Of a stretch of DNA of 64,000 nt, positions 1 through 64,000 are shown one piece after another. Made by a program: the position numbers and the translations under genes. Under the pieces are notes generated by a model. That model made no database searches, was not told the DNA's origin, and worked only from the letters and a program-made list of their open reading frames with translations. How positions within the stretch are numbered: position 1 is the stretch's first letter; each line of letters starts with the position of its first letter. The DNA is taken from assembly GCF_001999325.1 (NCBI RefSeq), contig NZ_MVAR01000018.1, positions 1 to 64,000 on the forward strand, read 5' to 3'. Source of the DNA: Thioalkalivibrio versutus. GTDB taxonomy: Bacteria > Pseudomonadota > Gammaproteobacteria > Ectothiorhodospirales > Ectothiorhodospiraceae.

Positions 1-41
1 CGGAGCGAGGTTCCCGGGCGGAATCCGGGTGCCCTTCTTTG

Positions 42-71
42 GGTCCTTTCTTGGGCAAGCAAGAAAGGACC
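42..71. repeat. Perfect 12-bp inverted repeat (hairpin)
   Basis: Arms GGTCCTTTCTTG (42-53) and CAAGAAAGGACC (60-71) are perfectly complementary around a 6-nt loop. There is no U-tract. It resembles a family of dispersed palindromes common in gammaproteobacterial intergenic DNA (from memory). I see no gene in 1-274. Confidence 0.6.
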
Positions 72-220
72 TCGGGGCGCGCTGGCGAGTCAGCGCTCGG
101 CAGGCGGCGGACCGGAGCCACCGTAAACACCGGTTGCCGAACCAGGCCTAGCCTCGACGTAAAAGGCTATCTTCGTACGGATACGATTCGGGACCCTGTG
201 GCCTGTCTATTAGGGCTTGG

Positions 221-252
221 TGGGGGCGTTCGCGGGCAAGCCCGCTCCCACA
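221..252. repeat. REP-like extragenic palindrome
   Basis: The core TTCGCGGGCAAGCCCGCTCC holds the complementary arms GCGGGC/GCCCGC. It looks like the GC-rich REP elements known from pseudomonads and relatives. It sits just downstream of the lpxH stop codon on the minus strand, a typical REP position, and could protect the 3' end of the mRNA. Confidence 0.55.
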
Positions 253-274
253 ACACTCGCTGTGGCGGATTCGA

Positions 275-1030
275 TCAGGTGCAGAGGAGGTGTTCGGGGT
301 AGGGCGAGCCGTCGAGCTGGCGCAGGACGGGGCCGGTCGCGCTGATTTCCAGGTAGCCGGGGTGTTCGTCCCAGGCGGGCAGGACGCAGCGTTGGCGTGG
401 CTGGCCGTCGACGGTCAGCTCATGGATCGCTGGGCGGTGGGTGTGGCCGTGGATCATCAGCGGGACGTCGGCGTCACGGAAGGTGTTGGCGACTGCCTCG
501 GCATTGACGTCCATGATCGCGGCGGCTTTCATCTGACCCTTGTCGCGGCTGGCGGCGCGCATGGCTTCGGCCTGGCGGATGCGTTCTTCCAGCGGATGGG
601 CGAGAAACGCCCGTTGCCATTCCCCACTGCGTACTTGCTGACGAAACGCCATGTGCTCGGTGTCGTCGGTGCACAGGGAGTCACCGTGCAGGAGTACGGC
701 AGGGCCGCAGGGCAGTGCCGCATGCAGGGGGTCGGGAGCCAGCTGCATCCCCGCGCGCGCGGCGTAGGCCTCGCCCACGAGAAAATCCCGATTGCCATGG
801 ATAAAGGCCACCGGGATGTCCAGGGTCTTCAGGCCTGCGGCGAGCCGTTCGGCAGCGGGAAAGCCGGCGTCGTCGCCGACCCAGTACTCGAACAGGTCGC
901 CGAGGATGTACAGGGAGGAGGCCGCGCGCGCCGGCCCTTCGAGGAAGGCGAGCGTGGCCTCGAGCAGGGGGCCGGGTTCGCGATCCAGATGCAGGTCGGA
1001 GATGACCAGGGCCGGCGCGCGGGCACTCAC
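275..1030 (-). CDS. lpxH: UDP-2,3-diacylglucosamine diphosphatase
   Basis: This calcineurin-like phosphoesterase hydrolyses UDP-2,3-diacylglucosamine to lipid X and UMP, the fourth step of lipid A synthesis, at the inner face of the inner membrane. The 251-residue protein shows the family metal-binding blocks in order: ISDLHLD near residue 10, GDLFEYWVGDD near 45, GNRDF near 80, LLHGDSLCTDD near 113 and HGHTHRP near 195. Length fits LpxH. The start is GTG at 1030, 7 nt after the stop of the cyclophilin gene, with no clear Shine-Dalgarno of its own, so translational coupling is likely. The cyclophilin-lpxH order is common in gammaproteobacteria. Function confidence is high. Confidence 0.95.
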   Translation of the reverse strand: MSARAPALVISDLHLDREPGPLLEATLAFLEGPARAASSLYILGDLFEYWVGDDAGFPAAERLAAGLKTLDIPVAFIHGNRDFLVGEAYAARAGMQLAPDPLHAALPCGPAVLLHGDSLCTDDTEHMAFRQQVRSGEWQRAFLAHPLEERIRQAEAMRAASRDKGQMKAAAIMDVNAEAVANTFRDADVPLMIHGHTHRPAIHELTVDGQPRQRCVLPAWDEHPGYLEISATGPVLRQLDGSPYPEHLLCT

Positions 1031-1037
1031 GAAGAGG

Positions 1038-1628
1038 TTAGTCCTCGACGCGCTTGACGCTTTCCATCACGACCGGCTCCTGCGGTACGTCCTGGTGCAT
1101 GCCGGCGCGGCCGGTGGGAAGGGCCTCGATCTTGCGCACCACGTCCATGCCCTCGGAGACCTTGCCGAATACGGCATAGCCCCAGCCCTGCGCGTTCGGG
1201 GCCGTGTGGTTCAGGAAGTCGTTGTCGTTCACGTTGATGAAGAACTGGGCGGTGGCGGAATGCGGGTCCTGGGTGCGCGCCATGGAGATCGCACCGACCT
1301 CGTTCTGCAGGCCGTTGTCCGCTTCGTTGCGGATCGGCTCGCCCGCGGACTTCTGGTTCATATCCTTGTCGAAGCCGCCGCCCTGGACCATGAAGCCCGG
1401 GATCACGCGGTGAAAGATCGTGCCGTCGAAGAAGCCATCATCCACGTAGGAGAGGAAGTTGGCGACCGTCTCCGGGGCGGCTTCGGCGTTGAGTTCCAGC
1501 ACGATGCGGCCGTGGTTGGTTTCGATTGCGACCTGCGGATGGGTGTCGGCCATGAGGGCTCCTGATGTAAAGAGGGTGATCAGCAGGGTGGCCAGCACGA
1601 CGCCGAGCCGGGTGCGGATGCGTTGCAT
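1038..1628 (-). CDS. Periplasmic cyclophilin-type peptidyl-prolyl isomerase
   Basis: This is a cyclophilin that catalyses proline cis-trans isomerisation. The 196-residue product begins with a hydrophobic signal sequence ending near ALMA (residues 1-26), so export to the periplasm (PpiA-like) is expected. The cyclophilin core follows: FHRVIPGFMVQGG with the catalytic Arg, then FFINV and the GYAVFGKV block. I chose the ATG at 1628 because GGAGG lies 9 nt upstream. Starting at the internal MADTHPQ would give a cytoplasmic PpiB-like form, which is the alternative reading. It is the first gene of a two-gene unit with lpxH. Confidence 0.92.
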   Translation of the reverse strand: MQRIRTRLGVVLATLLITLFTSGALMADTHPQVAIETNHGRIVLELNAEAAPETVANFLSYVDDGFFDGTIFHRVIPGFMVQGGGFDKDMNQKSAGEPIRNEADNGLQNEVGAISMARTQDPHSATAQFFINVNDNDFLNHTAPNAQGWGYAVFGKVSEGMDVVRKIEALPTGRAGMHQDVPQEPVVMESVKRVED

Positions 1629-1752
1629 TGGACTGACCTCCGGAAGATAAGACCGGCAATGGTACCCGCCACTGGCAAGGCCTGCCAGCATGCCGGAAGT
1701 GTGTGTGGGCGTGAGGGCGAGGCGCTGGTGAGCCGGTGGACGCTCCGCTACC

Positions 1753-3183
<1,431 letters not shown>

Positions 3184-3197
3184 ACCCGCGAGAAGCA

Positions 3198-3221
3198 AGC
3201 GCCCGCCCGCAGGCGGGCGCT
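3198..3221. terminator. Hairpin between convergent gltX and folD
   Basis: Perfect 10-bp arms AGCGCCCGCC (3198-3207) and GGCGGGCGCT (3212-3221) with a 4-nt loop, 14 nt after the gltX stop and 13 nt from the folD stop. There is no U-tract on either strand, so termination is inferred from position. Confidence 0.5.
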
Positions 3222-3233
3222 GGACGCCATCGT

Positions 3234-4097
3234 TCAGGCCGCTTCGTGGGTCCCGAAGGCGCGGGCGCGCAGGGTGTTGTCCAGCAGCATCGCCACGGTC
3301 ATCGGGCCGACCCCGCCCGGCACGGGCGTGATCCAGGCGGCCTTCTCGGCGGCGGCGTCGAACTCCACGTCGCCGGTCAGGGTACCGTCGTCGCGGCGGT
3401 TGATGCCGATGTCGATCACCGTGGCGCCGGGCTTGATCCAGTCACCCTTGACCAGGCCGGGCTTGCCGACCGCTGCGACCACGATGTCGGAGTGCCGTGC
3501 AATGGCGGCGGTATCCGGGGTGAAGCGATGGCAGATGGTCGGGGTCGCACCGGCCAGCAGCAGTTCCAGGGCCATGGGTCGGCCGACGATATTGGAGGCG
3601 CCGATCACGCAGGCCGTGCGGCCCTTGAACGGTTCCTCGATATGCCGCAGCAGCTGGATGACACCCCAGGGGGTGCAGGGGCGCAGGCGCGGCACGCGCG
3701 CCACCAGGCGGCCGACGTTGTACGGGTGGAAGCCGTCCACGTCCTTGGCCGGGGAGATGCGCTCGATCACCGTCTCGGGGTCGATGTGATCCGGCAGCGG
3801 CAGCTGGACCAGGATGCCGTCGATGGTGCGGTCGGCATTGAGCTGGTCGATCAGCGCTAGCAGATCGGTCTGCGGCGTGCCCGCGGGCAGGTCATAGGAG
3901 TGGGAGACCACGCCCACCTGTTCGCAGGCCTTGCGCTTGTTGCGCACATAGACCTCGGAGGCCGGGTTGGTCCCGACCAGCACCACGGCGAGGCCCGGCG
4001 GACGCAGGTCGCGGGCGGTCATGGATTCGATCTCGGTCGCGATTCTTGCGCGGTGGGTCTGGCCAATCGCGCGTCCGTCGATGATCTGGGCCGTCAT
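3234..4097 (-). CDS. folD: Bifunctional methylenetetrahydrofolate dehydrogenase / cyclohydrolase
   Basis: Interconverts 5,10-methylene- and 10-formyl-tetrahydrofolate in one-carbon metabolism, in the cytoplasm. The 287-residue protein carries the catalytic segment [13 protein letters not shown] near residue 50, [10 protein letters not shown] near 95, the CTPWG block near 140, the Rossmann-type motif [10 protein letters not shown] near 160 and the C-terminal [11 protein letters not shown]. Length matches FolD. The ATG at 4097 has GGAGG about 9 nt upstream. It is convergent with gltX and stands alone. Confidence 0.97.
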
Positions 4098-4231
4098 GGG
4101 GTCTCGCCTCCGGGGGAACGCCCGCGATCTTCCCATGGCGGGCGCGGGGGCTCAAGCGATTTGCCGGGCGGATGCGGCATGCGGCGTGGAGCACCGCTGG
4201 ATCCGCGCAGCCATCGCGCGCGGCGTGTTTT

Positions 4232-5107
4232 CTAAAGGGCCACCGAGAGCCCGCTGGTGGGCGCGCTGGCCTCGCAGCGGTTGCGCCCGTCCTGTTTGGC
4301 GCGATAGAGCGCGTCGTCGGCGCGGGCAATCAGGGTCTCGGCGGTGTCCCTGGATCTCGGGTTCGCGTCGCGGCTGGCGATGCCGACGCTGACCGTGACC
4401 GTCAGGGTATCCGGTGCGCAGGGCGGGGCGGCCTGGTGCCCGGTCAGGGTGATCGGGTGGCCGGATATGGCTTCGCGCAGCTTCTCGCCCAGCGCCATGG
4501 CTGCCTCGAGGTCGGTATGCGGGGCGACGACGACGAACTCCTCCCCGCCGAAGCGCGCGGCAAGGTCGGAGCGCCGCAGGACCTGCTGCATGCGTTCGGC
4601 CAGGGTCGTCAGGATGTAGTCCCCGATCAGGTGGCCCAGGCGGTCATTGATCGGCTTGAACTGGTCGATATCCAGCATCACGACGGACAATGGCTGGCCG
4701 TAGCGCCGGGCGCGGGATACCTCCTCGTCCAGCCGGCGATCCATGTGCCGGCGGTTGAACAGGCCGGTCAGCGGGTCGGTGATGGATTCGTGTTCCAGCC
4801 GCGTAATGTGGCGGATCTTCTCCACCGAGCTATGGGTCAGACCGACCACGGTGCAGACGAAACAGCCCCCGAGGAGGAAGATGGCCGGCACCAGGAGGTC
4901 GGGCAGGCCCTCGTAGAGCCCCCAGTTCAGCGGGATGTAGCCGAAATAGCCGAGGATAAAGACCGGGACCAGAAAGAACATCATCTTCCAGCCGGTGCGG
5001 ACCCGGCTCTCGGGGAGTTCGCGCAGCAGCCGGGCGAGTGTCCATTGGGCATACAGGAGGCCGCTTGCCCCCAATACAATGGCTGTGTTGGCTACCCAGT
5101 CGAGCAT
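4232..5107 (-). CDS. Membrane-anchored diguanylate cyclase (GGDEF)
   Basis: Makes the second messenger cyclic di-GMP from two GTP. The 291-residue protein has three to four predicted membrane segments in the first ~95 residues and a short linker. A GGDEF domain follows, with DPLTGLFNRRH near residue 112, the active-site GGEEF near 168 (an intact A-site) and SVGIA near 235. No RxxD inhibitory-site motif is evident five residues before GGEEF. The ATG at 5107 follows GGAGGGG. No sensor domain is recognisable beyond the membrane part. A link to the polysaccharide region about 1 kb away is plausible, since c-di-GMP often controls exopolysaccharide, but this is inference. Confidence 0.93.
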   Translation of the reverse strand: MLDWVANTAIVLGASGLLYAQWTLARLLRELPESRVRTGWKMMFFLVPVFILGYFGYIPLNWGLYEGLPDLLVPAIFLLGGCFVCTVVGLTHSSVEKIRHITRLEHESITDPLTGLFNRRHMDRRLDEEVSRARRYGQPLSVVMLDIDQFKPINDRLGHLIGDYILTTLAERMQQVLRRSDLAARFGGEEFVVVAPHTDLEAAMALGEKLREAISGHPITLTGHQAAPPCAPDTLTVTVSVGIASRDANPRSRDTAETLIARADDALYRAKQDGRNRCEASAPTSGLSVAL

Positions 5108-5209
5108 CCGTCCCCTCCGCGCTCGCGACCCTGCGAACGTCCCAAGCCGACGTTAGCACGGGGCCGCGCCCGAGGGGAGGGCATTGCAGGCGGAATCTGT
5201 TGATGAATG

Positions 5210-5239
5210 TTGACCGCGAACCCCTCGCGGGGCTACCAT
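5210..5239 (+). promoter_or_regulatory. Probable sigma-70 promoter of the tRNA cluster
   Basis: TTGACC (5210-5215), an 18-bp spacer and TACCAT (5234-5239), followed by a GC-rich discriminator and then tRNA-Pro about 40 nt downstream. The GC-rich discriminator is typical of stringently controlled stable-RNA promoters. Confidence 0.6.
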
Positions 5240-5280
5240 CCTGCGCTCGCTGTGTAGGCCCTTTAGCGGGGACGGCTCGA

Positions 5281-5357
5281 CGGGGTATAGCGCAGTCTGG
5301 TAGCGCGCCTGCTTTGGGAGCAGGATGTCGGGGGTTCGAATCCCTCTACCCCGACCA
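5281..5357 (+). tRNA. tRNA-Pro (TGG)
   Basis: A 77-nt cloverleaf. The acceptor arms CGGGGTA/TACCCCG pair perfectly. The anticodon loop TTTGGGA carries TGG. The T-arm contains GGTTCGAATCC and the CCA end is encoded. It is first in a Pro-Arg-His-Lys cluster, probably one transcript. Confidence 0.97.
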
Positions 5358-5424
5358 TGGCTCCCGGCCACGGTTTTCCGGCAGGCTCGGATCAGGCGCC
5401 ATGGCCTCAATGCTCGGCGGTAAC

Positions 5425-5501
5425 GCGCTCGTAGCTCAACCGGATAGAGCATCGGCCTTCTAAGCCGACGGTTGCAGGTTCGAGTCCTGCCGGGCGCGCC
5501 A
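5425..5501 (+). tRNA. tRNA-Arg (TCT)
   Basis: A 77-nt cloverleaf with acceptor arms GCGCTCG/CGGGCGC (one G-U pair), anticodon loop CTTCTAA carrying TCT, T-arm with GGTTCGAGTCC and an encoded CCA. It lies 67 nt after tRNA-Pro. Confidence 0.97.
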
Positions 5502-5540
5502 GGGCCGCCCTTCGCGCAAGTAGCTGTACAGTGACACGGT

Positions 5541-5617
5541 GGTGACCGTAGCTCAGTTGGTAGAGTCCCGGATTGTGACTCCGGTTGTCGTGGGTTCGAG
5601 TCCCATCGGTCACCCCA
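5541..5617 (+). tRNA. tRNA-His (GTG)
   Basis: A 77-nt gene that includes the extra G at position -1, which pairs with C73, the identity feature of tRNA-His. The anticodon loop TTGTGAC carries GTG, and CCA is encoded. Confidence 0.97.
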
Positions 5618-5635
5618 CCCCCTTTTTTGTTCAGG

Positions 5636-5711
5636 GGGCCGTTAGCTCAATTGGTAGAGCAGTGGACTCTTAATCCATTGGTTGTAGGTTCGATTCCTAC
5701 ACGGCCCACCA
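5636..5711 (+). tRNA. tRNA-Lys (CTT)
   Basis: A 76-nt cloverleaf with acceptor arms GGGCCGT/ACGGCCC, anticodon loop CTCTTAA carrying CTT, T-arm GGTTCGATTCC and encoded CCA. It is last in the cluster, and a T-run (5623-5628) separates it from tRNA-His. Confidence 0.97.
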
Positions 5712-6078
5712 TTTCTTTCCAGACCCTTGCATACCTTGGTGACGCTCGATTGATCGGGCTCGAAGCCGTGTGGGTGCGCATGGGGCATGAGCCCGCGTTT
5801 CGTGGCTGCTCTCTCTTCTTCCGTCTGATCTGTGTCTCCTTGAGGTGCCCGTCGCGGCGATCCCCCTGTGACATACGGAAGGTATTCTCCGGCTCTTTCG
5901 GAGGGACGTCCGGATAGCGTGACGACGCCCTCAGTCGCGTCCCCTACAGCGTGATTCCCCCCCCAGATGTCCGGTGATTGCACTGGTAGCCTCCCTTCTC
6001 GCTTGCGGCGAACGGCGACATGAAAACGTCGTTGTTCTGCCTCGTGATCCGATCGATGACACGAAGGGAGGCCATACG
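5712..6078 (+). other. Gene-free leader before the polysaccharide region
   Basis: 367 nt with no convincing gene. It holds a small hairpin CTCCG-N7-CGGAG (about 5888-5904). The sequence is more AT-rich than its surroundings and probably carries the promoter of the downstream dehydratase gene, but no -35/-10 pair stands out. Confidence 0.4.
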
Positions 6079-8076
6079 ATGGCGTTACTGGATCGTAGTC
6101 TTGAAAACCTGCTGCAGCTGCCGCGTGGCGCGAAGCAGGGGTTGATGGTGCTGGCAGACAGCACGATGCTGCCCCTTGCCCTGTGGCTGGCGTTTGTAAT
6201 CCGCACCGGGCAGCCGCTTCCGGCCATGATGGTCGAGGCCTGGTGGCTTTTCCCGCTGGTTTCGGCGGTCGGTATTCTGGTGTTTGCCCGGCTGGGGCTC
6301 TACCGGACGGTAGTGCGCTTCATGGGGGCTCGGGCGTTCAAGGCCGTGATCGTCGGTGTGCTGGCGCTCGCGGTGATGATCTGGGCGTCCACCGAATTGA
6401 CGCAGACACCCGGCTTCTTCGGAGCGATTTCGGTGAACTTTGCCCTGTTGGCCTTTGCCCTGGTGGCGGCCGGGAGATCTCTGGTGCGTAGCTGGTATCA
6501 GGCGGTCTCCGATGCGCGATCGGGGAGTGAGCGCGTGGTGGTCTTCGGTGCTGGCGAGGCGGGTATTCAGCTGGCGTCCGGGTTGCAGTCCAGTGGACGC
6601 TTCCGCGTGATGGCGTTCATCGACGAGGATCCGGCGGTCCAGGGGCGTGCCATTGACGATATCCCGGTATGCGGGCCCGCGGCCCTGGAGACTCTTGTGG
6701 ACCAGTGCGGTGTCGCGCGCGTGTTGCTGGCCGTTCCATCGGCGAGTCGAGCCGATCGCCGGCGTATCCTCGAATGGCTGGAACCGTATCCGTTGCATGT
6801 GCAGTCGGTGCCATCGCTGGAGGCGGTGGTGTCGGGGCAGGCACCGCTGGATCAACTGGAGGATCTCGATATCGCGGATCTCCTTGGGCGCGATCCGGTG
6901 CCGCCCAACGAGGCCCTGCTGGCCCGAAGCATCCGGGGGCGTGTAGTGATGGTGACCGGTGCCGGTGGTTCGATCGGTTCGGAGTTGTGTCGGCGCATCC
7001 TCAGCCTTGAGCCGGCCGCGTTGGTGCTTTTTGAACGTAACGAGTTCGCGCTCTACCGGATCGAGCAGGAACTCGCGGAGCGTCGTTCCGGCATGCAGAC
7101 GGAGGTGGCGGTGCACGCCGTGCTCGGATCGGTCGCGAACCGCGCGCGGGTCGCCGAGGTCCTGCGCGAGCACGGTGTGCAGACGCTCTATCATGCCGCC
7201 GCCTACAAGCATGTGCCGCTGGTTGAAGGCAACCTGCTCGAGGGCCTGCGCAACAACACGCTGGGTACGGCTGTGGTAGCCGATGCAGCGATCAGCGCGG
7301 GAGTCGAGCGCTTTATCCTGATCAGCACCGACAAGGCCGTGCGTCCGACCAACATCATGGGTGCAAGCAAGCGCCTGGCCGAGATGGTCCTGCAGGATCG
7401 GGCGCGGCGCCAGAATGCGACGGTCTTCAGCATGGTGCGGTTTGGCAATGTGCTGGGTTCGTCCGGTTCCGTGGTCCCGCTATTCCACCGGCAGATACGC
7501 GAAGGGGGGCCGGTGACGGTCACCCACCCCGAGATTACCCGTTACTTCATGTCCATTCCGGAGGCGGCCGAGCTGGTGATTCAGGCCGGCGCGATGGCCG
7601 AGGGTGGCGAGGTCTATGTCCTCGACATGGGGGAACCGGTCCGGATCATCGACCTGGCCCGGCGCATGATTCGCCTGCATGGCCATCAGGTGCGCGAGGA
7701 CGAGGCCGCCGGGGGAGAAGGCATCGCCATTACCTGTACGGGCCTGCGTCCCGGCGAAAAGCTCTATGAGGAGCTGCTGATCGGAGATAACGTGGAGGCG
7801 ACGCCTCACGCCAAGATCATGCGCGCCCGCGAGACCTGTGTGGCGGCGGATGTACTCGCCCAGGCATTGCAAGCGTTGAAGCAGGCCGACCACGAGCGGG
7901 ATGCCCGGGTCGCGTTCGAGACACTGCGCCGGGTCGTGGATGGGTACAAGCCCGGGAGCGAGGAAGAGGCAACGCACAGTGCCCCGGCACCGTCCCGCCC
8001 GCCACGACCGGTTCCGGCTCCGGTGCGCCCTGCAGTGGTGACCTATGCGCGAACGGCCGCGCCCGCTTCGCGGTAG
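6079..8076 (+). CDS. PglF/WbpM/CapD-like nucleotide-sugar 4,6-dehydratase, membrane-anchored
   Basis: A large membrane-bound SDR enzyme, expected to convert UDP-GlcNAc to the 4-keto-6-deoxy sugar for surface-glycan synthesis. The 665-residue protein has about four N-terminal membrane segments, then a first Rossmann fold (VFGAGEAG near residue 155). The catalytic SDR domain begins at VTGAGGSIGSELCRR near residue 293. The motif STDKAVRPTNIMGASKR near residue 417 has the family's Met in place of the usual catalytic Tyr before xxxK. I chose the ATG at 6079 because AAGGGAGG lies just upstream; a longer GTG start at 5974 lacks this. It is convergent with the 12-gene polysaccharide operon. The Pro-rich C-terminus is probably disordered. 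Confidence 0.9.
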   Translation: MALLDRSLENLLQLPRGAKQGLMVLADSTMLPLALWLAFVIRTGQPLPAMMVEAWWLFPLVSAVGILVFARLGLYRTVVRFMGARAFKAVIVGVLALAVMIWASTELTQTPGFFGAISVNFALLAFALVAAGRSLVRSWYQAVSDARSGSERVVVFGAGEAGIQLASGLQSSGRFRVMAFIDEDPAVQGRAIDDIPVCGPAALETLVDQCGVARVLLAVPSASRADRRRILEWLEPYPLHVQSVPSLEAVVSGQAPLDQLEDLDIADLLGRDPVPPNEALLARSIRGRVVMVTGAGGSIGSELCRRILSLEPAALVLFERNEFALYRIEQELAERRSGMQTEVAVHAVLGSVANRARVAEVLREHGVQTLYHAAAYKHVPLVEGNLLEGLRNNTLGTAVVADAAISAGVERFILISTDKAVRPTNIMGASKRLAEMVLQDRARRQNATVFSMVRFGNVLGSSGSVVPLFHRQIREGGPVTVTHPEITRYFMSIPEAAELVIQAGAMAEGGEVYVLDMGEPVRIIDLARRMIRLHGHQVREDEAAGGEGIAITCTGLRPGEKLYEELLIGDNVEATPHAKIMRARETCVAADVLAQALQALKQADHERDARVAFETLRRVVDGYKPGSEEEATHSAPAPSRPPRPVPAPVRPAVVTYARTAAPASR

Positions 8077-8596
8077 GTGATGCGGTGGATCACGGTCCGG
8101 TGGTCGTGCACCTCGCATACCGTCGTGGATGACTCGCGGCCTTCGGTGCGGTCACGCGGGTTGCCAATGCACTGGCGTCGGCACCTCCGTACCTTTCCAG
8201 TGTCATGTCCGTACCGCTTGCCGGTCCGCGGATGTGGCTCGGGAAGTAACGCCCGGGTGGCTTCGCGGGCGGGCTGTCGCCAGTCACCTTTCCGCCCCAT
8301 TTTGGCCACGGTGCGCAAGGTAAGAGGCCCTGTGGTGGCGCGATATAGCGTGGTGGCAGGCCGAGCGGATCCATTCGGGGGGGCGCGTTGGCGCCCGATT
8401 CTTTCCAGGACCGGGTCTTTCCAGGACCAGGCGCGGCGTCCCGGCAAGTGGGGTCGACTCTTCCGCGGCCGTGCGGATGGATCCACGCCCCCCTGGGGGG
8501 GGCGAGTGATGTTCTCCGGGCCCGCATACTTGCAGGAAGGGAAGTGCGAGAGAAACGAGCAGGGCTCTTGCGGAGCCGCGTTTTGTCGGGCGGCAG
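8077..8596. other. Gene-free convergent gap with a short tandem repeat
   Basis: 520 nt between two converging genes. TCTTTCCAGGACC occurs twice (8400-8412 and 8416-8428). A hairpin GGCTC-N5-GAGCC lies at about 8563-8577, just beyond the stop of the minus-strand dehydrogenase, and may terminate the long operon. Open frames here lack family signatures and start signals, so I call no gene. Confidence 0.45.
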
Positions 8597-9565
8597 TCAG
8601 TAGCCGGCGGCGGGATCGACCGGCGTGATCGGGGCGTGGCCCTGTTCAAGCGCGCGGGCGTTGCGCACGAAGATCTCGAGGGCGCGCTCCATATAGTGCG
8701 GCGAGGTTCCCGAGACGTGTGGAGTGACGAGGACATTCTCCCGGTTCCACAGGGACGAGCCCGCGGGCAGGGGCTGCTCCTCGAAGACATCCAGTGCGGC
8801 GCCGCGCAAGTGGCCCGTGTCCAGGGCCTGGGTCAGGGCCCGCTGATCCACCACGCCGCCACGCGATATGTCCACCAGAACCGCGCCGGGCTTCAGGTGC
8901 TGCAACTGGGGCTCGGCGACCAGGTGGTGAGTGCCCGGCGTGAGGGGCAGGCAGACGACCAGGTAGTCCACTTCGGATAGACGTTTTTCCACAGCGTCCA
9001 GCGGGATGACCTCGCTGGCATGGTCATGGGCCCGCGGGTTGCGCTGGACGCCGATCACACGCATGTCGAACGCCTGGGCGCGGCGGGCTACCAGCGCGCC
9101 GATGTGCCCCATGCCGAGCACCATGACGGTGCGTCCGGTCAGTTCCCCAAGCCAGCTGCGCTCCCAGCGTTTCTGGCGGCTTTGCTCGTTGAAACGATCG
9201 AAGTGCTTGGCGAAGTAGAGCATGGCGCCGATCGCATACTCGCTCATCGGGGCACCATGGACGCCGCTGCTCTTGGTCATCATCAGGCCATCCTTGGGGA
9301 AGGGCATGTCCCAGATTCGCTCCACCCCGGCGGACAGGAAATGGATCCACTGATAGCGCGACAGGCGGTTCAGGGCCTCGGGCAGCCAGGGCAGCGTGGG
9401 GGCGATGACCGCGTCGACCTCAAGCCCCTCGGGAACGGCGTCGGGCCCCCCGGCGAAGGTCAGCGCGGTGTTGGGAAATGCCTCGCACAGGCGGCTTTCG
9501 ATGAGGCCCTGTTGTTGCCGCAGGACGTCAGGCTTCTGCAGGAACAGCGTCCGGCTCAGGCGCAT
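8597..9565 (-). CDS. D-2-hydroxyacid dehydrogenase family protein
   Basis: An NAD(P)-dependent oxidoreductase of the D-isomer 2-hydroxyacid dehydrogenase family, which reduces 2-keto acids or oxidises D-2-hydroxy acids. The 322-residue protein has the nucleotide-binding GMGHIG near residue 142. The catalytic triad residues lie in order: Arg in DISRGGVVD, Glu in DVFEEQP and His in VTPHVSG. I chose the ATG at 9565; it overlaps the end of the upstream aldolase gene by 10 nt, a sign of coupled translation. It is the last gene of the 12-gene polysaccharide operon. The substrate is unknown. Its pairing with the aldolase suggests it handles a keto or hydroxy acid used as a glycan substituent (inference). 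Confidence 0.85.
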   Translation of the reverse strand: MRLSRTLFLQKPDVLRQQQGLIESRLCEAFPNTALTFAGGPDAVPEGLEVDAVIAPTLPWLPEALNRLSRYQWIHFLSAGVERIWDMPFPKDGLMMTKSSGVHGAPMSEYAIGAMLYFAKHFDRFNEQSRQKRWERSWLGELTGRTVMVLGMGHIGALVARRAQAFDMRVIGVQRNPRAHDHASEVIPLDAVEKRLSEVDYLVVCLPLTPGTHHLVAEPQLQHLKPGAVLVDISRGGVVDQRALTQALDTGHLRGAALDVFEEQPLPAGSSLWNRENVLVTPHVSGTSPHYMERALEIFVRNARALEQGHAPITPVDPAAGY

Positions 9566-10407
9566 GCCCGACTCCGGTTGTGCAGCCGGGCCGCCAGCCG
9601 GAAGATGCGGCTGCGGACCTCGTCGCGGTTCTCCCCCAGCTGTTCCGGCGTCGCCGCGCGAAACCGTTGTTCCGCCGCTTGCAGGCGTCCCAGTTCGCCG
9701 CGCAGGCGCGCGGCCCCGGTGGCCGGGTCTTCCTGACTGACGACCTCGCGGAATGCGCGCGAGAGGATCACCCATTCGGAGCCGAGGCGGACATGCTCGC
9801 CCAGAATGGATTCCGCCGGGATCTCGCCTTTGCCCACGGCCCCGACGCCTCCAAACCCGAACGCGACGCCGGCCTCGCGGCACAGTGCCGCAGGGGCCTC
9901 GAGCATGCCGCCGGCCAGGGGTTCGAACAGGAAATCGAGCCCGGTGGCCAGGCTGAGGTCATTCAGGCCGATGTGAATCTGGTCGTCGGGCCCCAGCAGC
10001 GGCAGGTAGGAGGGGAGCCGGATCAGTGCCTGGGGTGTCTCGACCAGCAGAGCGACCGGCACTTGTCCGCCCACTGCGTCGAGGAAGAGCGCGACCTCGT
10101 CGATGTGGGTGAACATCGGCAGCATCAGCCGGTCGGCGCCGGCTTCGATCGCCTGGCGGACTTCGGAGGGCGTTTGCGATGCCGGGGGGTTGATGCGAAC
10201 CATCAATTCGGCGCTCGTCAACGCGCCGGCAATGCGGCGCACATCCTCGAGCGTGTGGCGCGCCTTGTGCGTGTCCATATGGCCCTGACGCTCGGCCTTC
10301 CCGCGGACTTCCATATCGACAAAGATGCGCGCGATCCCGGCTGCCTCAGCTTGTCGGGCGACGTTGGCGGAGGCGGTGATGAACATGTGTTTCAGGGTCG
10401 AGTTCAT
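9556..10407 (-). CDS. HpcH/HpaI aldolase/citrate lyase family protein
   Basis: A class II (metal-dependent) aldolase of the HpcH/HpaI family, which cleaves or forms C-C bonds using pyruvate- or keto-acid-type donors. The 283-residue protein has IFVDMEVRGK near residue 28, MVRINPP near 68, VETPQAL with the metal-ligand Glu near 122, and GLNDLSLATG with the metal-ligand Asp near 145. It overlaps the upstream sugar-transferase gene by 4 nt (ATGA) and the downstream dehydrogenase by 10 nt. Such an aldolase is not a standard polysaccharide gene. In this tight operon it may make or degrade a small acid that decorates the polymer. The specific reaction cannot be read from sequence. Confidence 0.82.
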   Translation of the reverse strand: MNSTLKHMFITASANVARQAEAAGIARIFVDMEVRGKAERQGHMDTHKARHTLEDVRRIAGALTSAELMVRINPPASQTPSEVRQAIEAGADRLMLPMFTHIDEVALFLDAVGGQVPVALLVETPQALIRLPSYLPLLGPDDQIHIGLNDLSLATGLDFLFEPLAGGMLEAPAALCREAGVAFGFGGVGAVGKGEIPAESILGEHVRLGSEWVILSRAFREVVSQEDPATGAARLRGELGRLQAAEQRFRAATPEQLGENRDEVRSRIFRLAARLHNRSRACA

Positions 10408-11054
10408 TTCGTGTCCCCTTGCTGTCGGTTACGCAACGAATCGCGATAGGTACGCCAGTTGATGCCGGCCTCGCCGTACACCCCCTGGCCGGTCAGGACT
10501 ACGTAAATGGTCCGCAGGATTAATCCCAGGTCATACAGCAGGTGATGCTGCGCGGCGTACTCGGTATCGGCCTCGAGCTGCTGGATCCAGCCCAGGGTGC
10601 GGCGACCGCGGACCTGGGCCAGGCCGGTCAGGCCGGGCCGCACGGAAAAACGGGAGGCGTAGGAAGGCGGGACGACCTCCACCTGCTCCGGCAGGATGGG
10701 GCGGGGGCCGACCACGCTCATGTCGCCACGCAGGATGTTCCAGAGCTGTGGCAGTTCATCGAGACTGCTGGCGCGCAGCAGCCGGCCTGCACGCGTGATG
10801 CGCGGATCGATCCCGGTACTGACGACCTGCTCGTGGTGCTGGTCGATGGTGTCCGGGTCGCGATCCACCATGGTGCGGAACTTGAGCACCCGGAAAGGCT
10901 GGCCATGGAGGCCAATACGTCGCTGGCGGAACAGGACCGGGCCCGGGCTGTCGAGGCGGATTGCCGCGGCGATCAGAAACAGGACCGGTGCCAGCAGGAT
11001 CAGGGCCCCCATGCTGGACAGGACGTCGAACAGTCGTTTGAGAGTCGCGTTCAT
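10404..11054 (-). CDS. Bacterial sugar transferase (PglC/WcaJ C-domain type phosphoglycosyltransferase)
   Basis: Transfers the first sugar phosphate from a nucleotide sugar to undecaprenyl phosphate at the inner membrane, starting the repeat unit. The 216-residue protein is the minimal monotopic form. It has one N-terminal membrane segment (about residues 12-32), then LDSPGPVLFRQRRIG near residue 34, LKFRTM near 57, the catalytic SSLDELPQLWNILRGDMSVVGPRP block near 95-118 with the essential Asp-Glu, and RPGLTGLAQV near 138. Its small size is like Campylobacter PglC rather than full WcaJ. The start overlaps the upstream glycosyltransferase by 4 nt. Confidence 0.93.
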   Translation of the reverse strand: MNATLKRLFDVLSSMGALILLAPVLFLIAAAIRLDSPGPVLFRQRRIGLHGQPFRVLKFRTMVDRDPDTIDQHHEQVVSTGIDPRITRAGRLLRASSLDELPQLWNILRGDMSVVGPRPILPEQVEVVPPSYASRFSVRPGLTGLAQVRGRRTLGWIQQLEADTEYAAQHHLLYDLGLILRTIYVVLTGQGVYGEAGINWRTYRDSLRNRQQGDTK

Positions 11055-12265
11055 GTGAGCTCCATGGACCGAAGAATCACGCGATTGACCTGTCCAACCT
11101 CGTATTTCGCTTCCACCCGCTCACGCGAGGCCCCGGCCATCTGGGGTAACAGTTCCGGCTGATCCAGAAACCGTTGCATGGCCTCGGCCAGGGGCGCAGT
11201 GGTTCGGGACGGGACGAGAAAGCCGTTCTCGCCATCCAGGACGGTTTCACGGCAGCCAGGGGCATCCGTGGTGATGATCGGGCGCCCCACGCTCATCGCC
11301 TCCAGCACCGAGCGGGGCGTGCCTTCTCGGTAGGAGGGCAGGACGAAGACCGAGGCCTTCTCGAGCCAGGGCCGAACATCGGTAACGCCGCCTGCGAACT
11401 CGACGATGCCCTCGCGCTTCCAGGCCTCGACCTGCTCTGCCGGGATCGAGTGGGGCAGGTCCGGGTTGTGGGGACCGACGACGACGAACCGGGCGCTGGG
11501 GGATTGCTGGTGGACCTGGCGCGCCGCCTCCACGAATTCGAGGATGCCCTTTTCGGTCAACAGGCGACCGACAAACAGGAACAGTGGGTCGCCCTCGGGC
11601 AGGGGCTGCCGCGCGAAGCGCTCCACATCCACGCCGGATCCGTTGATGCGGACCACCCGTTGGGTGTCGGGCAAAACCCCGCGGTCGAGGAAATCCTGCA
11701 GGTCATCCGGATTCTGGAAGAACACGCGATCGCAACGAGCGAGTGCCGTTCGGTACAGACGCGAACTGATGGTCCGCAACACCCGTGTCCGCCAGGACTC
11801 GGTCGTGAAGGCATGCCCCAGGCCGGTGATCATGGCGTATACCCGCGGAACGCCGGCCCAGTGTGCAGCCAGGGAGCCGTACACGACGGGCTTGACGGTG
11901 TAGCTGAACACCGCCTCCGGGCGCAGCCGCCGAATCAGCCGCGCCAGGGACATTGTGGTCCGTAGGTCTTCGACCGGGTTGACTCCGGTCCGGCCCAGGT
12001 CGAAGGGGTAGATCGGGATACCCAGGTCCTCGACCTCGGGTAGATAGTCCTTGCGCGGGACTGCCGCGGCCACGCCATGCCCTCGCGCCTGAATCTCGCG
12101 GATCAGATCACCGCGGTTGGCGATCAGCGAGCGGGCGTTGGCGGCCACGATCAGCAGATCGACGCTGCAGCGTTCGCGTACCGCGCCTTGACGGGTGGTC
12201 TCGGCAGCACTGGAGGTGTTGCCGCGCAGGGGCGATACGATTCGGCGATGCTCGGTTTCCTGCAT
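11051..12265 (-). CDS. Glycosyltransferase family 4
   Basis: A GT-B fold glycosyltransferase expected to add a sugar to the lipid-linked repeat unit in the cytoplasm. The 404-residue product has an N-terminal acceptor domain and a C-terminal donor domain with LFVGRLLTEKGILEFVEA near residue 210 and the family signature PSYREGTPRSVLEAM near 310. In the latter, E-x7-E is the conserved nucleotide-sugar-binding motif. I chose the ATG at 12265 because AGGAG lies about 9 nt upstream. A 184-nt gap separates it from the preceding dehydrogenase gene, the longest gap in the operon. Linkage and sugar cannot be deduced. Confidence 0.88.
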   Translation of the reverse strand: MQETEHRRIVSPLRGNTSSAAETTRQGAVRERCSVDLLIVAANARSLIANRGDLIREIQARGHGVAAAVPRKDYLPEVEDLGIPIYPFDLGRTGVNPVEDLRTTMSLARLIRRLRPEAVFSYTVKPVVYGSLAAHWAGVPRVYAMITGLGHAFTTESWRTRVLRTISSRLYRTALARCDRVFFQNPDDLQDFLDRGVLPDTQRVVRINGSGVDVERFARQPLPEGDPLFLFVGRLLTEKGILEFVEAARQVHQQSPSARFVVVGPHNPDLPHSIPAEQVEAWKREGIVEFAGGVTDVRPWLEKASVFVLPSYREGTPRSVLEAMSVGRPIITTDAPGCRETVLDGENGFLVPSRTTAPLAEAMQRFLDQPELLPQMAGASRERVEAKYEVGQVNRVILRSMELT

Positions 12266-12371
12266 GCGTTGCGCTCCTGTCTCGAGGGTGCTTCGCCCCC
12301 CTCCGGGGTGGCGGCGTTCAGGCACCTCGTAAGTCCGTGTGCATGAGGGCAAAAGGTAAACAAGACAATGG

Positions 12372-12399
12372 TTTATCGCCATCTTTCCGGGGGCTCAAA
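12372..12399 (-). promoter_or_regulatory. Possible internal promoter in the polysaccharide operon
   Basis: On the minus strand, TTTGAG and GATAAA are separated by 16 bp, about 107 nt before the glycosyltransferase start. They lie in an AT-rich 184-nt gap of an otherwise overlapping operon. The match to consensus is moderate. Confidence 0.3.
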
Positions 12400-12449
12400 G
12401 TGTGCGAGACACCCCGAAAAGACAGCGCGAACCAAGAGGGATTGAGCGT

Positions 12450-13739
12450 TTATAGACGCAGGTCACTCGCCTCCGGCGGGAGCACGGATTTGACGTCGAA
12501 GATCACCGCGCGCTCGCGTGCGAACTTCTGTACGCCCTGCGGGCCCAGTTCCACGAACTCCCAGTGCGGGACGGCGAGGACGATTGCATCGTAACGAGAC
12601 GGCTCCGGGGTATCGGACAGGAGGTCCAGGCCGTACTCGTGATGGGCCTCGGCTGCGTCCACCCAGGGGTCCCAGATGTCGACGTTGGCGTTATAACCGT
12701 GCAGGTCATGGACGATGTCCACCACGCGCGTGTTGCGCAGATCCGGACAGTTCTCCTTGAAGGCGAGACCCATGATCAGGATGCGCGAACCCACGACCGG
12801 GAACCCCTTGCGGATCATTGCCTTGATGGTGCGGTCCGCGATATGCCCCCCCATGCCGTCGTTGGTGCGGCGTCCGGCGAGGATCATCTCCGGGTGGTAG
12901 TCGACGGCCTGCGCCTTGTGCGTCAGGTAGTACGGATCTACGCCAATGCAATGCCCGCCCACCAGGCCGGGCCGGAACGGCAGGAAATTCCACTTGGTCC
13001 CGGCCGCGGCCAGTACCGCCTCGGTATCCAGGTCCAGGCGCTCGAACAGCATGGCGAGTTCGTTGATCAGCCCGATATTCACGTCGCGCTGGGTGTTCTC
13101 GATGACCTTGGCCGCCTCGGCGACACGGATGCTGGCCGCCGGATGGGTGCCTGCGCGGATGATGCGGGTGTAGAGCGCGTTGACGAAGGCGGCGACCTCG
13201 GGGGTGGAGCCGGAGGTGACCTTGACGATGTCGGGGATACGGTGTTCCTTGTCGCCGGGGTTGACCCGTTCCGGGCTGTAGCCGAGGAAGAAATCCCGAT
13301 TGAGCTCCAGCCCCGACTCGGCAGCCAGCACGGGGGCGCAGTCCTCCTCCGTGGCTCCGGGGTAGACCGTGGACTCGTAGATCACCACGTCGCCCGGCTT
13401 CAGCACGCCCCCCACCGTGTGGCTGGCGGCCAGTAGCGGGCCCAGATCGGGGCAGCGATGCGCATCAATCGGGGTCGGCACCGTCACGATGAACACATTG
13501 CATTCCCGCAGCCGCTCCCTGTCTGCGGTCAGCTCCAGATGTTCGGCGCCGGCGAGTTCCTCGCGCGAGACTTCGCGCGTGCGGTCATGCCCCCCACGCA
13601 GTTCCTCGACCCGACCCGTATCGATGTCGAAGCCCAGCGTGGGCAGGACCCGTCCGAACTCGGCCGCCAGAGGCAGGCCGACATAACCCAGACCAATAAT
13701 GGCCAGACGCGGGGCGTCCGGTGCCGCAAATTCCGCCAT
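12450..13739 (-). CDS. UDP-N-acetylhexosamine dehydrogenase (WbpO/TviB type)
   Basis: An NAD-dependent dehydrogenase that oxidises C6 of a UDP-N-acetylhexosamine twice to the uronic acid, a precursor of acidic polysaccharides. The 429-residue protein has IIGLGYVGLPLA near residue 14, VTVPTP near 85, YESTVYPG near 120, the region around GTKWNFLPFRPGLVGGHCIGVDPYYLTHKA (residues about 248-277) with the catalytic Cys, and LGLAFKEN-like MGLAFKENCPDLRNTR near 325. Overall it is closer to the WbpO/TviB branch than to UDP-glucose dehydrogenase. The ATG at 13739 follows AGGAG. GalNAc versus GlcNAc preference is not readable. Confidence 0.88.
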   Translation of the reverse strand: MAEFAAPDAPRLAIIGLGYVGLPLAAEFGRVLPTLGFDIDTGRVEELRGGHDRTREVSREELAGAEHLELTADRERLRECNVFIVTVPTPIDAHRCPDLGPLLAASHTVGGVLKPGDVVIYESTVYPGATEEDCAPVLAAESGLELNRDFFLGYSPERVNPGDKEHRIPDIVKVTSGSTPEVAAFVNALYTRIIRAGTHPAASIRVAEAAKVIENTQRDVNIGLINELAMLFERLDLDTEAVLAAAGTKWNFLPFRPGLVGGHCIGVDPYYLTHKAQAVDYHPEMILAGRRTNDGMGGHIADRTIKAMIRKGFPVVGSRILIMGLAFKENCPDLRNTRVVDIVHDLHGYNANVDIWDPWVDAAEAHHEYGLDLLSDTPEPSRYDAIVLAVPHWEFVELGPQGVQKFARERAVIFDVKSVLPPEASDLRL

Positions 13740-13811
13740 CTTTCAATCTCCTGTGTGAATGTGCGTAGGGGCCCCGGGAGTGGGGCGGGTGCGCGTGGGG
13801 TGCGCGGCAAA

Positions 13812-15158
13812 TCAGGGCGAGGCACGCCGCGGGTGCGGCAGGCTTGTATCGGAAGATTCGGGTGGATCGGTGACATTGTCGGTCGTCGCTGCACGCCTCC
13901 CGGTGAGCCGTTGCAGGCGTTCCCAGCGCCATACGCGGCGGCCGGCCAGGCCCGCGGCCAGGGCAATCAGAATTCCGAGGAATTTCGCGCGGTGGCGGGC
14001 GGCGGTACCGAAGTTGCTGGTGCCCCAGGCGAAAATGATCGTGAGCACGACGAACATCACCACCAGCAGTCGGAAGTCCTTGCGTTGCCACCAGTGGTGG
14101 CGATAAACCGCCAGCAGCAGCACCAGGGACAAGTAGAACAAGCCCTCCAGCATGCCGATCAGGTGAACCGGGGAGCGCACCTCCCACAGCGGGGGGCCGA
14201 ACAGCAGATAGCCCATGCGGACCGGCGTCAGGACCAGCGCCTGAAGATCATTGGAGGGAATGAGAAAAGACGGATAGGCGGCGCCGCCACGCGCGCTGCG
14301 CTCGGCCCGCTGGTCCAGGGTCTCGGTCTGCTCCATGACATCGCCTAGCTGACCAATGGAGGAGAAACGCATGTCGTCCATCACCAGGAAGCCCAGGACA
14401 CCGGCCGCGCCGAGCAGGATGCCGCCGAACAGCAGGCCTGGGCGCATGCGGCCCAGGTCCGAGGCGCGCAGAAACTCCTTGATCGACCAGCCGACCAGCA
14501 CGACCGCAATGCCGGCGATCGCAAACACCGCGGCGCCATGCACGATCGCCGAGGCCAGCAAGACCCCCACCGCCGCCACCAGAAAAACGCTGCGCTGGCT
14601 TTGCACCCAGCGCACCAGCCAGAGCACCCCGAGCAGGAAGAAGGCGGTGAACCAGACCTCGCGCAACGGCACGGCGGCGTTCACGATCAGGATGGGGAAC
14701 AGCGCGGCGATCCAGGCGGCGCGCACCGCCGCCTGGCGGTCCCAGAGCTGTTCGGCGATGCGCGCGATCAGGTAGACCGTCAGCATGCCCAGGGCGATAT
14801 TCACGGCCTGGAAGGCGAGGGGCGCGCGGTCGACGCAGGCATAGATGTTCGCGATCAGCCAGCTGTGCAGGTAGGAACTGCCCATGCTGAAGTGATCCCC
14901 GAGATTGCCGCAGCCGCTTTGGGCCCAGAACCAGGCGCGGCGTTCGAAGCTGATCGCATCGGCGCCGCCCTGGGGCAACGGGAACAGGAAACGCTGCACC
15001 AGGGCGGCGCCGATGCGGGCAAGGAGGGCCGCCAGCAGTGGCCACAGATAGCCCTCCCGGGTGCGGCCCGTCCACAGCACGGCGACCAGCACGATGATCA
15101 GGAAGCTGCCCGACAGAAGCAGTTCCATGAAGGTGAACGGGATCGCGGTATAGCTCAT
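13812..15158 (-). CDS. Polytopic membrane protein, candidate polysaccharide polymerase (Wzy-like)
   Basis: A 448-residue protein with about ten predicted membrane segments and a periplasmic-sized loop (about residues 275-310) between the later segments. No motif assigns a family with certainty. By position, in an operon with an initiating sugar transferase, glycosyltransferases and an exporter but no other polymerase candidate, it could be the Wzy-type polymerase. A membrane glycosyltransferase is the alternative (an early FERRAWFWAQSGCGNLGDHF-type loop near residue 70 could be catalytic). Start and stop overlap its neighbour: the ATG at 15158 shares ATGA with the upstream glycosyltransferase stop. 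The C-terminal ~35 residues are charged and cytoplasmic. Confidence 0.65.
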   Translation of the reverse strand: MSYTAIPFTFMELLLSGSFLIIVLVAVLWTGRTREGYLWPLLAALLARIGAALVQRFLFPLPQGGADAISFERRAWFWAQSGCGNLGDHFSMGSSYLHSWLIANIYACVDRAPLAFQAVNIALGMLTVYLIARIAEQLWDRQAAVRAAWIAALFPILIVNAAVPLREVWFTAFFLLGVLWLVRWVQSQRSVFLVAAVGVLLASAIVHGAAVFAIAGIAVVLVGWSIKEFLRASDLGRMRPGLLFGGILLGAAGVLGFLVMDDMRFSSIGQLGDVMEQTETLDQRAERSARGGAAYPSFLIPSNDLQALVLTPVRMGYLLFGPPLWEVRSPVHLIGMLEGLFYLSLVLLLAVYRHHWWQRKDFRLLVVMFVVLTIIFAWGTSNFGTAARHRAKFLGILIALAAGLAGRRVWRWERLQRLTGRRAATTDNVTDPPESSDTSLPHPRRASP

Positions 15159-16291
15159 GGCGAGACGGACGCGGTGCCTGCCAGGGCATCCTGGAACAGG
15201 GCCTGATAGCGCGCGCTCACGGCATCGAGGGCGTAATGCGATTGCATGCGTGCACGAGCCTTGCCCCCGAGACCGCGCAGGCGTTCACGGCCCTGGCCAA
15301 CGGCGTAGCGAATGGCGTCGGCCAGGTCCGGCGGCTTTGGGCTTGCGGAGACAAAACCGGTCTCTCCGACCACGGTGGCTGCATCGCCGATGTCCGTGAC
15401 CACGGCGGGGACGCCGCAGGCCATTGCCTCGCCTACGACGTTGGGGAAGCCCTCGCCCCAGCGCGATGGCAGCACCAGCAAATCCAGGCCTGGATAGAGG
15501 GCCTCGGGTTCGGGGGTCGGAGGCAGCAGTGTTACGTGCCGGGCCATCCCGTGCTCGCGCATGGCCAGGGCCAGGGGATTGTCGTCTGCGGAGACCCCGG
15601 TGCCGACCATCACGCAGTGCACGTCCACCCCGGACTGGACCAGTTGCGCCAGGGCGGCCACCAGTCCGGCATGGTTCTTCATCGGATGGGCGCGGCCCAC
15701 CATGCCCAGCAACCAGGTTTCCGCACCAATGCCCAGCTGCGCGCGCAGGCCACGGGGCGCCTCGGGTTCGGGGCAGAAACGCCCCAGATCAAAGCCGTTG
15801 GGCAGCACCACGCGACCGCTGGACGCAAAACCCAGGGCCTCGTGCTGCGCGGCCGCGGCCGCACTGTTGTAGACGATGCGCGCCGGATGCCGCGACAGCC
15901 ACGCCCCGGTCCGGATCACCCAGCGGGTTCCGCGTTTCTCGTGTGCCAGGTCGTGCACCGAGTGGCGTACATTCCAGAACACCGGACCGCGGTGTCCAAG
16001 GCGCCGGGTGAGCGAGGCGGCAAGGTTGCCGTGGTACATCCAGCCCATGACGCCATCCGGCTGATAGGCGTCCAGTGTCCGGCGCAATGCCGCGATCCAT
16101 CCCACCGAGAGCGGGCTGCGCAGTCCTCCGGAATACACCGGGATGCCGTGCGCGCGGATGGTCCCGGCCATTACGCCGGGCTCCTTGAGTGCGAAGACCG
16201 CCCCGGTATCCGGCGCGGCCCGTAGCAGGTTCCCTAGCTGGCGTTCCGCTCCGCCCTGGCCGAGCCCATTGATCACATGCAGGATCTTCAC
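15155..16291 (-). CDS. Glycosyltransferase family 4 (GT-B)
   Basis: A 378-residue GT-B glycosyltransferase for repeat-unit assembly. It starts MKILHVINGLGQGGAERQL, the typical N-terminal glycine loop of GT4 enzymes. The C-terminal domain contains MVGRAHPMKNHAGLV near residue 190 and LPSRWGEGFPNVVGEAMACG near residue 275, with the E-x7-E signature. The start is GTG at 16291, supported by GGGAGA upstream and by a GTGA overlap with the stop of the preceding adenylate-forming gene. The donor and linkage are unknown. Confidence 0.88.
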   Translation of the reverse strand: MKILHVINGLGQGGAERQLGNLLRAAPDTGAVFALKEPGVMAGTIRAHGIPVYSGGLRSPLSVGWIAALRRTLDAYQPDGVMGWMYHGNLAASLTRRLGHRGPVFWNVRHSVHDLAHEKRGTRWVIRTGAWLSRHPARIVYNSAAAAAQHEALGFASSGRVVLPNGFDLGRFCPEPEAPRGLRAQLGIGAETWLLGMVGRAHPMKNHAGLVAALAQLVQSGVDVHCVMVGTGVSADDNPLALAMREHGMARHVTLLPPTPEPEALYPGLDLLVLPSRWGEGFPNVVGEAMACGVPAVVTDIGDAATVVGETGFVSASPKPPDLADAIRYAVGQGRERLRGLGGKARARMQSHYALDAVSARYQALFQDALAGTASVSP

Positions 16292-17625
16292 CGCCGATTC
16301 TCCCGCAATTCGCTGATGACATGCAGGTGCTTCCCGCTGGCCGAGGGCGGAATCGTGCCCACGCGTTCGATATCGAGTCGGGTGCTCGCGCCCAGTTGCT
16401 GGTGGATGGCGGGTTCCAGTCGCTCGCGCAGGGACTGCTCGCGCTCGCTGTCGGACCTGTTGTCTGCAGGGATCAGCCGCAGGCGGAGGTGATCCTCCGC
16501 GTGCTGTACCCACTGGTACTGCCCGATCCAGTCTTCCGGGTACAGAAGCTGGCGCAGCCAGCCGCCGAATACGACTGCACCGTTGGCGCCGCGTAGGTGA
16601 TCGGTCACGCGCCCCCATACACCCTCCAGCAGGGGCCACTCACGGCCACAGTCGCAGGTCTCCCTCGACCAGCTGGCCAGGTCGCCGATCGCGTAGCGCA
16701 GTAGGGGCATGCTGTGATTCGTGAGCGAGGTGACCACGACGCGACCCGGGGTGCCGGGGGGTGCCGGCCGGCCCTCGTCGTCGAGGATCTCGAGGAACTG
16801 TGTCAGGGGGTTCACGTGCAGGCCTCGGTGGCGTTCGCATTCGCAGGCCATGTCGCCCACCTCCCGCGAGCCGTAGCGGTTGAACACAGGGGCGGAGAAG
16901 GCCTCCTCGATGGTGTCGCGCATATCGGGAAAGAGGGTTCCGGCCGAACTCAGCACGCTGCCGATACCCTGAATGCGGATCCCCCGGCGCAGGGCGTGCC
17001 GGGCGAGTTCGTGGCCGCTCTCCGCGTAGACCTGGAGCTGCGCGGGCGGTGCCGCGCGCAGCTGCTCCAGGTGTGCATCCATCGTGGCCGGATCCATGCA
17101 GTAGGCGTTCAGAAGGGTGCGATTCTTCATCCGCTCGGCCAGTCGGCGCACGCCGCGCCCGGCGGTCAGGTCGCGTGAAGCGGCCCAGAGCACGGCCTTG
17201 CGGTGTCCCGGCCGGTAGCCGGTCCAGGCATCGAACAGGGCCTTGGTGGCGCGGCCCCAGCGGCGGTAGGCGGTGTCCTGGTAGAACGTTGCGGGCTCGC
17301 CGGTCGAACCGCCGGAGGTGTTGCGCCGCAGTCCGGGGCGTGGCCGCTCGGAACGCAGGCGCTCGCCTTCGCGGCGGATGGTGTGCTTGTCGAGAATGGG
17401 CAGTGACAGCAGGGCCGCAACCGGATCAGTCGCGATCACGTTCACCGGTGGCAACAGGTCGCGGTAGTACGGGACCTCGTCTCGCGCCTGCATCAAGAGA
17501 CGGGCCAGTCGTTCGGCCTGCAGGCGTTGCAGGGCAGGGAGTGAGAGCCGCTCGGCGCGGCGCAACGCGGCATATTCGCGCGGGCCGGACAGCCAGGGAA
17601 GGAGGGCACCAAAGGCGAGGGACAT
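16288..17625 (-). CDS. PaaK/CapK-like adenylate-forming enzyme
   Basis: A member of the phenylacetate-CoA ligase / coenzyme F390 synthetase-like branch of adenylate-forming enzymes, which activate a carboxylic acid as acyl-AMP. The 445-residue protein has the P-loop-like NTSGGSTGEPATFYQD near residue 100, SSAGTLFPDMR near 228, the NRYGSREVG block near 250 and RYAIGDLASW near 315. The cysteine pair CDCGR near residue 332 is also found in CapK-like proteins. Such proteins recur in capsule and exopolysaccharide loci but have no firmly established substrate. Here it lies between a QueC-like gene and a glycosyltransferase, so it probably activates an acid that is attached to the glycan. Confidence 0.82.
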   Translation of the reverse strand: MSLAFGALLPWLSGPREYAALRRAERLSLPALQRLQAERLARLLMQARDEVPYYRDLLPPVNVIATDPVAALLSLPILDKHTIRREGERLRSERPRPGLRRNTSGGSTGEPATFYQDTAYRRWGRATKALFDAWTGYRPGHRKAVLWAASRDLTAGRGVRRLAERMKNRTLLNAYCMDPATMDAHLEQLRAAPPAQLQVYAESGHELARHALRRGIRIQGIGSVLSSAGTLFPDMRDTIEEAFSAPVFNRYGSREVGDMACECERHRGLHVNPLTQFLEILDDEGRPAPPGTPGRVVVTSLTNHSMPLLRYAIGDLASWSRETCDCGREWPLLEGVWGRVTDHLRGANGAVVFGGWLRQLLYPEDWIGQYQWVQHAEDHLRLRLIPADNRSDSEREQSLRERLEPAIHQQLGASTRLDIERVGTIPPSASGKHLHVISELRENRR

Positions 17626-17637
17626 GGCGTTTGCGTC

Positions 17638-18357
17638 TCAGGCGCCGGCGGTGCGCATCAAGCGCAGGCTGGAGCGTGCCCGGCGTGCGAGCTCCAGGAG
17701 CGGCCCCAGGCGCGAATACTGGATTGCCCGGTTCGACTCGCGCGAGAAGCGGCAAGGCTGGCAGTGACCACAGGGCCGGCCCAGGATCGGCGAGTGGCAG
17801 AACCAGGATTGTTCGAGCAGGGGCAGGAAGCCCTTGGCCTCGGCATCGAACTTCATCGCCTCCTTGGTTACTGACAGCAGCGGGAAGCGGTAGTACTGGA
17901 ACAGCTCCCAGGCGAAGTCGTCCTCGCGAAAGCGGTAATCGCCGCACTGCGGATTGCGGAACAAGCGTTCCTGCAACTCGGTTCCGGCCTCGTGACCGGT
18001 CAGCGACAGTTCGAGGTCACGCAGGCCCTCCTGTGCGCACAGTCGTGCCAGCCAGTCGTACTGGGTACCCACATGCACCTCGCTGGCCAGGCGCTGATAA
18101 AGCGTGGTGATGTCCGGGCTCGCGAGGATGTCGTCGCGCAGGTAGACCCGGACCGGCGCGACCCGCCCGCGGGCTTCCGGGCGGGACTCCAGCCCTGCCC
18201 GGATGGTGGCCATGGCGCGCAGCTCGTGGACATAGGACTTGCGTCGCGGGTCCAGGACATAAATCGGTTGGACCCGGTGCTGGCGGTGCAGCGCCAGGTC
18301 CAGAAGGCGGTAGCTGGAGTCCCAGCCACCGGTCCACAGCAGTTTGATCGTGTGCAT
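17638..18357 (-). CDS. PP-loop ATPase, QueC (7-cyano-7-deazaguanine synthase)-like
   Basis: A 239-residue protein of the adenine-nucleotide alpha-hydrolase fold. The PP-loop is LLWTGGWDSSYR at residues 5-16 (Thr where many members have Ser). Near the C-terminus SWFCHSPILGRPCGHCQPC gives the four-Cys zinc motif C-x8-C-x2-C-x2-C, as in QueC. QueC adenylates a carboxylate and converts it to amide and nitrile. The gene sits inside a polysaccharide operon rather than with queuosine genes, which points to an ATP-dependent carboxylate activation of a glycan precursor. The ATG at 18357 has GAGG about 9 nt upstream. The physiological substrate is unknown. Confidence 0.75.
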   Translation of the reverse strand: MHTIKLLWTGGWDSSYRLLDLALHRQHRVQPIYVLDPRRKSYVHELRAMATIRAGLESRPEARGRVAPVRVYLRDDILASPDITTLYQRLASEVHVGTQYDWLARLCAQEGLRDLELSLTGHEAGTELQERLFRNPQCGDYRFREDDFAWELFQYYRFPLLSVTKEAMKFDAEAKGFLPLLEQSWFCHSPILGRPCGHCQPCRFSRESNRAIQYSRLGPLLELARRARSSLRLMRTAGA

Positions 18358-18385
18358 GACGTCCTCGTGATTGCGGCTGGCTGGG

Positions 18386-19492
18386 TTAGCGCGGATAGCC
18401 CTGTGGGACCGAGGGCAGCAACGGGCCAAAACAGGACTCGTTGCGCGACCAGGCCACTTGCTCCGCATTCCATTCCAGGATCACGGGCTTGCCGTCGGCC
18501 TGGATGCAGACGTCCCAGCCGATGAAGCGCAGATAGGGGATGCGGCGGTGGGCGTTCAGGCAGAGCTCGCGCACGGCGCCGAAGTTGGGGATCCGCAGGC
18601 CTTTGACGTCAGTGCCACTGTCCGGGTGGACCGAACCGATGCTGACGCAGACCGGGTCGCGCAGGTGGCCATCCAGCCAGCCTCCGCCGTCCACGCCGAC
18701 GAAATAGCCGCCGGTGGAGACGTTGTCGGTGCGCTGTCCTTCGCGCCCGAGGCGCAGAAAGTGGTTCAGGATGCGCAGCTCGCCGGATTCGGGATCGAGG
18801 AAGGTCAGGACCCGCAGGGTGTTCACCGAACTGGCATTGATTTTCGCGATATCGGCGTGCTGCTCGATCAGGGGCTGCACGATGCAGTTGCCGGGAATCC
18901 GGGAGAGTTCCTCGGCGACGCGGTCGGCGGGCGCAAAGGTCACGCCGAGGCCCTGACGCCCCTCGTCGGGCTTGAGGACGTAGCTCTTGTCGTCTTCGAG
19001 ACGGGCGAGGGCGGCAGCCAGCGGTTCCGGTGTGCCCCGGGCGTCCAGATACTGGCCACCCACGCGCACGAAGATGGGCGGTACGACGCTGTCCGGGAAC
19101 AGGCGGGAGTCCATCGTCTTGAGTCCGCTCAGGCGGCGGATGTCCTGGCGGTTCCACAACGGATTGAGGTGTTCGGTGTAGTAGTCGTCGCCGATCCAGC
19201 CCTCGATGAACTCGCGGCGGACCTCGGTGTAGGCCGCCAGCCATGGCCACCAGGAATCGCTGCCGTAGGTTTGAGCGGCGTAACGCTTGATCTGTTGTAG
19301 GACCGGGCGCGTCACCACCGATTCGCCGTGCGCGCGGATCAGCTTTTCGCGCCACTGGATCGCGATCTTGCGCGACTTCTGCAGGTGGCGCAGGTGCACC
19401 GCACGCGCAAGGGTGCGCGCGAGGCGTCCGCTGTTCTTGATCTGCAGGGGCTGGGATTGAACGTGTGTCACGGGCATTTCCTCGGTTTGCAT
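18386..19492 (-). CDS. Sugar-transfer-associated ATP-grasp protein
   Basis: A 368-residue ATP-grasp enzyme of the type found in surface-polysaccharide loci. ATP-grasp enzymes join a carboxylate to an amine or thiol through an acyl-phosphate. The ATP-binding lysine and glycine-rich loop appear as YVLKPDEGRQGLG near residue 170, and the metal-binding end as VILEWNAEQV near residue 345. The N-terminal ~100 residues are basic and helical. ATG 19492, GTG 19498 or ATG 19477 could start it, and none has a well-spaced ribosome-binding site. It lies 13 nt after the ABC exporter gene and just before the PP-loop gene. The product is presumably an amide- or amino-acid-modified sugar (inference). Confidence 0.78.
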   Translation of the reverse strand: MQTEEMPVTHVQSQPLQIKNSGRLARTLARAVHLRHLQKSRKIAIQWREKLIRAHGESVVTRPVLQQIKRYAAQTYGSDSWWPWLAAYTEVRREFIEGWIGDDYYTEHLNPLWNRQDIRRLSGLKTMDSRLFPDSVVPPIFVRVGGQYLDARGTPEPLAAALARLEDDKSYVLKPDEGRQGLGVTFAPADRVAEELSRIPGNCIVQPLIEQHADIAKINASSVNTLRVLTFLDPESGELRILNHFLRLGREGQRTDNVSTGGYFVGVDGGGWLDGHLRDPVCVSIGSVHPDSGTDVKGLRIPNFGAVRELCLNAHRRIPYLRFIGWDVCIQADGKPVILEWNAEQVAWSRNESCFGPLLPSVPQGYPR

Positions 19493-19505
19493 CGGCACGC
19501 CGGCT

Positions 19506-21341
19506 TCAGCAGTGGGTGCCGGAGGGCGCAGCGTCGGTAATCGACTGGACCGGAGACTCGGTCGTCCCGGGTTCGGTGACCAGGTCGTCGAAGCGGCCCA
19601 CTGACGTGAACGAGCCGCGCTCCAGATGGGCGACCTGATCGCAGGCCCGCACGGTGCTCAGACGGTGGGCAATCAGGATGATGGTCTTGCTCTGCGCCAG
19701 GGACTCGATCGCCTCCATCACAGCGCGCTCGGTGGTGGTGTCGAGGGCGCTGGTGGCCTCGTCGAATACCAGGACATCGGGGTCGTGGTAGAGGGCGCGG
19801 GCGATGCCGATGCGCTGGCGTTGACCGCCGCTCAGGCGCACGCCGCGCTCGCCGACCATGGTGACGTACTGCTCCGCCATGTCCTGGACGATGAAGTCGT
19901 GGACCTGCGCCATGCGGGCGCAGCGTTCCACCCGGTCGTGGTCGATTTGTGCGGCCGGGATACCCAGCGCGATGTTTTCGGCCACGGTCGAATCCGTCAG
20001 GAAGATGTCCTGGGGCACATAGCCCAGGGACTGTTGCCACGCGCGCAGGTTGGCATCCGTGACGGGCTGGCCATCCACCAGGATGGCGCCCTGGGTCGGC
20101 CGTAGCAGGCCCAGAAGCACGTCCACCAGGGTCGTCTTGCCGGACCCGGTGGTGCCGATGATGCCCACCGAGCTGCCAACCGGGATTTCCAGATCAATGG
20201 ACTGCAGGGCGGGCTGGTGGGCGCCCGGGTAGGTGTAGTCGATGCCCTTGAGCTGGATGGTCTGGCGTGGGACCAACGGCTGCGGTGCACGTCGATGCAG
20301 CTCCGCGAGGGCCTCGCGTTCACGCAGGTCGGCGGTCACGCTTTCCACCGCCGCAGCGCCGAAGCGCAGTTTGGCGAGGCCGGCGTAGATGTGCTGCGCG
20401 GCGGGCAACAGGCGATAGCCGGCAAAGGCATACAAGCCGATGATCGGGAGGATCTCGCCGAGGGAATCGGTACCCGTTCCGCCCTGGGTGTGCAACAGGA
20501 TCAGGGTCAGCGCGATGATGCCGCCGAAGCCGATCGCCTCGATGAGGAATTTGGGGACCTGGGCGATGGTCTGGTTGGTGGCCTGGTGCCGGGCCTGGCG
20601 CTTGGACGGCGCGTCGAAGCGCGACAGGTAGGCGTGCTCGCGGCCCAGTAGCTTGATGTCCTTGATGCCGCCTAGGGCCTCGCCGGCGGCGGTGAAGCGC
20701 TCCTTGTTGGCGCGCGAACGATCGCGCCCGATGCGTCCGAGCAGGCCGCGCACGAACACAAAGATCGTGCCGTACACGCCGCCAATGACGACCGCGACTC
20801 CCAGCGCCAGCCACGGGTCGACGATGACGAGCAGCGCCGCGATGGCGAGGGTGACCACCAGGTAGGCCACCATGGTGATCCCGGGGCGGAAGACATTGAG
20901 TACCAGCTGGTCGACCTCCGAGAGGATGCTTTTGGCCATGTCGCCGCTGTGGCGATTCAGGAAAAATGCATACGGCTGGCGCAGGTAGGTCTCCAGGAGT
21001 CGCTTGCCGAGGCTGTGGCGGCGCATCTCGATGAAGCGGTTCATCGCAAAGTGCGTGAGTGTGCGAAACACCGCCGAGAACAGGATCAGTGCGAAGGCTG
21101 CGGCGCCCAGGGCAAAGATGAACTGGTCCACCGAGGTGAAGCCCAGCCCGGTGTAGAGCTGGTTGAGCACGGGGTTGGTGTGGACCAGTTCGGGGTTTCC
21201 AAGCACGGACAAGAACGGCATGACCGACGCCACGCCGGCGGTTTCCAGTATCGCCATCACCATCACCATGCCGAGCACCAGGGCGCCCCGCCGTCTCTCG
21301 GCCGGGGTGAGCAGTTGCAGGGTCTTGCGGTAGATGCCCAT
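19506..21341 (-). CDS. ABC exporter, fused membrane and ATPase domains (MsbA/PglK-like)
   Basis: A 611-residue half-transporter that would act as a dimer in the inner membrane. Six membrane segments fill about residues 20-320. The ATPase domain follows with Walker A IIGTTGSGKTT near residue 395, the signature RLSGGQRQRIGIARAL near 500, Walker B VLVFDEATSALD near 524 and the switch His in IAHRLST. In this operon, without any recognisable Wzx, it is a good candidate for the flippase of the lipid-linked repeat unit, as PglK is in Campylobacter. The ATG at 21341 shares one base with the stop of the epimerase gene. Export of another lipid-linked intermediate cannot be excluded. Confidence 0.88.
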   Translation of the reverse strand: MGIYRKTLQLLTPAERRRGALVLGMVMVMAILETAGVASVMPFLSVLGNPELVHTNPVLNQLYTGLGFTSVDQFIFALGAAAFALILFSAVFRTLTHFAMNRFIEMRRHSLGKRLLETYLRQPYAFFLNRHSGDMAKSILSEVDQLVLNVFRPGITMVAYLVVTLAIAALLVIVDPWLALGVAVVIGGVYGTIFVFVRGLLGRIGRDRSRANKERFTAAGEALGGIKDIKLLGREHAYLSRFDAPSKRQARHQATNQTIAQVPKFLIEAIGFGGIIALTLILLHTQGGTGTDSLGEILPIIGLYAFAGYRLLPAAQHIYAGLAKLRFGAAAVESVTADLREREALAELHRRAPQPLVPRQTIQLKGIDYTYPGAHQPALQSIDLEIPVGSSVGIIGTTGSGKTTLVDVLLGLLRPTQGAILVDGQPVTDANLRAWQQSLGYVPQDIFLTDSTVAENIALGIPAAQIDHDRVERCARMAQVHDFIVQDMAEQYVTMVGERGVRLSGGQRQRIGIARALYHDPDVLVFDEATSALDTTTERAVMEAIESLAQSKTIILIAHRLSTVRACDQVAHLERGSFTSVGRFDDLVTEPGTTESPVQSITDAAPSGTHC

Positions 21342-22366
21342 CAGGCGGCCGCCCGGTAATACCCCAGGTACCAGTCCACGAAACGGGCGATGCCATCCTC
21401 GACGGTGGTGGTTGGTTCGTAGCCGGTATCGGCGCGCAGGGCCTCGACGTCGGCGTAGGTATCCGGCACGTCCCCCGGCTGCAGCGGCAGCAGGTGCTTC
21501 TGGGCCTTGCGACCCAGGCAGTCCTCCAGCACCTCGATGTAGTGCATCAGCTCCACCGGACGGTGCGCGCCGATGTTGTACAGGCGATAGGGCGCGGAAC
21601 TGCTCGCGGAGTCCGGGGCCGCGCCACTCCACTCGGGGTTCGGGGCCGCGGGCCGATCCAGGGTGTGGATCACGCCCTCGACGATGTCGTCGATATAGGT
21701 GAAGTCGCGCCGGTGGTGGCCGTAGTTGAAGACGTCGATCGGCTCGCCCGCCAGGATCTTCTGCGTGAACAAGAACAGCGCCATATCCGGGCGGCCCCAG
21801 GGGCCGTAGACAGTGAAGAAGCGCAGCCCGGTCACCGGCAGATCGTAGAGATGGCTGTAGGTATGCGCCATCAGCTCGTTGGCCTTCTTGCTGGCGGCGT
21901 ACAGGCTCAGCGGGTGATCGACGTTGTCGTGCACCGAGAACGGCATGGTGGTGTTGGCGCCGTAGACCGAGCTGGAACTGGCGTAGACCAGGTGCTCGAC
22001 GCCGTTATGCCGGCAGCCCTCCAGGATGTTGCCGAAACCGACCAGGTTGGTGTCGACATAGGCCGCCGGGTTCTCCAGCGAATAGCGCACGCCGGCCTGG
22101 GCCGCCAGGTTCACCACCCGCTGCGGCCGGTGCTCGCGGAACACCCGTTCCACCGCCGCTCGATCGGAGATGTCCTGCTGTTCGAACACGAAGTGCTGAC
22201 GGGCGGCGGGGAAGGCGCGTATGTGATCCAGCCGGGCCCGCTTCAGGCTCGGGTCGTAGTAGTCGTTCAGATTGTCGACACCGATCACGGTGTCGCCACG
22301 TTCCAGCAGGCGCAGAGCCAAATGGGAGCCGATAAAACCTGCCGCGCCGGTGATCAGGACTTTCAT
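21341..22366 (-). CDS. NAD-dependent epimerase, UDP-glucuronate 4-epimerase-like
   Basis: An extended SDR epimerase. Close sequence features suggest interconversion of UDP-glucuronate and UDP-galacturonate for an acidic polysaccharide. The 341-residue protein has [11 protein letters not shown] at residue 7, [10 protein letters not shown] near 80, YASSSSVYG near 120, the catalytic YAASKKANE near 150 and [15 protein letters not shown] near 180, the last being typical of UDP-glucuronate epimerases. The ATG at 22366 follows AAAGGCGAC. It is the first gene of the 12-gene leftward operon and is divergent from wza. Confidence 0.9.
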
Positions 22367-22751
22367 GTCGCCTTTCCCTCGTCGGATGAATGGCGGCTGT
22401 TTCCGGACCACAAGCCCGCTGTACGGGCGGTGTGATGGAGGTCCGGGACAGTCGCAGATGGACGGAACGCGATGGATTCAAGCACCCCCATTCAGGGCCC
22501 TGCAACGCCGTTTCCGGGAAACGTGAGGTCGATCCGCCGAAGCTGTGAACAGGCCCGTAAGTTTCGTGTTTGGGCGTTGTCCCCCGGGGGGGGTGCGCCG
22601 ATATTCTGCGCCAGTTCGGCGACGATCCTGCTCATTCGTGACAGGGTCACCCCGCTTGAGGCCCAAGCCGCCCGGGGTCGCCACGATCACTGGAAGCCCC
22701 GCAGCTGCTGGCACGGCAGGCGTTGCGGTAATGCGCGAAAGAGGATGATCC
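22367..22751. other. Divergent control region between the polysaccharide operon and wza
   Basis: 385 nt that must hold promoters in both directions. It contains a small hairpin GCCCG-N5-CGGGC (22414-22428) in the leader of the leftward operon and a C/G run near 22580-22590. I find no clear sigma-70 box. A TGGCAC/TTGC pair upstream of wza has the wrong spacing for sigma-54. Confidence 0.5.
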
Positions 22752-23882
22752 ATGAACGAGACAACCCCCATTCGCTGGGCCCTGTCGCTGGTCACGCTAC
22801 TGGCGCTGAGCGGTTGTGCCTGGGCACCTGGCGGGCATATCTCCGAGCGCAGCTCGAGTGCCCCGGTCGAAGATCTGGTCGACATTGAACCGATTACGTT
22901 CGGTCTGATCCGGGCGCAGGAGCAGCGCTCGGTACCGCCGGACCTGCGTCGGGCGAGCGATGATTTGGTGCGGGACGTCGACGAGTACGACTACCGCGTG
23001 GGTCGTGGCGATGTGCTGGCGGTCATTGTGTATGAGCACCCGGAGCTGACGATCCCGGCCGGGAGCGAGCGGTCGGCGGTGGAATCGGGCAACACCGTGC
23101 ATTCGGACGGCACGATCTTCTATCCGTATATCGGACGGGTGCATGTGGAGGGGCGCACGGTCGCGGAGGTGCGCGATCTGATTGCGCGCGACCTGGCGGC
23201 CTTTGTGAACGAACCCCAGGTCGAGGTGCGGCTCGCCGCGTTCAACTCGCAGAGGGTCCGGGTGACGGGCGAGGTGCGCGAGCCGGGTGTGCAGCCCATT
23301 ACGAACGTCCCGCAGACGGTGCTCGATGCCATCCACCAGGCTGGTGGTCTGGCGGACACGGCCAACTGGCATGAGGTGATCCTCACTCGGGACGGGGAGG
23401 AAATCGTCGTCTCGCTCTACGAGATGCTGCGCCATGGGGACATGTCGCAGAACCGGCTGTTGCGCGATGGGGATGTCCTGCACATCCCGGACACCGCCGG
23501 CCAGCAGGTCTATGTGATGGGCGAGGTGGGTGATCCTCAGCGCCTGCCCCTGGGCCGTGGTCAGGTCACCCTGATGGATGCGCTGAGCCAGGCTGGAGGC
23601 TTCAACGAAACCCGGGCGGATGCCAGCGGGATCTTCGTGATCCGCCGTGCACCACCCGAGAGCGACAAGCTCGCGACCGTCTATCAGCTGGACGCGCGCA
23701 ATGCCTCGGCACTGATGCTCGGGGCCGAGTTCGAGCTCGAACCGCTGGACATCGTCTATGTCACCACCACGCCCCTCGGGCGCTGGAATCGCGTGATCAG
23801 TCAGATCCTGCCCACCGTGAGCGCGGTCTATCAGGCATCGCGGACCACGCGAGATGTTCGAAACCTCAGCGACGACTTCTAG
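22752..23882 (+). CDS. wza: Outer-membrane polysaccharide export lipoprotein
   Basis: Wza/GfcE-type protein forming the octameric outer-membrane channel for capsule or exopolysaccharide. The 376-residue product has a lipoprotein signal with lipobox LSGC (Cys 22). The polysaccharide-export domain starts at YDYRVGRGDVLAVIVYEHPEL near residue 79, and two SLBB-like segments follow (RVRVTGEVREPGVQPI near 170, QQVYVMGEVGDPQRLPLG near 250). The C-terminal part could supply the membrane helix. Length matches Wza. The ATG at 22752 has AGAGGATGATCC upstream. It is followed after 2 nt by the phosphatase gene, giving the wza-wzb-wzc order. Confidence 0.95.
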   Translation: MNETTPIRWALSLVTLLALSGCAWAPGGHISERSSSAPVEDLVDIEPITFGLIRAQEQRSVPPDLRRASDDLVRDVDEYDYRVGRGDVLAVIVYEHPELTIPAGSERSAVESGNTVHSDGTIFYPYIGRVHVEGRTVAEVRDLIARDLAAFVNEPQVEVRLAAFNSQRVRVTGEVREPGVQPITNVPQTVLDAIHQAGGLADTANWHEVILTRDGEEIVVSLYEMLRHGDMSQNRLLRDGDVLHIPDTAGQQVYVMGEVGDPQRLPLGRGQVTLMDALSQAGGFNETRADASGIFVIRRAPPESDKLATVYQLDARNASALMLGAEFELEPLDIVYVTTTPLGRWNRVISQILPTVSAVYQASRTTRDVRNLSDDF

Positions 23883-23884
23883 CC

Positions 23885-24328
23885 ATGTTCAATCGGATTC
23901 TTGTGGTTTGTACTGGCAACATCTGCCGCAGCCCCATTGGGGAAGCCCTGTTGCGTAATCGTTTGCCCGATCGCGCGGTGGAATCCGCCGGCCTTGGGGC
24001 CCTGGTCGGGGAGGGCGTTCACCCTGAAGCCCGGCGTCTCGCCGAGGCCGACGGCCTGGATGTCTCGGCACACGTAGCGCGTCAGGTGGAGCCGGAGCTC
24101 CTGCATCACGCCGACTTGGTGCTGGTCATGAGCGAGCGGCAGCGGCAGGCAGTGGGGGCGCGCCACCCCGAGGTGCTGGGCAAGACGATGCGCTTCGGTC
24201 ACTGGCTGGAAGATGGCCGGGGCCGTGATGTTCCTGATCCCTATGGCAAGAGCCCCGAGGTATTCGGGCAGGCACATGCCCTGCTCGTGGAGGCTGCCGA
24301 CGCCTGGGCGCGGCGGCTCAATCGATGA
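23885..24328 (+). CDS. wzb: Low-molecular-weight protein-tyrosine phosphatase
   Basis: Dephosphorylates the tyrosine-rich tail of the Wzc kinase, allowing the phosphorylation cycle needed for polymer export. The 147-residue protein has the active-site loop VCTGNICRSPIGE near residue 8 (C-x5-R-S) and the general-acid loop DVPDPYGKS near residue 120. These are the full signatures of the family, and the length is normal. It sits 2 nt after wza and 22 nt before wzc, in a single transcript. Confidence 0.95.
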   Translation: MFNRILVVCTGNICRSPIGEALLRNRLPDRAVESAGLGALVGEGVHPEARRLAEADGLDVSAHVARQVEPELLHHADLVLVMSERQRQAVGARHPEVLGKTMRFGHWLEDGRGRDVPDPYGKSPEVFGQAHALLVEAADAWARRLNR

Positions 24329-24350
24329 TCTTCGACACAGGTAAATCCCG

Positions 24351-26531
24351 ATGACCCAGAATCATTCTCCCGGGGGACCGGAAGGCGAACTGGATATTGG
24401 CCGACTGCTCGGTCAGTTGCTGGACCACAAGTGGTGGATCGTGGCGATCACGGTCCTGTTCGCAGTGGCGGGCGCGATCCATGCGACGCTGTCGACTCCG
24501 ATCTACCGGGCCGATGCGCTGGTGCAGGTCGAAGACATGGGGCGTTTCAGCAGCCCCCTGGCCAACGTGCGTGAAATGCTGGGGCAGGAACCCCGGGTCG
24601 AGGCCGAGCTACAGATCCTCCGCTCGCGCATGGTCCTCGGACGCGCGGTCGACCAGGAGTCGCTGGACCTGGTGGTGCGCCCGCACCGCATGCCCGTGGT
24701 GGGGGACTACCTGGTGCGGCGCGGCATGGAGCGCCCTGCCTTTGCAGGTTCGAGCGTCTGGGCGGGCGAGTCCCTCAATGTTGGCGACTTCCGGGTGGCC
24801 CGTGCATACGAGGGACACACCTTCACGCTGGAGGTCCTGGATGACAACCACTATCGCCTGTTGGGCGGCGATCGCGACCTGGGCGAGGGCCGGGTCGGCG
24901 CGGACGTGGAGTTTCTTGATGGCGACGTGCGGCTCCGGGTGGCCGAACTGGAGGCGGCCCCTGGGGCCCGCTTCGATATCCAGAGGCGTTCCCGCCTGGC
25001 CGCGATCAATGGCCTGCGCGCCCAGTTCGATGTCGGACAGCAGGGTCGGGAGAGTGGCGTGTTCAGCCTGGCCCTGACCGACCCGGACCCGGACCATGCG
25101 CGCCGCATCCTGAATACAATCAATCAGATCTACCTCACGCAGAACGTTCAGCGCAAGGCGGCCGAGGCGGAGAAGAGCCTCGAGTTTCTGGAGGAGAAGG
25201 TTCCGGATGTTCGCGAACAACTGCAAACGGCCGAAGACGCCCTGAACGACTACCGGATGGAGCGCGAGAGCGTGGACCTTTCGCAGGAGACCCGTACCGT
25301 GCTGGACCGGCTGGTCAACCTTGAGCGTCAGCTCAATGAGCTGGAGTTCGAAGAGGCGGAGATATCCCGGCGGTATACGCCCAGCCATCCGACCTATGCG
25401 GCACTGATCGAGAAGCGTCAGAAGTTGCGAAGCGAGCGCGACCGGTTGAATGAAGAGATCGGTGCGCTGCCGGAGACCCAGCAGCAGATCCTGCGCCTGA
25501 ACCGCGATGTCGAGGTCAATCAGGACATCTATGTGCAGTTGCTGAATCGCATGCAGGAAATGGATATTGCCCGGGCCAGTACGGTCGGGAATGTCCGCAT
25601 CCTGGACGATGCGCAGGCCGGCCTCTCGGCGGTGGAGCCGCAGCGCAGGATGATCGTGATGTTGTCCACGGTCTTTGGCGGTGGCCTGGCCATTGCGCTG
25701 GTGCTGGTCCGCGGGATGTTGACGCGCGGTGTGGAATCCCAGGAAGAGATCGAGGGTATCGATCTGCCTGTGTACGCCAGTGTTCCCCGGTCGCGGCAGC
25801 AGGAGAACCTGCTGCGCAGGGTCAAGCGGCGTCGTCAGCCGCGCGGCTACGACGTGCCGGGTGGCGTGCTCGCCTCCCTTGACCCGGCCGACGACGCCAT
25901 CGAGGCGCTGCGCGGACTGCGCAGCAGCCTGCACTTTGCGATGCTCGAAGCCGGAGACAATCGCCTGGTGATCACCGGGCCGAGTCCGGATGTCGGCAAG
26001 AGTTTTGTATCGGTGAATCTTGCCGCGGTCTGTGCTCAGGCGGGACAGCGGGTCCTGGTCATTGATGCCGATCTGCGCAAGGGGCATGTGCATCATGCGT
26101 TCGGGCAGCGCAGTGACGGGGGCCTGTCGGAGTATTTGGCCGACCGCGAATCGCTGGACGGGATACTGCGAGGCACCGAGATCGATGGGCTGCACTACAT
26201 CGCCCGTGGGAGTGCTCCGCCGAATCCGTCGGAGCTGCTGATGGGGGATCGTTTCAGCCGTCTGCTGGAGCAAGTCAGCCGCGACTACGACTTGGTGCTG
26301 ATCGACACGCCCCCGATCCTGGCGGTGACCGATGCGGCCGTGGTGGCACGTCAGTGCTCGACCACCCTGATGGTCGTGCGTTTCCAGCTGAATCCGCTGC
26401 GCGAGATCGAGTCGGCCCGGAGGCGTCTCGAAGCGGCCGGGGTCGACGTGCGCGGTTGTATCCTGAACTCGATCGAGTACAAGGCCTCGACCAGTTACGG
26501 GTACGGTTACTATCACTACTCCTACAAATAG
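24351..26531 (+). CDS. wzc: Polysaccharide co-polymerase / BY-kinase
   Basis: A tyrosine autokinase and chain-length regulator of capsule or exopolysaccharide assembly in the inner membrane. The 726-residue protein has a first membrane segment at about residues 27-45, a long periplasmic coiled-coil region (about 260-400), and a second membrane segment near residue 440. The cytoplasmic kinase follows: Walker A GPSPDVGKSF near residue 543, Walker A' VLVIDADLRKG near 568 and Walker B LVLIDTPPIL near 650. The C-terminus ends in a tyrosine cluster (about seven Tyr in the last 17 residues), the autophosphorylation site. A strong terminator follows 42 nt after the stop. Confidence 0.95.
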   Translation: MTQNHSPGGPEGELDIGRLLGQLLDHKWWIVAITVLFAVAGAIHATLSTPIYRADALVQVEDMGRFSSPLANVREMLGQEPRVEAELQILRSRMVLGRAVDQESLDLVVRPHRMPVVGDYLVRRGMERPAFAGSSVWAGESLNVGDFRVARAYEGHTFTLEVLDDNHYRLLGGDRDLGEGRVGADVEFLDGDVRLRVAELEAAPGARFDIQRRSRLAAINGLRAQFDVGQQGRESGVFSLALTDPDPDHARRILNTINQIYLTQNVQRKAAEAEKSLEFLEEKVPDVREQLQTAEDALNDYRMERESVDLSQETRTVLDRLVNLERQLNELEFEEAEISRRYTPSHPTYAALIEKRQKLRSERDRLNEEIGALPETQQQILRLNRDVEVNQDIYVQLLNRMQEMDIARASTVGNVRILDDAQAGLSAVEPQRRMIVMLSTVFGGGLAIALVLVRGMLTRGVESQEEIEGIDLPVYASVPRSRQQENLLRRVKRRRQPRGYDVPGGVLASLDPADDAIEALRGLRSSLHFAMLEAGDNRLVITGPSPDVGKSFVSVNLAAVCAQAGQRVLVIDADLRKGHVHHAFGQRSDGGLSEYLADRESLDGILRGTEIDGLHYIARGSAPPNPSELLMGDRFSRLLEQVSRDYDLVLIDTPPILAVTDAAVVARQCSTTLMVVRFQLNPLREIESARRRLEAAGVDVRGCILNSIEYKASTSYGYGYYHYSYK

Positions 26532-26573
26532 CGCTTCCTGACAAGGATTGGCGATCGCGAACGCGCTAACCCG

Positions 26574-26601
26574 AGGCCCCGGCTCTTGCCGGGGCCTTTT
26601 T
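26574..26601 (+). terminator. Rho-independent terminator of wza-wzb-wzc
   Basis: Arms AGGCCCCGGC (26574-26583) and GCCGGGGCCT (26588-26597) with loop TCTT, followed by a run of T. Textbook form. Confidence 0.9.
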
Positions 26602-26861
26602 GTGGCAGGGCGGGTCGCCGGAATCGATTTCGGTCGTGTAGGTGCAGAGGGTCGGTATCACCGGCCTCGCGAGACTCCGTGAAGGCCGAACTCAAGCGCA
26701 AACGGGGGAGGGTGGGCATTCAGAAGGCCCGACATGGGAATCGACGGCCTGCCCGGCTGGCATCCTGGCACGGGCCCCGCGCCGCCAGGGGTTGTGCATG
26801 CGGCCGGGCTGAGGCTGGACTGGTCGCTGCCAGCGCAAAGGGCGGCGGGTCTGGTGGAAGC

Positions 26862-26891
26862 GGTATCCGGGCCCCGAGGGACCCGGATACC
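26862..26891 (-). terminator. Hairpin after the yjbH-type operon
   Basis: Perfect 10-bp arms GGTATCCGGG (26862-26871) and CCCGGATACC (26882-26891) lie 6 nt beyond the stop of the minus-strand operon. There is no U-tract, so it may act as a 3'-stabilising or Rho-assisted element. The rest of 26602-26861 shows no gene. Confidence 0.5.
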
Positions 26892-26897
26892 TAAGAG

Positions 26898-29009
26898 TTA
26901 TCGCCAGGTGGCGTCGGGCTCGTCCCAGTAGCGACCGAGTTGGCGCTCCTCGGTGATGTCGAAGAGCTGATGGCGCCGGTTCAGGCGCGCCCCACCGTCG
27001 CGGGTCAGCGGCTGCCAGGCGATGTTGGCCCGGTTGCGGCTGGAGGTGGAGAAGAATGAATCGTAGGGGATCGACAGGTACAGACCCTTGTCGAAGCTGC
27101 CTTCGCCGAAGTCGTCGCCGGCGTCGGTGAAGGTCGACCAGGCACCAACCACCACGCCATTGTCGAACTGGCGCGAGAAGTCGAGTGTGGTCCCGAGATC
27201 CCCTGCGAGATAGCGGCCTACGCTGACTCGGGCATGGATGTCCTGGATACCGGTATCGAGGTAGGAGGTGACGTGCCCGGTCACCTGTTCATAGTCGCGC
27301 AGGCCGAACTGCTGGTCGAACTCGCGCTGGCGGACCCAGTTGGCATCGACCCCCAGGGCCCAGCGGCTGTTGAACGGCCGGTACAGGATCTCGCCCCCGA
27401 TGCCGGCGTACATGGTCTCCAGCAGGCCGCCGTAGGCCATTGCGTACCAGTCCTGGCCGAGACGCTGGGTATGGGTGGCTTGCAGGTTGGAAATTCCCAC
27501 ATCGGTCTCAGCCAGGTAGTCCCCGATGTGCGTGCGCACGCGGGGCAGTTCGGAATCGGCGATGTAGTCATAGTTCTCCAGGTTGTCCAGCAAGGTGGTG
27601 GAGAGCATCGACGAGATCCAGGTGCCCTGGCTCAGGAAATAGCTGGCGTCCAGGTAGGCCGAGAGGCGATAGAGATAGCCATCCGGTCCGCCAAAGTTCT
27701 GCTCCAGCGAGGGCCCCATGCCCCATTCGAACCGGCGCGGTTCGGCTGCGTAGAGCACCTCGCCGCGATCGTTGTCGGTGGGCTTGGCATCGCGTACCCG
27801 CACACTGTGGCGGTAGTCGGTTTCGTGATCGGCCGAAGCCAGGGCACGGCCGAAAGCCTCGCGATCGTGCAGGCTCTCGCGCAGATCGAGACCGAGGGTC
27901 TGCCAGCGATACTGGAAGGTATGAATGCCAGCTTCGGCCTGGGCTTCCAGCAGGCGGTTGGCGCGCCCTTCGGACTGCTTCAGGTCGCGGAAGCGGCTGG
28001 GCTGGCCGGTCACCTGAATGGTGTCGCCGACCTGGCGAATCTCGGTCACATGAATCCCGGCGTTGGCATTGAGGTCCGCGGCGACCGCGTCCCAGTCGCG
28101 GCGGTCGAGATGCGCGGGTTCGACCGGGGGTGGATCATCGGCCTTGGGCTGCGAGAGTCGAGCCAGATTGGTCGTGAAGTGCAGGCCGACCATCGCGGTG
28201 TTCCCGCGCTGCCAGCCGGCATGCAGTTCCACGTTGCTGGTCAGGCGCAGGCGGGCGCCAAAATTGAAGCGCGAGTCCTGTTCCTGGGCATTGCTCTGGG
28301 GCTCTTGTTGATAGGTGTTGCCCTCGTACTCGACCTGCAGCAGCAGGCGATCCCAGGGGGTCTGGTATTCCACCCCGCCGAACAGCGCGGCGGGACCGCG
28401 GAACATCTGGTGCGTGGCGACTTCGCCCCCCTGGCCGCCGCCGGCGGACCGCGGGCGGCGGTCGAAGCTGTCGTGGATCCAGCCCAGCGGCGATTCGATG
28501 TCTCCGTGGTTACCGAGGTAGCCCCAACCAAGCCCGAGGGAGAAGTCGAGGTTGTTCCAGCGTTTGTTCGCGACCAGATATTCGCCGCCGAACAGGGTCG
28601 TGCCGCCGAGATCCTGAAAGCCCACGGCCACCTCCGGGATGTACCGGGTCTCCTGCTTCAGGCGCAGCTTCATGTCGACGCCCTTGTCGATGTTGTAGCG
28701 GTCAGCATCACCGGCCGCGAGGTAGGCCCGGTTTTCCACCTGGACGTAGCGGAAGCCCAGTTCCATCCAGTCCATGGGCTGGACGAAGACACTCCAGCGG
28801 CGATAAGGGAAGGTGCGATTCCAGCCTCCCGCGAAATGGCCGGCATCGCCGGTGCGGGCTGTCGGGGTTTGCATCAGGCCGATGCCACCGGTGTCCCGCT
28901 GGCCCAGGCCGAGTCCGAAGTCCTCGGCCTGGGCGGAGGGAATGCCCAGGCCGACGAGTACGGCGGCCACCAGGCTGCGGCGGCGCAGGCGCGAAGCGGT
29001 AATGTTCAT
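26898..29009 (-). CDS. YjbH/GfcD-family outer-membrane protein for polysaccharide export
   Basis: A 703-residue exported protein of the YjbH family (GfcD in E. coli group-4 capsule), a large beta-barrel protein implicated in exopolysaccharide secretion. A signal peptide ends near AQAED (residue 30). Family-typical text follows: GGIGLMQTPTARTGDAGHF near residue 40 and MELGFRYVQVENR near 80. The C-terminal half is rich in alternating barrel strands and ends with an aromatic-containing segment (DATWR). It is the last gene of a four-gene operon equivalent to yjbEFGH/gfcABCD and overlaps the preceding gene by 4 nt. It is convergent with wza-wzb-wzc. Confidence 0.88.
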   Translation of the reverse strand: MNITASRLRRRSLVAAVLVGLGIPSAQAEDFGLGLGQRDTGGIGLMQTPTARTGDAGHFAGGWNRTFPYRRWSVFVQPMDWMELGFRYVQVENRAYLAAGDADRYNIDKGVDMKLRLKQETRYIPEVAVGFQDLGGTTLFGGEYLVANKRWNNLDFSLGLGWGYLGNHGDIESPLGWIHDSFDRRPRSAGGGQGGEVATHQMFRGPAALFGGVEYQTPWDRLLLQVEYEGNTYQQEPQSNAQEQDSRFNFGARLRLTSNVELHAGWQRGNTAMVGLHFTTNLARLSQPKADDPPPVEPAHLDRRDWDAVAADLNANAGIHVTEIRQVGDTIQVTGQPSRFRDLKQSEGRANRLLEAQAEAGIHTFQYRWQTLGLDLRESLHDREAFGRALASADHETDYRHSVRVRDAKPTDNDRGEVLYAAEPRRFEWGMGPSLEQNFGGPDGYLYRLSAYLDASYFLSQGTWISSMLSTTLLDNLENYDYIADSELPRVRTHIGDYLAETDVGISNLQATHTQRLGQDWYAMAYGGLLETMYAGIGGEILYRPFNSRWALGVDANWVRQREFDQQFGLRDYEQVTGHVTSYLDTGIQDIHARVSVGRYLAGDLGTTLDFSRQFDNGVVVGAWSTFTDAGDDFGEGSFDKGLYLSIPYDSFFSTSSRNRANIAWQPLTRDGGARLNRRHQLFDITEERQLGRYWDEPDATWR

Positions 29010-29770
29010 GGGAGGGTCCGTAATGTGCAGTTGTCACCCGGCAGGCGAGTGGCGAGAAAGCGCGGCAGACGATGGTTGAGCAGGTCCCCCTCCAGGGTGC
29101 CTCCAAGGTCGCGGATGTTGAGATGGGCCATCACCCGGGTGCCGGGGGCGATCGTACTGTCTTCCCTGTTCCAGGCCGCGACCCCGAACACATGGACTTC
29201 GCCAAGCGGTGTCACTACGGCGGCCGTATCAGAGCCGCGCACCGCGGCGCGTGGCGGACGTGACAGGAGGTCCTGCAAGGTCATGCCCGGGTCCCATTCG
29301 TGGCGCTGAGCGCCGTCCATGGACCACAGCTCCACCCAGTCGGGCGGGTCGCAGTAACCGATATGTTCCAGGTCCGTCGCCGTCGGGGCATGCCGCAGGT
29401 TGGCCAGGAGCCAGGGCAGATCGAGACGTTCCGCGCTGCGCGCATGGGGGGTGGGCTCCATCGACTCGACCGTACGGCTCCAGTTGTCCAGCGCGTGCGC
29501 GACGTGCGGACGCCCGGCGATGTCCATGGTCTGTGCGATCAGTTCAATCTCGGCCAGTAGCCGCCTGCGCTCGTGGTCGACCGCGCGCATATCGCGGCTG
29601 CGCAGGCCAAAGCTGTAGCCCCAGTCGATTGGCGCGGACAGCTCGCCTTGCCAGGCCACCCAGTGATCGGTGAGCGGGGTCTCGGCGGGCGAACGGTCGG
29701 CCAGGCCCGCGGACGGAGCCGCGGCCAGCAGACACAGGGCCAGCCAAGGGAAACGGATAGGGTGTTGCAT
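29006..29770 (-). CDS. GfcC/YjbG-family capsule biosynthesis protein
   Basis: A 254-residue periplasmic protein of the GfcC family, thought to help polysaccharide pass the envelope. The signal peptide is residues 1-24 (cleaved near GLAD). The middle part resembles the beta-grasp-like GfcC fold, with MAHLNIRDLGGTLEGDLLNHRLPRF near residue 215 the most characteristic end of the domain. The ATG at 29770 is well supported by GGAGG 5 nt upstream. It lies between the GfcB-like lipoprotein gene and the YjbH-like gene. Confidence 0.82.
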   Translation of the reverse strand: MQHPIRFPWLALCLLAAAPSAGLADRSPAETPLTDHWVAWQGELSAPIDWGYSFGLRSRDMRAVDHERRRLLAEIELIAQTMDIAGRPHVAHALDNWSRTVESMEPTPHARSAERLDLPWLLANLRHAPTATDLEHIGYCDPPDWVELWSMDGAQRHEWDPGMTLQDLLSRPPRAAVRGSDTAAVVTPLGEVHVFGVAAWNREDSTIAPGTRVMAHLNIRDLGGTLEGDLLNHRLPRFLATRLPGDNCTLRTLP

Positions 29771-29787
29771 CAGGCCTCCTGCCGGGG

Positions 29788-30465
29788 CTACCACCAGGGG
29801 CGAGCCACCTGCCAGGCGATCATGGGGCCACCCGGCCAGGCCTGGCCGTCGTATGCCCATAGATCGCGGGTTTCGGGGTCGCGCCAGAGTTCGGCACGGG
29901 TAGTGCCGTCCCCTTGCCAGTCGATTCGCTCGCGGCAACGCTCGAGCTCCAGGGTCGCCAGGGGGAGGTCCCGCGCCGAGGGTGCGGCGCACTCGAGGGT
30001 GCCCTGGCCGACGTGGCGCACCACGGTTCCCGAGTCATCCCGGACATGGCGTTCGATCCGGTAGCCTGCGGAGGCCTCGCCGCGCCATGGGGGCGTTTCC
30101 AGGTCGGGGTGGTGGGTGCCAAGCAGGTCGGCGCCGAGGCCGGCGGTGGCAAACAGGCCCCCGTCGTGCAGTTGGAGCGACAAGCCCTCGGCACTCGGCC
30201 AGTACGTGTGTCCATTGGACATCGCTCCGAGGATCAGCAGTCCCCGGTGATGTTCGGTGTGGACCGCGAGCGAGGCGTAGGGGATTTCCTCCGCGCGGGA
30301 AGACGCATCCGGACCACCGGATACCATGCTTTGCAGGGATGCCCCCAGCGGTGTGGGACCGCCACTACCGCAGGCCGTGATCAGGCTCACGAAAATTCCC
30401 AGGCCCAGACATGCGAAAGCCGCCCGGAGGCGGCCTTCGCGAAGGAAGAGCGGATTGGTCCGCAT
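29788..30465 (-). CDS. GfcB/YjbF-family lipoprotein
   Basis: A 225-residue lipoprotein of the YjbF/GfcB family (group-4 capsule lipoprotein). The signal sequence ends with lipobox LITAC (Cys 32). The mature part has the family pattern around YASLAVHTEHHRGLLILGA near residue 63, LQLHDGGLFATAGLGADLLG near 97 and a C-terminal W-rich end. The role is presumed to be an outer-membrane accessory for polymer export. It is the second gene of the four-gene operon, 9 nt after the GfcA-like gene. Confidence 0.82.
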   Translation of the reverse strand: MRTNPLFLREGRLRAAFACLGLGIFVSLITACGSGGPTPLGASLQSMVSGGPDASSRAEEIPYASLAVHTEHHRGLLILGAMSNGHTYWPSAEGLSLQLHDGGLFATAGLGADLLGTHHPDLETPPWRGEASAGYRIERHVRDDSGTVVRHVGQGTLECAAPSARDLPLATLELERCRERIDWQGDGTTRAELWRDPETRDLWAYDGQAWPGGPMIAWQVARPWW

Positions 30466-30474
30466 GGGCGTGCG

Positions 30475-30807
30475 TTACCGGGTGCCCGTGGCCGGGGTGG
30501 TACCGCTACCCGGAGTGGTGCCCGTGCCCGGGGTGGTCCCGGTGGACGCGATCAGGCCGACCAGGCGGCCGGAACGGGTGGCGATGCGCGAGACCGCGCC
30601 GGGTTCGGAGCGGGCCGCAGCGGAGATGCCGCCCGACGGGGAGCCGCCGGCGACCGGAGAGTTGGGGTTGCCCTGCGGGGCACTGGCGCTGGCGCCCGCA
30701 CTGGTCCCAGCGGAGGGGCCTCCCGCGCCACCGGCCGACTGGGCCATCAGGGGGCTGGATGCGAAAACGCTGGCAACAATTGCAGTGGCGAATATCTTCT
30801 TGATCAT
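30475..30807 (-). CDS. GfcA/YjbE-like small exported Gly/Thr/Pro-rich protein
   Basis: A 110-residue secreted protein with a clear signal peptide (residues 1-22, cleavage after LMA). The rest is low complexity. A Gly/Ser/Ala-rich stretch is followed by a conserved-looking SRIATRSGRLVGLI segment near residue 75 and a C-terminal run of TTPG-type units. GfcA/YjbE of E. coli is also small and threonine-rich and sits first in the same operon, which supports the call although sequence similarity is not reliable at this size. The ATG at 30807 follows GAGG. The repeat DNA (30478-30550) has period-like units of about 15-18 bp and could vary in length. Confidence 0.7.
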   Translation of the reverse strand: MIKKIFATAIVASVFASSPLMAQSAGGAGGPSAGTSAGASASAPQGNPNSPVAGGSPSGGISAAARSEPGAVSRIATRSGRLVGLIASTGTTPGTGTTPGSGTTPATGTR

Positions 30808-31080
30808 GGTCACGTTCCTCACTTCACCGGGGGTGTCGTTTACCGAGGGACAGTGTAGGAATGGATGTCCGCCGGGAACAGCGGACGGGGTTGATTCTGA
30901 GAGGTGAATGGGAGGTTTCGCGCACGTGTCTTGAACCAGTTGGAAATTTTGCCTCCTGGAGGTCACATTCGTGGGTGGTTCCTGTCCCGCGGACCCTTTC
31001 ACGAAGCGTTCAGCTCGGCCGGTCTAGGCTTAATGGCGAGACCGAATCGCGCAGCCCCTGGCCGCGCAATGGAGGCAGAG

Positions 31081-31533
31081 ATGACAAAACTAGTGCTGTT
31101 CCTGGTGGCAGCGGGCCTGATTTTGCTGTTGTCGGGGTGTCAAACGGTGAGCAAGCAGCAGACGGGGGCCCTGATCGGGGGCGCGGCAGGCGGTGTTATC
31201 GGCAGTCAGATCGGGGGCGGGCGCGGGCGTACTGCGGCGATTATTGCCGGGACCCTGGCGGGTGCGGCGGTTGGCGGTTCGGTGGGGCGGAGCATGGATG
31301 ACGTAGACCGGATGCGCGTGTCGCGTACGCTGGAGACGGTCCCGGATCGCCAGAGCTCGACCTGGCGCAACCCGAATACCGGGCATCAGTACCACGCCAC
31401 ACCGACCCGGACCTACCGCTCCTCGGGGCAGGACTGCCGCGAGTACCAGGTGCAGGCCACCATGGACGGCTACCCCGAAACGATTAACGGCACGGCCTGC
31501 CGTGATGCCAGCGGGCGCTGGGTGGATGTTTAG
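31081..31533 (+). CDS. Glycine-zipper lipoprotein (17-kDa surface antigen type)
   Basis: A 150-residue lipoprotein with lipobox LLSGC (Cys 20). It is followed by a glycine-zipper segment (residues about 28-65, repeated GGAAGG/GGGRG/GAAVGG) like that of the rickettsial 17-kDa antigen and SlyB-type envelope proteins. The C-terminal half is a compact soluble domain containing CREYQVQATMDGYPETINGTAC, where two Cys could form a disulfide. It is likely an outer-membrane-associated envelope integrity protein. The ATG at 31081 follows GGAGGCAGAG. It is a single gene ending in a bidirectional terminator, divergent from the GfcA-like operon. Confidence 0.8.
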   Translation: MTKLVLFLVAAGLILLLSGCQTVSKQQTGALIGGAAGGVIGSQIGGGRGRTAAIIAGTLAGAAVGGSVGRSMDDVDRMRVSRTLETVPDRQSSTWRNPNTGHQYHATPTRTYRSSGQDCREYQVQATMDGYPETINGTACRDASGRWVDV

Positions 31534-31592
31534 ATAGAACCCCTGGGGCCCCGGGCGACTTGTCCGGAGGCGGGTCACCCGGAAGACGGCCA

Positions 31593-31624
31593 CAAAAAAG
31601 CCCCGCATGAGCGGGGCTTTTTCG
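31593..31624. terminator. Bidirectional rho-independent terminator
   Basis: AAAAAAGCCCCGC-ATGA-GCGGGGCTTTTTT: 7-bp GC stem flanked by A-run and T-run, so it can stop transcription of the plus-strand lipoprotein gene and the minus-strand soxB from both sides. Confidence 0.9.
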
Positions 31625-31659
31625 TTCCGGGGTTGCCCCCGGAAGGGGGTGCGAACCGA

Positions 31660-33468
31660 TCAGGACCTGCGGTACATGTCCTCGGTGGTCGGGACGTAGC
31701 CGAGGTTGTCCTCGCCGATGCCCTTGACCTTCGGTTCGTTGAGGTCGCTGATGCGCACATTACCGTCCTGGCTGCGCAGGTAATCGGCGACGCCGTCCCA
31801 GATGTCGACCCCGACACCGCCGGGCACGCTCTGCTGCACGCTGGCCCAGCCGGCGACGACGTATTCCTTGTCGGCGTCCAGCTTCCTGCCGTCCAGTTCC
31901 ATTTCGGAGATCCGGTTGCCGGCACTGGCGCTCGGGTCGATGGCGTACTTCAGGCCGCCGACACGGACCATGTCGCCGCCCTGCTGGTAGAACGGATCGG
32001 CGTTGTACAGGTTGTCGGCCACGTCTTCCAGGATCTCCTTGATCTGGGCACCGGTAAAGGCGTTGCGGGTCATCTCCGGGTAGGTGAGGCCGGTCTGGTC
32101 CATCACGTGCTCGAAGGTGATCGGCATGCCCGGCAGCACGGTGGTGCCCCAGCGGAAGCCCGGGGAGAACGAGATCTGCGCATCGTTGTATTCAATCAGG
32201 CCATCGCAGATCAGCTGGTCGAAGGTGCCGTTGAAGTTGCCGCGGCGGAACAGCAGGTCCTCGGTGACCGCCAGTTCCTCGGACAGCTTCTCCTCCATGT
32301 TGAAGGTCTCGCCCTTCCAGGTGACCTCGCTGTTGCGCATGTTGTGGATGTAGGTCGCCATTGCCGGGTCTTCCGGCAGCATCTCGGCGAACACCGGCAC
32401 CAGGCGGTATTCCCAGTCCTTGATTGCGCCGTCCCGGAAATCGAAGTCCAGCACGCCGACGAACTTGGCGTTGGAGCCGGCATTGGTGACCAGGCAGGTC
32501 CCGCCGTCGGGGCGCTCGACTGGCAGGGGCTGCGGCACGGCGTCATGGGTATGGCCGCCCATGATGGCGTCCAGGCCCTCGACCATGCCGGCCATCTTGA
32601 TGTCCACGTCCATGCCGTTGTGCGACAGGGCAACGACGATCTCGGCGCCTTCGGCACGCGCGTCGTTGACCGTCTCCTGCATGTCGTCCGGACGGATGCC
32701 GAAGGACCACTGCTCGACCATCCAGCGTGGGTTGGCGATCGGGGTGTAGGGGAAGGCCTGGCCCACCACCGCCACGTTCACGCCGTTCATCTCGCGGATC
32801 ACGTAGGGCTTGAAGATGCGGTCACCCCAGTCCACGTCGCGCACGTTCTGGGCGACGAAGTCGATGCCGGCATCGGCGAAGTCGCCGTTCACGATCTCTT
32901 CCACGCGGTCGGCACCGTAGGTGAATTCCCAGTGACCGGTCATGACGTCGATGCCCAGCAGTTTCTGTGCATCCACCATGTCCTGCGCGTTGGTCCACAG
33001 CGCGGAGCCGGAGCCGCCGCCCCAGGTGTCGCCGCCGTCCAGCAGGAGGGCGTTGGGTCGCGAGTCACGCAGCTTGTTGATCAGCGTCTTCAGATGCGCA
33101 AAGCCGCCTACGCGACCGTATTGTTCGGCCGCCTCCATGAAGTTCAGGTTGGTATAGGCGTGGGCGTAGATGCTGTCGCGTTCGATGTCGTAATGCTTGA
33201 GGAAGTGCTCGCTCACGATGTGCGGCGGACGGTTGCGCATGTCCGCCACGCCGAGGTTGACGTTCGGCTCGCGGAAGTACACCGGCTTCAGCTGGGCGTG
33301 GCAGTCGGTGTAGTGCAACAGGTGCACATTGCCGAAGCGATCCAGGGTGTCGTAGGGATCACCCGCAGTACCGCCCTTGTTGTTGCTGCAGGCGGCGGCG
33401 CCCAGGGGGAAACCGGCGGCGCTGGCGGCGGCCAGTAACTGCATGAATTCTCGGCGTGAGATGTGCAT
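31660..33468 (-). CDS. soxB: Thiosulfohydrolase SoxB
   Basis: A dimanganese enzyme of the periplasm that hydrolyses sulfate from the SoxYZ-bound cysteine-S-thiosulfonate during thiosulfate oxidation. The 602-residue protein starts with a twin-arginine signal (SRREFMQLLAAAS). It shows the 5'-nucleotidase-like metallophosphatase blocks: HYTDCHAQL near residue 55, DGGDTWGGSGSA-like near 138, GHWEFTYG near 170, and GGHTHDAVPQP near 295. A C-terminal domain begins near residue 360. The sequence around GHWEFTYG and the length are SoxB-specific. No soxXYZA genes are in the window. It follows the M48 peptidase gene after 110 nt and probably shares its transcript. The bidirectional terminator lies just beyond the stop. 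Confidence 0.95.
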   Translation of the reverse strand: MHISRREFMQLLAAASAAGFPLGAAACSNNKGGTAGDPYDTLDRFGNVHLLHYTDCHAQLKPVYFREPNVNLGVADMRNRPPHIVSEHFLKHYDIERDSIYAHAYTNLNFMEAAEQYGRVGGFAHLKTLINKLRDSRPNALLLDGGDTWGGGSGSALWTNAQDMVDAQKLLGIDVMTGHWEFTYGADRVEEIVNGDFADAGIDFVAQNVRDVDWGDRIFKPYVIREMNGVNVAVVGQAFPYTPIANPRWMVEQWSFGIRPDDMQETVNDARAEGAEIVVALSHNGMDVDIKMAGMVEGLDAIMGGHTHDAVPQPLPVERPDGGTCLVTNAGSNAKFVGVLDFDFRDGAIKDWEYRLVPVFAEMLPEDPAMATYIHNMRNSEVTWKGETFNMEEKLSEELAVTEDLLFRRGNFNGTFDQLICDGLIEYNDAQISFSPGFRWGTTVLPGMPITFEHVMDQTGLTYPEMTRNAFTGAQIKEILEDVADNLYNADPFYQQGGDMVRVGGLKYAIDPSASAGNRISEMELDGRKLDADKEYVVAGWASVQQSVPGGVGVDIWDGVADYLRSQDGNVRISDLNEPKVKGIGEDNLGYVPTTEDMYRRS

Positions 33469-33578
33469 GAGGAGTTCTACCTCTCTTGTCCGGGTGTATT
33501 GGTGGTGGGTTTTCGGGCAGTTCTATGACTGTCGGTAGACGAATGGTCCTGCGGGAACATTCCCCGCGTGCGCGGTTT

Positions 33579-35021
33579 CTATCGCCGGTCCTCGCGCGCC
33601 TCGCGTGCGGTCTGTCGGGCCGTGTCGCGCTTGTCCTCGATGCGTTGACGGTCGCGCTCGCTGGCATCCGAGGCGTCCATCCCCGCCTCGAACTGGCGCA
33701 CGGCCTCCTCGTACTGGGCGCGATGAAAGAAGTATTCGGCCATGGCCTCGCGGCTGATTGCAATATACCCGGCCGCGTCCGCGATGTCCGCCTGCAGGCG
33801 CAGGAGCTCCGGATTGGGGGCAGCCTCGCGGCGGATCATGTCGGACAGGATGCGAATGGCGCGGTCGGGCTGCCCGAGGTCCCGGTGGACCCGGGCCAGG
33901 CGTTCGCGGATCACCGGGTGGCCGGGGTACACCGCGTCCAGATCCTCCAGCCGTTCCAACGCCGCGCTGTGTTCGCCTTCCTCGCGCAGCAGTGCTGCGA
34001 ACGCGAGTTCGAGGGTGAGTCCGGGGGCGTCCGCTGCATCGAGGCGTTCGAGCTGTTCGCGGGCGCGGCCGGGTTCTCCGCGTTCGAGATAGGCGACCGC
34101 CGCCCCGTAGCGCTGCTGGGGCGAAGGGGTGTCCGTTGCGCGGAAGCGTTCCAGGGTTCGCCGTGGATCCTGCAGCGCCTGCATGCGCGCCTGCATCCAC
34201 TGGAATTCGGGGCCGCGGTTGCGGGTGTCGCTGGCAGCCATCTGGTTTGCGCGGTTGCGGGCGTCGGTGATCCGGTCGAGGGTGACCGGGTGCGTGCGCA
34301 GGTACTCCGGCACCTGGTCGCCGACCCCGCGCGAGAGTTCTTGCAGGCGCTCGAAGAAATCGGCCATCGCATTGGGGTCGAAGCCGGTGCCTTGCAGTAT
34401 CTGCATCCCGGCACGATCCGCCTCGGCCTCGTTTGCGCGGGTGAAATTGATCTGTTGCTGGATGCCGCCGGCCACACCCCCGGTAATGATGGCCGAGCCC
34501 AGGGTCGGATCCACCGCCGAGGCAAGGATGCCCGCCAGGATGGCGAGGCCGGTGGTGAAATTGATGTCGCGCCCGCGCGCGAACATGCGCGCGAGGTGCC
34601 GTTGGGTAACGTGGGCGATTTCGTGTGCGACCACGGCGGCCAGCTCGGCCTCGTCGCGGACCTCCAGCATCAGACCCGCATGGATGCCGATAATGCCCCC
34701 GGGCATCGCGAAGGCGTTCACCTGGCTGTTGTCGATGGTCAGGAAGTAGAACGGCCCATCGGCGCTGGGTGCGTTGGCCAGCAACTGGCGTCCCAGGGAG
34801 TCGACATAAAAGACGATCTCAGGATCGGTCACCAGGGGGGCGCTGCGGCGGACTTCGCGCAGCAGGGAGCGGCCGAGCTCGCGTTCTTCCGCCGGGGTCA
34901 GTACGCCGCCGGAGGCCTCGCCCAGGTCGGGCAGGGAAACGCCACTGGAGTGGGCGGGTGGTACCGCCAGGCTCGCCACCACCAGAAGGGCGGCGAGCAG
35001 GAAATGGACAATAGAAGGCAT
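33579..35021 (-). CDS. M48 family metalloprotease with TPR domain (BepA/YfgC-like)
   Basis: A periplasmic zinc protease-chaperone related to BepA, which helps assemble or degrade outer-membrane proteins such as LptD. The 480-residue protein has a signal peptide (about residues 1-25), the catalytic HEIAH at 133-137, the third ligand in the NEAEADRAG segment near residue 195, and a C-terminal region of several TPR-like helical repeats (about residues 270-460). The ATG at 35021 has no strong ribosome-binding site. It lies between a small unknown gene and soxB on the same strand. A role in Sox protein maturation is not supported by anything visible. Confidence 0.9.
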   Translation of the reverse strand: MPSIVHFLLAALLVVASLAVPPAHSSGVSLPDLGEASGGVLTPAEERELGRSLLREVRRSAPLVTDPEIVFYVDSLGRQLLANAPSADGPFYFLTIDNSQVNAFAMPGGIIGIHAGLMLEVRDEAELAAVVAHEIAHVTQRHLARMFARGRDINFTTGLAILAGILASAVDPTLGSAIITGGVAGGIQQQINFTRANEAEADRAGMQILQGTGFDPNAMADFFERLQELSRGVGDQVPEYLRTHPVTLDRITDARNRANQMAASDTRNRGPEFQWMQARMQALQDPRRTLERFRATDTPSPQQRYGAAVAYLERGEPGRAREQLERLDAADAPGLTLELAFAALLREEGEHSAALERLEDLDAVYPGHPVIRERLARVHRDLGQPDRAIRILSDMIRREAAPNPELLRLQADIADAAGYIAISREAMAEYFFHRAQYEEAVRQFEAGMDASDASERDRQRIEDKRDTARQTAREAREDRR

Positions 35022-35076
35022 GCCGCGAGGGCCGGCGGGCGCCGGCCCTCTGGTGTGGGCATGCCGGGGGCGGTCG

Positions 35077-35430
35077 TTACTTGCCAAGCCCCGGGGCCGA
35101 CGAATAGGTGCGCATGCTGTCGCGGGTTTCCCACAGCTTCGGCTTGAGCATCGCCGCAGGCACCATGAACTTCTTGCGATCCAGCACCTTGTGGGTGCGG
35201 ACAAGTTTGATCACGTCGTCATAGTCCATCTTGAACAGCAGGCCCACGTCGCCGCCGGAGGTGCGCCGCGCGATCATGTAGTTGTCCTGCATGTCGTGCA
35301 CGTAGATGTTGGCAGGGCGCAGCTTGCCGTTCTCGTCTTTCAGCGTGACGGCATAGTGGCCGTCGACCTGGAATTCGCTCTTGTCCACCGGGATATCCTC
35401 CGCGAAGCAATGAAGCTGATGACTCTGCAT
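35077..35430 (-). CDS. Conserved-looking protein of unknown function
   Basis: I do not recognise a family. The 117-residue protein is soluble, basic towards the C-terminus, and has an N-terminal half predicted to be beta-rich (FQVDGHYAVTLKDENGK, IYVHDMQDNYMIARR). A helical segment, YDDVIKLVRTHKVLDRKKF, follows. There is no signal peptide or membrane segment. One Cys is at position 8. I prefer the ATG at 35430; a longer start at 35490 has no better signal. It is the first gene of the minus-strand unit with the M48 peptidase and soxB, and divergent from the rhodanese-tusA-sHdr genes. That makes a sulfur-related or regulatory role possible but unproven. Confidence 0.7.
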   Translation of the reverse strand: MQSHQLHCFAEDIPVDKSEFQVDGHYAVTLKDENGKLRPANIYVHDMQDNYMIARRTSGGDVGLLFKMDYDDVIKLVRTHKVLDRKKFMVPAAMLKPKLWETRDSMRTYSSAPGLGK

Positions 35431-35453
35431 CAGCGTTTTCTTAAGCGTGGGCG

Positions 35454-35462
35454 ACGATAGCA
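35454..35462 (-). promoter_or_regulatory. Possible extended -10 promoter for the soxB-side operon
   Basis: On the minus strand TGCTATCGT fits the extended -10 form TGnTATNNT, 24 nt before the ATG of the first gene. No good -35 is visible. Confidence 0.3.
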
Positions 35463-35510
35463 GAACTTTTCGTCCCGGGCGACCATCCACCTCTCCTCGC
35501 TTGGTCTTGT

Positions 35511-35538
35511 TTGCATTTCCGATCGGTTTCGCTATGCT
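35511..35538 (+). promoter_or_regulatory. Probable sigma-70 promoter of the rhodanese gene
   Basis: TTGCAT (35511-35516), 16-bp spacer and TATGCT (35533-35538), about 90 nt before the rhodanese start. The -10 matches 4 of 6 and the -35 matches 3 of 6. Confidence 0.4.
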
Positions 35539-35628
35539 CCGCGCCCACTCCTTGCGTAGAGCGGCCGCTGGTCAGTGCTCGCGCGACGAGTTCGGCACCC
35601 CCCGCAAGTGAGAGACCCGGAGCGCAGC

Positions 35629-35958
35629 GTGTACGGATTTACCGAGATCACCCCGGACGAACTGGAACAGTGGCGCAACGAGGGCAAGAGCTTTCGTTTG
35701 CTGGATGTGCGCTCGCCGGGCGAGACCGGTCGCGGCGTTATCCCGGGGGCAGAGCTTGTCCCGCTGGCCACTTTGCCGCTGCGCAAGGACGAGTTCACCG
35801 GTAGCGATGCGCCGGTGGTCATTTACTGTCAGAGTGGGGCGCGTTCCGCCCAGGCCTGCGCCTTTCTCGCCCAACAGGGCGTGGACTGTGCAAGCAGCCT
35901 GCGCGGCGGCATTGTCGGGTGGGCCCAGACCGGAAAACCGGTGGTAAGCCCGGATTAG
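35629..35958 (+). CDS. Rhodanese-like sulfurtransferase
   Basis: A single-domain rhodanese of 109 residues. Such proteins carry sulfane sulfur as a persulfide on an active-site cysteine and pass it to acceptors such as TusA. The active loop is CQSGARS with Cys 67, preceded by VVIY. LLDVRSPGETGRGVIPGA near residue 24 is the conserved N-terminal block. I chose GTG at 35629 because GGAG lies about 10 nt upstream; upstream ATG and CTG codons in frame give a non-conserved extension. With tusA 136 nt downstream and the sHdr genes next, it is likely a donor in the cytoplasmic sulfur relay. No signal peptide is present. Confidence 0.9.
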   Translation: MYGFTEITPDELEQWRNEGKSFRLLDVRSPGETGRGVIPGAELVPLATLPLRKDEFTGSDAPVVIYCQSGARSAQACAFLAQQGVDCASSLRGGIVGWAQTGKPVVSPD

Positions 35959-36024
35959 AATTCGGTTGTATTCCGATGCCGATTCGCCTATAAGGGGGAA
36001 TTCGGTTGATTACCGTTCGGTAAT
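35958..36024. promoter_or_regulatory. Candidate operator: 11-bp direct repeats plus a 16-bp palindrome around the tusA promoter
   Basis: GAATTCGGTTG occurs perfectly at 35958-35968 and again at 35998-36008, start-to-start distance 40 bp (close to four helical turns). The first copy overlaps the -35 element and the second sits at the transcription start. The second copy runs into a perfect palindrome ATTACCG-TT-CGGTAAT (36009-36024). This arrangement suggests repression by a looped or cooperative regulator. The regulator is not in the window. Confidence 0.6.
35966..35994 (+). promoter_or_regulatory. Sigma-70 promoter upstream of tusA and the sHdr genes
   Basis: TTGTAT (35966-35971), exactly 17 bp, then TATAAG (35989-35994), with -10 matching 5 of 6. 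It lies in the 136-nt gap after the rhodanese stop and would start transcription near 36001. Confidence 0.65.
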
Positions 36025-36094
36025 GGCTGCAGCGCACGGGGCCCAACCGGACCGCAGTACACGACTGATAAAACGCACTCAAAGGAGAGAAACG

Positions 36095-36325
36095 ATGGCC
36101 AACTTTGACCAAGAACTCGATGCTTCCGGCCTGAACTGCCCGCTGCCGATCCTGCGCGCCAAGAAGGCGCTGGCCGCGATGGACGCCGGCCAGGTTCTGC
36201 ACATCATCGCGACCGACCCGGGCGCCGTGAAGGACTTCCAGGCGTTTTCCAAGCAGACCGGCAACGAGCTGATGGAGCACAAGGAAGAAGGCGGCAAGTT
36301 CTACTTCCTGATCAAGAAGGGCTAA
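36095..36325 (+). CDS. tusA: TusA sulfur carrier protein
   Basis: A small cytoplasmic sulfur carrier that receives persulfide sulfur from rhodanese or DsrE-type proteins and delivers it onward, here most likely to the sHdr system. The 76-residue protein has the defining motif LNCPLPILRAKK with the carrier cysteine at residue 15 (CPxP), and the rest of the beta-alpha-beta SirA/TusA fold. The ATG at 36095 follows AAAGGAGAG. It has its own promoter with elaborate repeats and is followed by a 15-bp hairpin before hdrC1. Confidence 0.96.
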   Translation: MANFDQELDASGLNCPLPILRAKKALAAMDAGQVLHIIATDPGAVKDFQAFSKQTGNELMEHKEEGGKFYFLIKKG

Positions 36326-36341
36326 GGCGCTTCAAGTGCTT

Positions 36342-36381
36342 GATTCGGGGCGGCAATTCGCAAGGGTTGCCGCCCCGAATC
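36342..36381 (+). terminator. Strong hairpin after tusA
   Basis: Perfect 15-bp arms GATTCGGGGCGGCAA (36342-36356) and TTGCCGCCCCGAATC (36367-36381), 16 nt after the tusA stop and 113 nt before hdrC1, without a T-run. It could be a partial terminator or an mRNA stabiliser that gives tusA higher expression than hdr. Confidence 0.6.
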
Positions 36382-36494
36382 CTGAATAACGATGGTTGCC
36401 ATGCGGTAACTGGATTGGTGCCTGGACGAGGTCTAGGCTGGCTGCGCAAGGTTCACAAGAAACCTGCATCGCCTAAAGCGAAGAGGTGTGAGAT

Positions 36495-37187
36495 ATGGCG
36501 ACATACGCTGAGATGCAGCAAATCTTCGACGATATTCGTGGAGATTTTCGCTACGACCACGAGCTTAACGGCTGCCTGAACTGCGGCATCTGCACGGCCA
36601 CGTGTCCGTCCGCCCAGTTCTACGATTACTCGCCGCGCGAGATCGTGCAGCTGCTCTGGACCGAGAACGTCGAGCAGATCTACGACGCGATGCAGGAAAA
36701 GATCTGGGCCTGCGCCCAGTGCATGACCTGTGCGGCGCGCTGCCCGTTCAAGAACTCCCCCGGTGGCCTGGTCGCGATCATGCGCGAAGTGGCCATCAAG
36801 CACGAGATGCAGTCCGCCAAGGACGTGCTTCGTCCGTTCGGCCGCGTCATGCTCAAGCTGATCACCACGGGGAACCAGCTGTCTCCCGATATGATCCAGC
36901 CCGATCACTTCCCTGACTGGGGTCCCAACATCCAGAAGGTGGAAGGTGATCTGCGCATCCTGCGCAAGGCGATTCCGGTGAAGACGCTGCAGACGGTCGA
37001 GACCGCCTGGGAAGTGTCCCTGAAGACCTCGGTGGAGATGTACACCATCTGGGAAATGACCGGAGTCCTGAAGTCCCTCGAGCTGATGGACGAGAACCTC
37101 TTCGACGTGATCGAAGACTTCATCGACGAGAAGCGCGAGGACTACGAAGACTGGCTCGAGGAGCAGGAAGAGGAAGACGACGAGTAA
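36495..37187 (+). CDS. hdrC1: sHdr subunit C1, iron-sulfur protein
   Basis: HdrC-like subunit of the sulfur-oxidising heterodisulfide reductase-like (sHdr) complex of the cytoplasm, which oxidises carrier-bound sulfane sulfur. The 230-residue protein has two [4Fe-4S] ferredoxin-type motifs, CLNCGICTATCP near residue 28 and CAQCMTCAARCP near residue 73. A helical domain and a very acidic C-terminus (EEQEEEDDE) follow. The acidic tail fits a halo-alkaliphile. The ATG at 36495 follows a GAGGTGTGAGAT leader. It is the first of six hdr-type genes in the order C1-B1-A-hyp-C2-B2, the known sHdr type order. Confidence 0.93.
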   Translation: MATYAEMQQIFDDIRGDFRYDHELNGCLNCGICTATCPSAQFYDYSPREIVQLLWTENVEQIYDAMQEKIWACAQCMTCAARCPFKNSPGGLVAIMREVAIKHEMQSAKDVLRPFGRVMLKLITTGNQLSPDMIQPDHFPDWGPNIQKVEGDLRILRKAIPVKTLQTVETAWEVSLKTSVEMYTIWEMTGVLKSLELMDENLFDVIEDFIDEKREDYEDWLEEQEEEDDE

Positions 37188-37230
37188 GTCGTCCACCGAT
37201 TCCCGCATCCAAGACATCAGGAGAAGCGTT

Positions 37231-38637
37231 ATGAGTGAACAGACCCCAGGCAACCACAACCAGAATGGTGAAGGCGCTGGCGCCGGCACCATGAAGCCCG
37301 GTTCCCACAATACCGACGGGCAGGGCATCGCCGGTCACGGTTCGTTCTTCCAGTCGACCGATCTGTCGAAGGAAGACGCAGTCAAGGCCACCGACTGGGT
37401 GCGCAAGCACGTCGACCGCCGCACCGTCGACCTTGGCGACCGCATGGACGACGTCCGCGAGCACATGTACGAGCTCGAGAAGGACGGCCAGATCATCATT
37501 CATCGCATTAACGATGAACACGAGCCGATGTCGGTGAAGACCCTGTTCGGCTGGGATAAGAAGATCCCGACCAAGCAGCTTTGGCACCACAAGTCCTGTG
37601 GCCAGTGCGGGAACATCCCTGGCTACCCGACCTCGCTGCTGTGGTTCATGAACAAGTTCGACTTCGAGCCGGGCAAGGACTACCTCGACGAAACCGACCA
37701 GACCTCCTGCACCGCGTGGAACTACCACGGCTCCGGTATCGGGAACGTCGAATCGCTCGCTGCCGTGTTCCTGCGCAACTTCCACCAGGCCTACGTCTCC
37801 GGCAAGCAGCACGGCCACGAGCTGGGTCATTTCTTCCCGCTGGTGCATTGCGGCACCTCCTTCGGCAACTACAAGGAGATCCGCAAGTACCTGATCGAGT
37901 CCGCCGAGCTGCGCGAGAAGGTCACCAAGATCCTCGGCAAGCTGGGTCGCCTGGTCGACGGCAAGCTGGTCATCCCGGAAGAGATCATCCACTACTCCGA
38001 GTGGGTGCACGTGATGCGTAACCGTATCGCTTCCGAGCTGCAGACCATCGACGTCTCCCACATCCGCACCACCGCCCACGTGGCCTGCCATTACTACAAG
38101 ATGGTCCACGAGGACGCGGTGTACGATCCGACCGTGCTGGGCGGCAACCGTACCGCGATCATCACCTCCACCGCCCAGGCTCTGGGTGCGCAGGTGATCG
38201 ACTACTCCACGTGGTACGACTGCTGCGGCTTCGGCTTCCGCCACATCATCTCCGAGCGCGAATTCACTCGCTCGTTCACGATGGATCGCAAGATCCGCGT
38301 GGCCCGCGAGGAAGCCAACGCCGACGTGATGCTGGCCAACGATACCGGCTGTGTCACGACCATGGACAAGAACCAGTGGATCGGCAAGGCACACAACCAG
38401 AACTTCCAGATCCCGATCATGGCGGAAGTCCAGTTCGCGGCCCTGGCCTGCGGTGCGGACCCGTTCAAGATCGTCCAGCTGCAGTGGCACGCGTCGCCCT
38501 GCGAGGACCTGGTCGAGAAGATGGGCATGTCCTGGTCCGAGGCCAAGAAGACCTTCCAGGAATACCTGAAGGAAGTCGAAGCCGGCAATATCGAATACCT
38601 CTACAATCCTGAACTCGCTTACGGGGGCAAGGTCTGA
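37231..38637 (+). CDS. hdrB1: sHdr subunit B1, CCG-domain protein
   Basis: HdrB-like subunit expected to hold a noncubane-type or related iron-sulfur cluster through cysteine-rich CCG domains. The 468-residue protein has a Gly/Asn/His-rich N-terminal extension (about residues 1-40), then SCGQCGNIPG near residue 122 and TSCTAWNYHGSG near 157. Later come HVACHYYKM near 289, DCCGFGFRH near 330 and TGCVTT near 371. It is longer than the 300-residue HdrB2 encoded downstream. Its stop overlaps the hdrA start by one base (TGATG), so B1 and A are translationally coupled. The reaction centre of sHdr is not settled, so the catalytic role is partly inferred. Confidence 0.92.
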   Translation: MSEQTPGNHNQNGEGAGAGTMKPGSHNTDGQGIAGHGSFFQSTDLSKEDAVKATDWVRKHVDRRTVDLGDRMDDVREHMYELEKDGQIIIHRINDEHEPMSVKTLFGWDKKIPTKQLWHHKSCGQCGNIPGYPTSLLWFMNKFDFEPGKDYLDETDQTSCTAWNYHGSGIGNVESLAAVFLRNFHQAYVSGKQHGHELGHFFPLVHCGTSFGNYKEIRKYLIESAELREKVTKILGKLGRLVDGKLVIPEEIIHYSEWVHVMRNRIASELQTIDVSHIRTTAHVACHYYKMVHEDAVYDPTVLGGNRTAIITSTAQALGAQVIDYSTWYDCCGFGFRHIISEREFTRSFTMDRKIRVAREEANADVMLANDTGCVTTMDKNQWIGKAHNQNFQIPIMAEVQFAALACGADPFKIVQLQWHASPCEDLVEKMGMSWSEAKKTFQEYLKEVEAGNIEYLYNPELAYGGKV

Positions 38638-39689
38638 TGCAGCAAGATACCGTTCTAGTAGTGGGTGGTGGGCCGGCCGGTCTGGCCGCTGCCGCCAATG
38701 TCAACTCGGCCGGCTACAAGGCCGTGGTGGTCGAGAAGGAAGACGTCCTGGGCGGCGCCCCGATCCTGTCGGGTTACGCCAAGCTGGTGCCTTCCGGCGA
38801 GTGGGCCAAGGATGCTATTGGCCGCATGGTCAAGCGCGTGGAAGACGACGCCAACTCGACCGTGCACAAGAGCGCCAAGGTCGAGAAGCTGGAAGGCGAG
38901 GCGGGTAACTTCACCGCCACGCTGACCAACGGCGAATCCGTCCAGGCGGGCGCCGTGGTCCTGGCAACCGGCTTCACCCATTTTGACTCCATCAACAAGC
39001 CGGAGTGGGGCTTTGGCACGTATGAAGACGTGCTGACCACCACCCAGATGGAACAGATGGTGGGCAGTGGCAAGATCGCCTGCCCGTCCGACGGGCGTGT
39101 GCCGGAGCGTGTCTGCATCCTGCTGTGCGTGGGCTCCCGTGACCGTCAGATCGGTCGCGAATGGTGCTCCAAGATCTGCTGCACCGTCTCCGCCAACCTG
39201 GCGATGGAGATCAAGGAGATCTCGCCGGAAACCGACGTGTTCATCTACTACATGGACATCCGGACCTTCGGGCTGTACGAAGACAAGTTCTACTGGAAGT
39301 CCCAGGAAGAGTTCAAAACCAAGTTCGTCAAGGCCCGTATCGCGGAAGTGACGGCCTCGGGCGATGGTCGCCTGCTGGTCAAGGGTGAAGATACCCTGGT
39401 CAAGCGCCCGATCATCATCCCGTTCGATATCGTCGTGCATGCCATTGGCATGGATCCGAACGCCGATAACCCCGAGCTTTCCCAGGTGTTCGGTATCGGC
39501 CTCGAGAAGCACGGCTTCATCGAGAAGGCCGAGCAGTACACCAACACCTGTGGCACCACCCGCAAGGGGATCTACTCCTGCGGTGCGGCCTACGGTCCCG
39601 AGACGATCGACGACTCGATCGCCCAGGGTGCCGCCGCGGGTGGCCGCGCGGTTGCGGATCTGCATGCGCTGGTTCAGAAAGCCGGCTGA
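38637..39689 (+). CDS. hdrA: sHdr subunit A, FAD- and iron-sulfur-binding
   Basis: HdrA-like flavoprotein, 350 residues, about half the size of methanogen HdrA, as expected for the sulfur-oxidiser type. The N-terminal FAD-binding motif is VLVVGGGPAGLAAA at residue 6. A cysteine cluster, CILLCVGSRD...WCSKICCTVSANLA (residues about 159-186), matches the [4Fe-4S] site of HdrA. The C-terminal end YSCGAAYGPETIDDSIAQGAAAG closes the flavin fold. Electrons taken from sulfur are thought to leave through this flavin to NAD+ or another carrier. The gene overlaps hdrB1 by 1 nt and, if the next start is right, hyp by 26 nt. Confidence 0.95.
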   Translation: MQQDTVLVVGGGPAGLAAAANVNSAGYKAVVVEKEDVLGGAPILSGYAKLVPSGEWAKDAIGRMVKRVEDDANSTVHKSAKVEKLEGEAGNFTATLTNGESVQAGAVVLATGFTHFDSINKPEWGFGTYEDVLTTTQMEQMVGSGKIACPSDGRVPERVCILLCVGSRDRQIGREWCSKICCTVSANLAMEIKEISPETDVFIYYMDIRTFGLYEDKFYWKSQEEFKTKFVKARIAEVTASGDGRLLVKGEDTLVKRPIIIPFDIVVHAIGMDPNADNPELSQVFGIGLEKHGFIEKAEQYTNTCGTTRKGIYSCGAAYGPETIDDSIAQGAAAGGRAVADLHALVQKAG

Positions 39690-40500
39690 GGTCGTCAGCG
39701 ACGAGGCGGCTTCGGGGCTGGTCCCGGAGCCGCTTGAGGTTACCTTTGACAAGGAGATCCTCGCGTCCAAGCTCTCCACCCTGAAAGGGGCCATCGCCGA
39801 AGCGGGCGGGGTCGATGGGTTGGAGACGTTCATCGAGGCCTTGCGTTCGAAGCATGAAGTCTTTGCGGCGATCGTGGCCAAGGGCGACGAGATCGATGCA
39901 GAGGATGTTCGGGCCCTTGGGGGGCTGGTCTTTTCGGTTCGCCGGAAACTGGTCACCCTGATGGCGGAACGGCAAGGGGCCCTGGTGGACGGGGTACGTG
40001 CCCTGGTCCGCCCGGATGTGGATGTCAACGACCGCCTGGCCGCATTCGCGGACCTGGCGGCGGATGACAAGAAGCTGCGCCGGGCGATCTGGGACTTCGG
40101 TGCCGAGATCCTGCATTTTGCAGATCCCGACGCCGTGCCACTGGCTTGTCGCTGGGTCTGGGATACGTCGACCACGACCGGGTCGTTGCGCGAGTTCATT
40201 CGCGCCAACGACACGCTGCGGTCGATCCCGATCGGGGAGTCGGTCGGTGCGATCGAGGGAGCGCGGCGCTGGTTTTACGAGGCGCTGGCGGAAGAGGGCT
40301 TTTACCGTGACCTGCCGTTTGTGACGGATCTGGTCTGGGTCCAGGCCTATTCGGACTACGCCCGTTCGCTATCGATGAGTTTAGGGATGATCGACAACCA
40401 GTTTGGTGGCAAGCAGGATCCGCTGGAGCTGGCGGTGAAGATGCTGGGGATCGATTCCCCGGAAGGTCGCCTGAAAGGAACCGATGCGTCGCTGCATTGA
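39664..40500 (+). CDS. Conserved sHdr-cluster protein of unknown function (hyp)
   Basis: The position between hdrA and hdrC2 is occupied by a conserved unknown gene in sHdr clusters, and this 278-residue protein fills it. It has no cysteines in the main body and no cofactor motif. It is largely alpha-helical, with ALGGLVFSVRRKLVTLMAERQGAL near residue 79 and a C-terminal GKQDPLELAVKMLGI. A DUF1641-type relationship is possible but I cannot confirm it. The first in-frame ATG (39664) lies inside the 3' end of hdrA, giving a 26-nt overlap; a non-AUG start just after the hdrA stop is the alternative. It may be a structural or assembly subunit of sHdr. Confidence 0.8.
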   Translation: MRWFRKPAEVVSDEAASGLVPEPLEVTFDKEILASKLSTLKGAIAEAGGVDGLETFIEALRSKHEVFAAIVAKGDEIDAEDVRALGGLVFSVRRKLVTLMAERQGALVDGVRALVRPDVDVNDRLAAFADLAADDKKLRRAIWDFGAEILHFADPDAVPLACRWVWDTSTTTGSLREFIRANDTLRSIPIGESVGAIEGARRWFYEALAEEGFYRDLPFVTDLVWVQAYSDYARSLSMSLGMIDNQFGGKQDPLELAVKMLGIDSPEGRLKGTDASLH

Positions 40501-40549
40501 ATAACGGAACGAACTTGAGCCTGGCAAGACAGGTTTTCGGAGAGACGTC

Positions 40550-41266
40550 ATGGCAATACATGAAAAAGCACTGATCGAGGACGAACGACTCCAGCAGCAC
40601 GACGAGCTGGTGGTCGACGGGGTGGATGTTTCCGGTCACTGGAACACCATGATTGCCCCGCGCACGGTTCGCGATTACGACGACGATTTCGAGACGAAGA
40701 TTCAGACCTACACGGGTGCGGAGAATGTGCACCGCTGCTGGCAGTGCGGGTCCTGCACCAACTCCTGCACGATGTACGCGCAGAATGTGCAGTTCAATCC
40801 GCGCTACTGGATCTACCTGACCCGCCTTGGCATGAAGGAAGAGCTGGTCAAGGACAAGGACATCATCTGGCAGTGCGTTTCTTGCAACAAATGCACGAAC
40901 ATCTGCCCGAAGGACGTGAAGCCGGAAGGCGTGATGAAGGCGCTGGCGCACTGGATGGAAGAGGAAGGGATCACCGAAAAGACCCCGTCCAGCATCTTCG
41001 ATGAAGAGTTCGCCGACCAGATCTACAAGACCGGCCGCATCGAAGACGGCAAGGTGATGCAGAACTTCTTCAAGAAGACCGGCCAGCCGCTTCTGCAGGA
41101 ATGGCTGAAGGTGTTCGTCTTCCGAATGATGAAGCACCTCCCGGTGAAGCACCTGATGGCGATGGGCTTCAACACGATTCATACGCCGCGCACCAAGTCC
41201 TGGGGCAAGACCGGGGACGTGCTGAAGAGTTACGTGCGCGAACAGAAGGAGGCCGCTCATGGCTAA
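40550..41266 (+). CDS. hdrC2: sHdr subunit C2, iron-sulfur protein
   Basis: Second HdrC-like electron-transfer subunit, 238 residues. Two [4Fe-4S] motifs are present: CWQCGSCTNSC near residue 64 and CVSCNKCTNICP near residue 107. An acidic N-terminal region precedes them. The C-terminal part is basic and helical. The ATG at 40550 follows GGAGAGACGTC. The last 8 nt overlap the start of hdrB2, whose ribosome-binding site GAAGGAGG lies within hdrC2, so the two subunits are made together. Confidence 0.95.
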   Translation: MAIHEKALIEDERLQQHDELVVDGVDVSGHWNTMIAPRTVRDYDDDFETKIQTYTGAENVHRCWQCGSCTNSCTMYAQNVQFNPRYWIYLTRLGMKEELVKDKDIIWQCVSCNKCTNICPKDVKPEGVMKALAHWMEEEGITEKTPSSIFDEEFADQIYKTGRIEDGKVMQNFFKKTGQPLLQEWLKVFVFRMMKHLPVKHLMAMGFNTIHTPRTKSWGKTGDVLKSYVREQKEAAHG

Positions 41267-42170
41267 GGTTGCTTACTATCCGGGTTGCGCACTTGAGGGC
41301 TCCGGTGGGCCGTACGATCGCTCCACCCGCGTGCTGGTGAAGGCGCTGGGGCTCGAGATGGAGAACCTGCGGGACTGGAACTGCTGTGGCGCGATGGAGG
41401 TGAAGAACGTTCACCCCATGCTGCAGACCTACCTGTCCGCACGGAACATGGCGATCGCCTCCGAACAGATGGGCATGGACACCGTGATGGCCCCCTGTAA
41501 CGGCTGCTATCACAACCTGAAGAAAGCCGAGTTCGAAACTGCCACGTCGGAAGACGCGATGAACACCGTGCAGGATCTTGCGCGTCAGTCGGATGACCCG
41601 GTCTACAGCGGCGACGTTCGCACCCTGCATCTGCTCGAGTGGCTGATGGAAGAACTCGGTCCGGAAGGCATCAAGCAGAAGATGACCAAGAGCCTGAACG
41701 GTATCAAGGTCGCGAACTACTACGGCTGCATGTACACCCGTCCGCGCCAGATCTTCCCGGAGAAGGACAATGGCCCGGGCTCCGACTCCAGCTATCAGCC
41801 GCACTTCATGGATGACCTTCTGGGCGCCGCGGGTGCCGTGAACGTCGAATATCCGTTGAAGACGTCCTGCTGCGGTGGTGCGCACACGTTGTCCGATTCC
41901 GATACCTCGACCCAGCTGGTGCTGAACCTGCTGCAGTCGGCGGAAGACTCCGGTGCGGAAGTGATCGCCACCGAGTGCCCGACCTGCCACTCCGGTCTGG
42001 AGATGCACCAGGTGCGTGCCGAGACCGAGTTCGGCATCAAGACCGATGTGAAGGTGTTGTACTTCACGCAGTTGCTGGGTCTGGCCATGGGTCTGTCTGC
42101 GCGGAAACTGGGCATTCACGAGAACGTGAGTGATTCGATTGGCCTGTTGAAGGAGAAGGGGGTCATTTGA
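41259..42170 (+). CDS. hdrB2: sHdr subunit B2, CCG-domain protein
   Basis: Canonical HdrB-like subunit of 303 residues with two full CCG cysteine domains. The first comprises YPGC near residue 10, NCCG near 43 and CNGC near 80. The second comprises YGCMY near 156, TSCCGG near 205 and CPTC near 232. In methanogens this architecture binds the noncubane [4Fe-4S] clusters that reduce heterodisulfide; here it is thought to oxidise a bound sulfane-sulfur substrate. It overlaps hdrC2 by 8 nt. A strong terminator 45 nt after the stop separates it from lbpA1. Confidence 0.95.
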   Translation: MAKVAYYPGCALEGSGGPYDRSTRVLVKALGLEMENLRDWNCCGAMEVKNVHPMLQTYLSARNMAIASEQMGMDTVMAPCNGCYHNLKKAEFETATSEDAMNTVQDLARQSDDPVYSGDVRTLHLLEWLMEELGPEGIKQKMTKSLNGIKVANYYGCMYTRPRQIFPEKDNGPGSDSSYQPHFMDDLLGAAGAVNVEYPLKTSCCGGAHTLSDSDTSTQLVLNLLQSAEDSGAEVIATECPTCHSGLEMHQVRAETEFGIKTDVKVLYFTQLLGLAMGLSARKLGIHENVSDSIGLLKEKGVI

Positions 42171-42214
42171 TCCCTGGACCCATGCCCGGCATGGCCCATC
42201 GATGAGTTTGGAAG

Positions 42215-42239
42215 ACGGGCGCCTGGCGCCCGTTTTTTT
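42215..42239 (+). terminator. Rho-independent terminator between hdrB2 and lbpA1
   Basis: CGGGCGCC-T-GGCGCCCG stem (42216-42232) followed by seven T. It sits only 43 nt before the lbpA1 start, too close for a conventional promoter plus leader afterwards, so it probably works as a partial attenuator within the locus. Confidence 0.85.
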
Positions 42240-42281
42240 GTGTAGGCACGGGTCCCCGCGGCCCCGGGAATGAGGCGAAAC

Positions 42282-42728
42282 ATGGATTGCAACGGCTGCG
42301 AGTTTCACCCTGAACTGTTCTACGACGACGAATTCCAGATCTGGCTTCGTCGCGAGGACGACGACACCCTGACCGTGGGGATGACCGACCTGTCGCAGAC
42401 GATTGCGGGCAAGATCATCCACGTGCGGGTGCGGCGGCCGGGTACGCGGCGACCGCCGGGCAAGCCGGTTGCCACGATCGAAAGTGGAAAATGGGCGGGT
42501 CCGATCCCCAACTTCATCGACTGCAAGATCGTCGAGGGGAACGAGGAAGTGCTGGAAAACCCGGTGCTGCTGAATTCCGATCCCTACAATGCCTGGATCG
42601 CCCGAGTCGAGCCCACCAACGGGATCGAGGCCGCGCTGGAGGTGTTCCTGACCGGGGACAAGGCCGAGGAAGGCTACTGCAAGCGGGCCAAGGACGATGA
42701 CATCCAGTGCCAGCGCAAGCTGCGGTGA
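42282..42728 (+). CDS. lbpA1: Lipoate-binding protein LbpA (first copy)
   Basis: GcvH-like lipoyl-carrier protein dedicated to the sHdr pathway. The lipoyl lysine is K70 in TIESGKWAGP, the family motif. The 148-residue protein is longer than the second copy. It carries extra cysteines at both ends, MDCNGCEF at the start (C3, C6) and two near the C-terminus (EGYCKRA, IQCQRK). These are unusual for a lipoyl domain and could bind sulfur or metal. I chose the ATG at 42282 because GAGGCGAAAC is well spaced; the upstream in-frame ATG at 42270 has no such signal. It is followed by the dsrE-like gene after 8 nt. Confidence 0.9.
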   Translation: MDCNGCEFHPELFYDDEFQIWLRREDDDTLTVGMTDLSQTIAGKIIHVRVRRPGTRRPPGKPVATIESGKWAGPIPNFIDCKIVEGNEEVLENPVLLNSDPYNAWIARVEPTNGIEAALEVFLTGDKAEEGYCKRAKDDDIQCQRKLR

Positions 42729-42736
42729 GCGGGACC

Positions 42737-43144
42737 ATGGCGGATATCGACAACGATTATTACCTGGACAACGACGAGCAGACGGTCGTGATCATCATGA
42801 CCTCGGGCCCGTCGACGCCCGGCCGTTGCGCCACGCCGTTCTATCTCGGCGCGGTGATGGCCTCGATGGATGTGGACGTGCACATCTTCTTCACCATGGA
42901 GGGCGTGCGCCTGATGGAGCAGGGTGTAACGGACGATCTGCGGGCCATGGAAGACGGCAAGCTGATCAAGGACTTTATCCAGGACGCAAAACGTGCAGGC
43001 GTGCGCTTGCACGTTTGCCAGCCCGCTCTGCCGGGGTATAGAATCGACGCGTCTTCGGATCTCATCGACGATGTCGATGAAGTGAATCGGGCGAGCGAGT
43101 TAGCCGACCTGATACTACGCAGTGATAAAACGATAACGTTTTAA
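42737..43144 (+). CDS. DsrE-family sulfur carrier protein
   Basis: A 135-residue DsrE/DsrF/TusD-like protein. Members bind sulfane sulfur on cysteine and hand it to TusA, or take it from it. The fold markers are TVVIIMTSGPSTPGRCATPFYLGAVMA near residue 16 and VDVHIFFTMEGVRLM near 46. Cys 31 and Cys 94 are the sulfur-binding candidates. DsrE3-type genes are known in sHdr clusters, and this is probably one, though the subgroup cannot be set by eye. The 3' third uses codons unlike the rest (AAA, GCA, TTG, AGA, TTA, ATA, CTA), apparently because it contains promoter sequence for lbpA2. Confidence 0.85.
   Translation: MADIDNDYYLDNDEQTVVIIMTSGPSTPGRCATPFYLGAVMASMDVDVHIFFTMEGVRLMEQGVTDDLRAMEDGKLIKDFIQDAKRAGVRLHVCQPALPGYRIDASSDLIDDVDEVNRASELADLILRSDKTITF
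42989..43042 (+). promoter_or_regulatory. Candidate internal promoter with operator-like dyad, inside the dsrE-like gene
   Basis: TTGCCA (43015-43020, 5 of 6), 16-bp spacer, TATAGA (43037-43042, 4 of 6). A perfect dyad AAACGTGCA-N10-TGCACGTTT (42989-43016) abuts and overlaps the -35. It would drive lbpA2 and the lipoate genes, with the lbpA2 start about 130 nt downstream. Confidence 0.55.
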
Positions 43145-43180
43145 TTTTCCCGCTTTATTTGAATATTCCTGGAGGAAGAC

Positions 43181-43618
43181 ATGGGTGCAGTTCGGGGTTG
43201 TGATATTCCGGAAGATCTGATGTACAACGTTGAAAACAACGTTTGGGTGCGCAAGGAAAGCGACGGTACCGCCACCGTCGGTCTGACGTCCTACGCCTGT
43301 TCGCTGGCGGGCACGATTGTGTCCTACACCCCGAAGAAGGTCGGCAAGACGGTCAAGAAGGACAAGTCCTGCACCACCGTCGAATCCGGCAAGTGGGTGG
43401 GTCCGGCGAAGACCCCGGTCACCGGTGAAGTCACCGAGACCAACGACAAGGTTGCGGGTAACCCGGGCCTGATCAACGAAGATCCCTACGGCGAAGGCTG
43501 GCTGATCAAGCTGAAGCCGGAAGACTGGGATGGCGAAATCGGCGATCTGAAGACCGGTTCCGACGCCCATGCGGCCTTCGAAGCCAAGATGGAAGCGGAC
43601 GGTTTCGGCGGCTGCTAA
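43181..43618 (+). CDS. lbpA2: Lipoate-binding protein LbpA (second copy)
   Basis: The canonical 145-residue LbpA of sHdr-type sulfur oxidation, essential for the pathway where tested. The lipoyl lysine is K71 in TVESGKWVGP. Typical GcvH-like beta strands surround it, with LINEDPYGEGWLIKLKP near residue 105. Cysteines at 7, 40, 64 and the C-terminal residue are also present. The lipoyl arm is believed to carry reaction intermediates to the sHdr active sites. The ATG at 43181 follows TGGAGGAAGAC, a very good ribosome-binding site. It lies 36 nt after dsrE and 105 nt before lipS1. Confidence 0.95.
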   Translation: MGAVRGCDIPEDLMYNVENNVWVRKESDGTATVGLTSYACSLAGTIVSYTPKKVGKTVKKDKSCTTVESGKWVGPAKTPVTGEVTETNDKVAGNPGLINEDPYGEGWLIKLKPEDWDGEIGDLKTGSDAHAAFEAKMEADGFGGC

Positions 43619-43723
43619 GCCCCGATCCGGTCCGGGCCGCTGACCCGTTGCGGTTGGCGGCCTCTTTTTTTCGGTAATACCCGAGTAAAACCTTCAAGAA
43701 ATGCGCCGACCCGGAGACCGCTG

Positions 43724-44905
43724 ATGACAAGCTGGAACGATGTAATCCAGCGGGTAGAGCCCCTCGAGGACGTCCCCGTCGATCCGTTGCTGGTTGATGA
43801 CCTCCAGCATAGCCTGCAACACGCCGGGGATCCGGGTTCGGTGCACTTTTATACCCCGACCTTCAAGTCCTACCAGTCCAGCGAGCTGGCCGATTGTGGC
43901 AAGAGTGCGTGGCCTGCGATGTCCATCACCGGTGGTGATTGCAAGCTGGCCTGTGACCACTGCAAGGCCAAGATCCTGGACCCGATGATCCCCGTCCGCA
44001 CCCCGGAGGATCTCTGGCGCCAGGTGAATGGCGTGATCGAGTCCGGAGCCCAGGGCATGCTCCTGACCGGTGGCTCGAATCATCGCAACGAGGTGGAATA
44101 CGACCCGTATTACTCCACCATCCGGCGCATCAAGGACGAGTTCCCCGAATTCCGCATTGCCATGCATACCGCACTGGTGGACGACGACATTGCGCTGTCC
44201 ATGGAACAGGCGGGAATCGATGCGGCGATGATGGACGTCATCGGTGCCCAGGACACCATCACGCAGGTCTATCACCTGCGGCGCAGCGTGGACGACTTCG
44301 AGCGCACGCTCGAGAGCCTGGTGAACACGAACATGAAGGTGGTCCCGCATATCGTGATCGGCCTGCACTACGGCAAGCTGCTCGGCGAGTGGAATGCGCT
44401 CGAGATGCTGGCGCGCCACCTGCCGGATGCCGTGGTGCTGGTGGTGGTCATGCCGTTCTACGCGCCGGCCAGTCGCCCGTTCGAGACCCCGGATGTGCAT
44501 GCGGTGGGCCGCTTCTTCCACGACGCCCGCGCACGCCTGGGTGATACCTCGCTGCTGCTGGGCTGCGCCCGTCCGCCGGGCGAGGCCAAGAGCCAGATCG
44601 ACAGCTACGCCGTGATGGCGGGCCTGTCCGGGATCGCTCACCCGGCGGAAGGGGTGGTGGAACTCGCCGCGCGCCTGGGCAAGCAGGTGCGCGTGACTCC
44701 GGCCTGTTGCTCGATCGCTGTCGGTGACGAGGTGATGGCCGAGGACGCCGGTGTTGCCAGTGGCGTGGAACTGGACCTGGACACCATCGTGGCCGAGGAA
44801 GCCCGCCGTCGCGAGCAGGAGCGCAAGGCGCGCCAGGGCCTGGGCGGCATTCGCATCGTCACCGAGGGGGGCGAGGTTGCAGCCGGAGGTGGTTGTCATG
44901 CCTGA
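43724..44905 (+). CDS. lipS1: Radical SAM lipoyl synthase component LipS1
   Basis: One of two radical SAM proteins that together insert sulfur at C6 and C8 of the octanoyl chain in the alternative lipoate pathway; the target here is LbpA. The 393-residue protein has the SAM cluster motif C73-x3-C77-x2-C80 in GGDCKLACDHC and further cysteines late in the protein (CARPPG near 286, ACCSIAVG near 328, GGGCHA at the end). The assignment to LipS1 rather than LipS2 rests on position and on comparison of the two radical SAM proteins in this locus. It overlaps the ligase gene by 8 nt. Confidence 0.85.
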   Translation: MTSWNDVIQRVEPLEDVPVDPLLVDDLQHSLQHAGDPGSVHFYTPTFKSYQSSELADCGKSAWPAMSITGGDCKLACDHCKAKILDPMIPVRTPEDLWRQVNGVIESGAQGMLLTGGSNHRNEVEYDPYYSTIRRIKDEFPEFRIAMHTALVDDDIALSMEQAGIDAAMMDVIGAQDTITQVYHLRRSVDDFERTLESLVNTNMKVVPHIVIGLHYGKLLGEWNALEMLARHLPDAVVLVVVMPFYAPASRPFETPDVHAVGRFFHDARARLGDTSLLLGCARPPGEAKSQIDSYAVMAGLSGIAHPAEGVVELAARLGKQVRVTPACCSIAVGDEVMAEDAGVASGVELDLDTIVAEEARRREQERKARQGLGGIRIVTEGGEVAAGGGCHA

Positions 44906-45989
44906 ACGCGACCAGACGACCCTGCGCATCCTCGACACCGGGCTGCGCCCGGCCGCCGAGAACATGGCGTTCAACCGCGCCTTGCTGGAATGCCATCAGG
45001 AAGGCGCATCGCCGCATACCCTGCGCTTTTTGCAGTTCCAGCCCTGTGCCCTGGTGGGGTTCCACCAGAACGTGGACCAGGAGATCAACACCGAGTACTG
45101 CCAGGAGAACGGCATCGCCATCCAGCGCCGCATCACCGGCGGTGGTGCGATCTATTTCGATGCCACCCAGCTCGGTTGGGAGCTGTATCTGGACAAACGC
45201 TTTCTCGGTTCGGCCGACATGGGTCAGATTGCCGCGCGCATCTGTAACGCAGCGGCGGCCGGCATGCGTTCGTTGGGCGTGGACGCGCAGTTCCGCCCGC
45301 GCAACGATATCGAAGTGGATGGTCGCAAGATCTCCGGTACCGGCGGCGCCTTTGACGGCGATTCGATCATGTACCAGGGCACGTTGCTGATCGAGTTCGA
45401 TGTCGAGGACATGCTGCGCATCCTGCGCATACCGGCGGAGAAGCTTTCCAACAAGGCCATCGAGTCCGCGCGCGACCGGGTGGTGAACCTCGCCACGCTG
45501 CTCGACGAGATGCCCGCACTGGATGTGGTCAAGGAGGCCATTGCGCGCGCCTTCGCCGAGGAGTTCGGGGTGCGCACCGAAGCCGCCGACCTGCTCCCGG
45601 AAGAACGCCGCGCCTTCGACGAGGCGCTGGCCGACATCGATTCCGAAGAGTGGGTGTATCAGCGCAACCGTCCGGCGACCGATGCCCCGATGTTCGAGAG
45701 CATCTCCAAGTCCGATGGCGGGCTGATGCGGGTGGGCGTGGCGCTGGACCCGGAGCGCAAGCGTCTGAAGCAGCTGTGGATTACCGGGGATATCTTTGTG
45801 AAGCCGGCCCGCACGATCGCCGATCTCGAGGCGGCCCTGCGGGATACGCCGCAGGCGGAGATGGAGGAGCGCGTGCGCGCCTTCTTCGCCGAACGCGATG
45901 TCGAGATGCTCCAGCTGAGCGCGGATGACTTCATCGCCGCGATCCAGTCTGCGCTGGCGCAGGCCGAGGTCGAAACGGTCGCGGAATGA
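44898..45989 (+). CDS. Lipoate:protein ligase of the sHdr-LbpA pathway, sLpl(AB)
   Basis: A ligase that activates lipoate or octanoate with ATP and attaches it to the LbpA lysine. The 363-residue protein joins an LplA-type catalytic domain to an LplB-like C-terminal accessory domain (from about residue 260). The catalytic domain shows RRITGGGAIYFD near residue 76 and GRKISGTGGAF near 142, where the Lys binds the acyl-adenylate. The ATG at 44898 follows GGAGGTGGTTGTC and lies within the end of lipS1. The fused AB form is characteristic of the dedicated enzyme in sulfur oxidisers. Confidence 0.9.
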   Translation: MPERDQTTLRILDTGLRPAAENMAFNRALLECHQEGASPHTLRFLQFQPCALVGFHQNVDQEINTEYCQENGIAIQRRITGGGAIYFDATQLGWELYLDKRFLGSADMGQIAARICNAAAAGMRSLGVDAQFRPRNDIEVDGRKISGTGGAFDGDSIMYQGTLLIEFDVEDMLRILRIPAEKLSNKAIESARDRVVNLATLLDEMPALDVVKEAIARAFAEEFGVRTEAADLLPEERRAFDEALADIDSEEWVYQRNRPATDAPMFESISKSDGGLMRVGVALDPERKRLKQLWITGDIFVKPARTIADLEAALRDTPQAEMEERVRAFFAERDVEMLQLSADDFIAAIQSALAQAEVETVAE

Positions 45990-46014
45990 TGAACGGAACA
46001 CGAGGTTTTCGCTA

Positions 46015-47097
46015 ATGCTGCCCGCCGCGGTGGATGTGCTGGTCGTTGGTCTGGGCCCGGGCGGGGCCTCGGCCGCGCGTGTGTGTGCCGAGGCCGGGTT
46101 GTCGGTGCTCGCGGTCGAGCGTAACAAGGCCTTCGGCGAGCCGGTGCAATGCGCCGAGTTCATCCCCAACCCGATGGGCGCGTACGCGCAGCCCGACGGC
46201 GTGTTGCTGCAGCGGATCGACGCGATGCAGAGCTTCCTGCCCTCCGGCGCGGTGGAACATTCCGACTTCCCGGGCCTGATGGTGGATCGCGGCGAGTTTG
46301 ATCGCGCCATCATCCGTGCCGCCGAGGCGAACGGGGCGCAGCTGGTGACCTCGACTCCGCTGGTGGCGGTGGACGCGGAGCGTCATACCGCCCGGGTGAA
46401 ACACGCCGGTGCCGAACATGAGATCGGCTATCGCGTGCTGATCGCGGCCGATGGGCCGCATTCGCCGGTCGCCGAGTCGCTGGGCCTGCCGGCCCTGCCG
46501 ACGGTGCAGACCCGCCAGTACACCGTGCCGCTGAACAAGCCCTACACCGCCACCGATGTCTGGCTGTCCGATGACTACCCGGGCGGCTACGCCTGGCTGT
46601 TCCCCAAGGGCCAATGGGCCAATCTCGGTCTGGGCGCCGACAAGCGCATTGCCGGTGATCTCAAGGCGCCGCTGGAATCCCTGCATGCCCAGCTGGTCGA
46701 TCAGGGCCTGCTGGGCGAGGAGATCCGCTACCGCACCGGCGGGGCGATCCCGGTCGGCGGCCTGCGGGATTCGCTGGTCGCTGGCGACGTGCTGTTCGTC
46801 GGCGACGCGGGTGGCCTGACGCACCCGATTACCGGTGCCGGTATTGCCGCAGCGGTGGTTTCGGGCGAGGCCGCCGGCGAGGCCGCGATCGGCCACCTGG
46901 AGGGCGACGCCGAGGCCCTGGCCGACTACGACGAGGACATGCGCGACCAGTACGGGCCGGCGCTGGATCGCGCCTGCGACCGGCGCGCCTTCCTCAACGA
47001 ACACTGGCGAACCCCACGGGCGCAGGAAGATGCCACTCAGCGCCGCGGATGGATTGCATTTTCCGAGTATTTCAACGATGGTGACCGGGCCGCGTAA
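46015..47097 (+). CDS. lipT: FAD-dependent geranylgeranyl-reductase-like protein LipT
   Basis: A 360-residue flavoprotein of the geranylgeranyl reductase/FixC-like family that accompanies sLpl, LipS1 and LipS2 in the alternative lipoate pathway. It probably provides electrons to the radical SAM proteins (role not fully proven). The FAD motif DVLVVGLGPGGASAARVCAE is at residue 7. A second flavin motif, VLFVGDAGGLTHPITGAGIAAA, lies near residue 262. The first CAEF segment near residue 46 holds a conserved Cys. The ATG at 46015 has GAGG about 9 nt upstream. It is followed by lipS2 after 54 nt. Confidence 0.88.
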   Translation: MLPAAVDVLVVGLGPGGASAARVCAEAGLSVLAVERNKAFGEPVQCAEFIPNPMGAYAQPDGVLLQRIDAMQSFLPSGAVEHSDFPGLMVDRGEFDRAIIRAAEANGAQLVTSTPLVAVDAERHTARVKHAGAEHEIGYRVLIAADGPHSPVAESLGLPALPTVQTRQYTVPLNKPYTATDVWLSDDYPGGYAWLFPKGQWANLGLGADKRIAGDLKAPLESLHAQLVDQGLLGEEIRYRTGGAIPVGGLRDSLVAGDVLFVGDAGGLTHPITGAGIAAAVVSGEAAGEAAIGHLEGDAEALADYDEDMRDQYGPALDRACDRRAFLNEHWRTPRAQEDATQRRGWIAFSEYFNDGDRAA

Positions 47098-47151
47098 TCG
47101 GCCCCGGTCGACGGATGCCTGGCATCCCCGAGACAACGCTGGAGGAATTCC

Positions 47152-48324
47152 ATGAGTGCAAGTGCAGAGGAGATGGTCGCGCCGATCAACTTTTATCGGC
47201 CCGACTATCACATCAAGACCCCGGACATGCGTTCGCCGGAGTACGTGCAGATGTCCACCGCGGCCGCGATCACGCTGGGCCTGGTGCCGGGCACCATGCA
47301 TCGCACGTCCTGCACGCACTGCCTGAACCTCCTGGTCACGTACCCGGAAGGCTGCCGTGCCAACTGTTCCTACTGCGGCCTGGCCCGCCACCGCGAGGAA
47401 TCGCGGGATTACGCCGACCGCAACTTCATCCGCGTCGACTGGCCGACCGCCAAGTACGACGAGGTGATCGAACGCGTGAAGAACCACGCCGACGCCGGCC
47501 AGTTCGAGCGCATGTGCATCTCCATGATCACGCACCCGAATTCCGATGCCGACACCGTCGAGCTGCTGGAGCGCTGGGTCGCCGAGGTCAACCATATCCC
47601 GGTGTCGATCCTGTCCAACCCGACCACCATGAGCTATGAAGACCTCCAGCTCCTGCGCGACAAGGGTGCGGACATCTTCACCGTCGCACTGGACGCGGTG
47701 ACCCCGGAGATCTTCGAGCGCACCCGCGGCAAGGCGGTCGAGAGCCCGCATAGCTGGGACAAGTACTGGCAGTCCATCGAGTGGGCCGCCGAGATCTTCG
47801 GGCCGGAGAAATTTGGCGCGCACCTGATCTGCGGCATGGGCGAGACCGAGGAAGAGATCCTGCAGGTCTGCCAGCGCATTCGTGACCTGGGTGGCCACAA
47901 CCACATGTTTGCCTTCTTCCCGGAAGAGGGCTCGCTGATGGAAGACTGGAACCCGGTCCCGCGTGACCAGTGGCGCCGCGTGCAGCTGGGTCGCTTCGTC
48001 ATCGACTACGCCGGTGGCCGCATCGACGACATGAAGTTCAATGCCGACGGCCAGGTCGTGGACTTCGGTCTGCCGCAAGCCGAGGTAGAAGAACTGATTG
48101 CCTCCGGCAAGCCGTTCCAGACCTCCGGCTGCCCCGGCAAGTCGGACGAGGAGGTCTCGGCCTGCAACCGCCCGTATGGCGATTCCAGCCCGACGGACAT
48201 CCTGTCCTTCCCGTTTGCGCTGAACTCGACCGATGTCGGGTTCGTCCAGCGGCAAATGGCCGGGGAGGATGTCGGCACCTTCGACTTCGACGCCGACGAG
48301 GCGGAAGACGAGAAGACAGCCTGA
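47152..48324 (+). CDS. lipS2: Radical SAM lipoyl synthase component LipS2
   Basis: The second radical SAM partner for sulfur insertion into LbpA-bound octanoate. The 390-residue protein has the biotin-synthase-like cluster motif C68-x3-C72-x2-C75 in GCRANCSYC, and an additional CTHC pair (54, 57) just before it. A third cysteine group, SGCPGKSDEEVSACNRPYG near residue 323, is a likely auxiliary-cluster ligand. The C-terminal tail is acidic. The ATG at 47152 follows TGGAGGAATTCC. It is the last gene of the sHdr-LbpA-lipoate locus; a long hairpin follows after about 20 nt. Confidence 0.88.
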   Translation: MSASAEEMVAPINFYRPDYHIKTPDMRSPEYVQMSTAAAITLGLVPGTMHRTSCTHCLNLLVTYPEGCRANCSYCGLARHREESRDYADRNFIRVDWPTAKYDEVIERVKNHADAGQFERMCISMITHPNSDADTVELLERWVAEVNHIPVSILSNPTTMSYEDLQLLRDKGADIFTVALDAVTPEIFERTRGKAVESPHSWDKYWQSIEWAAEIFGPEKFGAHLICGMGETEEEILQVCQRIRDLGGHNHMFAFFPEEGSLMEDWNPVPRDQWRRVQLGRFVIDYAGGRIDDMKFNADGQVVDFGLPQAEVEELIASGKPFQTSGCPGKSDEEVSACNRPYGDSSPTDILSFPFALNSTDVGFVQRQMAGEDVGTFDFDADEAEDEKTA

Positions 48325-48345
48325 AATCGATAGTGGTAGTATCCA

Positions 48346-48375
48346 GCGAAAGCCCCGGAACCCCCGGGGCTTTCG
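48346..48375. terminator. Hairpin ending the sHdr-LbpA-lipoate locus
   Basis: GCGAAAGCCCCGG and CCGGGGCTTTCGC arms (48346-48375) around a short loop, 21 nt after the lipS2 stop. No T-run beyond the stem; the A/T pairs inside it resemble bidirectional terminators. A palindrome CTGAATATTCAG follows at 48401-48412. Confidence 0.65.
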
Positions 48376-48608
48376 CACGTCAGGGGATCAATAAGACTTT
48401 CTGAATATTCAGGTTTCGAGCAGGGTTATCAAGGCCATTCGCCCGAGTGCCCTTGAACACACCTGCCGAAAAACTCGCGCCACAGTCGGTCACCGTGGCG
48501 CGGGCCGTGGGAACACCACCAAGACCGGACCGGCGGCGATACAAGGGGGCCGCGCGGAACCGGGGTGTTCGCACAACACAACAAGAAGACCACCAAAGGA
48601 GATAAAAG

Positions 48609-49946
48609 ATGGAAGCACGCTTCATTCGCCGCAGCCTGGTGACGATCGCGGTCGGCCTGGCCATGGGCTCCGCCGGCGTCGCGCACGCCACCAACGGCTA
48701 CTTCGCCCACGGCTACGGCACCAAGGCCAAGGGCATGGGGGGCGTCGGCATGGCGATCTCCCAGGACTCCTATGCGCCCGGTATCAATCCCGCCGGCATC
48801 GCCGGCATGGAAACGCGCATCGACGGTTCACTTGCCTACTTCCGTCCCGAGCGGTCCTATGAAGCTGGACAGCCTCAGATGCAGCTCGGGATGGACTCTT
48901 TCCCTGTTGCACCCGGGAAGGTTGACAGTGGTAGCAAGAATTTCTTCATCCCGTCGGTCGGCTTTGTGCAACAGATCGATGAGTCTCGTTCTTGGGGTGT
49001 CACCCTCCTTGGTAATGGGGGCCTGAATACGGATTACCCAGCGTTCAACAATCCAATGTGTGTTGATCCAGGTACAGGAGAGACTGTTGGCACCGGTACG
49101 GGTACGTTCTGTGGGGGCGCCACGGGGGTGAATCTCGAGCAGATGGCGATTATTCCCACATACGCTCAAAAGTTCGCTGACGGACGCGTTAGCGTGGGTT
49201 TCAGCCCGATCATCAGCTACCAGCGATTTAGCGCCAAAGGGATCGATGCCTTTGGGGATCCAGACTTCAGTGTTGATGGTTCAAACATCAGCGGAGATCG
49301 CACCGATTCGACTTGGGGTTATGGTGCTCAGATTGGCTTCCAGGCCGAGGTGGCCGATGGGGTGAATATAGGAGCAAACTACCGTTCCAAGGTTCGTAAC
49401 GGGGATTTCGATGACTACAGTGGCCTCTTTGCGGATGGCGGTAGCTTCGATGTTCCCTCAACTTGGGGGGTCGGTATTGCCGTTGACGTGACGCCTTCAG
49501 TCACTGTCGTTGCGGATTACCAGCGGATCAACTATTCGGATGTAGACGCGGTCAGCAACCGGTTCGAGAACCTGTTCCTGCCTGATGGCAGCGGTCGCCT
49601 GGGCGGTCCGAATGGCGCGGGCTTTGGCTGGCGTGACATCAACATCTTCAAGGTTGGTGCTCAGTTTGAGACGGCGAACGACTGGACTTGGCGCGTGGGC
49701 TACAACCGTGGTCAGAACCCGGTGCGATCTTCGGAGGTGCTGTTCAATATCCTTGCTCCCGCGGTGATGGAAGATCATTTCACCGCCGGTTTCACCAAGG
49801 GCTTCGGGGATCAGCATGAGCTGAGCTTCGCGGCGATGTATGCGCCGAAGAAGAGCGTAAGTGGCACCAACCCGCTGGATGGTCAGGACATCGAGATCGA
49901 GATGCGTCAGTACGAGCTCGAGATCGGGTACGCGTACCGGTTCTGA
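48609..49946 (+). CDS. FadL/TodX-type outer-membrane transport protein
   Basis: A 445-residue outer-membrane beta-barrel protein of the FadL family, which takes up hydrophobic small molecules. The signal peptide ends at AHA (residue 27), and the mature protein starts TNGYFAHGYGTKAKGMGG. The family N-terminal hatch pattern GVGMAISQDSYAPGINPAGIAGM follows near residue 47. The barrel ends with the canonical terminal aromatic ...EIGYAYRF. The ATG at 48609 follows AAAGGAGATAAAAG. Roughly bases 48840-49560 are markedly less GC-rich, with different codon choice from both ends of the same gene. Its site next to the sulfur locus suggests uptake of a hydrophobic sulfur compound (inference). Confidence 0.85.
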   Translation: MEARFIRRSLVTIAVGLAMGSAGVAHATNGYFAHGYGTKAKGMGGVGMAISQDSYAPGINPAGIAGMETRIDGSLAYFRPERSYEAGQPQMQLGMDSFPVAPGKVDSGSKNFFIPSVGFVQQIDESRSWGVTLLGNGGLNTDYPAFNNPMCVDPGTGETVGTGTGTFCGGATGVNLEQMAIIPTYAQKFADGRVSVGFSPIISYQRFSAKGIDAFGDPDFSVDGSNISGDRTDSTWGYGAQIGFQAEVADGVNIGANYRSKVRNGDFDDYSGLFADGGSFDVPSTWGVGIAVDVTPSVTVVADYQRINYSDVDAVSNRFENLFLPDGSGRLGGPNGAGFGWRDINIFKVGAQFETANDWTWRVGYNRGQNPVRSSEVLFNILAPAVMEDHFTAGFTKGFGDQHELSFAAMYAPKKSVSGTNPLDGQDIEIEMRQYELEIGYAYRF

Positions 49947-50152
49947 TCGGGAGGTCCGGGGCGGTCGCCTGACCGCCGTGGGCTTTGGTATTGCGCGCCC
50001 GGGAGGGGCGCGCCGGCCTTGAGGGGAAGGCCGGATCCGCCAGGGACGGCGGGTGATTCTGAAGTTCGTGACGCACCGGGGGGTGCGTTCCGGGCCCTTC
50101 TTCCTGTCGAGCATTCCGCTCGAACCTATTAGTGAATTCAAAGGAGGATGCC

Positions 50153-51109
50153 ATGCGAGCAATCCACGCCTTGCGCGGGAGCGTCCGTGCGGTCGGCATG
50201 GTCGCGGCGGTTGCGCTGTTCGCGGCGAGCCAGACCGTGGCGGCCGATACCTATCGCCCGTTTGTACTGGCCTACACCGAATCGGGGACCGATGTCTCCG
50301 GCGAGGCTGCCAGTGTGCGGGAACGCCTGGAGGGGGCCGATTTCCGGTTTCTGGGCGAATACCCCGTCAGCAATGACCGACACGTGGTCGTGGTCACCCA
50401 CGATGACCTGCTGTCCGTCGCCGGCTCGGAGGAGCGGGGTGGCTATATCGCCCCGATCCGCGTGGCCGTAACCGCGGTCGATGGCGAGCTGCAGGTGAGC
50501 TACAACAACCTGGAGTACTTCCGTCACGCCTATCGCCTGGATCGTCCAGTGACGGGTGTCGCCACCCGCCTGTCCAGCACTCTGGGTGCCGAACGCGAGT
50601 ACGGTTCCGAGGACGGGCTGAGCGAACGTGATCTCAGCCGCTATCGCTATACCTTTGGCATGGAGCGCTTTGATGCCCCGTACGAGCTGGCGAGTCATGG
50701 CTCCCGGCGGGCGGCGCTGAGCGAGCTGGATGGCAATCTCGCATCCCGGGTCGCCGGGGTCAGCGAGGTCTACCGGGTGGACATCCCGGGGCAGGACGTC
50801 ACCGTGATCGGCGTGGCCGTGCGCGAGGCCGACGGGGCCGACCAGGACTCGGCCGACCTGCACCAGCTCGGCATCGTGGATGTGGGCGAGTTCCGCCATA
50901 CCGCGACCGTGCCGCTGGAGATCATGGTCCGCGGGGGCGAGGTGGAGGCGCTGCACATGCGCTTCCGCAAGGCGCTGCATTTCCCGGATCTGCGGATGCT
51001 GGGGGACAACAGCTTCATGCGTCTGCGCAGCTCGCCCGGCGCGCTGGAGGAGACCCTGAAGGCGGTCGCCGGCCACCAGGAGCGGGAAGATAGCGGATTC
51101 GAGTGGTAA
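50153..51109 (+). CDS. Exported protein of unknown function
   Basis: A 318-residue protein with a clear signal peptide (residues 1-31, cleavage near TVAADT), hence periplasmic. I do not recognise the family with confidence. Visible features are DFRFLGEYPVSNDRHVVVVTHDDLL near residue 62, a middle segment with DLSRYRYTFGMERFDAPYELASHGSR near 160, and a C-terminal half containing VYRVDIPGQDVTVIGVAVRE and MRFRKALHFPDLRMLGDNSFMRLRSSPGAL. There are no cysteines, so heme or Fe-S binding is unlikely. The ATG at 50153 has AAAGGAGG 5 nt upstream. It is expressed alone or with the FadL-type gene 206 nt upstream and is followed by a strong terminator. Confidence 0.8.
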   Translation: MRAIHALRGSVRAVGMVAAVALFAASQTVAADTYRPFVLAYTESGTDVSGEAASVRERLEGADFRFLGEYPVSNDRHVVVVTHDDLLSVAGSEERGGYIAPIRVAVTAVDGELQVSYNNLEYFRHAYRLDRPVTGVATRLSSTLGAEREYGSEDGLSERDLSRYRYTFGMERFDAPYELASHGSRRAALSELDGNLASRVAGVSEVYRVDIPGQDVTVIGVAVREADGADQDSADLHQLGIVDVGEFRHTATVPLEIMVRGGEVEALHMRFRKALHFPDLRMLGDNSFMRLRSSPGALEETLKAVAGHQEREDSGFEW

Positions 51110-51178
51110 CCCCGCTATAATCCGTTCGCGCCATGGAATGGCGCAAGGGGTGGCGGAATTCCCGCGTACCCCACTCAA

Positions 51179-51204
51179 GAACCCCGGTCTGCCGGGGTTT
51201 TTTT
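51179..51204 (+). terminator. Rho-independent terminator
   Basis: AACCCCGG-TCTG-CCGGGGTT followed by T-run (51180-51204), 70 nt after the stop of the exported unknown protein. Confidence 0.85.
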
Positions 51205-51263
51205 ACGGCCCGGGCACGCAGTTGTTTTATGCTCCCGCAACACTCGCGGCAGGATGCACATCC

Positions 51264-51692
51264 ATGAAATCGATGAAGATCGCCAATATTGGCGAGATCC
51301 GCAACGAACTCAACAAGTACAAGAAGGGCAAGAAGCTCGATATCCATCAGTTCAACCAGGTCGCGCGCCTGGCCTGGCTCGGCAAGATCGTGATGCAGCC
51401 GCTGGATCTGGAGGATGCCGAGTGCAAGTCCTTCCTGGTCTACATCCAGGAGCCGGAAGAGCTGGCCGCGCACTTTCTCGACACCGATCAGGAGCTGTCC
51501 GGCGGCATCCATATCATCGATGGCGAGCAGGCCATGGCCATGGTCGAGATCATGCGCAGTGGGGTCGAGGAGCGTGCCAAGCTGTACGAGGATCTCTCGC
51601 GCAGTGACTTCTATTTCCGTTACTTCTACCAGCCCGGCCAGGAGGACAAGGCGGACGATCCCGCTGCCGGCCAGGACAAGACCGAGGGCTGA
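51264..51692 (+). CDS. Protein of unknown function, upstream of the second lipoate ligase
   Basis: A 142-residue cytoplasmic protein I cannot assign. The N-terminal part is basic (RNELNKYKKGKKLDIHQFNQ), the middle is mixed alpha/beta (IVMQPLDLEDAECKSFLVYIQEPEEL), and the C-terminus is acidic and probably disordered. One Cys is at residue 54. The ATG at 51264 has AGGAT about 9 nt upstream (51273 is also possible). Its stop lies 3 nt before the start of the lipoate-ligase-family gene, so the two are co-translated. This suggests a function tied to lipoylation or to the neighbouring sHdr-LbpA system, but no motif proves it. Confidence 0.75.
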   Translation: MKSMKIANIGEIRNELNKYKKGKKLDIHQFNQVARLAWLGKIVMQPLDLEDAECKSFLVYIQEPEELAAHFLDTDQELSGGIHIIDGEQAMAMVEIMRSGVEERAKLYEDLSRSDFYFRYFYQPGQEDKADDPAAGQDKTEG

Positions 51693-51695
51693 CAC

Positions 51696-52739
51696 TTGGT
51701 CGCATCGACGGTGACCCCGGAGTGGATCGACGCCGGGGCTCGCTCCGCCGAGGAACTCCACGCGCTGTATGCGGGGCTGGCGAGCATGACCTCGCCGGAC
51801 GCCCCCCCGCGCGTACTCTGGACGCACGCCCGCGAGCCACATATTTCGGTCGGCGCCAGCCAGGATGCCGCGTCCGATCTGGACCTTGCGGCCTGTGCGG
51901 AGCAGGGCGTCCCGGTCGTGCGGCGCCCGCTGGGCGGTGGCTCGGTCTGGGTGGATGCCGATCAGGCCTGTTTCTTCCTGATCCAGCCGCGTCATGTCCT
52001 CGCTCGGGGGCATCGCCACTTGTTCGCGATGGGCTTGGGCATTGCGATGGATGTCCTGCGCGAGCTTGGGCTGGAGGGCGTGGAGGCGCGGGGTCAGGAT
52101 GTCTGGGTCCAGGGGCGCAAGATCATGGGCACCGGCGCGGCCACGCTCGACGAGGGCTGCGTGTTCGGGGCCAGCTTCCTGCGACACTTCCCGGTCGAGC
52201 GTTTTCTCGCCTGTGTCCATGCCCCTAGCGAGGGCTACCGCGACTGGCTGCGCCCGGCGCTGGAGACTGGCATGACGGATTGCGCCCGTCAGTGCCCGGA
52301 GCCGCCCGAGCCCGCGCAGGTCGAGGCCGCCCTGCGCGCGGTCCTGGAGCGCCGTTTCGGCGTGCCGGTGCGGGTGATCGAGCCGGACAGAGACACCATC
52401 GAACAGTGGCTGGCGGCCGGGCGCGAGGAGCTCGAGGATCTGGCCGACGGGCAGGGGTCGCCTGCGGTGCGCGACGGGATCCGCGTGAACCGCGACAACC
52501 ACGTGTTCGAGACCCGCGGGGCCTGTGGGCGCCTGCGTCTGCACGTCGAGGGCTCGCACATCGCACGGGTCTGGTGCGAGGACCCGGCGACCACCGCCAT
52601 CCTCGAGGAGCACCTGATTGGCGAGTCCCCGGAGCGCCTGCGCGTGCGCTCGCGCCTGAACGGCCAGCTCGACGCCCGCATGGTCGACGAGATCAGTGCC
52701 CGCATCGACGGGCTCTATCGCGGAATCGCGGCGGCCTGA
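51696..52739 (+). CDS. Lipoate-protein ligase A family protein (second ligase)
   Basis: A 347-residue biotin/lipoate A/B-ligase-family protein. The catalytic features RRPLGGGSVWVD near residue 70 and GRKIMGTGAA near residue 142 are intact. A C-terminal domain (from about residue 235) with GIRVNRDNHVFETRG is not the LplB form seen in the other ligase of the window. I propose a TTG start at 51696 because GAGGG lies about 8 nt upstream; a GTG at 51711 has no such signal. The target could be the normal 2-oxoacid dehydrogenase or glycine-cleavage lipoyl domains, or LbpA1 versus LbpA2. Two different ligases in 8 kb implies divided substrates. Confidence 0.85.
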   Translation: MVASTVTPEWIDAGARSAEELHALYAGLASMTSPDAPPRVLWTHAREPHISVGASQDAASDLDLAACAEQGVPVVRRPLGGGSVWVDADQACFFLIQPRHVLARGHRHLFAMGLGIAMDVLRELGLEGVEARGQDVWVQGRKIMGTGAATLDEGCVFGASFLRHFPVERFLACVHAPSEGYRDWLRPALETGMTDCARQCPEPPEPAQVEAALRAVLERRFGVPVRVIEPDRDTIEQWLAAGREELEDLADGQGSPAVRDGIRVNRDNHVFETRGACGRLRLHVEGSHIARVWCEDPATTAILEEHLIGESPERLRVRSRLNGQLDARMVDEISARIDGLYRGIAAA

Positions 52740-52778
52740 CCCGCCCATTTCGTTACCCACGAACGCCGGAGATGCCGT

Positions 52779-53162
52779 ATGTCCGAACCGACGATCGAAC
52801 GCCGCCTGGAGAAACGCGTCATCCTGATGACGCAGGATGCCGGCTTGACCGAGCGCATGCAGGCCCAACTGCCGCAGGGCTGGCAGTTGCACCGGGTGAC
52901 CGACCTGGATGAGCTCGGTCCGTGGAACGAGATCCTGCTGTATCGCTTCCTGCTGCTGGATCTGGACGAGATCGAGGCCTTCGACCCGCTGGACGTGATC
53001 CGGATGCTGCGCATGGAATACCAGATCAATCTTCCGGTATTCTGCTTCGGCGGGGATCAGGACATCCAGGACGAGATGCGCCTGGCCCGCGCCGATCGTT
53101 TCTTCGGGCGCGACGAAATGATCGACAAGCTTCCCGAGTTCATTCGCCAGTACGACTGGTAA
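52779..53162 (+). CDS. Receiver-like (pseudo-receiver) small protein, unknown function
   Basis: A 127-residue protein whose pattern resembles a CheY-type receiver fold. A first beta strand is VILMTQDAG; a second is WQLHRVTDLDEL; a hydrophobic strand FLLLDLDEIEAF has Asp at the place of the phospho-acceptor strand; and INLPVFCFGGDQ and ADRFFGRDEM lie where strands 4 and 5 would be. The acidic pocket residues near the N-terminus are not clearly conserved, so it may not be phosphorylated. It lies 39 nt after the second lipoate ligase gene and 53 nt before proV. No output domain is present. The receiver assignment is tentative. Confidence 0.7.
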   Translation: MSEPTIERRLEKRVILMTQDAGLTERMQAQLPQGWQLHRVTDLDELGPWNEILLYRFLLLDLDEIEAFDPLDVIRMLRMEYQINLPVFCFGGDQDIQDEMRLARADRFFGRDEMIDKLPEFIRQYDW

Positions 53163-53215
53163 CGGGCCCCGGTCCGGCCTGACGGTCGGACGCAGCGTTA
53201 CAGGGAGATCGTGGC

Positions 53216-54421
53216 ATGGAACCCATCATCCGGGTGCGCGAGCTGTACAAGGTCTTTGGGCCGAACCCGCAGGAAGGCCTGCGCCTGATCGAGGACGGCC
53301 TGGACAAGGACACCATCTTCGAGCGCACCGGCAACACGGTGGGTGTGAAGGACTGCAACCTCGATATCGCCGAGGGCGAGATCTTCGTGGTGATGGGGCT
53401 GTCCGGGTCGGGCAAGTCCACCCTGGTGCGTCTGCTCAACCGCCTGATCGAGCCCACTGCCGGCACCGTGGAGGTCCGTGGGCGTGACGTCACGCGTATG
53501 AGCCAGCGCGATCTGATCCGGTTGCGCAGCGAGGATCTGGCGATGGTGTTCCAGTCTTTCGCCCTGATGCCGCACAAGACCGTGATCGACAACGCCGCGC
53601 TGGGTCTGGAGATCGCCGGGGTCGGCCGCACCCGGCGCCGTGAACGCGCCCAGGAGGCGCTGGACCAGGTGGGTCTCAAGGCCCATGCCCGCAGCTATCC
53701 GGATGAACTTTCCGGCGGCATGCAGCAGCGCGTGGGCCTGGCCCGTGCGCTGGCCACTGACCCCTCGATCATGCTGATGGACGAGGCCTTCTCGGCGCTG
53801 GATCCGTTGATCCGCACCGAGATGCAGGACCGTCTGCTGGACCTGCAGCGCGAGCACCGACGTACGGTCGTGTTCATCTCCCACGATCTCGACGAGGCGA
53901 TCCGGATCGGGGATCGCATCGCCATCATGCAGGGGGGCGAGGTGGTGCAGGTCGGTACGCCGAAGGAAATCATCACGCACCCGGCCAACGAATACGTGCG
54001 CTCGTTCTTCCACGGCGTGGACATCACCCAGGTATTCCAGGCCTGCGACATCATGGACAGCGAGAACATCCCGGTACTGGATGCCGATACCACGGCCGGT
54101 GAGGCGCGCAACCGCATTGCCCACGTGCCGGGTAACGAGGCCGTGATCGTCGATGCCGGCGGGCGCTTCCAGTCCGTCGTCCAGGCCAAGCGTCTGGGCG
54201 AGCTTACCCTGGATCGCGCCGCCAGCGAGGTCGCGGTGGAGGTGGAGCCGGTCCCCGAGGATACGGCGCTGGCCGACCTGCCGCGGCGTGCTGCGCAGAG
54301 CCCGGTATCCATCCCGGTGGTGGATGGCGAGGGCCGGTTCCGCGGCCTGGTAACCCTGCAGCGCCTGGTCGAGGCCCTGGACCGCAGCCGCAACGCGGCC
54401 GCCGCGAACGGAGATTACTGA
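53216..54421 (+). CDS. proV: Glycine betaine/proline ABC transporter ATP-binding protein
   Basis: ATPase subunit of a ProU/OpuA-type osmoprotectant importer. The 401-residue protein has Walker A GLSGSGKST near residue 62, the signature LSGGMQQRVGLARAL near 163, Walker B IMLMDEAFSALD near 184, and the switch His in ISHDLDEA. A C-terminal CBS-domain pair (about residues 280-395) senses ionic strength in related proteins. The ATG at 53216 follows AGGGAGATCGTGGC. It is the first gene of proVWX and matches the osmotic needs of a halo-alkaliphile. Confidence 0.95.
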   Translation: MEPIIRVRELYKVFGPNPQEGLRLIEDGLDKDTIFERTGNTVGVKDCNLDIAEGEIFVVMGLSGSGKSTLVRLLNRLIEPTAGTVEVRGRDVTRMSQRDLIRLRSEDLAMVFQSFALMPHKTVIDNAALGLEIAGVGRTRRRERAQEALDQVGLKAHARSYPDELSGGMQQRVGLARALATDPSIMLMDEAFSALDPLIRTEMQDRLLDLQREHRRTVVFISHDLDEAIRIGDRIAIMQGGEVVQVGTPKEIITHPANEYVRSFFHGVDITQVFQACDIMDSENIPVLDADTTAGEARNRIAHVPGNEAVIVDAGGRFQSVVQAKRLGELTLDRAASEVAVEVEPVPEDTALADLPRRAAQSPVSIPVVDGEGRFRGLVTLQRLVEALDRSRNAAAANGDY

Positions 54422-54422
54422 C

Positions 54423-55265
54423 ATGGAGGGGCGCATCAATATCCCGGTGGGCGACTGGATCGAGAGCGGAGTCGACTGGATCCTCGATAACCTGGAGCCG
54501 GCGCTGGACGGTATTGCCTGGTTCCTGGGGCTGCTGACCAATTCCTTCGAGGGGGCCTTGCTCGCGATCCCCGCCTGGCTGCTGGTGCTGGTGCTGGTGG
54601 GGCTTAGCTGGTGGCGGGTCAGCTGGCGCTTCGGCATCTTCGCCATCGTGGCGCTGGGCCTGATCCTCGGGATGGACCTGTGGGAGCCCACCATCAAGAC
54701 GTTGTCGCTGGTGCTGGCGGCCACCGCCGTGGCGCTGGCGATCGGTATGCCGGTCGGGGTCGCGATGGCGCGCAGCGACTGGCTCGAGGCCTCCATCCGT
54801 CCGGTGCTGGATCTGATGCAGACCATGCCGCCCTTCGTCTACCTGATCCCCGCCGCAATCTTCTTCGGGCTGGGCACGGTGCCCGGCGCGATCGCCACGG
54901 TGGTGTTCTGCATGCCGCCGGTGGTGCGTCTGACCAATCTCGGCATCCGGCAGGTGAATCGCGAGCAGATCGAGGCCGGGCTGGCCTTCGGTTGCAATCG
55001 GCGCCAACTCCTGACCAAGATTCAGTTGCCTCTGGCGATGCCGTCGATCATGGCGGGCATCAACCAGACCATCATGCTGGCGCTCTCCATGGTGGTGATC
55101 GCGTCGATGATCGGTGCCGGCGGGCTTGGCAACACCGTGCTCACCGGTATCCAGCGGCTCGATGTCGGGCTGGGGTTCGAGGGCGGCCTGGGGGTCGTGA
55201 TCCTCGCCATCCTGCTCGACCGGATCACTCAGAGCGTAGGACTGCGGCGCAAGGCGAGCAGTTGA
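54423..55265 (+). CDS. proW: Glycine betaine/proline ABC transporter permease
   Basis: Inner-membrane permease of the ProU-type importer, 280 residues with about six membrane segments. The conserved coupling loop AGLAFGCNRRQLLTKIQLPLAMPSIMAGINQ (residues about 180-210) contains the family EAA-type motif. The N-terminal ~40 residues are periplasmic or amphipathic, as in ProW. It starts 1 nt after the proV stop, so translation is coupled. Confidence 0.95.
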   Translation: MEGRINIPVGDWIESGVDWILDNLEPALDGIAWFLGLLTNSFEGALLAIPAWLLVLVLVGLSWWRVSWRFGIFAIVALGLILGMDLWEPTIKTLSLVLAATAVALAIGMPVGVAMARSDWLEASIRPVLDLMQTMPPFVYLIPAAIFFGLGTVPGAIATVVFCMPPVVRLTNLGIRQVNREQIEAGLAFGCNRRQLLTKIQLPLAMPSIMAGINQTIMLALSMVVIASMIGAGGLGNTVLTGIQRLDVGLGFEGGLGVVILAILLDRITQSVGLRRKASS

Positions 55266-55315
55266 CCGGCCCTCGCGTCGCGCTATCCGTTTCACTCGAA
55301 GGAAGGAGTAGCACG

Positions 55316-56185
55316 ATGAACAAGACACTGACTTCAACCCTGCTGGGCGGCGTGCTGGCCGCCTCCATGGGGCTCTCCACGGTCCAGGCTGACGATATCC
55401 AGATTGGCTGGACCGCGTGGTCCGACGCCGAGTTCGTGACCCGGCTGGCGGAACGCGTCATCGAGGACGAGATGGGCTACTCGGTCGATCTGATTCAGAC
55501 CGATATCGCCCCGCAATACCAGGGCCTGGCCTCCGGCGACATCGACATGATGCTGATGGCCTGGCTGCCAGGGACCCACGCCGACTACATGGAACGCGTG
55601 GGGCAGGACGTGGTGAATCTTGGGCCGCTGTACGGAAACGCCCGCCTTGGCTGGGTGGTGCCGGACTATATCCCCGAGGACGAGCTCGGTTCCATCGAGG
55701 ACCTGAAGAAGGACTCCGTGCGGGACAAGCTGAATGGCCGCATCACCGGGATCGACCCGGGCGCTGGCCTGACGCGGCTGTCGGAAGAGGCCATGGAGAC
55801 CTACGGCCTGGATGGCTACAACCTGCAGATCTCCTCCGGGGCGGGCATGACCTCTGCGCTGGAACGCGCCATCCGTCGTGACGAGTGGATCGTGGTGACC
55901 GGCTGGAGCCCGCACTGGAAATTCGGCGCCCATGATCTGCGTTACCTCGAAGACCCGGAAGGGGCCCTGGGCAGCTTCGAACGGATCCATGCCCTGGCGC
56001 GTGAAGGCTTCGCCGAGGAGTACCACGACGTGGCGATGATGATCTCGCGTATGCACCTGGATCTCGAGGTCCTGGAAGACGCGATGTTTTACGCCCAGGA
56101 AAACTCCTACGCGGAGGCCGTGGATCGCTTTATCGAGGACAACCCGAAGTACGTGCAGTACTGGGTGACCGGCGTGATCGACTGA
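55316..56185 (+). CDS. proX: Glycine betaine/proline ABC transporter substrate-binding protein
   Basis: Periplasmic binding protein of the ProU-type importer, 289 residues with a signal peptide (residues 1-25, cleavage near VQAD). The mature protein has the OpuAC fold pattern: IQIGWTAWSDAEFVTRL near residue 28, GDIDMMLMAWLPGTHADY near 80, RITGIDPGAGLTRLSEEAM near 143 and VVTGWSPHWKF near 196. The Trp residues in AWLPGTH and GWSPHW are likely cation-pi ligands for the quaternary amine. The ATG at 55316 follows GGAAGGAGTAGCACG. It is followed by a terminator. Confidence 0.95.
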   Translation: MNKTLTSTLLGGVLAASMGLSTVQADDIQIGWTAWSDAEFVTRLAERVIEDEMGYSVDLIQTDIAPQYQGLASGDIDMMLMAWLPGTHADYMERVGQDVVNLGPLYGNARLGWVVPDYIPEDELGSIEDLKKDSVRDKLNGRITGIDPGAGLTRLSEEAMETYGLDGYNLQISSGAGMTSALERAIRRDEWIVVTGWSPHWKFGAHDLRYLEDPEGALGSFERIHALAREGFAEEYHDVAMMISRMHLDLEVLEDAMFYAQENSYAEAVDRFIEDNPKYVQYWVTGVID

Positions 56186-56209
56186 TCACCGCAGGCCATG
56201 GCCATGCCC

Positions 56210-56236
56210 GAAAGCCCCGCTCCGGCGGGGCTTTCT
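56210..56236 (+). terminator. Rho-independent terminator of proVWX
   Basis: GAAAGCCCCGC-TCC-GGCGGGGCTTTC with a T-rich end, 25 nt after the proX stop. Confidence 0.8.
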
Positions 56237-56656
56237 TCGTCTGGGCCCCGACTCCATTGTTAACCACGAAGCGCACGAAGATACGAAGAAGGGCCAAGGC
56301 GATTGCACCACGGAGGACATGAACCGCACGCGGAAGTCCGATTCGGGGGCGGGCGACGGGTCGATCGGAACACCTTGTCGGCATTCTCCGGTCACCATGA
56401 AGACGCCCCTCCCTCGGCATCCCGGAAACCGCGCAGCGGTTATCCGGGATCGCCACTGCTGGAGATCACCCGGACGTCCGGGGGCTCGCCCGGGAGATCC
56501 CGGCTCTCCGCTTCGCTGCGGCAGGGATGACGAGGGGATATGCGGCGGGGATGACGAGGGGGTATGCGGCCGGGGATAACGAGGGGCATGCGGCCGGGGA
56601 TGACGAGGGGCGTGTGGCAGGAGATGGCAAGGGACGGTTGTGGCTGGACCCGAAAC
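56237..56656. other. Gene-free region containing a 24-bp tandem repeat (56527-56640)
   Basis: No convincing gene. About 4.7 copies of a 24-25 bp unit, core ATGACGAGGGG-N2-ATGCGGC, begin at 56527, 56551, 56576, 56600 and 56624, drifting in sequence to the right. The DNA before them is a mix of short palindromic pieces (for example CCCGGACGTCCGGG at 56470-56483) typical of decayed intergenic repeats. Confidence 0.6.
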
Positions 56657-56693
56657 GCGAAAGGCCCCGGGCAGGTTGCCGCGGGGCCTTTCG
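56657..56693 (-). terminator. Terminator of the small unknown gene
   Basis: CGAAAGGCCCCG and CGGGGCCTTTCG arms (56657-56693) around a 12-nt loop, 45 nt beyond the stop of the minus-strand gene. Confidence 0.6.
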
Positions 56694-56738
56694 CTGTTGC
56701 CGTCCCCGATGGAGCGGGGCCGCGCTAGCCGGACTGGA

Positions 56739-57056
56739 TCAGCCGATCCAGGCGTGTTCCAGCACGTCGATGCGGACCTTCTCGTGGAAGGTCTCGCCAT
56801 TGCCCTCGATCACCAGGTCGCCAATGCGGGTGCCGGCGGTGTCGTAGCTGAACTTGCAGTCGAAGGTGCCCGGCAGGGACACGCTGCCCTCGCACAGGGT
56901 CTCGCCTTCTACGGAGAACGAGCACTGGGCGCTGCCGGAGCCGTTCAGCACGGCCTGCAGCCGGAATTCCTCGTTGACCGGACGACGGTAGAAGTTCGGG
57001 TCGCGGTTCGGGTTGTACTGCAGGTTGTTCAGCTTGACGAGCTTGACAAGTTTCAT
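56739..57056 (-). CDS. Small protein of unknown function
   Basis: A 105-residue cytoplasmic protein with no recognised family. It begins with a short basic segment (KLVKLVKLNNLQYNPNRDPNFYRRP). The rest looks all-beta: QAVLNGSGSAQCSFSVEGETLCEGSVSLPGTFDCKFSYDTAG contains three Cys, and DLVIEGNGETFHEKVRIDV follows. The pattern could be an immunoglobulin-like or carbohydrate-binding sandwich. The ATG at 57056 is supported by AGAGG about 8 nt upstream, and a hairpin follows the stop. It is divergent from the CbbQ-type operon with a 251-nt shared control region. Confidence 0.75.
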   Translation of the reverse strand: MKLVKLVKLNNLQYNPNRDPNFYRRPVNEEFRLQAVLNGSGSAQCSFSVEGETLCEGSVSLPGTFDCKFSYDTAGTRIGDLVIEGNGETFHEKVRIDVLEHAWIG

Positions 57057-57135
57057 ACCGGGTCCTCTATTGAAGCGCTGAATCCGAGTGACGGGCGCAT
57101 CCGCAAGACCAACCCCGCAGCCGTGGGGCGTTTGG

Positions 57136-57164
57136 TTCATGCAAGTGCGCAGGTTCGATAGAAT
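57136..57164 (+). promoter_or_regulatory. Probable promoter of the CbbQ-CbbO-deacetylase operon
   Basis: TTCATG (57136-57141), 17-bp spacer, TAGAAT (57159-57164; 5 of 6). The same AT-rich patch read on the minus strand gives TTGTTG-16-TATTCT, a possible divergent promoter for the small unknown gene. Confidence 0.45.
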
Positions 57165-57307
57165 AGAAACAGAGAATGATACAACAAAGCCTGCGGGAAC
57201 ACGATTGGCGGCCCGCCCAACGCGCAGCAGGGTAACGCCGCCCCCGCGCATACACCAGTCCCGGCCCCGCGGTCAGTCCCGACCGCGCGGTCGACATCGG
57301 AGATCCC

Positions 57308-58168
57308 ATGAAGAACCTGATCAACCGCATCCGCGGTGTGGAACGCGACGTCATCGAGAAACCGGGGGACGCGGGCGACGCCCCGTTCTACAAGCCCCAG
57401 CGCGACGAGATCGAGATCTTCAAGGCGGCCTACTCGAAGCGCCTGCCGGTGATGCTCAAGGGGCCGACCGGTTGCGGCAAGACCCGCTTCCTGGAGCACA
57501 TCGCCCACGTCCTGGGCCAGCCGCTGGTGACGGTGTCCTGCCACGAGGACCTGACCAGCTCCGACCTGGTCGGCCGCTTCCTGCTGGAGGGCGAGGAAAC
57601 CGTCTGGCAGGACGGCCCGCTGACGCGCTCTGTCAAGGAGGGTGCGATCTGCTACCTCGACGAAATCGTCGAGGCGCGCACCGACACCACCGTGGTGATC
57701 CACCCGCTGACTGACCACCGCCGCCAGCTCCCGCTGGACAAGAAGTCGCAGATCATCGATGCGCACGAAGACTTCATGCTGGTGATCTCCTACAACCCGG
57801 GCTATCAGACCGTACTGAAGGACCTGAAGCCCTCGACCAAGCAGCGCTTCGTCGGTATCCACTTCGACTACCCGGAGGAGGACGTCGAGCGCGAGATCGT
57901 GGCCAAGGAATCCGGTGGGCTGGACGCCGATCGCGTGGAGAAGCTGGTCGCCGCCGGGCGCAAGGCGCGCGCGCTGAAGGACCACGGTCTGGAAGAGGCC
58001 ACCTCCACCCGTGCGCTGGCCTACGCCGGCGAACTGATGCAGGCGGGCTTGAGCCCGCGTGTCGCCTGCCGCGCCGCGATGATTGCCCCGATCACCGATG
58101 ACCCCGAGCTGATCCAGGCGCTGGAAGAGATCTTCGACGCCCACTTCCCCGAGTCCGAAGCCGCGTGA
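57308..58168 (+). CDS. CbbQ/NorQ/NirQ-type MoxR AAA+ ATPase
   Basis: AAA+ ATPase of the MoxR class, 286 residues. CbbQ acts with the vWA protein CbbO to reactivate inhibited RubisCO, and NorQ with NorD to mature nitric oxide reductase. Walker A is [15 protein letters not shown] near residue 49, Walker B is [10 protein letters not shown] near 113 with an acidic pair, and sensor 1 is VISYNPGYQ near 158. The arginine-finger region KPSTKQRF lies near 173. The ATG at 57308 closes an ...GGAGATCCC leader. It overlaps the vWA gene by 4 nt. No RubisCO or nor gene is in view, so the client is unknown; the genus makes RubisCO a reasonable guess. Confidence 0.88.
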
Positions 58169-60720
58169 GTGACCCCGCGACTCAAGGCGGCGCGAAACCG
58201 GAGGCGGAAGAACTCGTCGAGATCGAGGAGATCCTCCAGCACCTGGAGGACATCAGCTTCGTCGCGCACCGCGATACGAAGGAGGCCCTGCCGGCGATCC
58301 GTCCGTTCGGGGCGACCATCGCGCGGCGCTGGATCGAGACCGCACGCGACCTGTTCTTCCATGACCGCGAGGCCGGCAAGAGCTTCATGCGCCATTCGGC
58401 CCGGCTTGCCGAGCACATGCAGACGGTGGAGCTGTGGCTGGAGCAGGCTGCGCGCTTTCAGGAGTGGGTGAACTCCAATTACGCCCTGGAAGGCTTCATG
58501 GCGCAGGCCGACCGGGTGTACGCGGAGTGGGGCGAGGCCGGCGAGCGCGAGTGGGCCGAGATCGGCCTGCGCTGGTGCGCACGCAGCCTGCCGGATGCCC
58601 GTGCCTATTTCGAGGCCCCATTCGACAAGCTCTCGGGCGGACGCGGCATCGAGGGCCTGCGCGCCCTGATCGAGCCGGCCGAAAAGCTGTTCGACGAGCG
58701 TGGCCTGACCCTGGACGCCTACCTCGAGGGTGCCCCGATCGCGCGCAACCTGGTCGGTGACGCGGGGCTGCTTTCCTGGGCGCGGCGCGGGGCGGACTTG
58801 CTGAAGGCCGGGCGCTCGCGCGGCGAGGCCTATTTCCGCCTGGAGAGCGACGAGAGTCTGAAGCTTCTGCTGGAGGCGCTGCCGGGCTTCCGTCCACGCA
58901 TGAACGGGCGCTTCCTGCGCCTGGTGTTGATGGCCTGGCTGGATGCCGATATCCCGCTGGCCGATTCCAGCTGGAAGCCGGGCGAGGGCCGCCCGATGCT
59001 CGAGACCGACGGGCGTCGCCTGTTCATGCCGGCGGTGATGGATTCGCGCGAGGAGGCGATCGTCGCCACCCAGCACGCGGCCGCGCATCTCGCCTTTGAT
59101 ACCTACGCGCAGTCCGACGTCGAGCGTCTGTTCGAGCGCGCCGGCGCCGAACATCCGCCGCTGGACGACAAGTCGCGCATCACCTGGCGCCCGTTGTTCG
59201 CGCCTTTCGAGGCGCGCATGTTCAGCTTCCAGGTGCTGTTTGACCTGGCCGAGGATTTGCGCGTGAACGCGCGCCTGGCCCCGCGCATCCCGAACTTCCT
59301 GTCGCGCCTGGTGGAACTCGCCCGCGCCCACGAGCGTCCGGAGGGCGCCGCCGGTATCTACTACGATTTCGCCCTGCGTGCCCACGAGGCCCTGCTGCGC
59401 GGCGAACCCCAGGACCCGCGCCTGGCGCGCATGCTGGAGCCGGACGCCGATATCGTCACTGCGTGGGCCGTGGGTGAGGAACTGTTCGCCGACGATACCT
59501 TCCCGGAGATCACGATCGAGGAGCGTGCCGAGGCCTATCTGCCGGGGCTGTCGCTGAACCAGTCGCTGCCGGTCTACCCGCAGCGCAAGCGCGACGGCAG
59601 TCTGGCCGACTTCCGCGATCACGAGGCCCACGACGAGCACAAGCTCGAGCACCAGAAACAGGAAGAACAACCCCAGCAGGCCCCGGAACAGGCGCAGAAG
59701 GACCCGGACGCGGATATCCAGACCCCGCAGCAGGAGACCTCCGGCACCGGCGGGCGCATCGGCACCGGCATACCGCAGCCGGCCCAGGTGGCCAAGCGCG
59801 GCGTACCCTATACGCCACGGAAGGACGGCATCCCGTATCCCGAGTGGGACTACCGCGAACAACGCTACATCTCCGACTGGGTGAACCTCTACGAGCGTGT
59901 GCTGGACGACGAGAACCCGGAGCTGGCGGCGACCATCCTGTCGGAGAACGCCGACACCCTGAAGCGTCTGACCCGCGGTCTGGAGATGCAGCGCCCGATG
60001 CGCCTGGCGCCGCAGCGCAAGCAGCTGGACGGCGACGAGCTGGATACCGAAGCGGTGATCGACTACATCGCCGACAAGAAGGCCGGGCTCTCGCCCAAGG
60101 CCTTCATCTACCGCCGCCGCGCGGTGCAGCACCGCGACACCTCGGTGCTGATGCTGGCGGACATGTCCACCTCCATCATGGCGCGCCACCCGAGTGGGCA
60201 GGGCAAGATCGTCGACCGCATCCGCGAGGGGATGATGCTGTTCGCCGAGGCGATCGAGAAGGTCGGCGATCCCTACGCGCTCGCCGGCTTTGCCTCCAAG
60301 CAGCGTGACCAGGTCAACTACTACTGGTTGAAGGATTTCAACGAGGACTTGAACGACACCGTGCGCGCCCGCATCGCCGGGGTGTCCGGGCGCCTGGCCT
60401 CGCGCATGGGGGCGGGCATCCGTCACTCGCTGGAGGCGTTCAAGCGCAACTCTAGCCAGCGCCGCCTGTTGCTGATCCTCACCGATGGGCGCCCGGCCGA
60501 CTACGACGATGGCGGTGACCAGCGCTATCTGCACGAAGACACCCGCATGGCGATGAAGGAGGCGGTGGATGCCGGTATTCACCCCTTCTGCATCACCCTG
60601 GACCCGTCCGGGTCCGAGTACCTGCCGGCCATCTTCGGGCCCGGGCACTACACCATCATCGACCACGTGGACGAGCTGCCGCGCCGTCTGCCCGAGATCT
60701 ACCTGAGGCTGCGCCAGTGA
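58165..60720 (+). CDS. CbbO/NorD-type von Willebrand factor A protein
   Basis: Partner of the MoxR ATPase, 851 residues. The length fits CbbO rather than the shorter NorD. The C-terminal vWA domain (about residues 655-845) has an intact MIDAS: DMSTS near residue 667 and [11 protein letters not shown] near 773. The large N-terminal part is helical, and a charged, Gln/Glu-rich linker lies at about residues 485-530. In CbbQO the vWA protein bridges the ATPase ring to its substrate. It starts GTG within the end of the ATPase gene (4-nt overlap) and ends in a GTGA overlap with the deacetylase-family gene, so all three products are coupled. Confidence 0.87.
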
Positions 60721-61934
60721 ATGCCACCCCCGAAGCCATCGCTCCGGCCGCCACAGCCCCGGGGTCGGAGCGCGCGCCGGCCCGGCGCCACGCGACCCTG
60801 CTGCATGCGCCGCGCTATCGCGGGCACAGCTACGGCGACAACCATCCCCTCGGTATCCCGCGTGTCTCGCTGACCATTGACCTGATCGAGGCCTATGACG
60901 CGATCACCCCCGGGGAGATGGCCGTCACGCGCCGTGCGCAGCCGGCCGAGCTCGAATGGTTCCACACCCGCGAGTACGTATCCGCGATGCAGCGCGCCGA
61001 GGCGCTGGGTAAGGTCTTCCAGCGCTACCGCGACCGCCACAACATCGGCAACTTCGAAAACCCGTTCTTCGCCGGCTTCTTCGCCACCCCGGCCACTGCC
61101 ACCTTCGGCTCCATCCAGGGCGCCGAGGTCGTGCTGGGCGGGCAGATGGCCTTTAATCCGGCTGGCGGCATGCACCACGCCGCTCCCGACCAGGCGCGCG
61201 GGTTCTGCTACTTCAACGACCCCGCGCTCGCGATCCTGCGCCTGCGCCAGGCCGGCCAGCGGGTGCTCTATCTCGACATCGACGCCCACCACGGTGATGG
61301 CGTCGAGGCCGCGTTCACCGACGACCCGGATGTCCTCACCGTCTCCCTGCACATGGACACCGAATACGGCTACCCCTTCCAGGGCGGGCGCATCGAGGAC
61401 ACGGGCCCGCTCGGCAATGCGGTGAATGTGCCACTGCCGAAGGAGACCAACGACACGGAGTTCCGCGCTGCCTTCACCCGGGTCTGGGACGCGGTACGTG
61501 ATCGCTGGCAGCCGGACGTGATCGTCGTCCAGGCGGGCACCGATGCCCTGCTGCCGGATCCGCTCGGCAAGTTCGGGATCTCCACCCAGTGCTTCCTTGC
61601 CTGTATCGACGACGTGATCGAAACCAGCCCGCGCCACGCCGATGGCACGCCGAAGCTGCTGGTCCTCGGCGGTGGCGGCTATCACCCCCTCGCGCTCGCC
61701 CGCTGCTGGACCGGCGTCTGGGCCCTGCTGACCGGTCGCGACCTCCCCGCCGCGATCCCCGCGGCCGGCCAGGCCTTGCTGCGCGAGGTCGACTGGGACA
61801 TGGACGAGGAAGAGGCGTGGTACGCGAACCTGTTCGTCTCCCGCCTGGACGCCGACCGTTCCGGCCCCGTGCGCCCCGAACTCGAGGACCGCCTGGAGCG
61901 GCTTTTCCATACACACCCGCTGTTGCGCGGGTAG
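60717..61934 (+). CDS. Histone deacetylase / AcuC / acetylpolyamine amidohydrolase family protein
   Basis: A zinc-dependent amidohydrolase of the arginase-deacetylase fold, 405 residues. The catalytic and metal residues appear in order: GGMHHAAPDQARGFCYFND near residue 142 (His pair), DIDAHHGDGVEAAF near 185 (Asp and His ligands), AGTDALLPDPLGKF near 275 (second Asp) and GGGGYHPLALAR near 316. All are intact, so activity is expected. Substrates in bacteria include acetylated proteins, acetylpolyamines and acetoin-related compounds. Its start is GTG in a 4-nt overlap with the vWA gene; the nearby ATG is out of frame. Linkage to a CbbQ/CbbO-type pair is unusual. Confidence 0.88.
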   Translation: MNATPEAIAPAATAPGSERAPARRHATLLHAPRYRGHSYGDNHPLGIPRVSLTIDLIEAYDAITPGEMAVTRRAQPAELEWFHTREYVSAMQRAEALGKVFQRYRDRHNIGNFENPFFAGFFATPATATFGSIQGAEVVLGGQMAFNPAGGMHHAAPDQARGFCYFNDPALAILRLRQAGQRVLYLDIDAHHGDGVEAAFTDDPDVLTVSLHMDTEYGYPFQGGRIEDTGPLGNAVNVPLPKETNDTEFRAAFTRVWDAVRDRWQPDVIVVQAGTDALLPDPLGKFGISTQCFLACIDDVIETSPRHADGTPKLLVLGGGGYHPLALARCWTGVWALLTGRDLPAAIPAAGQALLREVDWDMDEEEAWYANLFVSRLDADRSGPVRPELEDRLERLFHTHPLLRG

Positions 61935-62028
61935 TGAAGAGACGCTGACCCATCACCGGCCCGTGACTGCGGGCACAGACGATACCGAGCCTGGATTGTG
62001 GCTCCGCGTCTCCTGGGGCGCCCATCGG

Positions 62029-62090
62029 GTGTAAAGCTTTCCGACGGGGTTTCGGGCCGGTTTCCCGAAAAATGTCGGAATGGTTTACAC
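62029..62090. promoter_or_regulatory. Inverted pair of 17-bp sites upstream of a sigma-54 promoter
   Basis: GTGTAAAGCTTTCCGAC (62029-62045) and, inverted, GTCGGAATGGTTTACAC (62074-62090): 15 of 17 bases match, giving half-site GTGTAAA-N3-TTCCGAC. Between them a second dyad TTTCGGG/CCCGAAA (62050-62056, 62064-62070). This is the layout of an enhancer-binding activator site. The half-site resembles a motif I recall as reported upstream of PEP-CTERM genes. Confidence 0.7.
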
Positions 62091-62153
62091 GAGGTCCTTC
62101 GCGGCGAATCGGGTTTGCGAAAAACTCGCGATCAAACAGGTCTTTAGCGGCTT

Positions 62154-62170
62154 TGGCGCGTGTCTTGCTT
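62154..62170 (+). promoter_or_regulatory. Sigma-54 (RpoN) promoter of the PEP-CTERM-like gene
   Basis: TTGGCGCGTGTCTTGCTT includes the invariant GG (62155-62156) and GC (62167-62168) with exactly 10 nt between, plus the TTGC -12 element. The distance to the upstream inverted sites (about 65-125 bp) and to the ATG (about 68 bp) is typical. Confidence 0.75.
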
Positions 62171-62237
62171 CGTAGTTGCTCGAGAGGGCGAAAGGCGCCC
62201 TGAGCGGTCAACAGGCCGGGAGCCGGAGGTGAGTGTG

Positions 62238-63128
62238 ATGCGCAAGTGGTGGAGTAAACAGGTGGTGGTGCTAGCGGGCGTAATGCTCGCAGGCTCGGTG
62301 GCGAACGCGGCCATTATCGAGCTTCCGGACGTCGACGAGACCTATGACGGGATCCCGGTCGCCATTCAGTACAACGATTTCTATTCTTACTCCGGCTCGT
62401 TGCTGAACCAGTGGGGTTTCCTGTCCAATGACCAGTTTACCGGGCAGGGCACCGGCACGCTGGATCTGATTGTGGGCACGGGTGCTGGTGGCGCGGATAA
62501 CCAGGGTATCGGGCCCGGCGGCAGCTACAATTTCGAGGACCCCATGCCCTTGCCGGGTGGCGGTACGACCGACTTCACTGGTGACTGGGGGCTGGGCACC
62601 CAGGCCAACGGGCCTGTGCTGGTGGACAACCTCCTGGCGTACCTGGATGCGATTAACCCGGGGGCCACAATCCCCACGTTCATCTTCGATCACAACCAGA
62701 CAGGCTCAGCCCCCGATCTGTGGGTCCAGGCCGAGGTCTTTATCTACGACCCCGTCACCGGGGAACGCGTGGCTCGCTGGATCTTTGACGACGGCAATGG
62801 CGGCCCGGTTCTCTCGCCCGGCGAGGTCGAGGTGATTGGCGATTCGGGCGAGGTGTACGAGGCCGATGCCAACAAGGGAAGCGGCAAGCTGGACTACATC
62901 GTGTTTGCCCCGACCATGGATCTCGGCCTGTTCTCCGGCGAAGGCTATCTGTTCGGGATCGATTTCTTTATGGACGACCTGAACAATGGCTTCGAGGAGC
63001 TTTATCTCAGCGGTCGGTTCGCCACCACGACCGAGGTTCCGCTCCCTGGGCCGGTCTGGTTGATCGGGCTTGGGCTCGTGATGCTGGGGGCCTTCCGCCG
63101 CTATCGGCATTCGGCCCCGGGCCTGTAG
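62238..63128 (+). CDS. Exported PEP-CTERM-like protein
   Basis: A 296-residue surface or secreted protein. It has an N-terminal signal peptide (residues 1-24, cleavage near ANA). A low-cysteine, Gly/Asp-rich beta-type body includes QANGPVLVDNLLAYLDAINPG and WVQAEVFIYDPVTGE. A C-terminal sorting signal follows: VPLPGPVWLIGLGLVMLGAFRRYR, that is a Pro-rich motif, a membrane helix and a basic end. This tripartite tail is the PEP-CTERM type (VPLPGP variant), cleaved by an exosortase in organisms that make exopolysaccharide. No exosortase gene is visible here. I chose the ATG at 62238, after GGAGGTGAGTGTG. Expression probably depends on sigma-54. Confidence 0.85.
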   Translation: MRKWWSKQVVVLAGVMLAGSVANAAIIELPDVDETYDGIPVAIQYNDFYSYSGSLLNQWGFLSNDQFTGQGTGTLDLIVGTGAGGADNQGIGPGGSYNFEDPMPLPGGGTTDFTGDWGLGTQANGPVLVDNLLAYLDAINPGATIPTFIFDHNQTGSAPDLWVQAEVFIYDPVTGERVARWIFDDGNGGPVLSPGEVEVIGDSGEVYEADANKGSGKLDYIVFAPTMDLGLFSGEGYLFGIDFFMDDLNNGFEELYLSGRFATTTEVPLPGPVWLIGLGLVMLGAFRRYRHSAPGL

Positions 63129-63184
63129 CCTCCGCTGCTTTCCTCTGCCGCCCCCTGGCTTCCGGCTCGGGTCGGCCTCTGCCC

Positions 63185-63210
63185 CGCGCCCTGGCACATG
63201 CCAGGGCGCG
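63185..63210 (+). terminator. Hairpin after the PEP-CTERM-like gene
   Basis: CGCGCCCTGG and CCAGGGCGCG arms (63185-63194, 63201-63210), loop CACATG, followed by a short T-containing stretch, 57 nt after the stop. Confidence 0.65.
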
Positions 63211-63374
63211 GCTGTTTGTGCGGCCGTACAATGCCGCCGGTAGTGGCCCGCTCGCGTTGCGGGTTTTCGCAAATCCCGTCCGCTGACGTACGATTCTCCC
63301 CCTCATCGGGTGGGTGAGGGTTCGGGGCTTCCCTGAGTCCGTCACCAGGGACCCGCGACCAATCGAGGAGACGC

Positions 63375-64000
63375 ATGCAGCCCGTGCAGAAACTGATACC
63401 CGGATACGCCAATGCCAAGGCGACGCGTCGTTACGCAGAGCAGTTCGTGTCCGAGGGCAAGGCCGCCGAGGGGCATTACAGCGAGTTCTCGCGCGCGAAG
63501 ATGCGCCTGTCGAGCCTCGGGATCGGCACCTTCGGCGGGGCAGCCACCGCCGAGGTCGACGCGCAGATCTCCGCGATCGTTGCGCGTGGCCTGGCCGAGG
63601 GCGTCAACGTGGTCGATACCGGCGCGCACTACCGCTACGGCCGGTCGCTGGCCGCGGTGGGGGCTGGCGTGCGTACCGCGCTGGAGGCCGGGGTTCCGCG
63701 CGAGGCGATGTTCCTGATCTCCAAGGGCGGCTTCCTGACCCTGCGCGGTGGGCCTCCGGAGGACATGGAGGCCTGGTTCCAGCGCGAGATCGAGGCCCAG
63801 GGCATGGGCACGAAGGATGATCTGGCCAAGGGCGCGCATCTGCTGACGCCGGAATACCTCCACTACCAGATGGAGCTGTCACGCTCGCTGATGGGGGTGG
63901 AGACGCTGGACGCGTTCCTGATCGACCAGCCCGAGGTGCACATCCACGAGATCGGCAAGGAGCCGACCAACCGCAAGCTGGAGCCCGTGTTCGAGATGCT
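63375..64000 (+). CDS. Aldo/keto reductase family protein, 3' end outside the window
   Basis: Partial gene: 208 codons are present and the frame is still open at the right edge. The N-terminal half of a TIM-barrel aldo/keto reductase is recognisable: LSSLGIGTFGGAA near residue 46, VNVVDTGAHYRYGRSLAAVGAG near 78 (Asp and Tyr of the catalytic tetrad) and FLISKGGFL near 115 (catalytic Lys). DAFLIDQPEVHIHEIG near 180 is where LDLYLIHxP-type strands lie. It is longer than usual between the Lys and that strand (an insertion of about 40 residues), so it belongs to an atypical subgroup. The ATG at 63375 follows GAGGAGACGC. The substrate is unknown. Confidence 0.85.
   Translation, partial: MQPVQKLIPGYANAKATRRYAEQFVSEGKAAEGHYSEFSRAKMRLSSLGIGTFGGAATAEVDAQISAIVARGLAEGVNVVDTGAHYRYGRSLAAVGAGVRTALEAGVPREAMFLISKGGFLTLRGGPPEDMEAWFQREIEAQGMGTKDDLAKGAHLLTPEYLHYQMELSRSLMGVETLDAFLIDQPEVHIHEIGKEPTNRKLEPVFEM

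Follow-up and report, generated by a model that had tools for sequence, protein, structure and literature searches.

Three genes for different ATP-dependent enzymes lie side by side in a polysaccharide operon of the soda-lake bacterium Thioalkalivibrio versutus, and the locus raises the question of whether their products cooperate in modifying a glycan and, if so, by which chemistry. An earlier note on the window (the whole stretch of 64,000 nucleotides that was analysed) had described three adjacent carboxylate-activating folds and proposed that together they could make an amidated, nitrile-bearing or amino-acyl sugar. The arrangement itself was confirmed, as the genes for the ATP-grasp, the PP-loop and the PaaK/CapK-like protein are contiguous on the minus strand, carry intact motifs and lie inside the polysaccharide operon:

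8597..9565, minus strand: D-2-hydroxyacid dehydrogenase
9556..10407, minus strand: HpcH/HpaI-aldolase-like protein (23.4 bits, just under the Pfam cut-off of 25)
10404..11054, minus strand: undecaprenyl-phosphate sugar-phosphate transferase (Bac_transf, 209.5 bits)
11051..12265, minus strand: GT4 glycosyltransferase
12450..13739, minus strand: TviB-like UDP-N-acetylhexosamine 6-dehydrogenase (582.3 bits, cut-off 592; TIGR03026 363 bits, above cut-off)
13812..15158, minus strand: multi-spanning membrane protein, possible polymerase or glycosyltransferase (weak PMT_2 match)
15155..16291, minus strand: GT4 glycosyltransferase
16288..17625, minus strand: PaaK/CapK-like adenylate-forming enzyme, 445 aa
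17638..18357, minus strand: WTGGWDS-family PP-loop protein, QueC-like and with a zinc motif, 239 aa, ATG at 18357
18386..19471, minus strand: ATPgrasp_ST (PF14397) ligase with a RimK-like core
19506..21341, minus strand: ABC exporter, PglK/MsbA-like, which probably flips a lipid-linked glycan (323 bits for NF050066, under the cut-off)
21341..22366, minus strand: NAD-dependent epimerase/dehydratase, TviC/GalE-like
22752..23882, plus strand: Wza polysaccharide export protein, in the divergent part of the locus
23885..24328, plus strand: Wzb-type low-molecular-weight phosphatase
24351..26531, plus strand: Wzc tyrosine autokinase

A YjbH gene is also found among the neighbours of the trio. Only 28 bases separate the ATP-grasp from the PP-loop gene and 12 the PP-loop from the PaaK gene, which in turn overlaps the next glycosyltransferase gene by 4 bases. 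Since five other Thioalkalivibrio genomes keep orthologues of all three (85-91% identity) in this order, the arrangement is not due to chance.

The PP-loop protein is the least familiar of the three. Its ATP motif is written WTGGWDS and its zinc motif, C(x)8CxxCxxC, is complete, in agreement with the earlier note. Both motifs are invariant or nearly so across 90 homologues, with [ST]GGxDS in all of them (the SGG form in just two) and the four-cysteine motif C(x)7-11CxxCxxC in 87. None of the Pfam and NCBIfam models attains its cut-off on the window protein, the QueC model PF06508 reaching 15.8 bits (cut-off 22), and QueC is the nearest family by sequence for 87 of the 90 members. A PDB search with the single sequence gave no match; with the profile, QueC was found (E 4.6e-4). 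The fold comparison placed Cap9 first (Z 12.5), followed by YcfA (10.6), QueC (10.2) and QatC (9.6); NcsA, LarE and TtuA are also among the nearest folds after Cap9, and the nitrile synthetase ArtA appears as a weak match at rank 43 of the Foldseek list.

Judged by its sequence, the protein at 17638-18357 is not QueC. In the phylogeny that the earlier note had suggested as a check, the family forms a single clade of 107 apart from a single clade of 26 QueC proteins (support 100), and the window protein falls outside the latter. The QueC substrate motifs YxQxHxxE, VPxRN and YPDC (PMC13329287) are each present in 0/90 family members, as opposed to 25/26, 26/26 and 26/26 in true QueC. Besides, the Thioalkalivibrio genome encodes a separate QueC (G000:C18:91404, 251 bits). 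With a queC of its own in the genome, a separate clade and the substrate motifs absent, a queuosine enzyme that lies here by chance is ruled out. A QueC is likewise found in 28 of 41 other carrier genomes, and six carriers miss both QueC and any PTPS/QueD homologue. Therefore, 7-deazaguanine is not an obligatory substrate, and these six genomes argue for a non-deazaguanine substrate of the family. The WTGGWDS proteins, present in 12 phyla of our sample, constitute a large further branch of the QueC scaffold without a curated model; they are not among the families described in the 2026 survey of PF06508 and are named nowhere in the literature found. Annotation by similarity may label genes of this kind 7-cyano-7-deazaguanine synthase.

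The idea of a conserved module of three genes fared less well. The trio as such is conserved in six Thioalkalivibrio genomes only, together with the whole operon, and is present all-or-none in 6/47 genomes of the order; since the whole operon co-varies, this co-inheritance says nothing specific to the trio. Beyond Thioalkalivibrio, a strictly conserved trio was rejected: a PaaK gene lies directly beside the PP-loop gene in one other sampled lineage only, Nitrospira (L081), and at up to 5.5 kb in two Marinobacter loci, one Halobacillus and one Pontibacillus locus. Instead of the trio, the PP-loop and ATP-grasp genes are the recurrent unit. By gene distances computed from six-frame profile hits, 23 of the 104 PP-loop genes have an ATP-grasp gene no more than 1.2 kb away, a trait that changed at least ten times on the PP-loop tree, and the pair occurs in about 13 of 46 genomes versus 0.06 expected by chance. 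It spans six phyla and varied orientations, with ATP-grasp partners from two families, PF14397 and the TupA-like PF14305. The neighbourhood search thus upheld the pair and not the membership of PaaK, and it also located the pair partly outside polysaccharide loci. A polysaccharide marker was found within 10 kb at 26 of 79 PP-loop loci, a lower bound given the limited marker set, and 8 of the 19 ATP-grasp-paired loci are without one. Paired loci co-occur repeatedly with glycosyltransferases, PGA_cap and flippases, and genes connected with amide or peptide bonds near the family comprise asparagine-synthase-like genes, PGA_cap and a Mur ligase-peptidyl-tRNA hydrolase fusion. On the other hand, many members are solitary (Kushneria, Halomonas, Lysobacter), and relatives of the ATP-grasp are found in the same order without the PP-loop gene (G014, G045). 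Many carriers belong to halophilic or desiccation-tolerant genera, possibly a halophile bias.

The ATP-grasp protein scores 127.5 bits against PF14397 (cut-off 31.4), a family that takes its name from an association with sugar transfer, whereas the TupA-like PF14305 gave no match in it. Translation likely starts at a GTG at 19471 with GAGG ahead of it, inside a longer open frame from 19498, and the motifs KPDEGRQGLG, GWD and EWN are intact. Its profile matches RimK glutamate ligases (E 4.5e-5), and the best match of the predicted fold is RimK 5zct (Z 15.1), a comparison that covers the protein beyond its first ~90 residues, the N-terminal region of the model being poor (mean pLDDT 69.6). In the PaaK-like protein, the adenylation motifs A3, A5, A8 and A10 (TSGGSTGEP, YGSRE, GRVTD and SGK) are intact, and the protein can be aligned with PaaK structures along nearly its whole length (E 5e-19). 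Its scores are 133 bits against the NCBIfam DVU_1553-family AMP-ligase (cut-off 300) and 69-98 bits against PaaK models (equivalog cut-offs 646-700).

Taken together, these data are best read as an ATP-dependent module that forms amides for surface polymers, and the association with polymer modification that the earlier note had drawn is supported. We tentatively propose, at somewhat less than even chance, that WTGGWDS proteins and ATP-grasp carboxylate-amine ligases put amide-linked substituents on carboxylates of surface polymers. A role of the PP-loop protein in amide formation is suggested by the intact motifs, the recurrent pairing, the RimK-like core of the partner and the precedent of Campylobacter jejuni Cj1438, whose TupA-like domain amidates capsule glucuronate with a proven amide bond (PMC11800379). 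A carboxylate-bearing glycan as target is suggested by the UDP-HexNAc dehydrogenase in the same operon (12450..13739), the likely source of the glycan carboxylate. The scheme we infer, with its polymer target, substrates, order of steps and bond type, would start from a hexosaminuronic acid supplied by this TviB-like enzyme. The PP-loop enzyme would adenylate the carboxylate (ATP -> AMP + PPi), and ammonia or an amine would then attack it, as in the opening half-reaction of QueC; a further amide bond would come from the RimK-like ATP-grasp via an acyl phosphate, the PaaK-like enzyme might activate an additional, lineage-specific acyl group, and the finished product would be flipped and then exported. 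The substituent could be a primary amide, an amino acid or another amine, so that the amidated or amino-acyl sugar of the earlier note is the best fit, albeit unproven. Against this reading, the three enzymes may act in separate pathways although their genes share an operon, PP-loop folds carry out thiolation too, and there are the many solitary members and the loci without a polysaccharide marker. Doubtful is a further proposal in which the QueC-derived zinc PP-loop enzyme and the ATP-grasp build a hitherto unseen amide, nitrile or thio-acyl substituent on a surface polymer, which would give the QueC scaffold a new biochemical role beyond 7-deazaguanine, with phages also spreading it as cargo for surface conversion; annotated phage and plasmid records, searched with two queries, gave no homologue.

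The marker-free surroundings of the pair in Blastococcus and Rhodobacteraceae, together with the many halophilic or desiccation-tolerant carriers, would also suit a small, soluble product (an osmolyte-like compound or a short amidated peptide), with the pair's place in the polysaccharide operon being secondary. We consider this rather unlikely in view of the repeated co-occurrence with glycosyltransferases, PGA_cap and flippases and of the sugar-transfer association that gave PF14397 its name. Thiolation to a thiocarboxylate or thioamide, as by LarE, NcsA/TtuA or the 6-thioguanine enzyme YcfA, is distinctly unlikely: these enzymes are among the closest folds after Cap9 and the family has four conserved cysteines, but the cysteine motif follows the zinc layout of QueC, QueC is closest by sequence, and the neighbourhood showed no gene for a sulfur donor.

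Very unlikely is a conjugation as in Cap9/QatC, where a carboxylate such as 7-carboxy-7-deazaguanine is joined to a protein N-terminus. Cap9 is the top fold match and one member (L031) adjoins a CAP12-TIR effector gene, but YxDC, shared by Cap9 and QueC, occurs in 0/90 homologues, the Cap9 motif [YF]xQ(x)5E in 2/90 and the QatC motif CGxCxxRR in 0/90, QatC models match at most 1-3/90 members, weakly, and no partner protein is conserved. Nor do all carriers have a supply of 7-carboxy-7-deazaguanine: the six without QueC and PTPS/QueD cannot form the base de novo along the known route. The window genome itself has queC. A nitrile synthetase that performs both QueC half-reactions on a sugar or amino-acid carboxylate is highly improbable; the QueC-like fold, the zinc motif, the ArtA match and the existence of further ATP-dependent nitrile synthetases (PMC13060819) speak for it, but that match is weak, all substrate-pocket motifs of QueC are absent and no feature points to the second (dehydration) step, leaving the nitrile-bearing sugar of the earlier note without specific support. 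Finally, acetamidino formation as by the N-sugar amidotransferases WbpG/PseA, for which the PP-loop enzymes already known from O-antigen loci and the place of WbpG in PF06508 cluster 5 (PMC13329287) could be cited, has only a very slight chance, the WbpG-type CxxC(x)6CxC occurring in 0/90 homologues and no HisH/HisF-type partner genes being seen in the operon.

If the amide-forming reading is true, it would give bacteria a new way to derivatise surface polymers, with a bearing on phage adsorption and alkaline or saline adaptation. The repeated pairing of a QueC sister with an ATP-grasp across phyla suggests new enzymatic amide-type bond formation on cell-surface polymers. As the family has a strong genomic partner whose type of chemistry is known, the question of its substrate is open to experiment.

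With QueC (PF06508 cluster 1), the family shares the PP-loop fold (Z 10.2 to 3bl5), the C-terminal four-cysteine motif and a profile-profile probability of 93%, but it has WTGGWDS instead of SGGxDS, lacks the three substrate motifs in 90/90 members and has ATP-grasp and glycosyltransferase genes as neighbours. Cap9 (type IV CBASS) and QatC, recently found as QueC-scaffold proteins repurposed in anti-phage defence, are the nearest solved folds, whereas no CD-NTase or QatB partner was seen with the PP-loop family. WbpG/PseA are likewise PP-loop enzymes within surface-glycan loci, but with a different cysteine motif (PMC13329287), and no partners of the HisH/HisF type were seen here. The PaaK-like protein shares the full adenylation motif set of PaaK/CapK enzymes at low identity and below every curated cut-off. 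RimK/ArgX/LysX glutamate ligases share core and sequence profile with the window ATP-grasp, which differs in its extra N-terminal region, low overall identity and polysaccharide context. In comparison to Cj1438, for which the available text of PMC11800379 describes no PP-loop partner, the window ATP-grasp belongs to PF14397 and not to PF14305; in other phyla, however, PF14305 ATP-grasps do pair with the WTGGWDS family.

The polysaccharide operon of the window lies in a Thioalkalivibrio versutus genome of 2.83 Mb and holds, in operon order:

22366 to 8597, minus strand: polysaccharide operon, opening with an epimerase and a PglK-like ABC exporter
18386-19471, minus strand: ATP-grasp protein (PF14397, ATPgrasp_ST)
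17638-18357, minus strand: QueC-like zinc PP-loop protein
16288-17625, minus strand: PaaK/CapK-like enzyme
Remainder, minus strand: GT4, membrane protein, TviB-like UDP-HexNAc dehydrogenase, GT4, sugar-phosphate transferase, aldolase-like gene, 2-hydroxyacid dehydrogenase
Opposite strand, next to the operon: Wza, Wzb, Wzc

The ATP-grasp, PP-loop and PaaK-like genes are separated by 28 and 12 bases and retain all catalytic motifs searched for, which confirms their adjacency inside a polysaccharide operon as described in the earlier note. Its interpretation as a glycan-modification trio holds in part: the PP-loop protein is not QueC, but the unit of wider spread is the PP-loop/ATP-grasp pair rather than the trio. 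The D-2-hydroxyacid dehydrogenase and HpcH/HpaI-aldolase-like genes at the operon end (8597-10407) could be the source of a hydroxy acid used by the PaaK-like enzyme or the PP-loop enzyme.

Our data define a sister family of QueC without a published description, with ATP-grasp as its recurrent partner. A genome scan yielded 219 relatives, and the best 79 loci of these (L038-L116) represent 12 phyla. (Near-)invariant in 90 aligned members are L-WTGGWDS, P31, Y33, R39, S41, E45, GxQYxWL, FP, K165, M168, WFCxxP and PCGxCxPC. The substrate motifs of E. coli QueC (YxQxHxxE, VPxRN and YPDC), residues of each of which were covered by mutagenesis (PMC13329287), were found in 0/90. Together with a score of 15.8 bits against PF06508 (QueC family), below the cut-off, a separate canonical QueC in the same genome (251 bits) and a tree that, as the earlier note had proposed to check, places 107 members apart from 26 QueC with full support, this rules out the window protein as QueC. 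The confident AlphaFold2 model (mean pLDDT 93.5) is closest in fold to Cap9 (Z 12.5), followed by YcfA (10.6), QueC (10.2) and QatC (9.6). In the 2026 analysis of PF06508, no cluster fits the family description, with small archaeal clusters 7, 8 and 10 unanalysed there (PMC13329287). A second QueC-like frame of the window's genome (L002:1024-2046; G000:C27:9539-10042) scores 90 bits against PF06508 and carries two undetermined residues (N) at the PP-loop motif. Tandem runs of three to four diverged paralogues occur at L066:3004-6530, L052:1880-4324, L073:9947-12230 and L102:8957-11722; WTSGWDS in the middle copy of L052 and loss of the Y-D-R-S motif in the third copy of L073 suggest specialised or inactive copies.

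Pairing with ATP-grasp is recurrent: 23 of 104 PP-loop genes have such a gene no more than 1.2 kb away, these cases span six phyla, and at least ten changes on the PP-loop tree are required to explain the trait. Since PF14397 or PF14305 (TupA-like) has about 110 matches in 46 genomes, chance direct adjacency is expected in about 0.06 genomes, compared to about 13 of 46 observed, with lineages that are not all independent (eight loci are Geodermatophilaceae). The partners come from both ATP-grasp families and vary in their side and orientation relative to the PP-loop gene; in Modestobacter and Synergistales loci, ATP-grasps flank it on both sides. Closest to the window's protein (37%) is a Fodinibius ATP-grasp, whose gene comes after three tandem PP-loop genes. 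Profile (E 4.5e-5) and fold (Z 15.1) comparisons both match the core of the window's protein to RimK-type glutamate ligases. For Cj1438C, a TupA-like ATP-grasp domain, others have demonstrated amide formation at the C6 carboxylate of C. jejuni capsule glucuronate (PMC11800379).

The PaaK-like enzyme is lineage-specific, with orthologues (85-86%) in only six Thioalkalivibrio genomes within the order searched, and the trio is not conserved together as a module outside these. Elsewhere, a PaaK-like gene adjoins the PP-loop gene in Nitrospira (L081) and occurs in the PP-loop loci of Marinobacter (L114, L084), Halobacillus (L057) and Pontibacillus (L079). Being lineage-specific and seldom beside PP-loop genes elsewhere, it makes the trio a local combination built on the more widespread PP-loop/ATP-grasp pair.

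With a limited marker set, a polysaccharide marker was found in only 26/79 loci, and eight of the 19 ATP-grasp-paired loci had none; therefore, a soluble product of the pair is still a real rival to surface-polymer amidation. Against it stand several neighbourhoods, including the phage-type ones below, all of them compatible with surface polymers as the site of amide or peptide chemistry: in Thioalkalivibrio paralogue loci (L027, L028, L030), PP-loop genes adjoin an asparagine-synthase-like protein and PGA_cap, and in Marinobacter (L114:6127-8004, L084:10818-12794) a Mur ligase-peptidyl-tRNA hydrolase fusion (PF08245, PF02875 and PF01195) lies directly downstream. In phage-type loci of a viral contig (L118:5995-6735) and a phage-like region of Oceanobacillus (L042:9935-10732), the PP-loop gene comes directly after the gene for a tail protein bearing a peptidase M14 domain and precedes an endolysin-type gene. 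This slot is typical of lysogenic-conversion cargo, which both genes look like.

Besides, the Marinobacter fusion, an unusual domain combination, shares its loci with PGA_cap and PaaK-like genes. On large viral contigs (L119:3519-6666, likewise L120 and L121), a distant family member lies beside a UDP-sugar dehydrogenase gene, and at L031:10635-12798 one adjoins a CAP12-PCTIR TIR-domain effector gene in a defence-like neighbourhood. In four Steroidobacter-type genomes (L069, L080, L083, L085), the gene immediately downstream of the PP-loop gene belongs to the PEP-mutase/isocitrate-lyase family (PF13714 in L069), and a Rhodobacteraceae MAG has a similar gene nearby (L115:7549-8364). Among the carriers are many halophiles or haloalkaliphiles, such as Kushneria, Halomonas, Halobacillus, Natribacillus, Larsenimonas, Fodinibius and Pontibacillus (L041-L065, L073, L079, L087).

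A role in preQ0 synthesis and Cap9-type deazaguanylation is disfavoured. Canonical QueC is present in 28 and absent in 13 of 41 carrier genomes searched, and six of these 13 (two Blastococcus, two Modestobacter, Tetragenococcus and Loktanella) also lack a PTPS/QueD match, absence being taken at face value with genome completeness not given; four of the six have the PP-loop/ATP-grasp pair. Therefore, 7-carboxy-7-deazaguanine is not an obligatory substrate of the family, which speaks against such a role.

For the preferred reading, an amide-forming module for surface polymers, family chemistry suggests that the PP-loop enzyme would adenylate its substrate (releasing AMP and PPi), the ATP-grasp would ligate via an acyl-phosphate and the PaaK-like enzyme would likewise adenylate, while the context points to a uronate-bearing polymer as the putative target. 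In the O-antigen locus of Francisella, the asparagine-synthase-like PP-loop enzyme WbtH is the presumed catalyst that turns GalNAcA into its amide. In its simplest form, our model would be the QueC-scaffold counterpart of this WbtH amidation.
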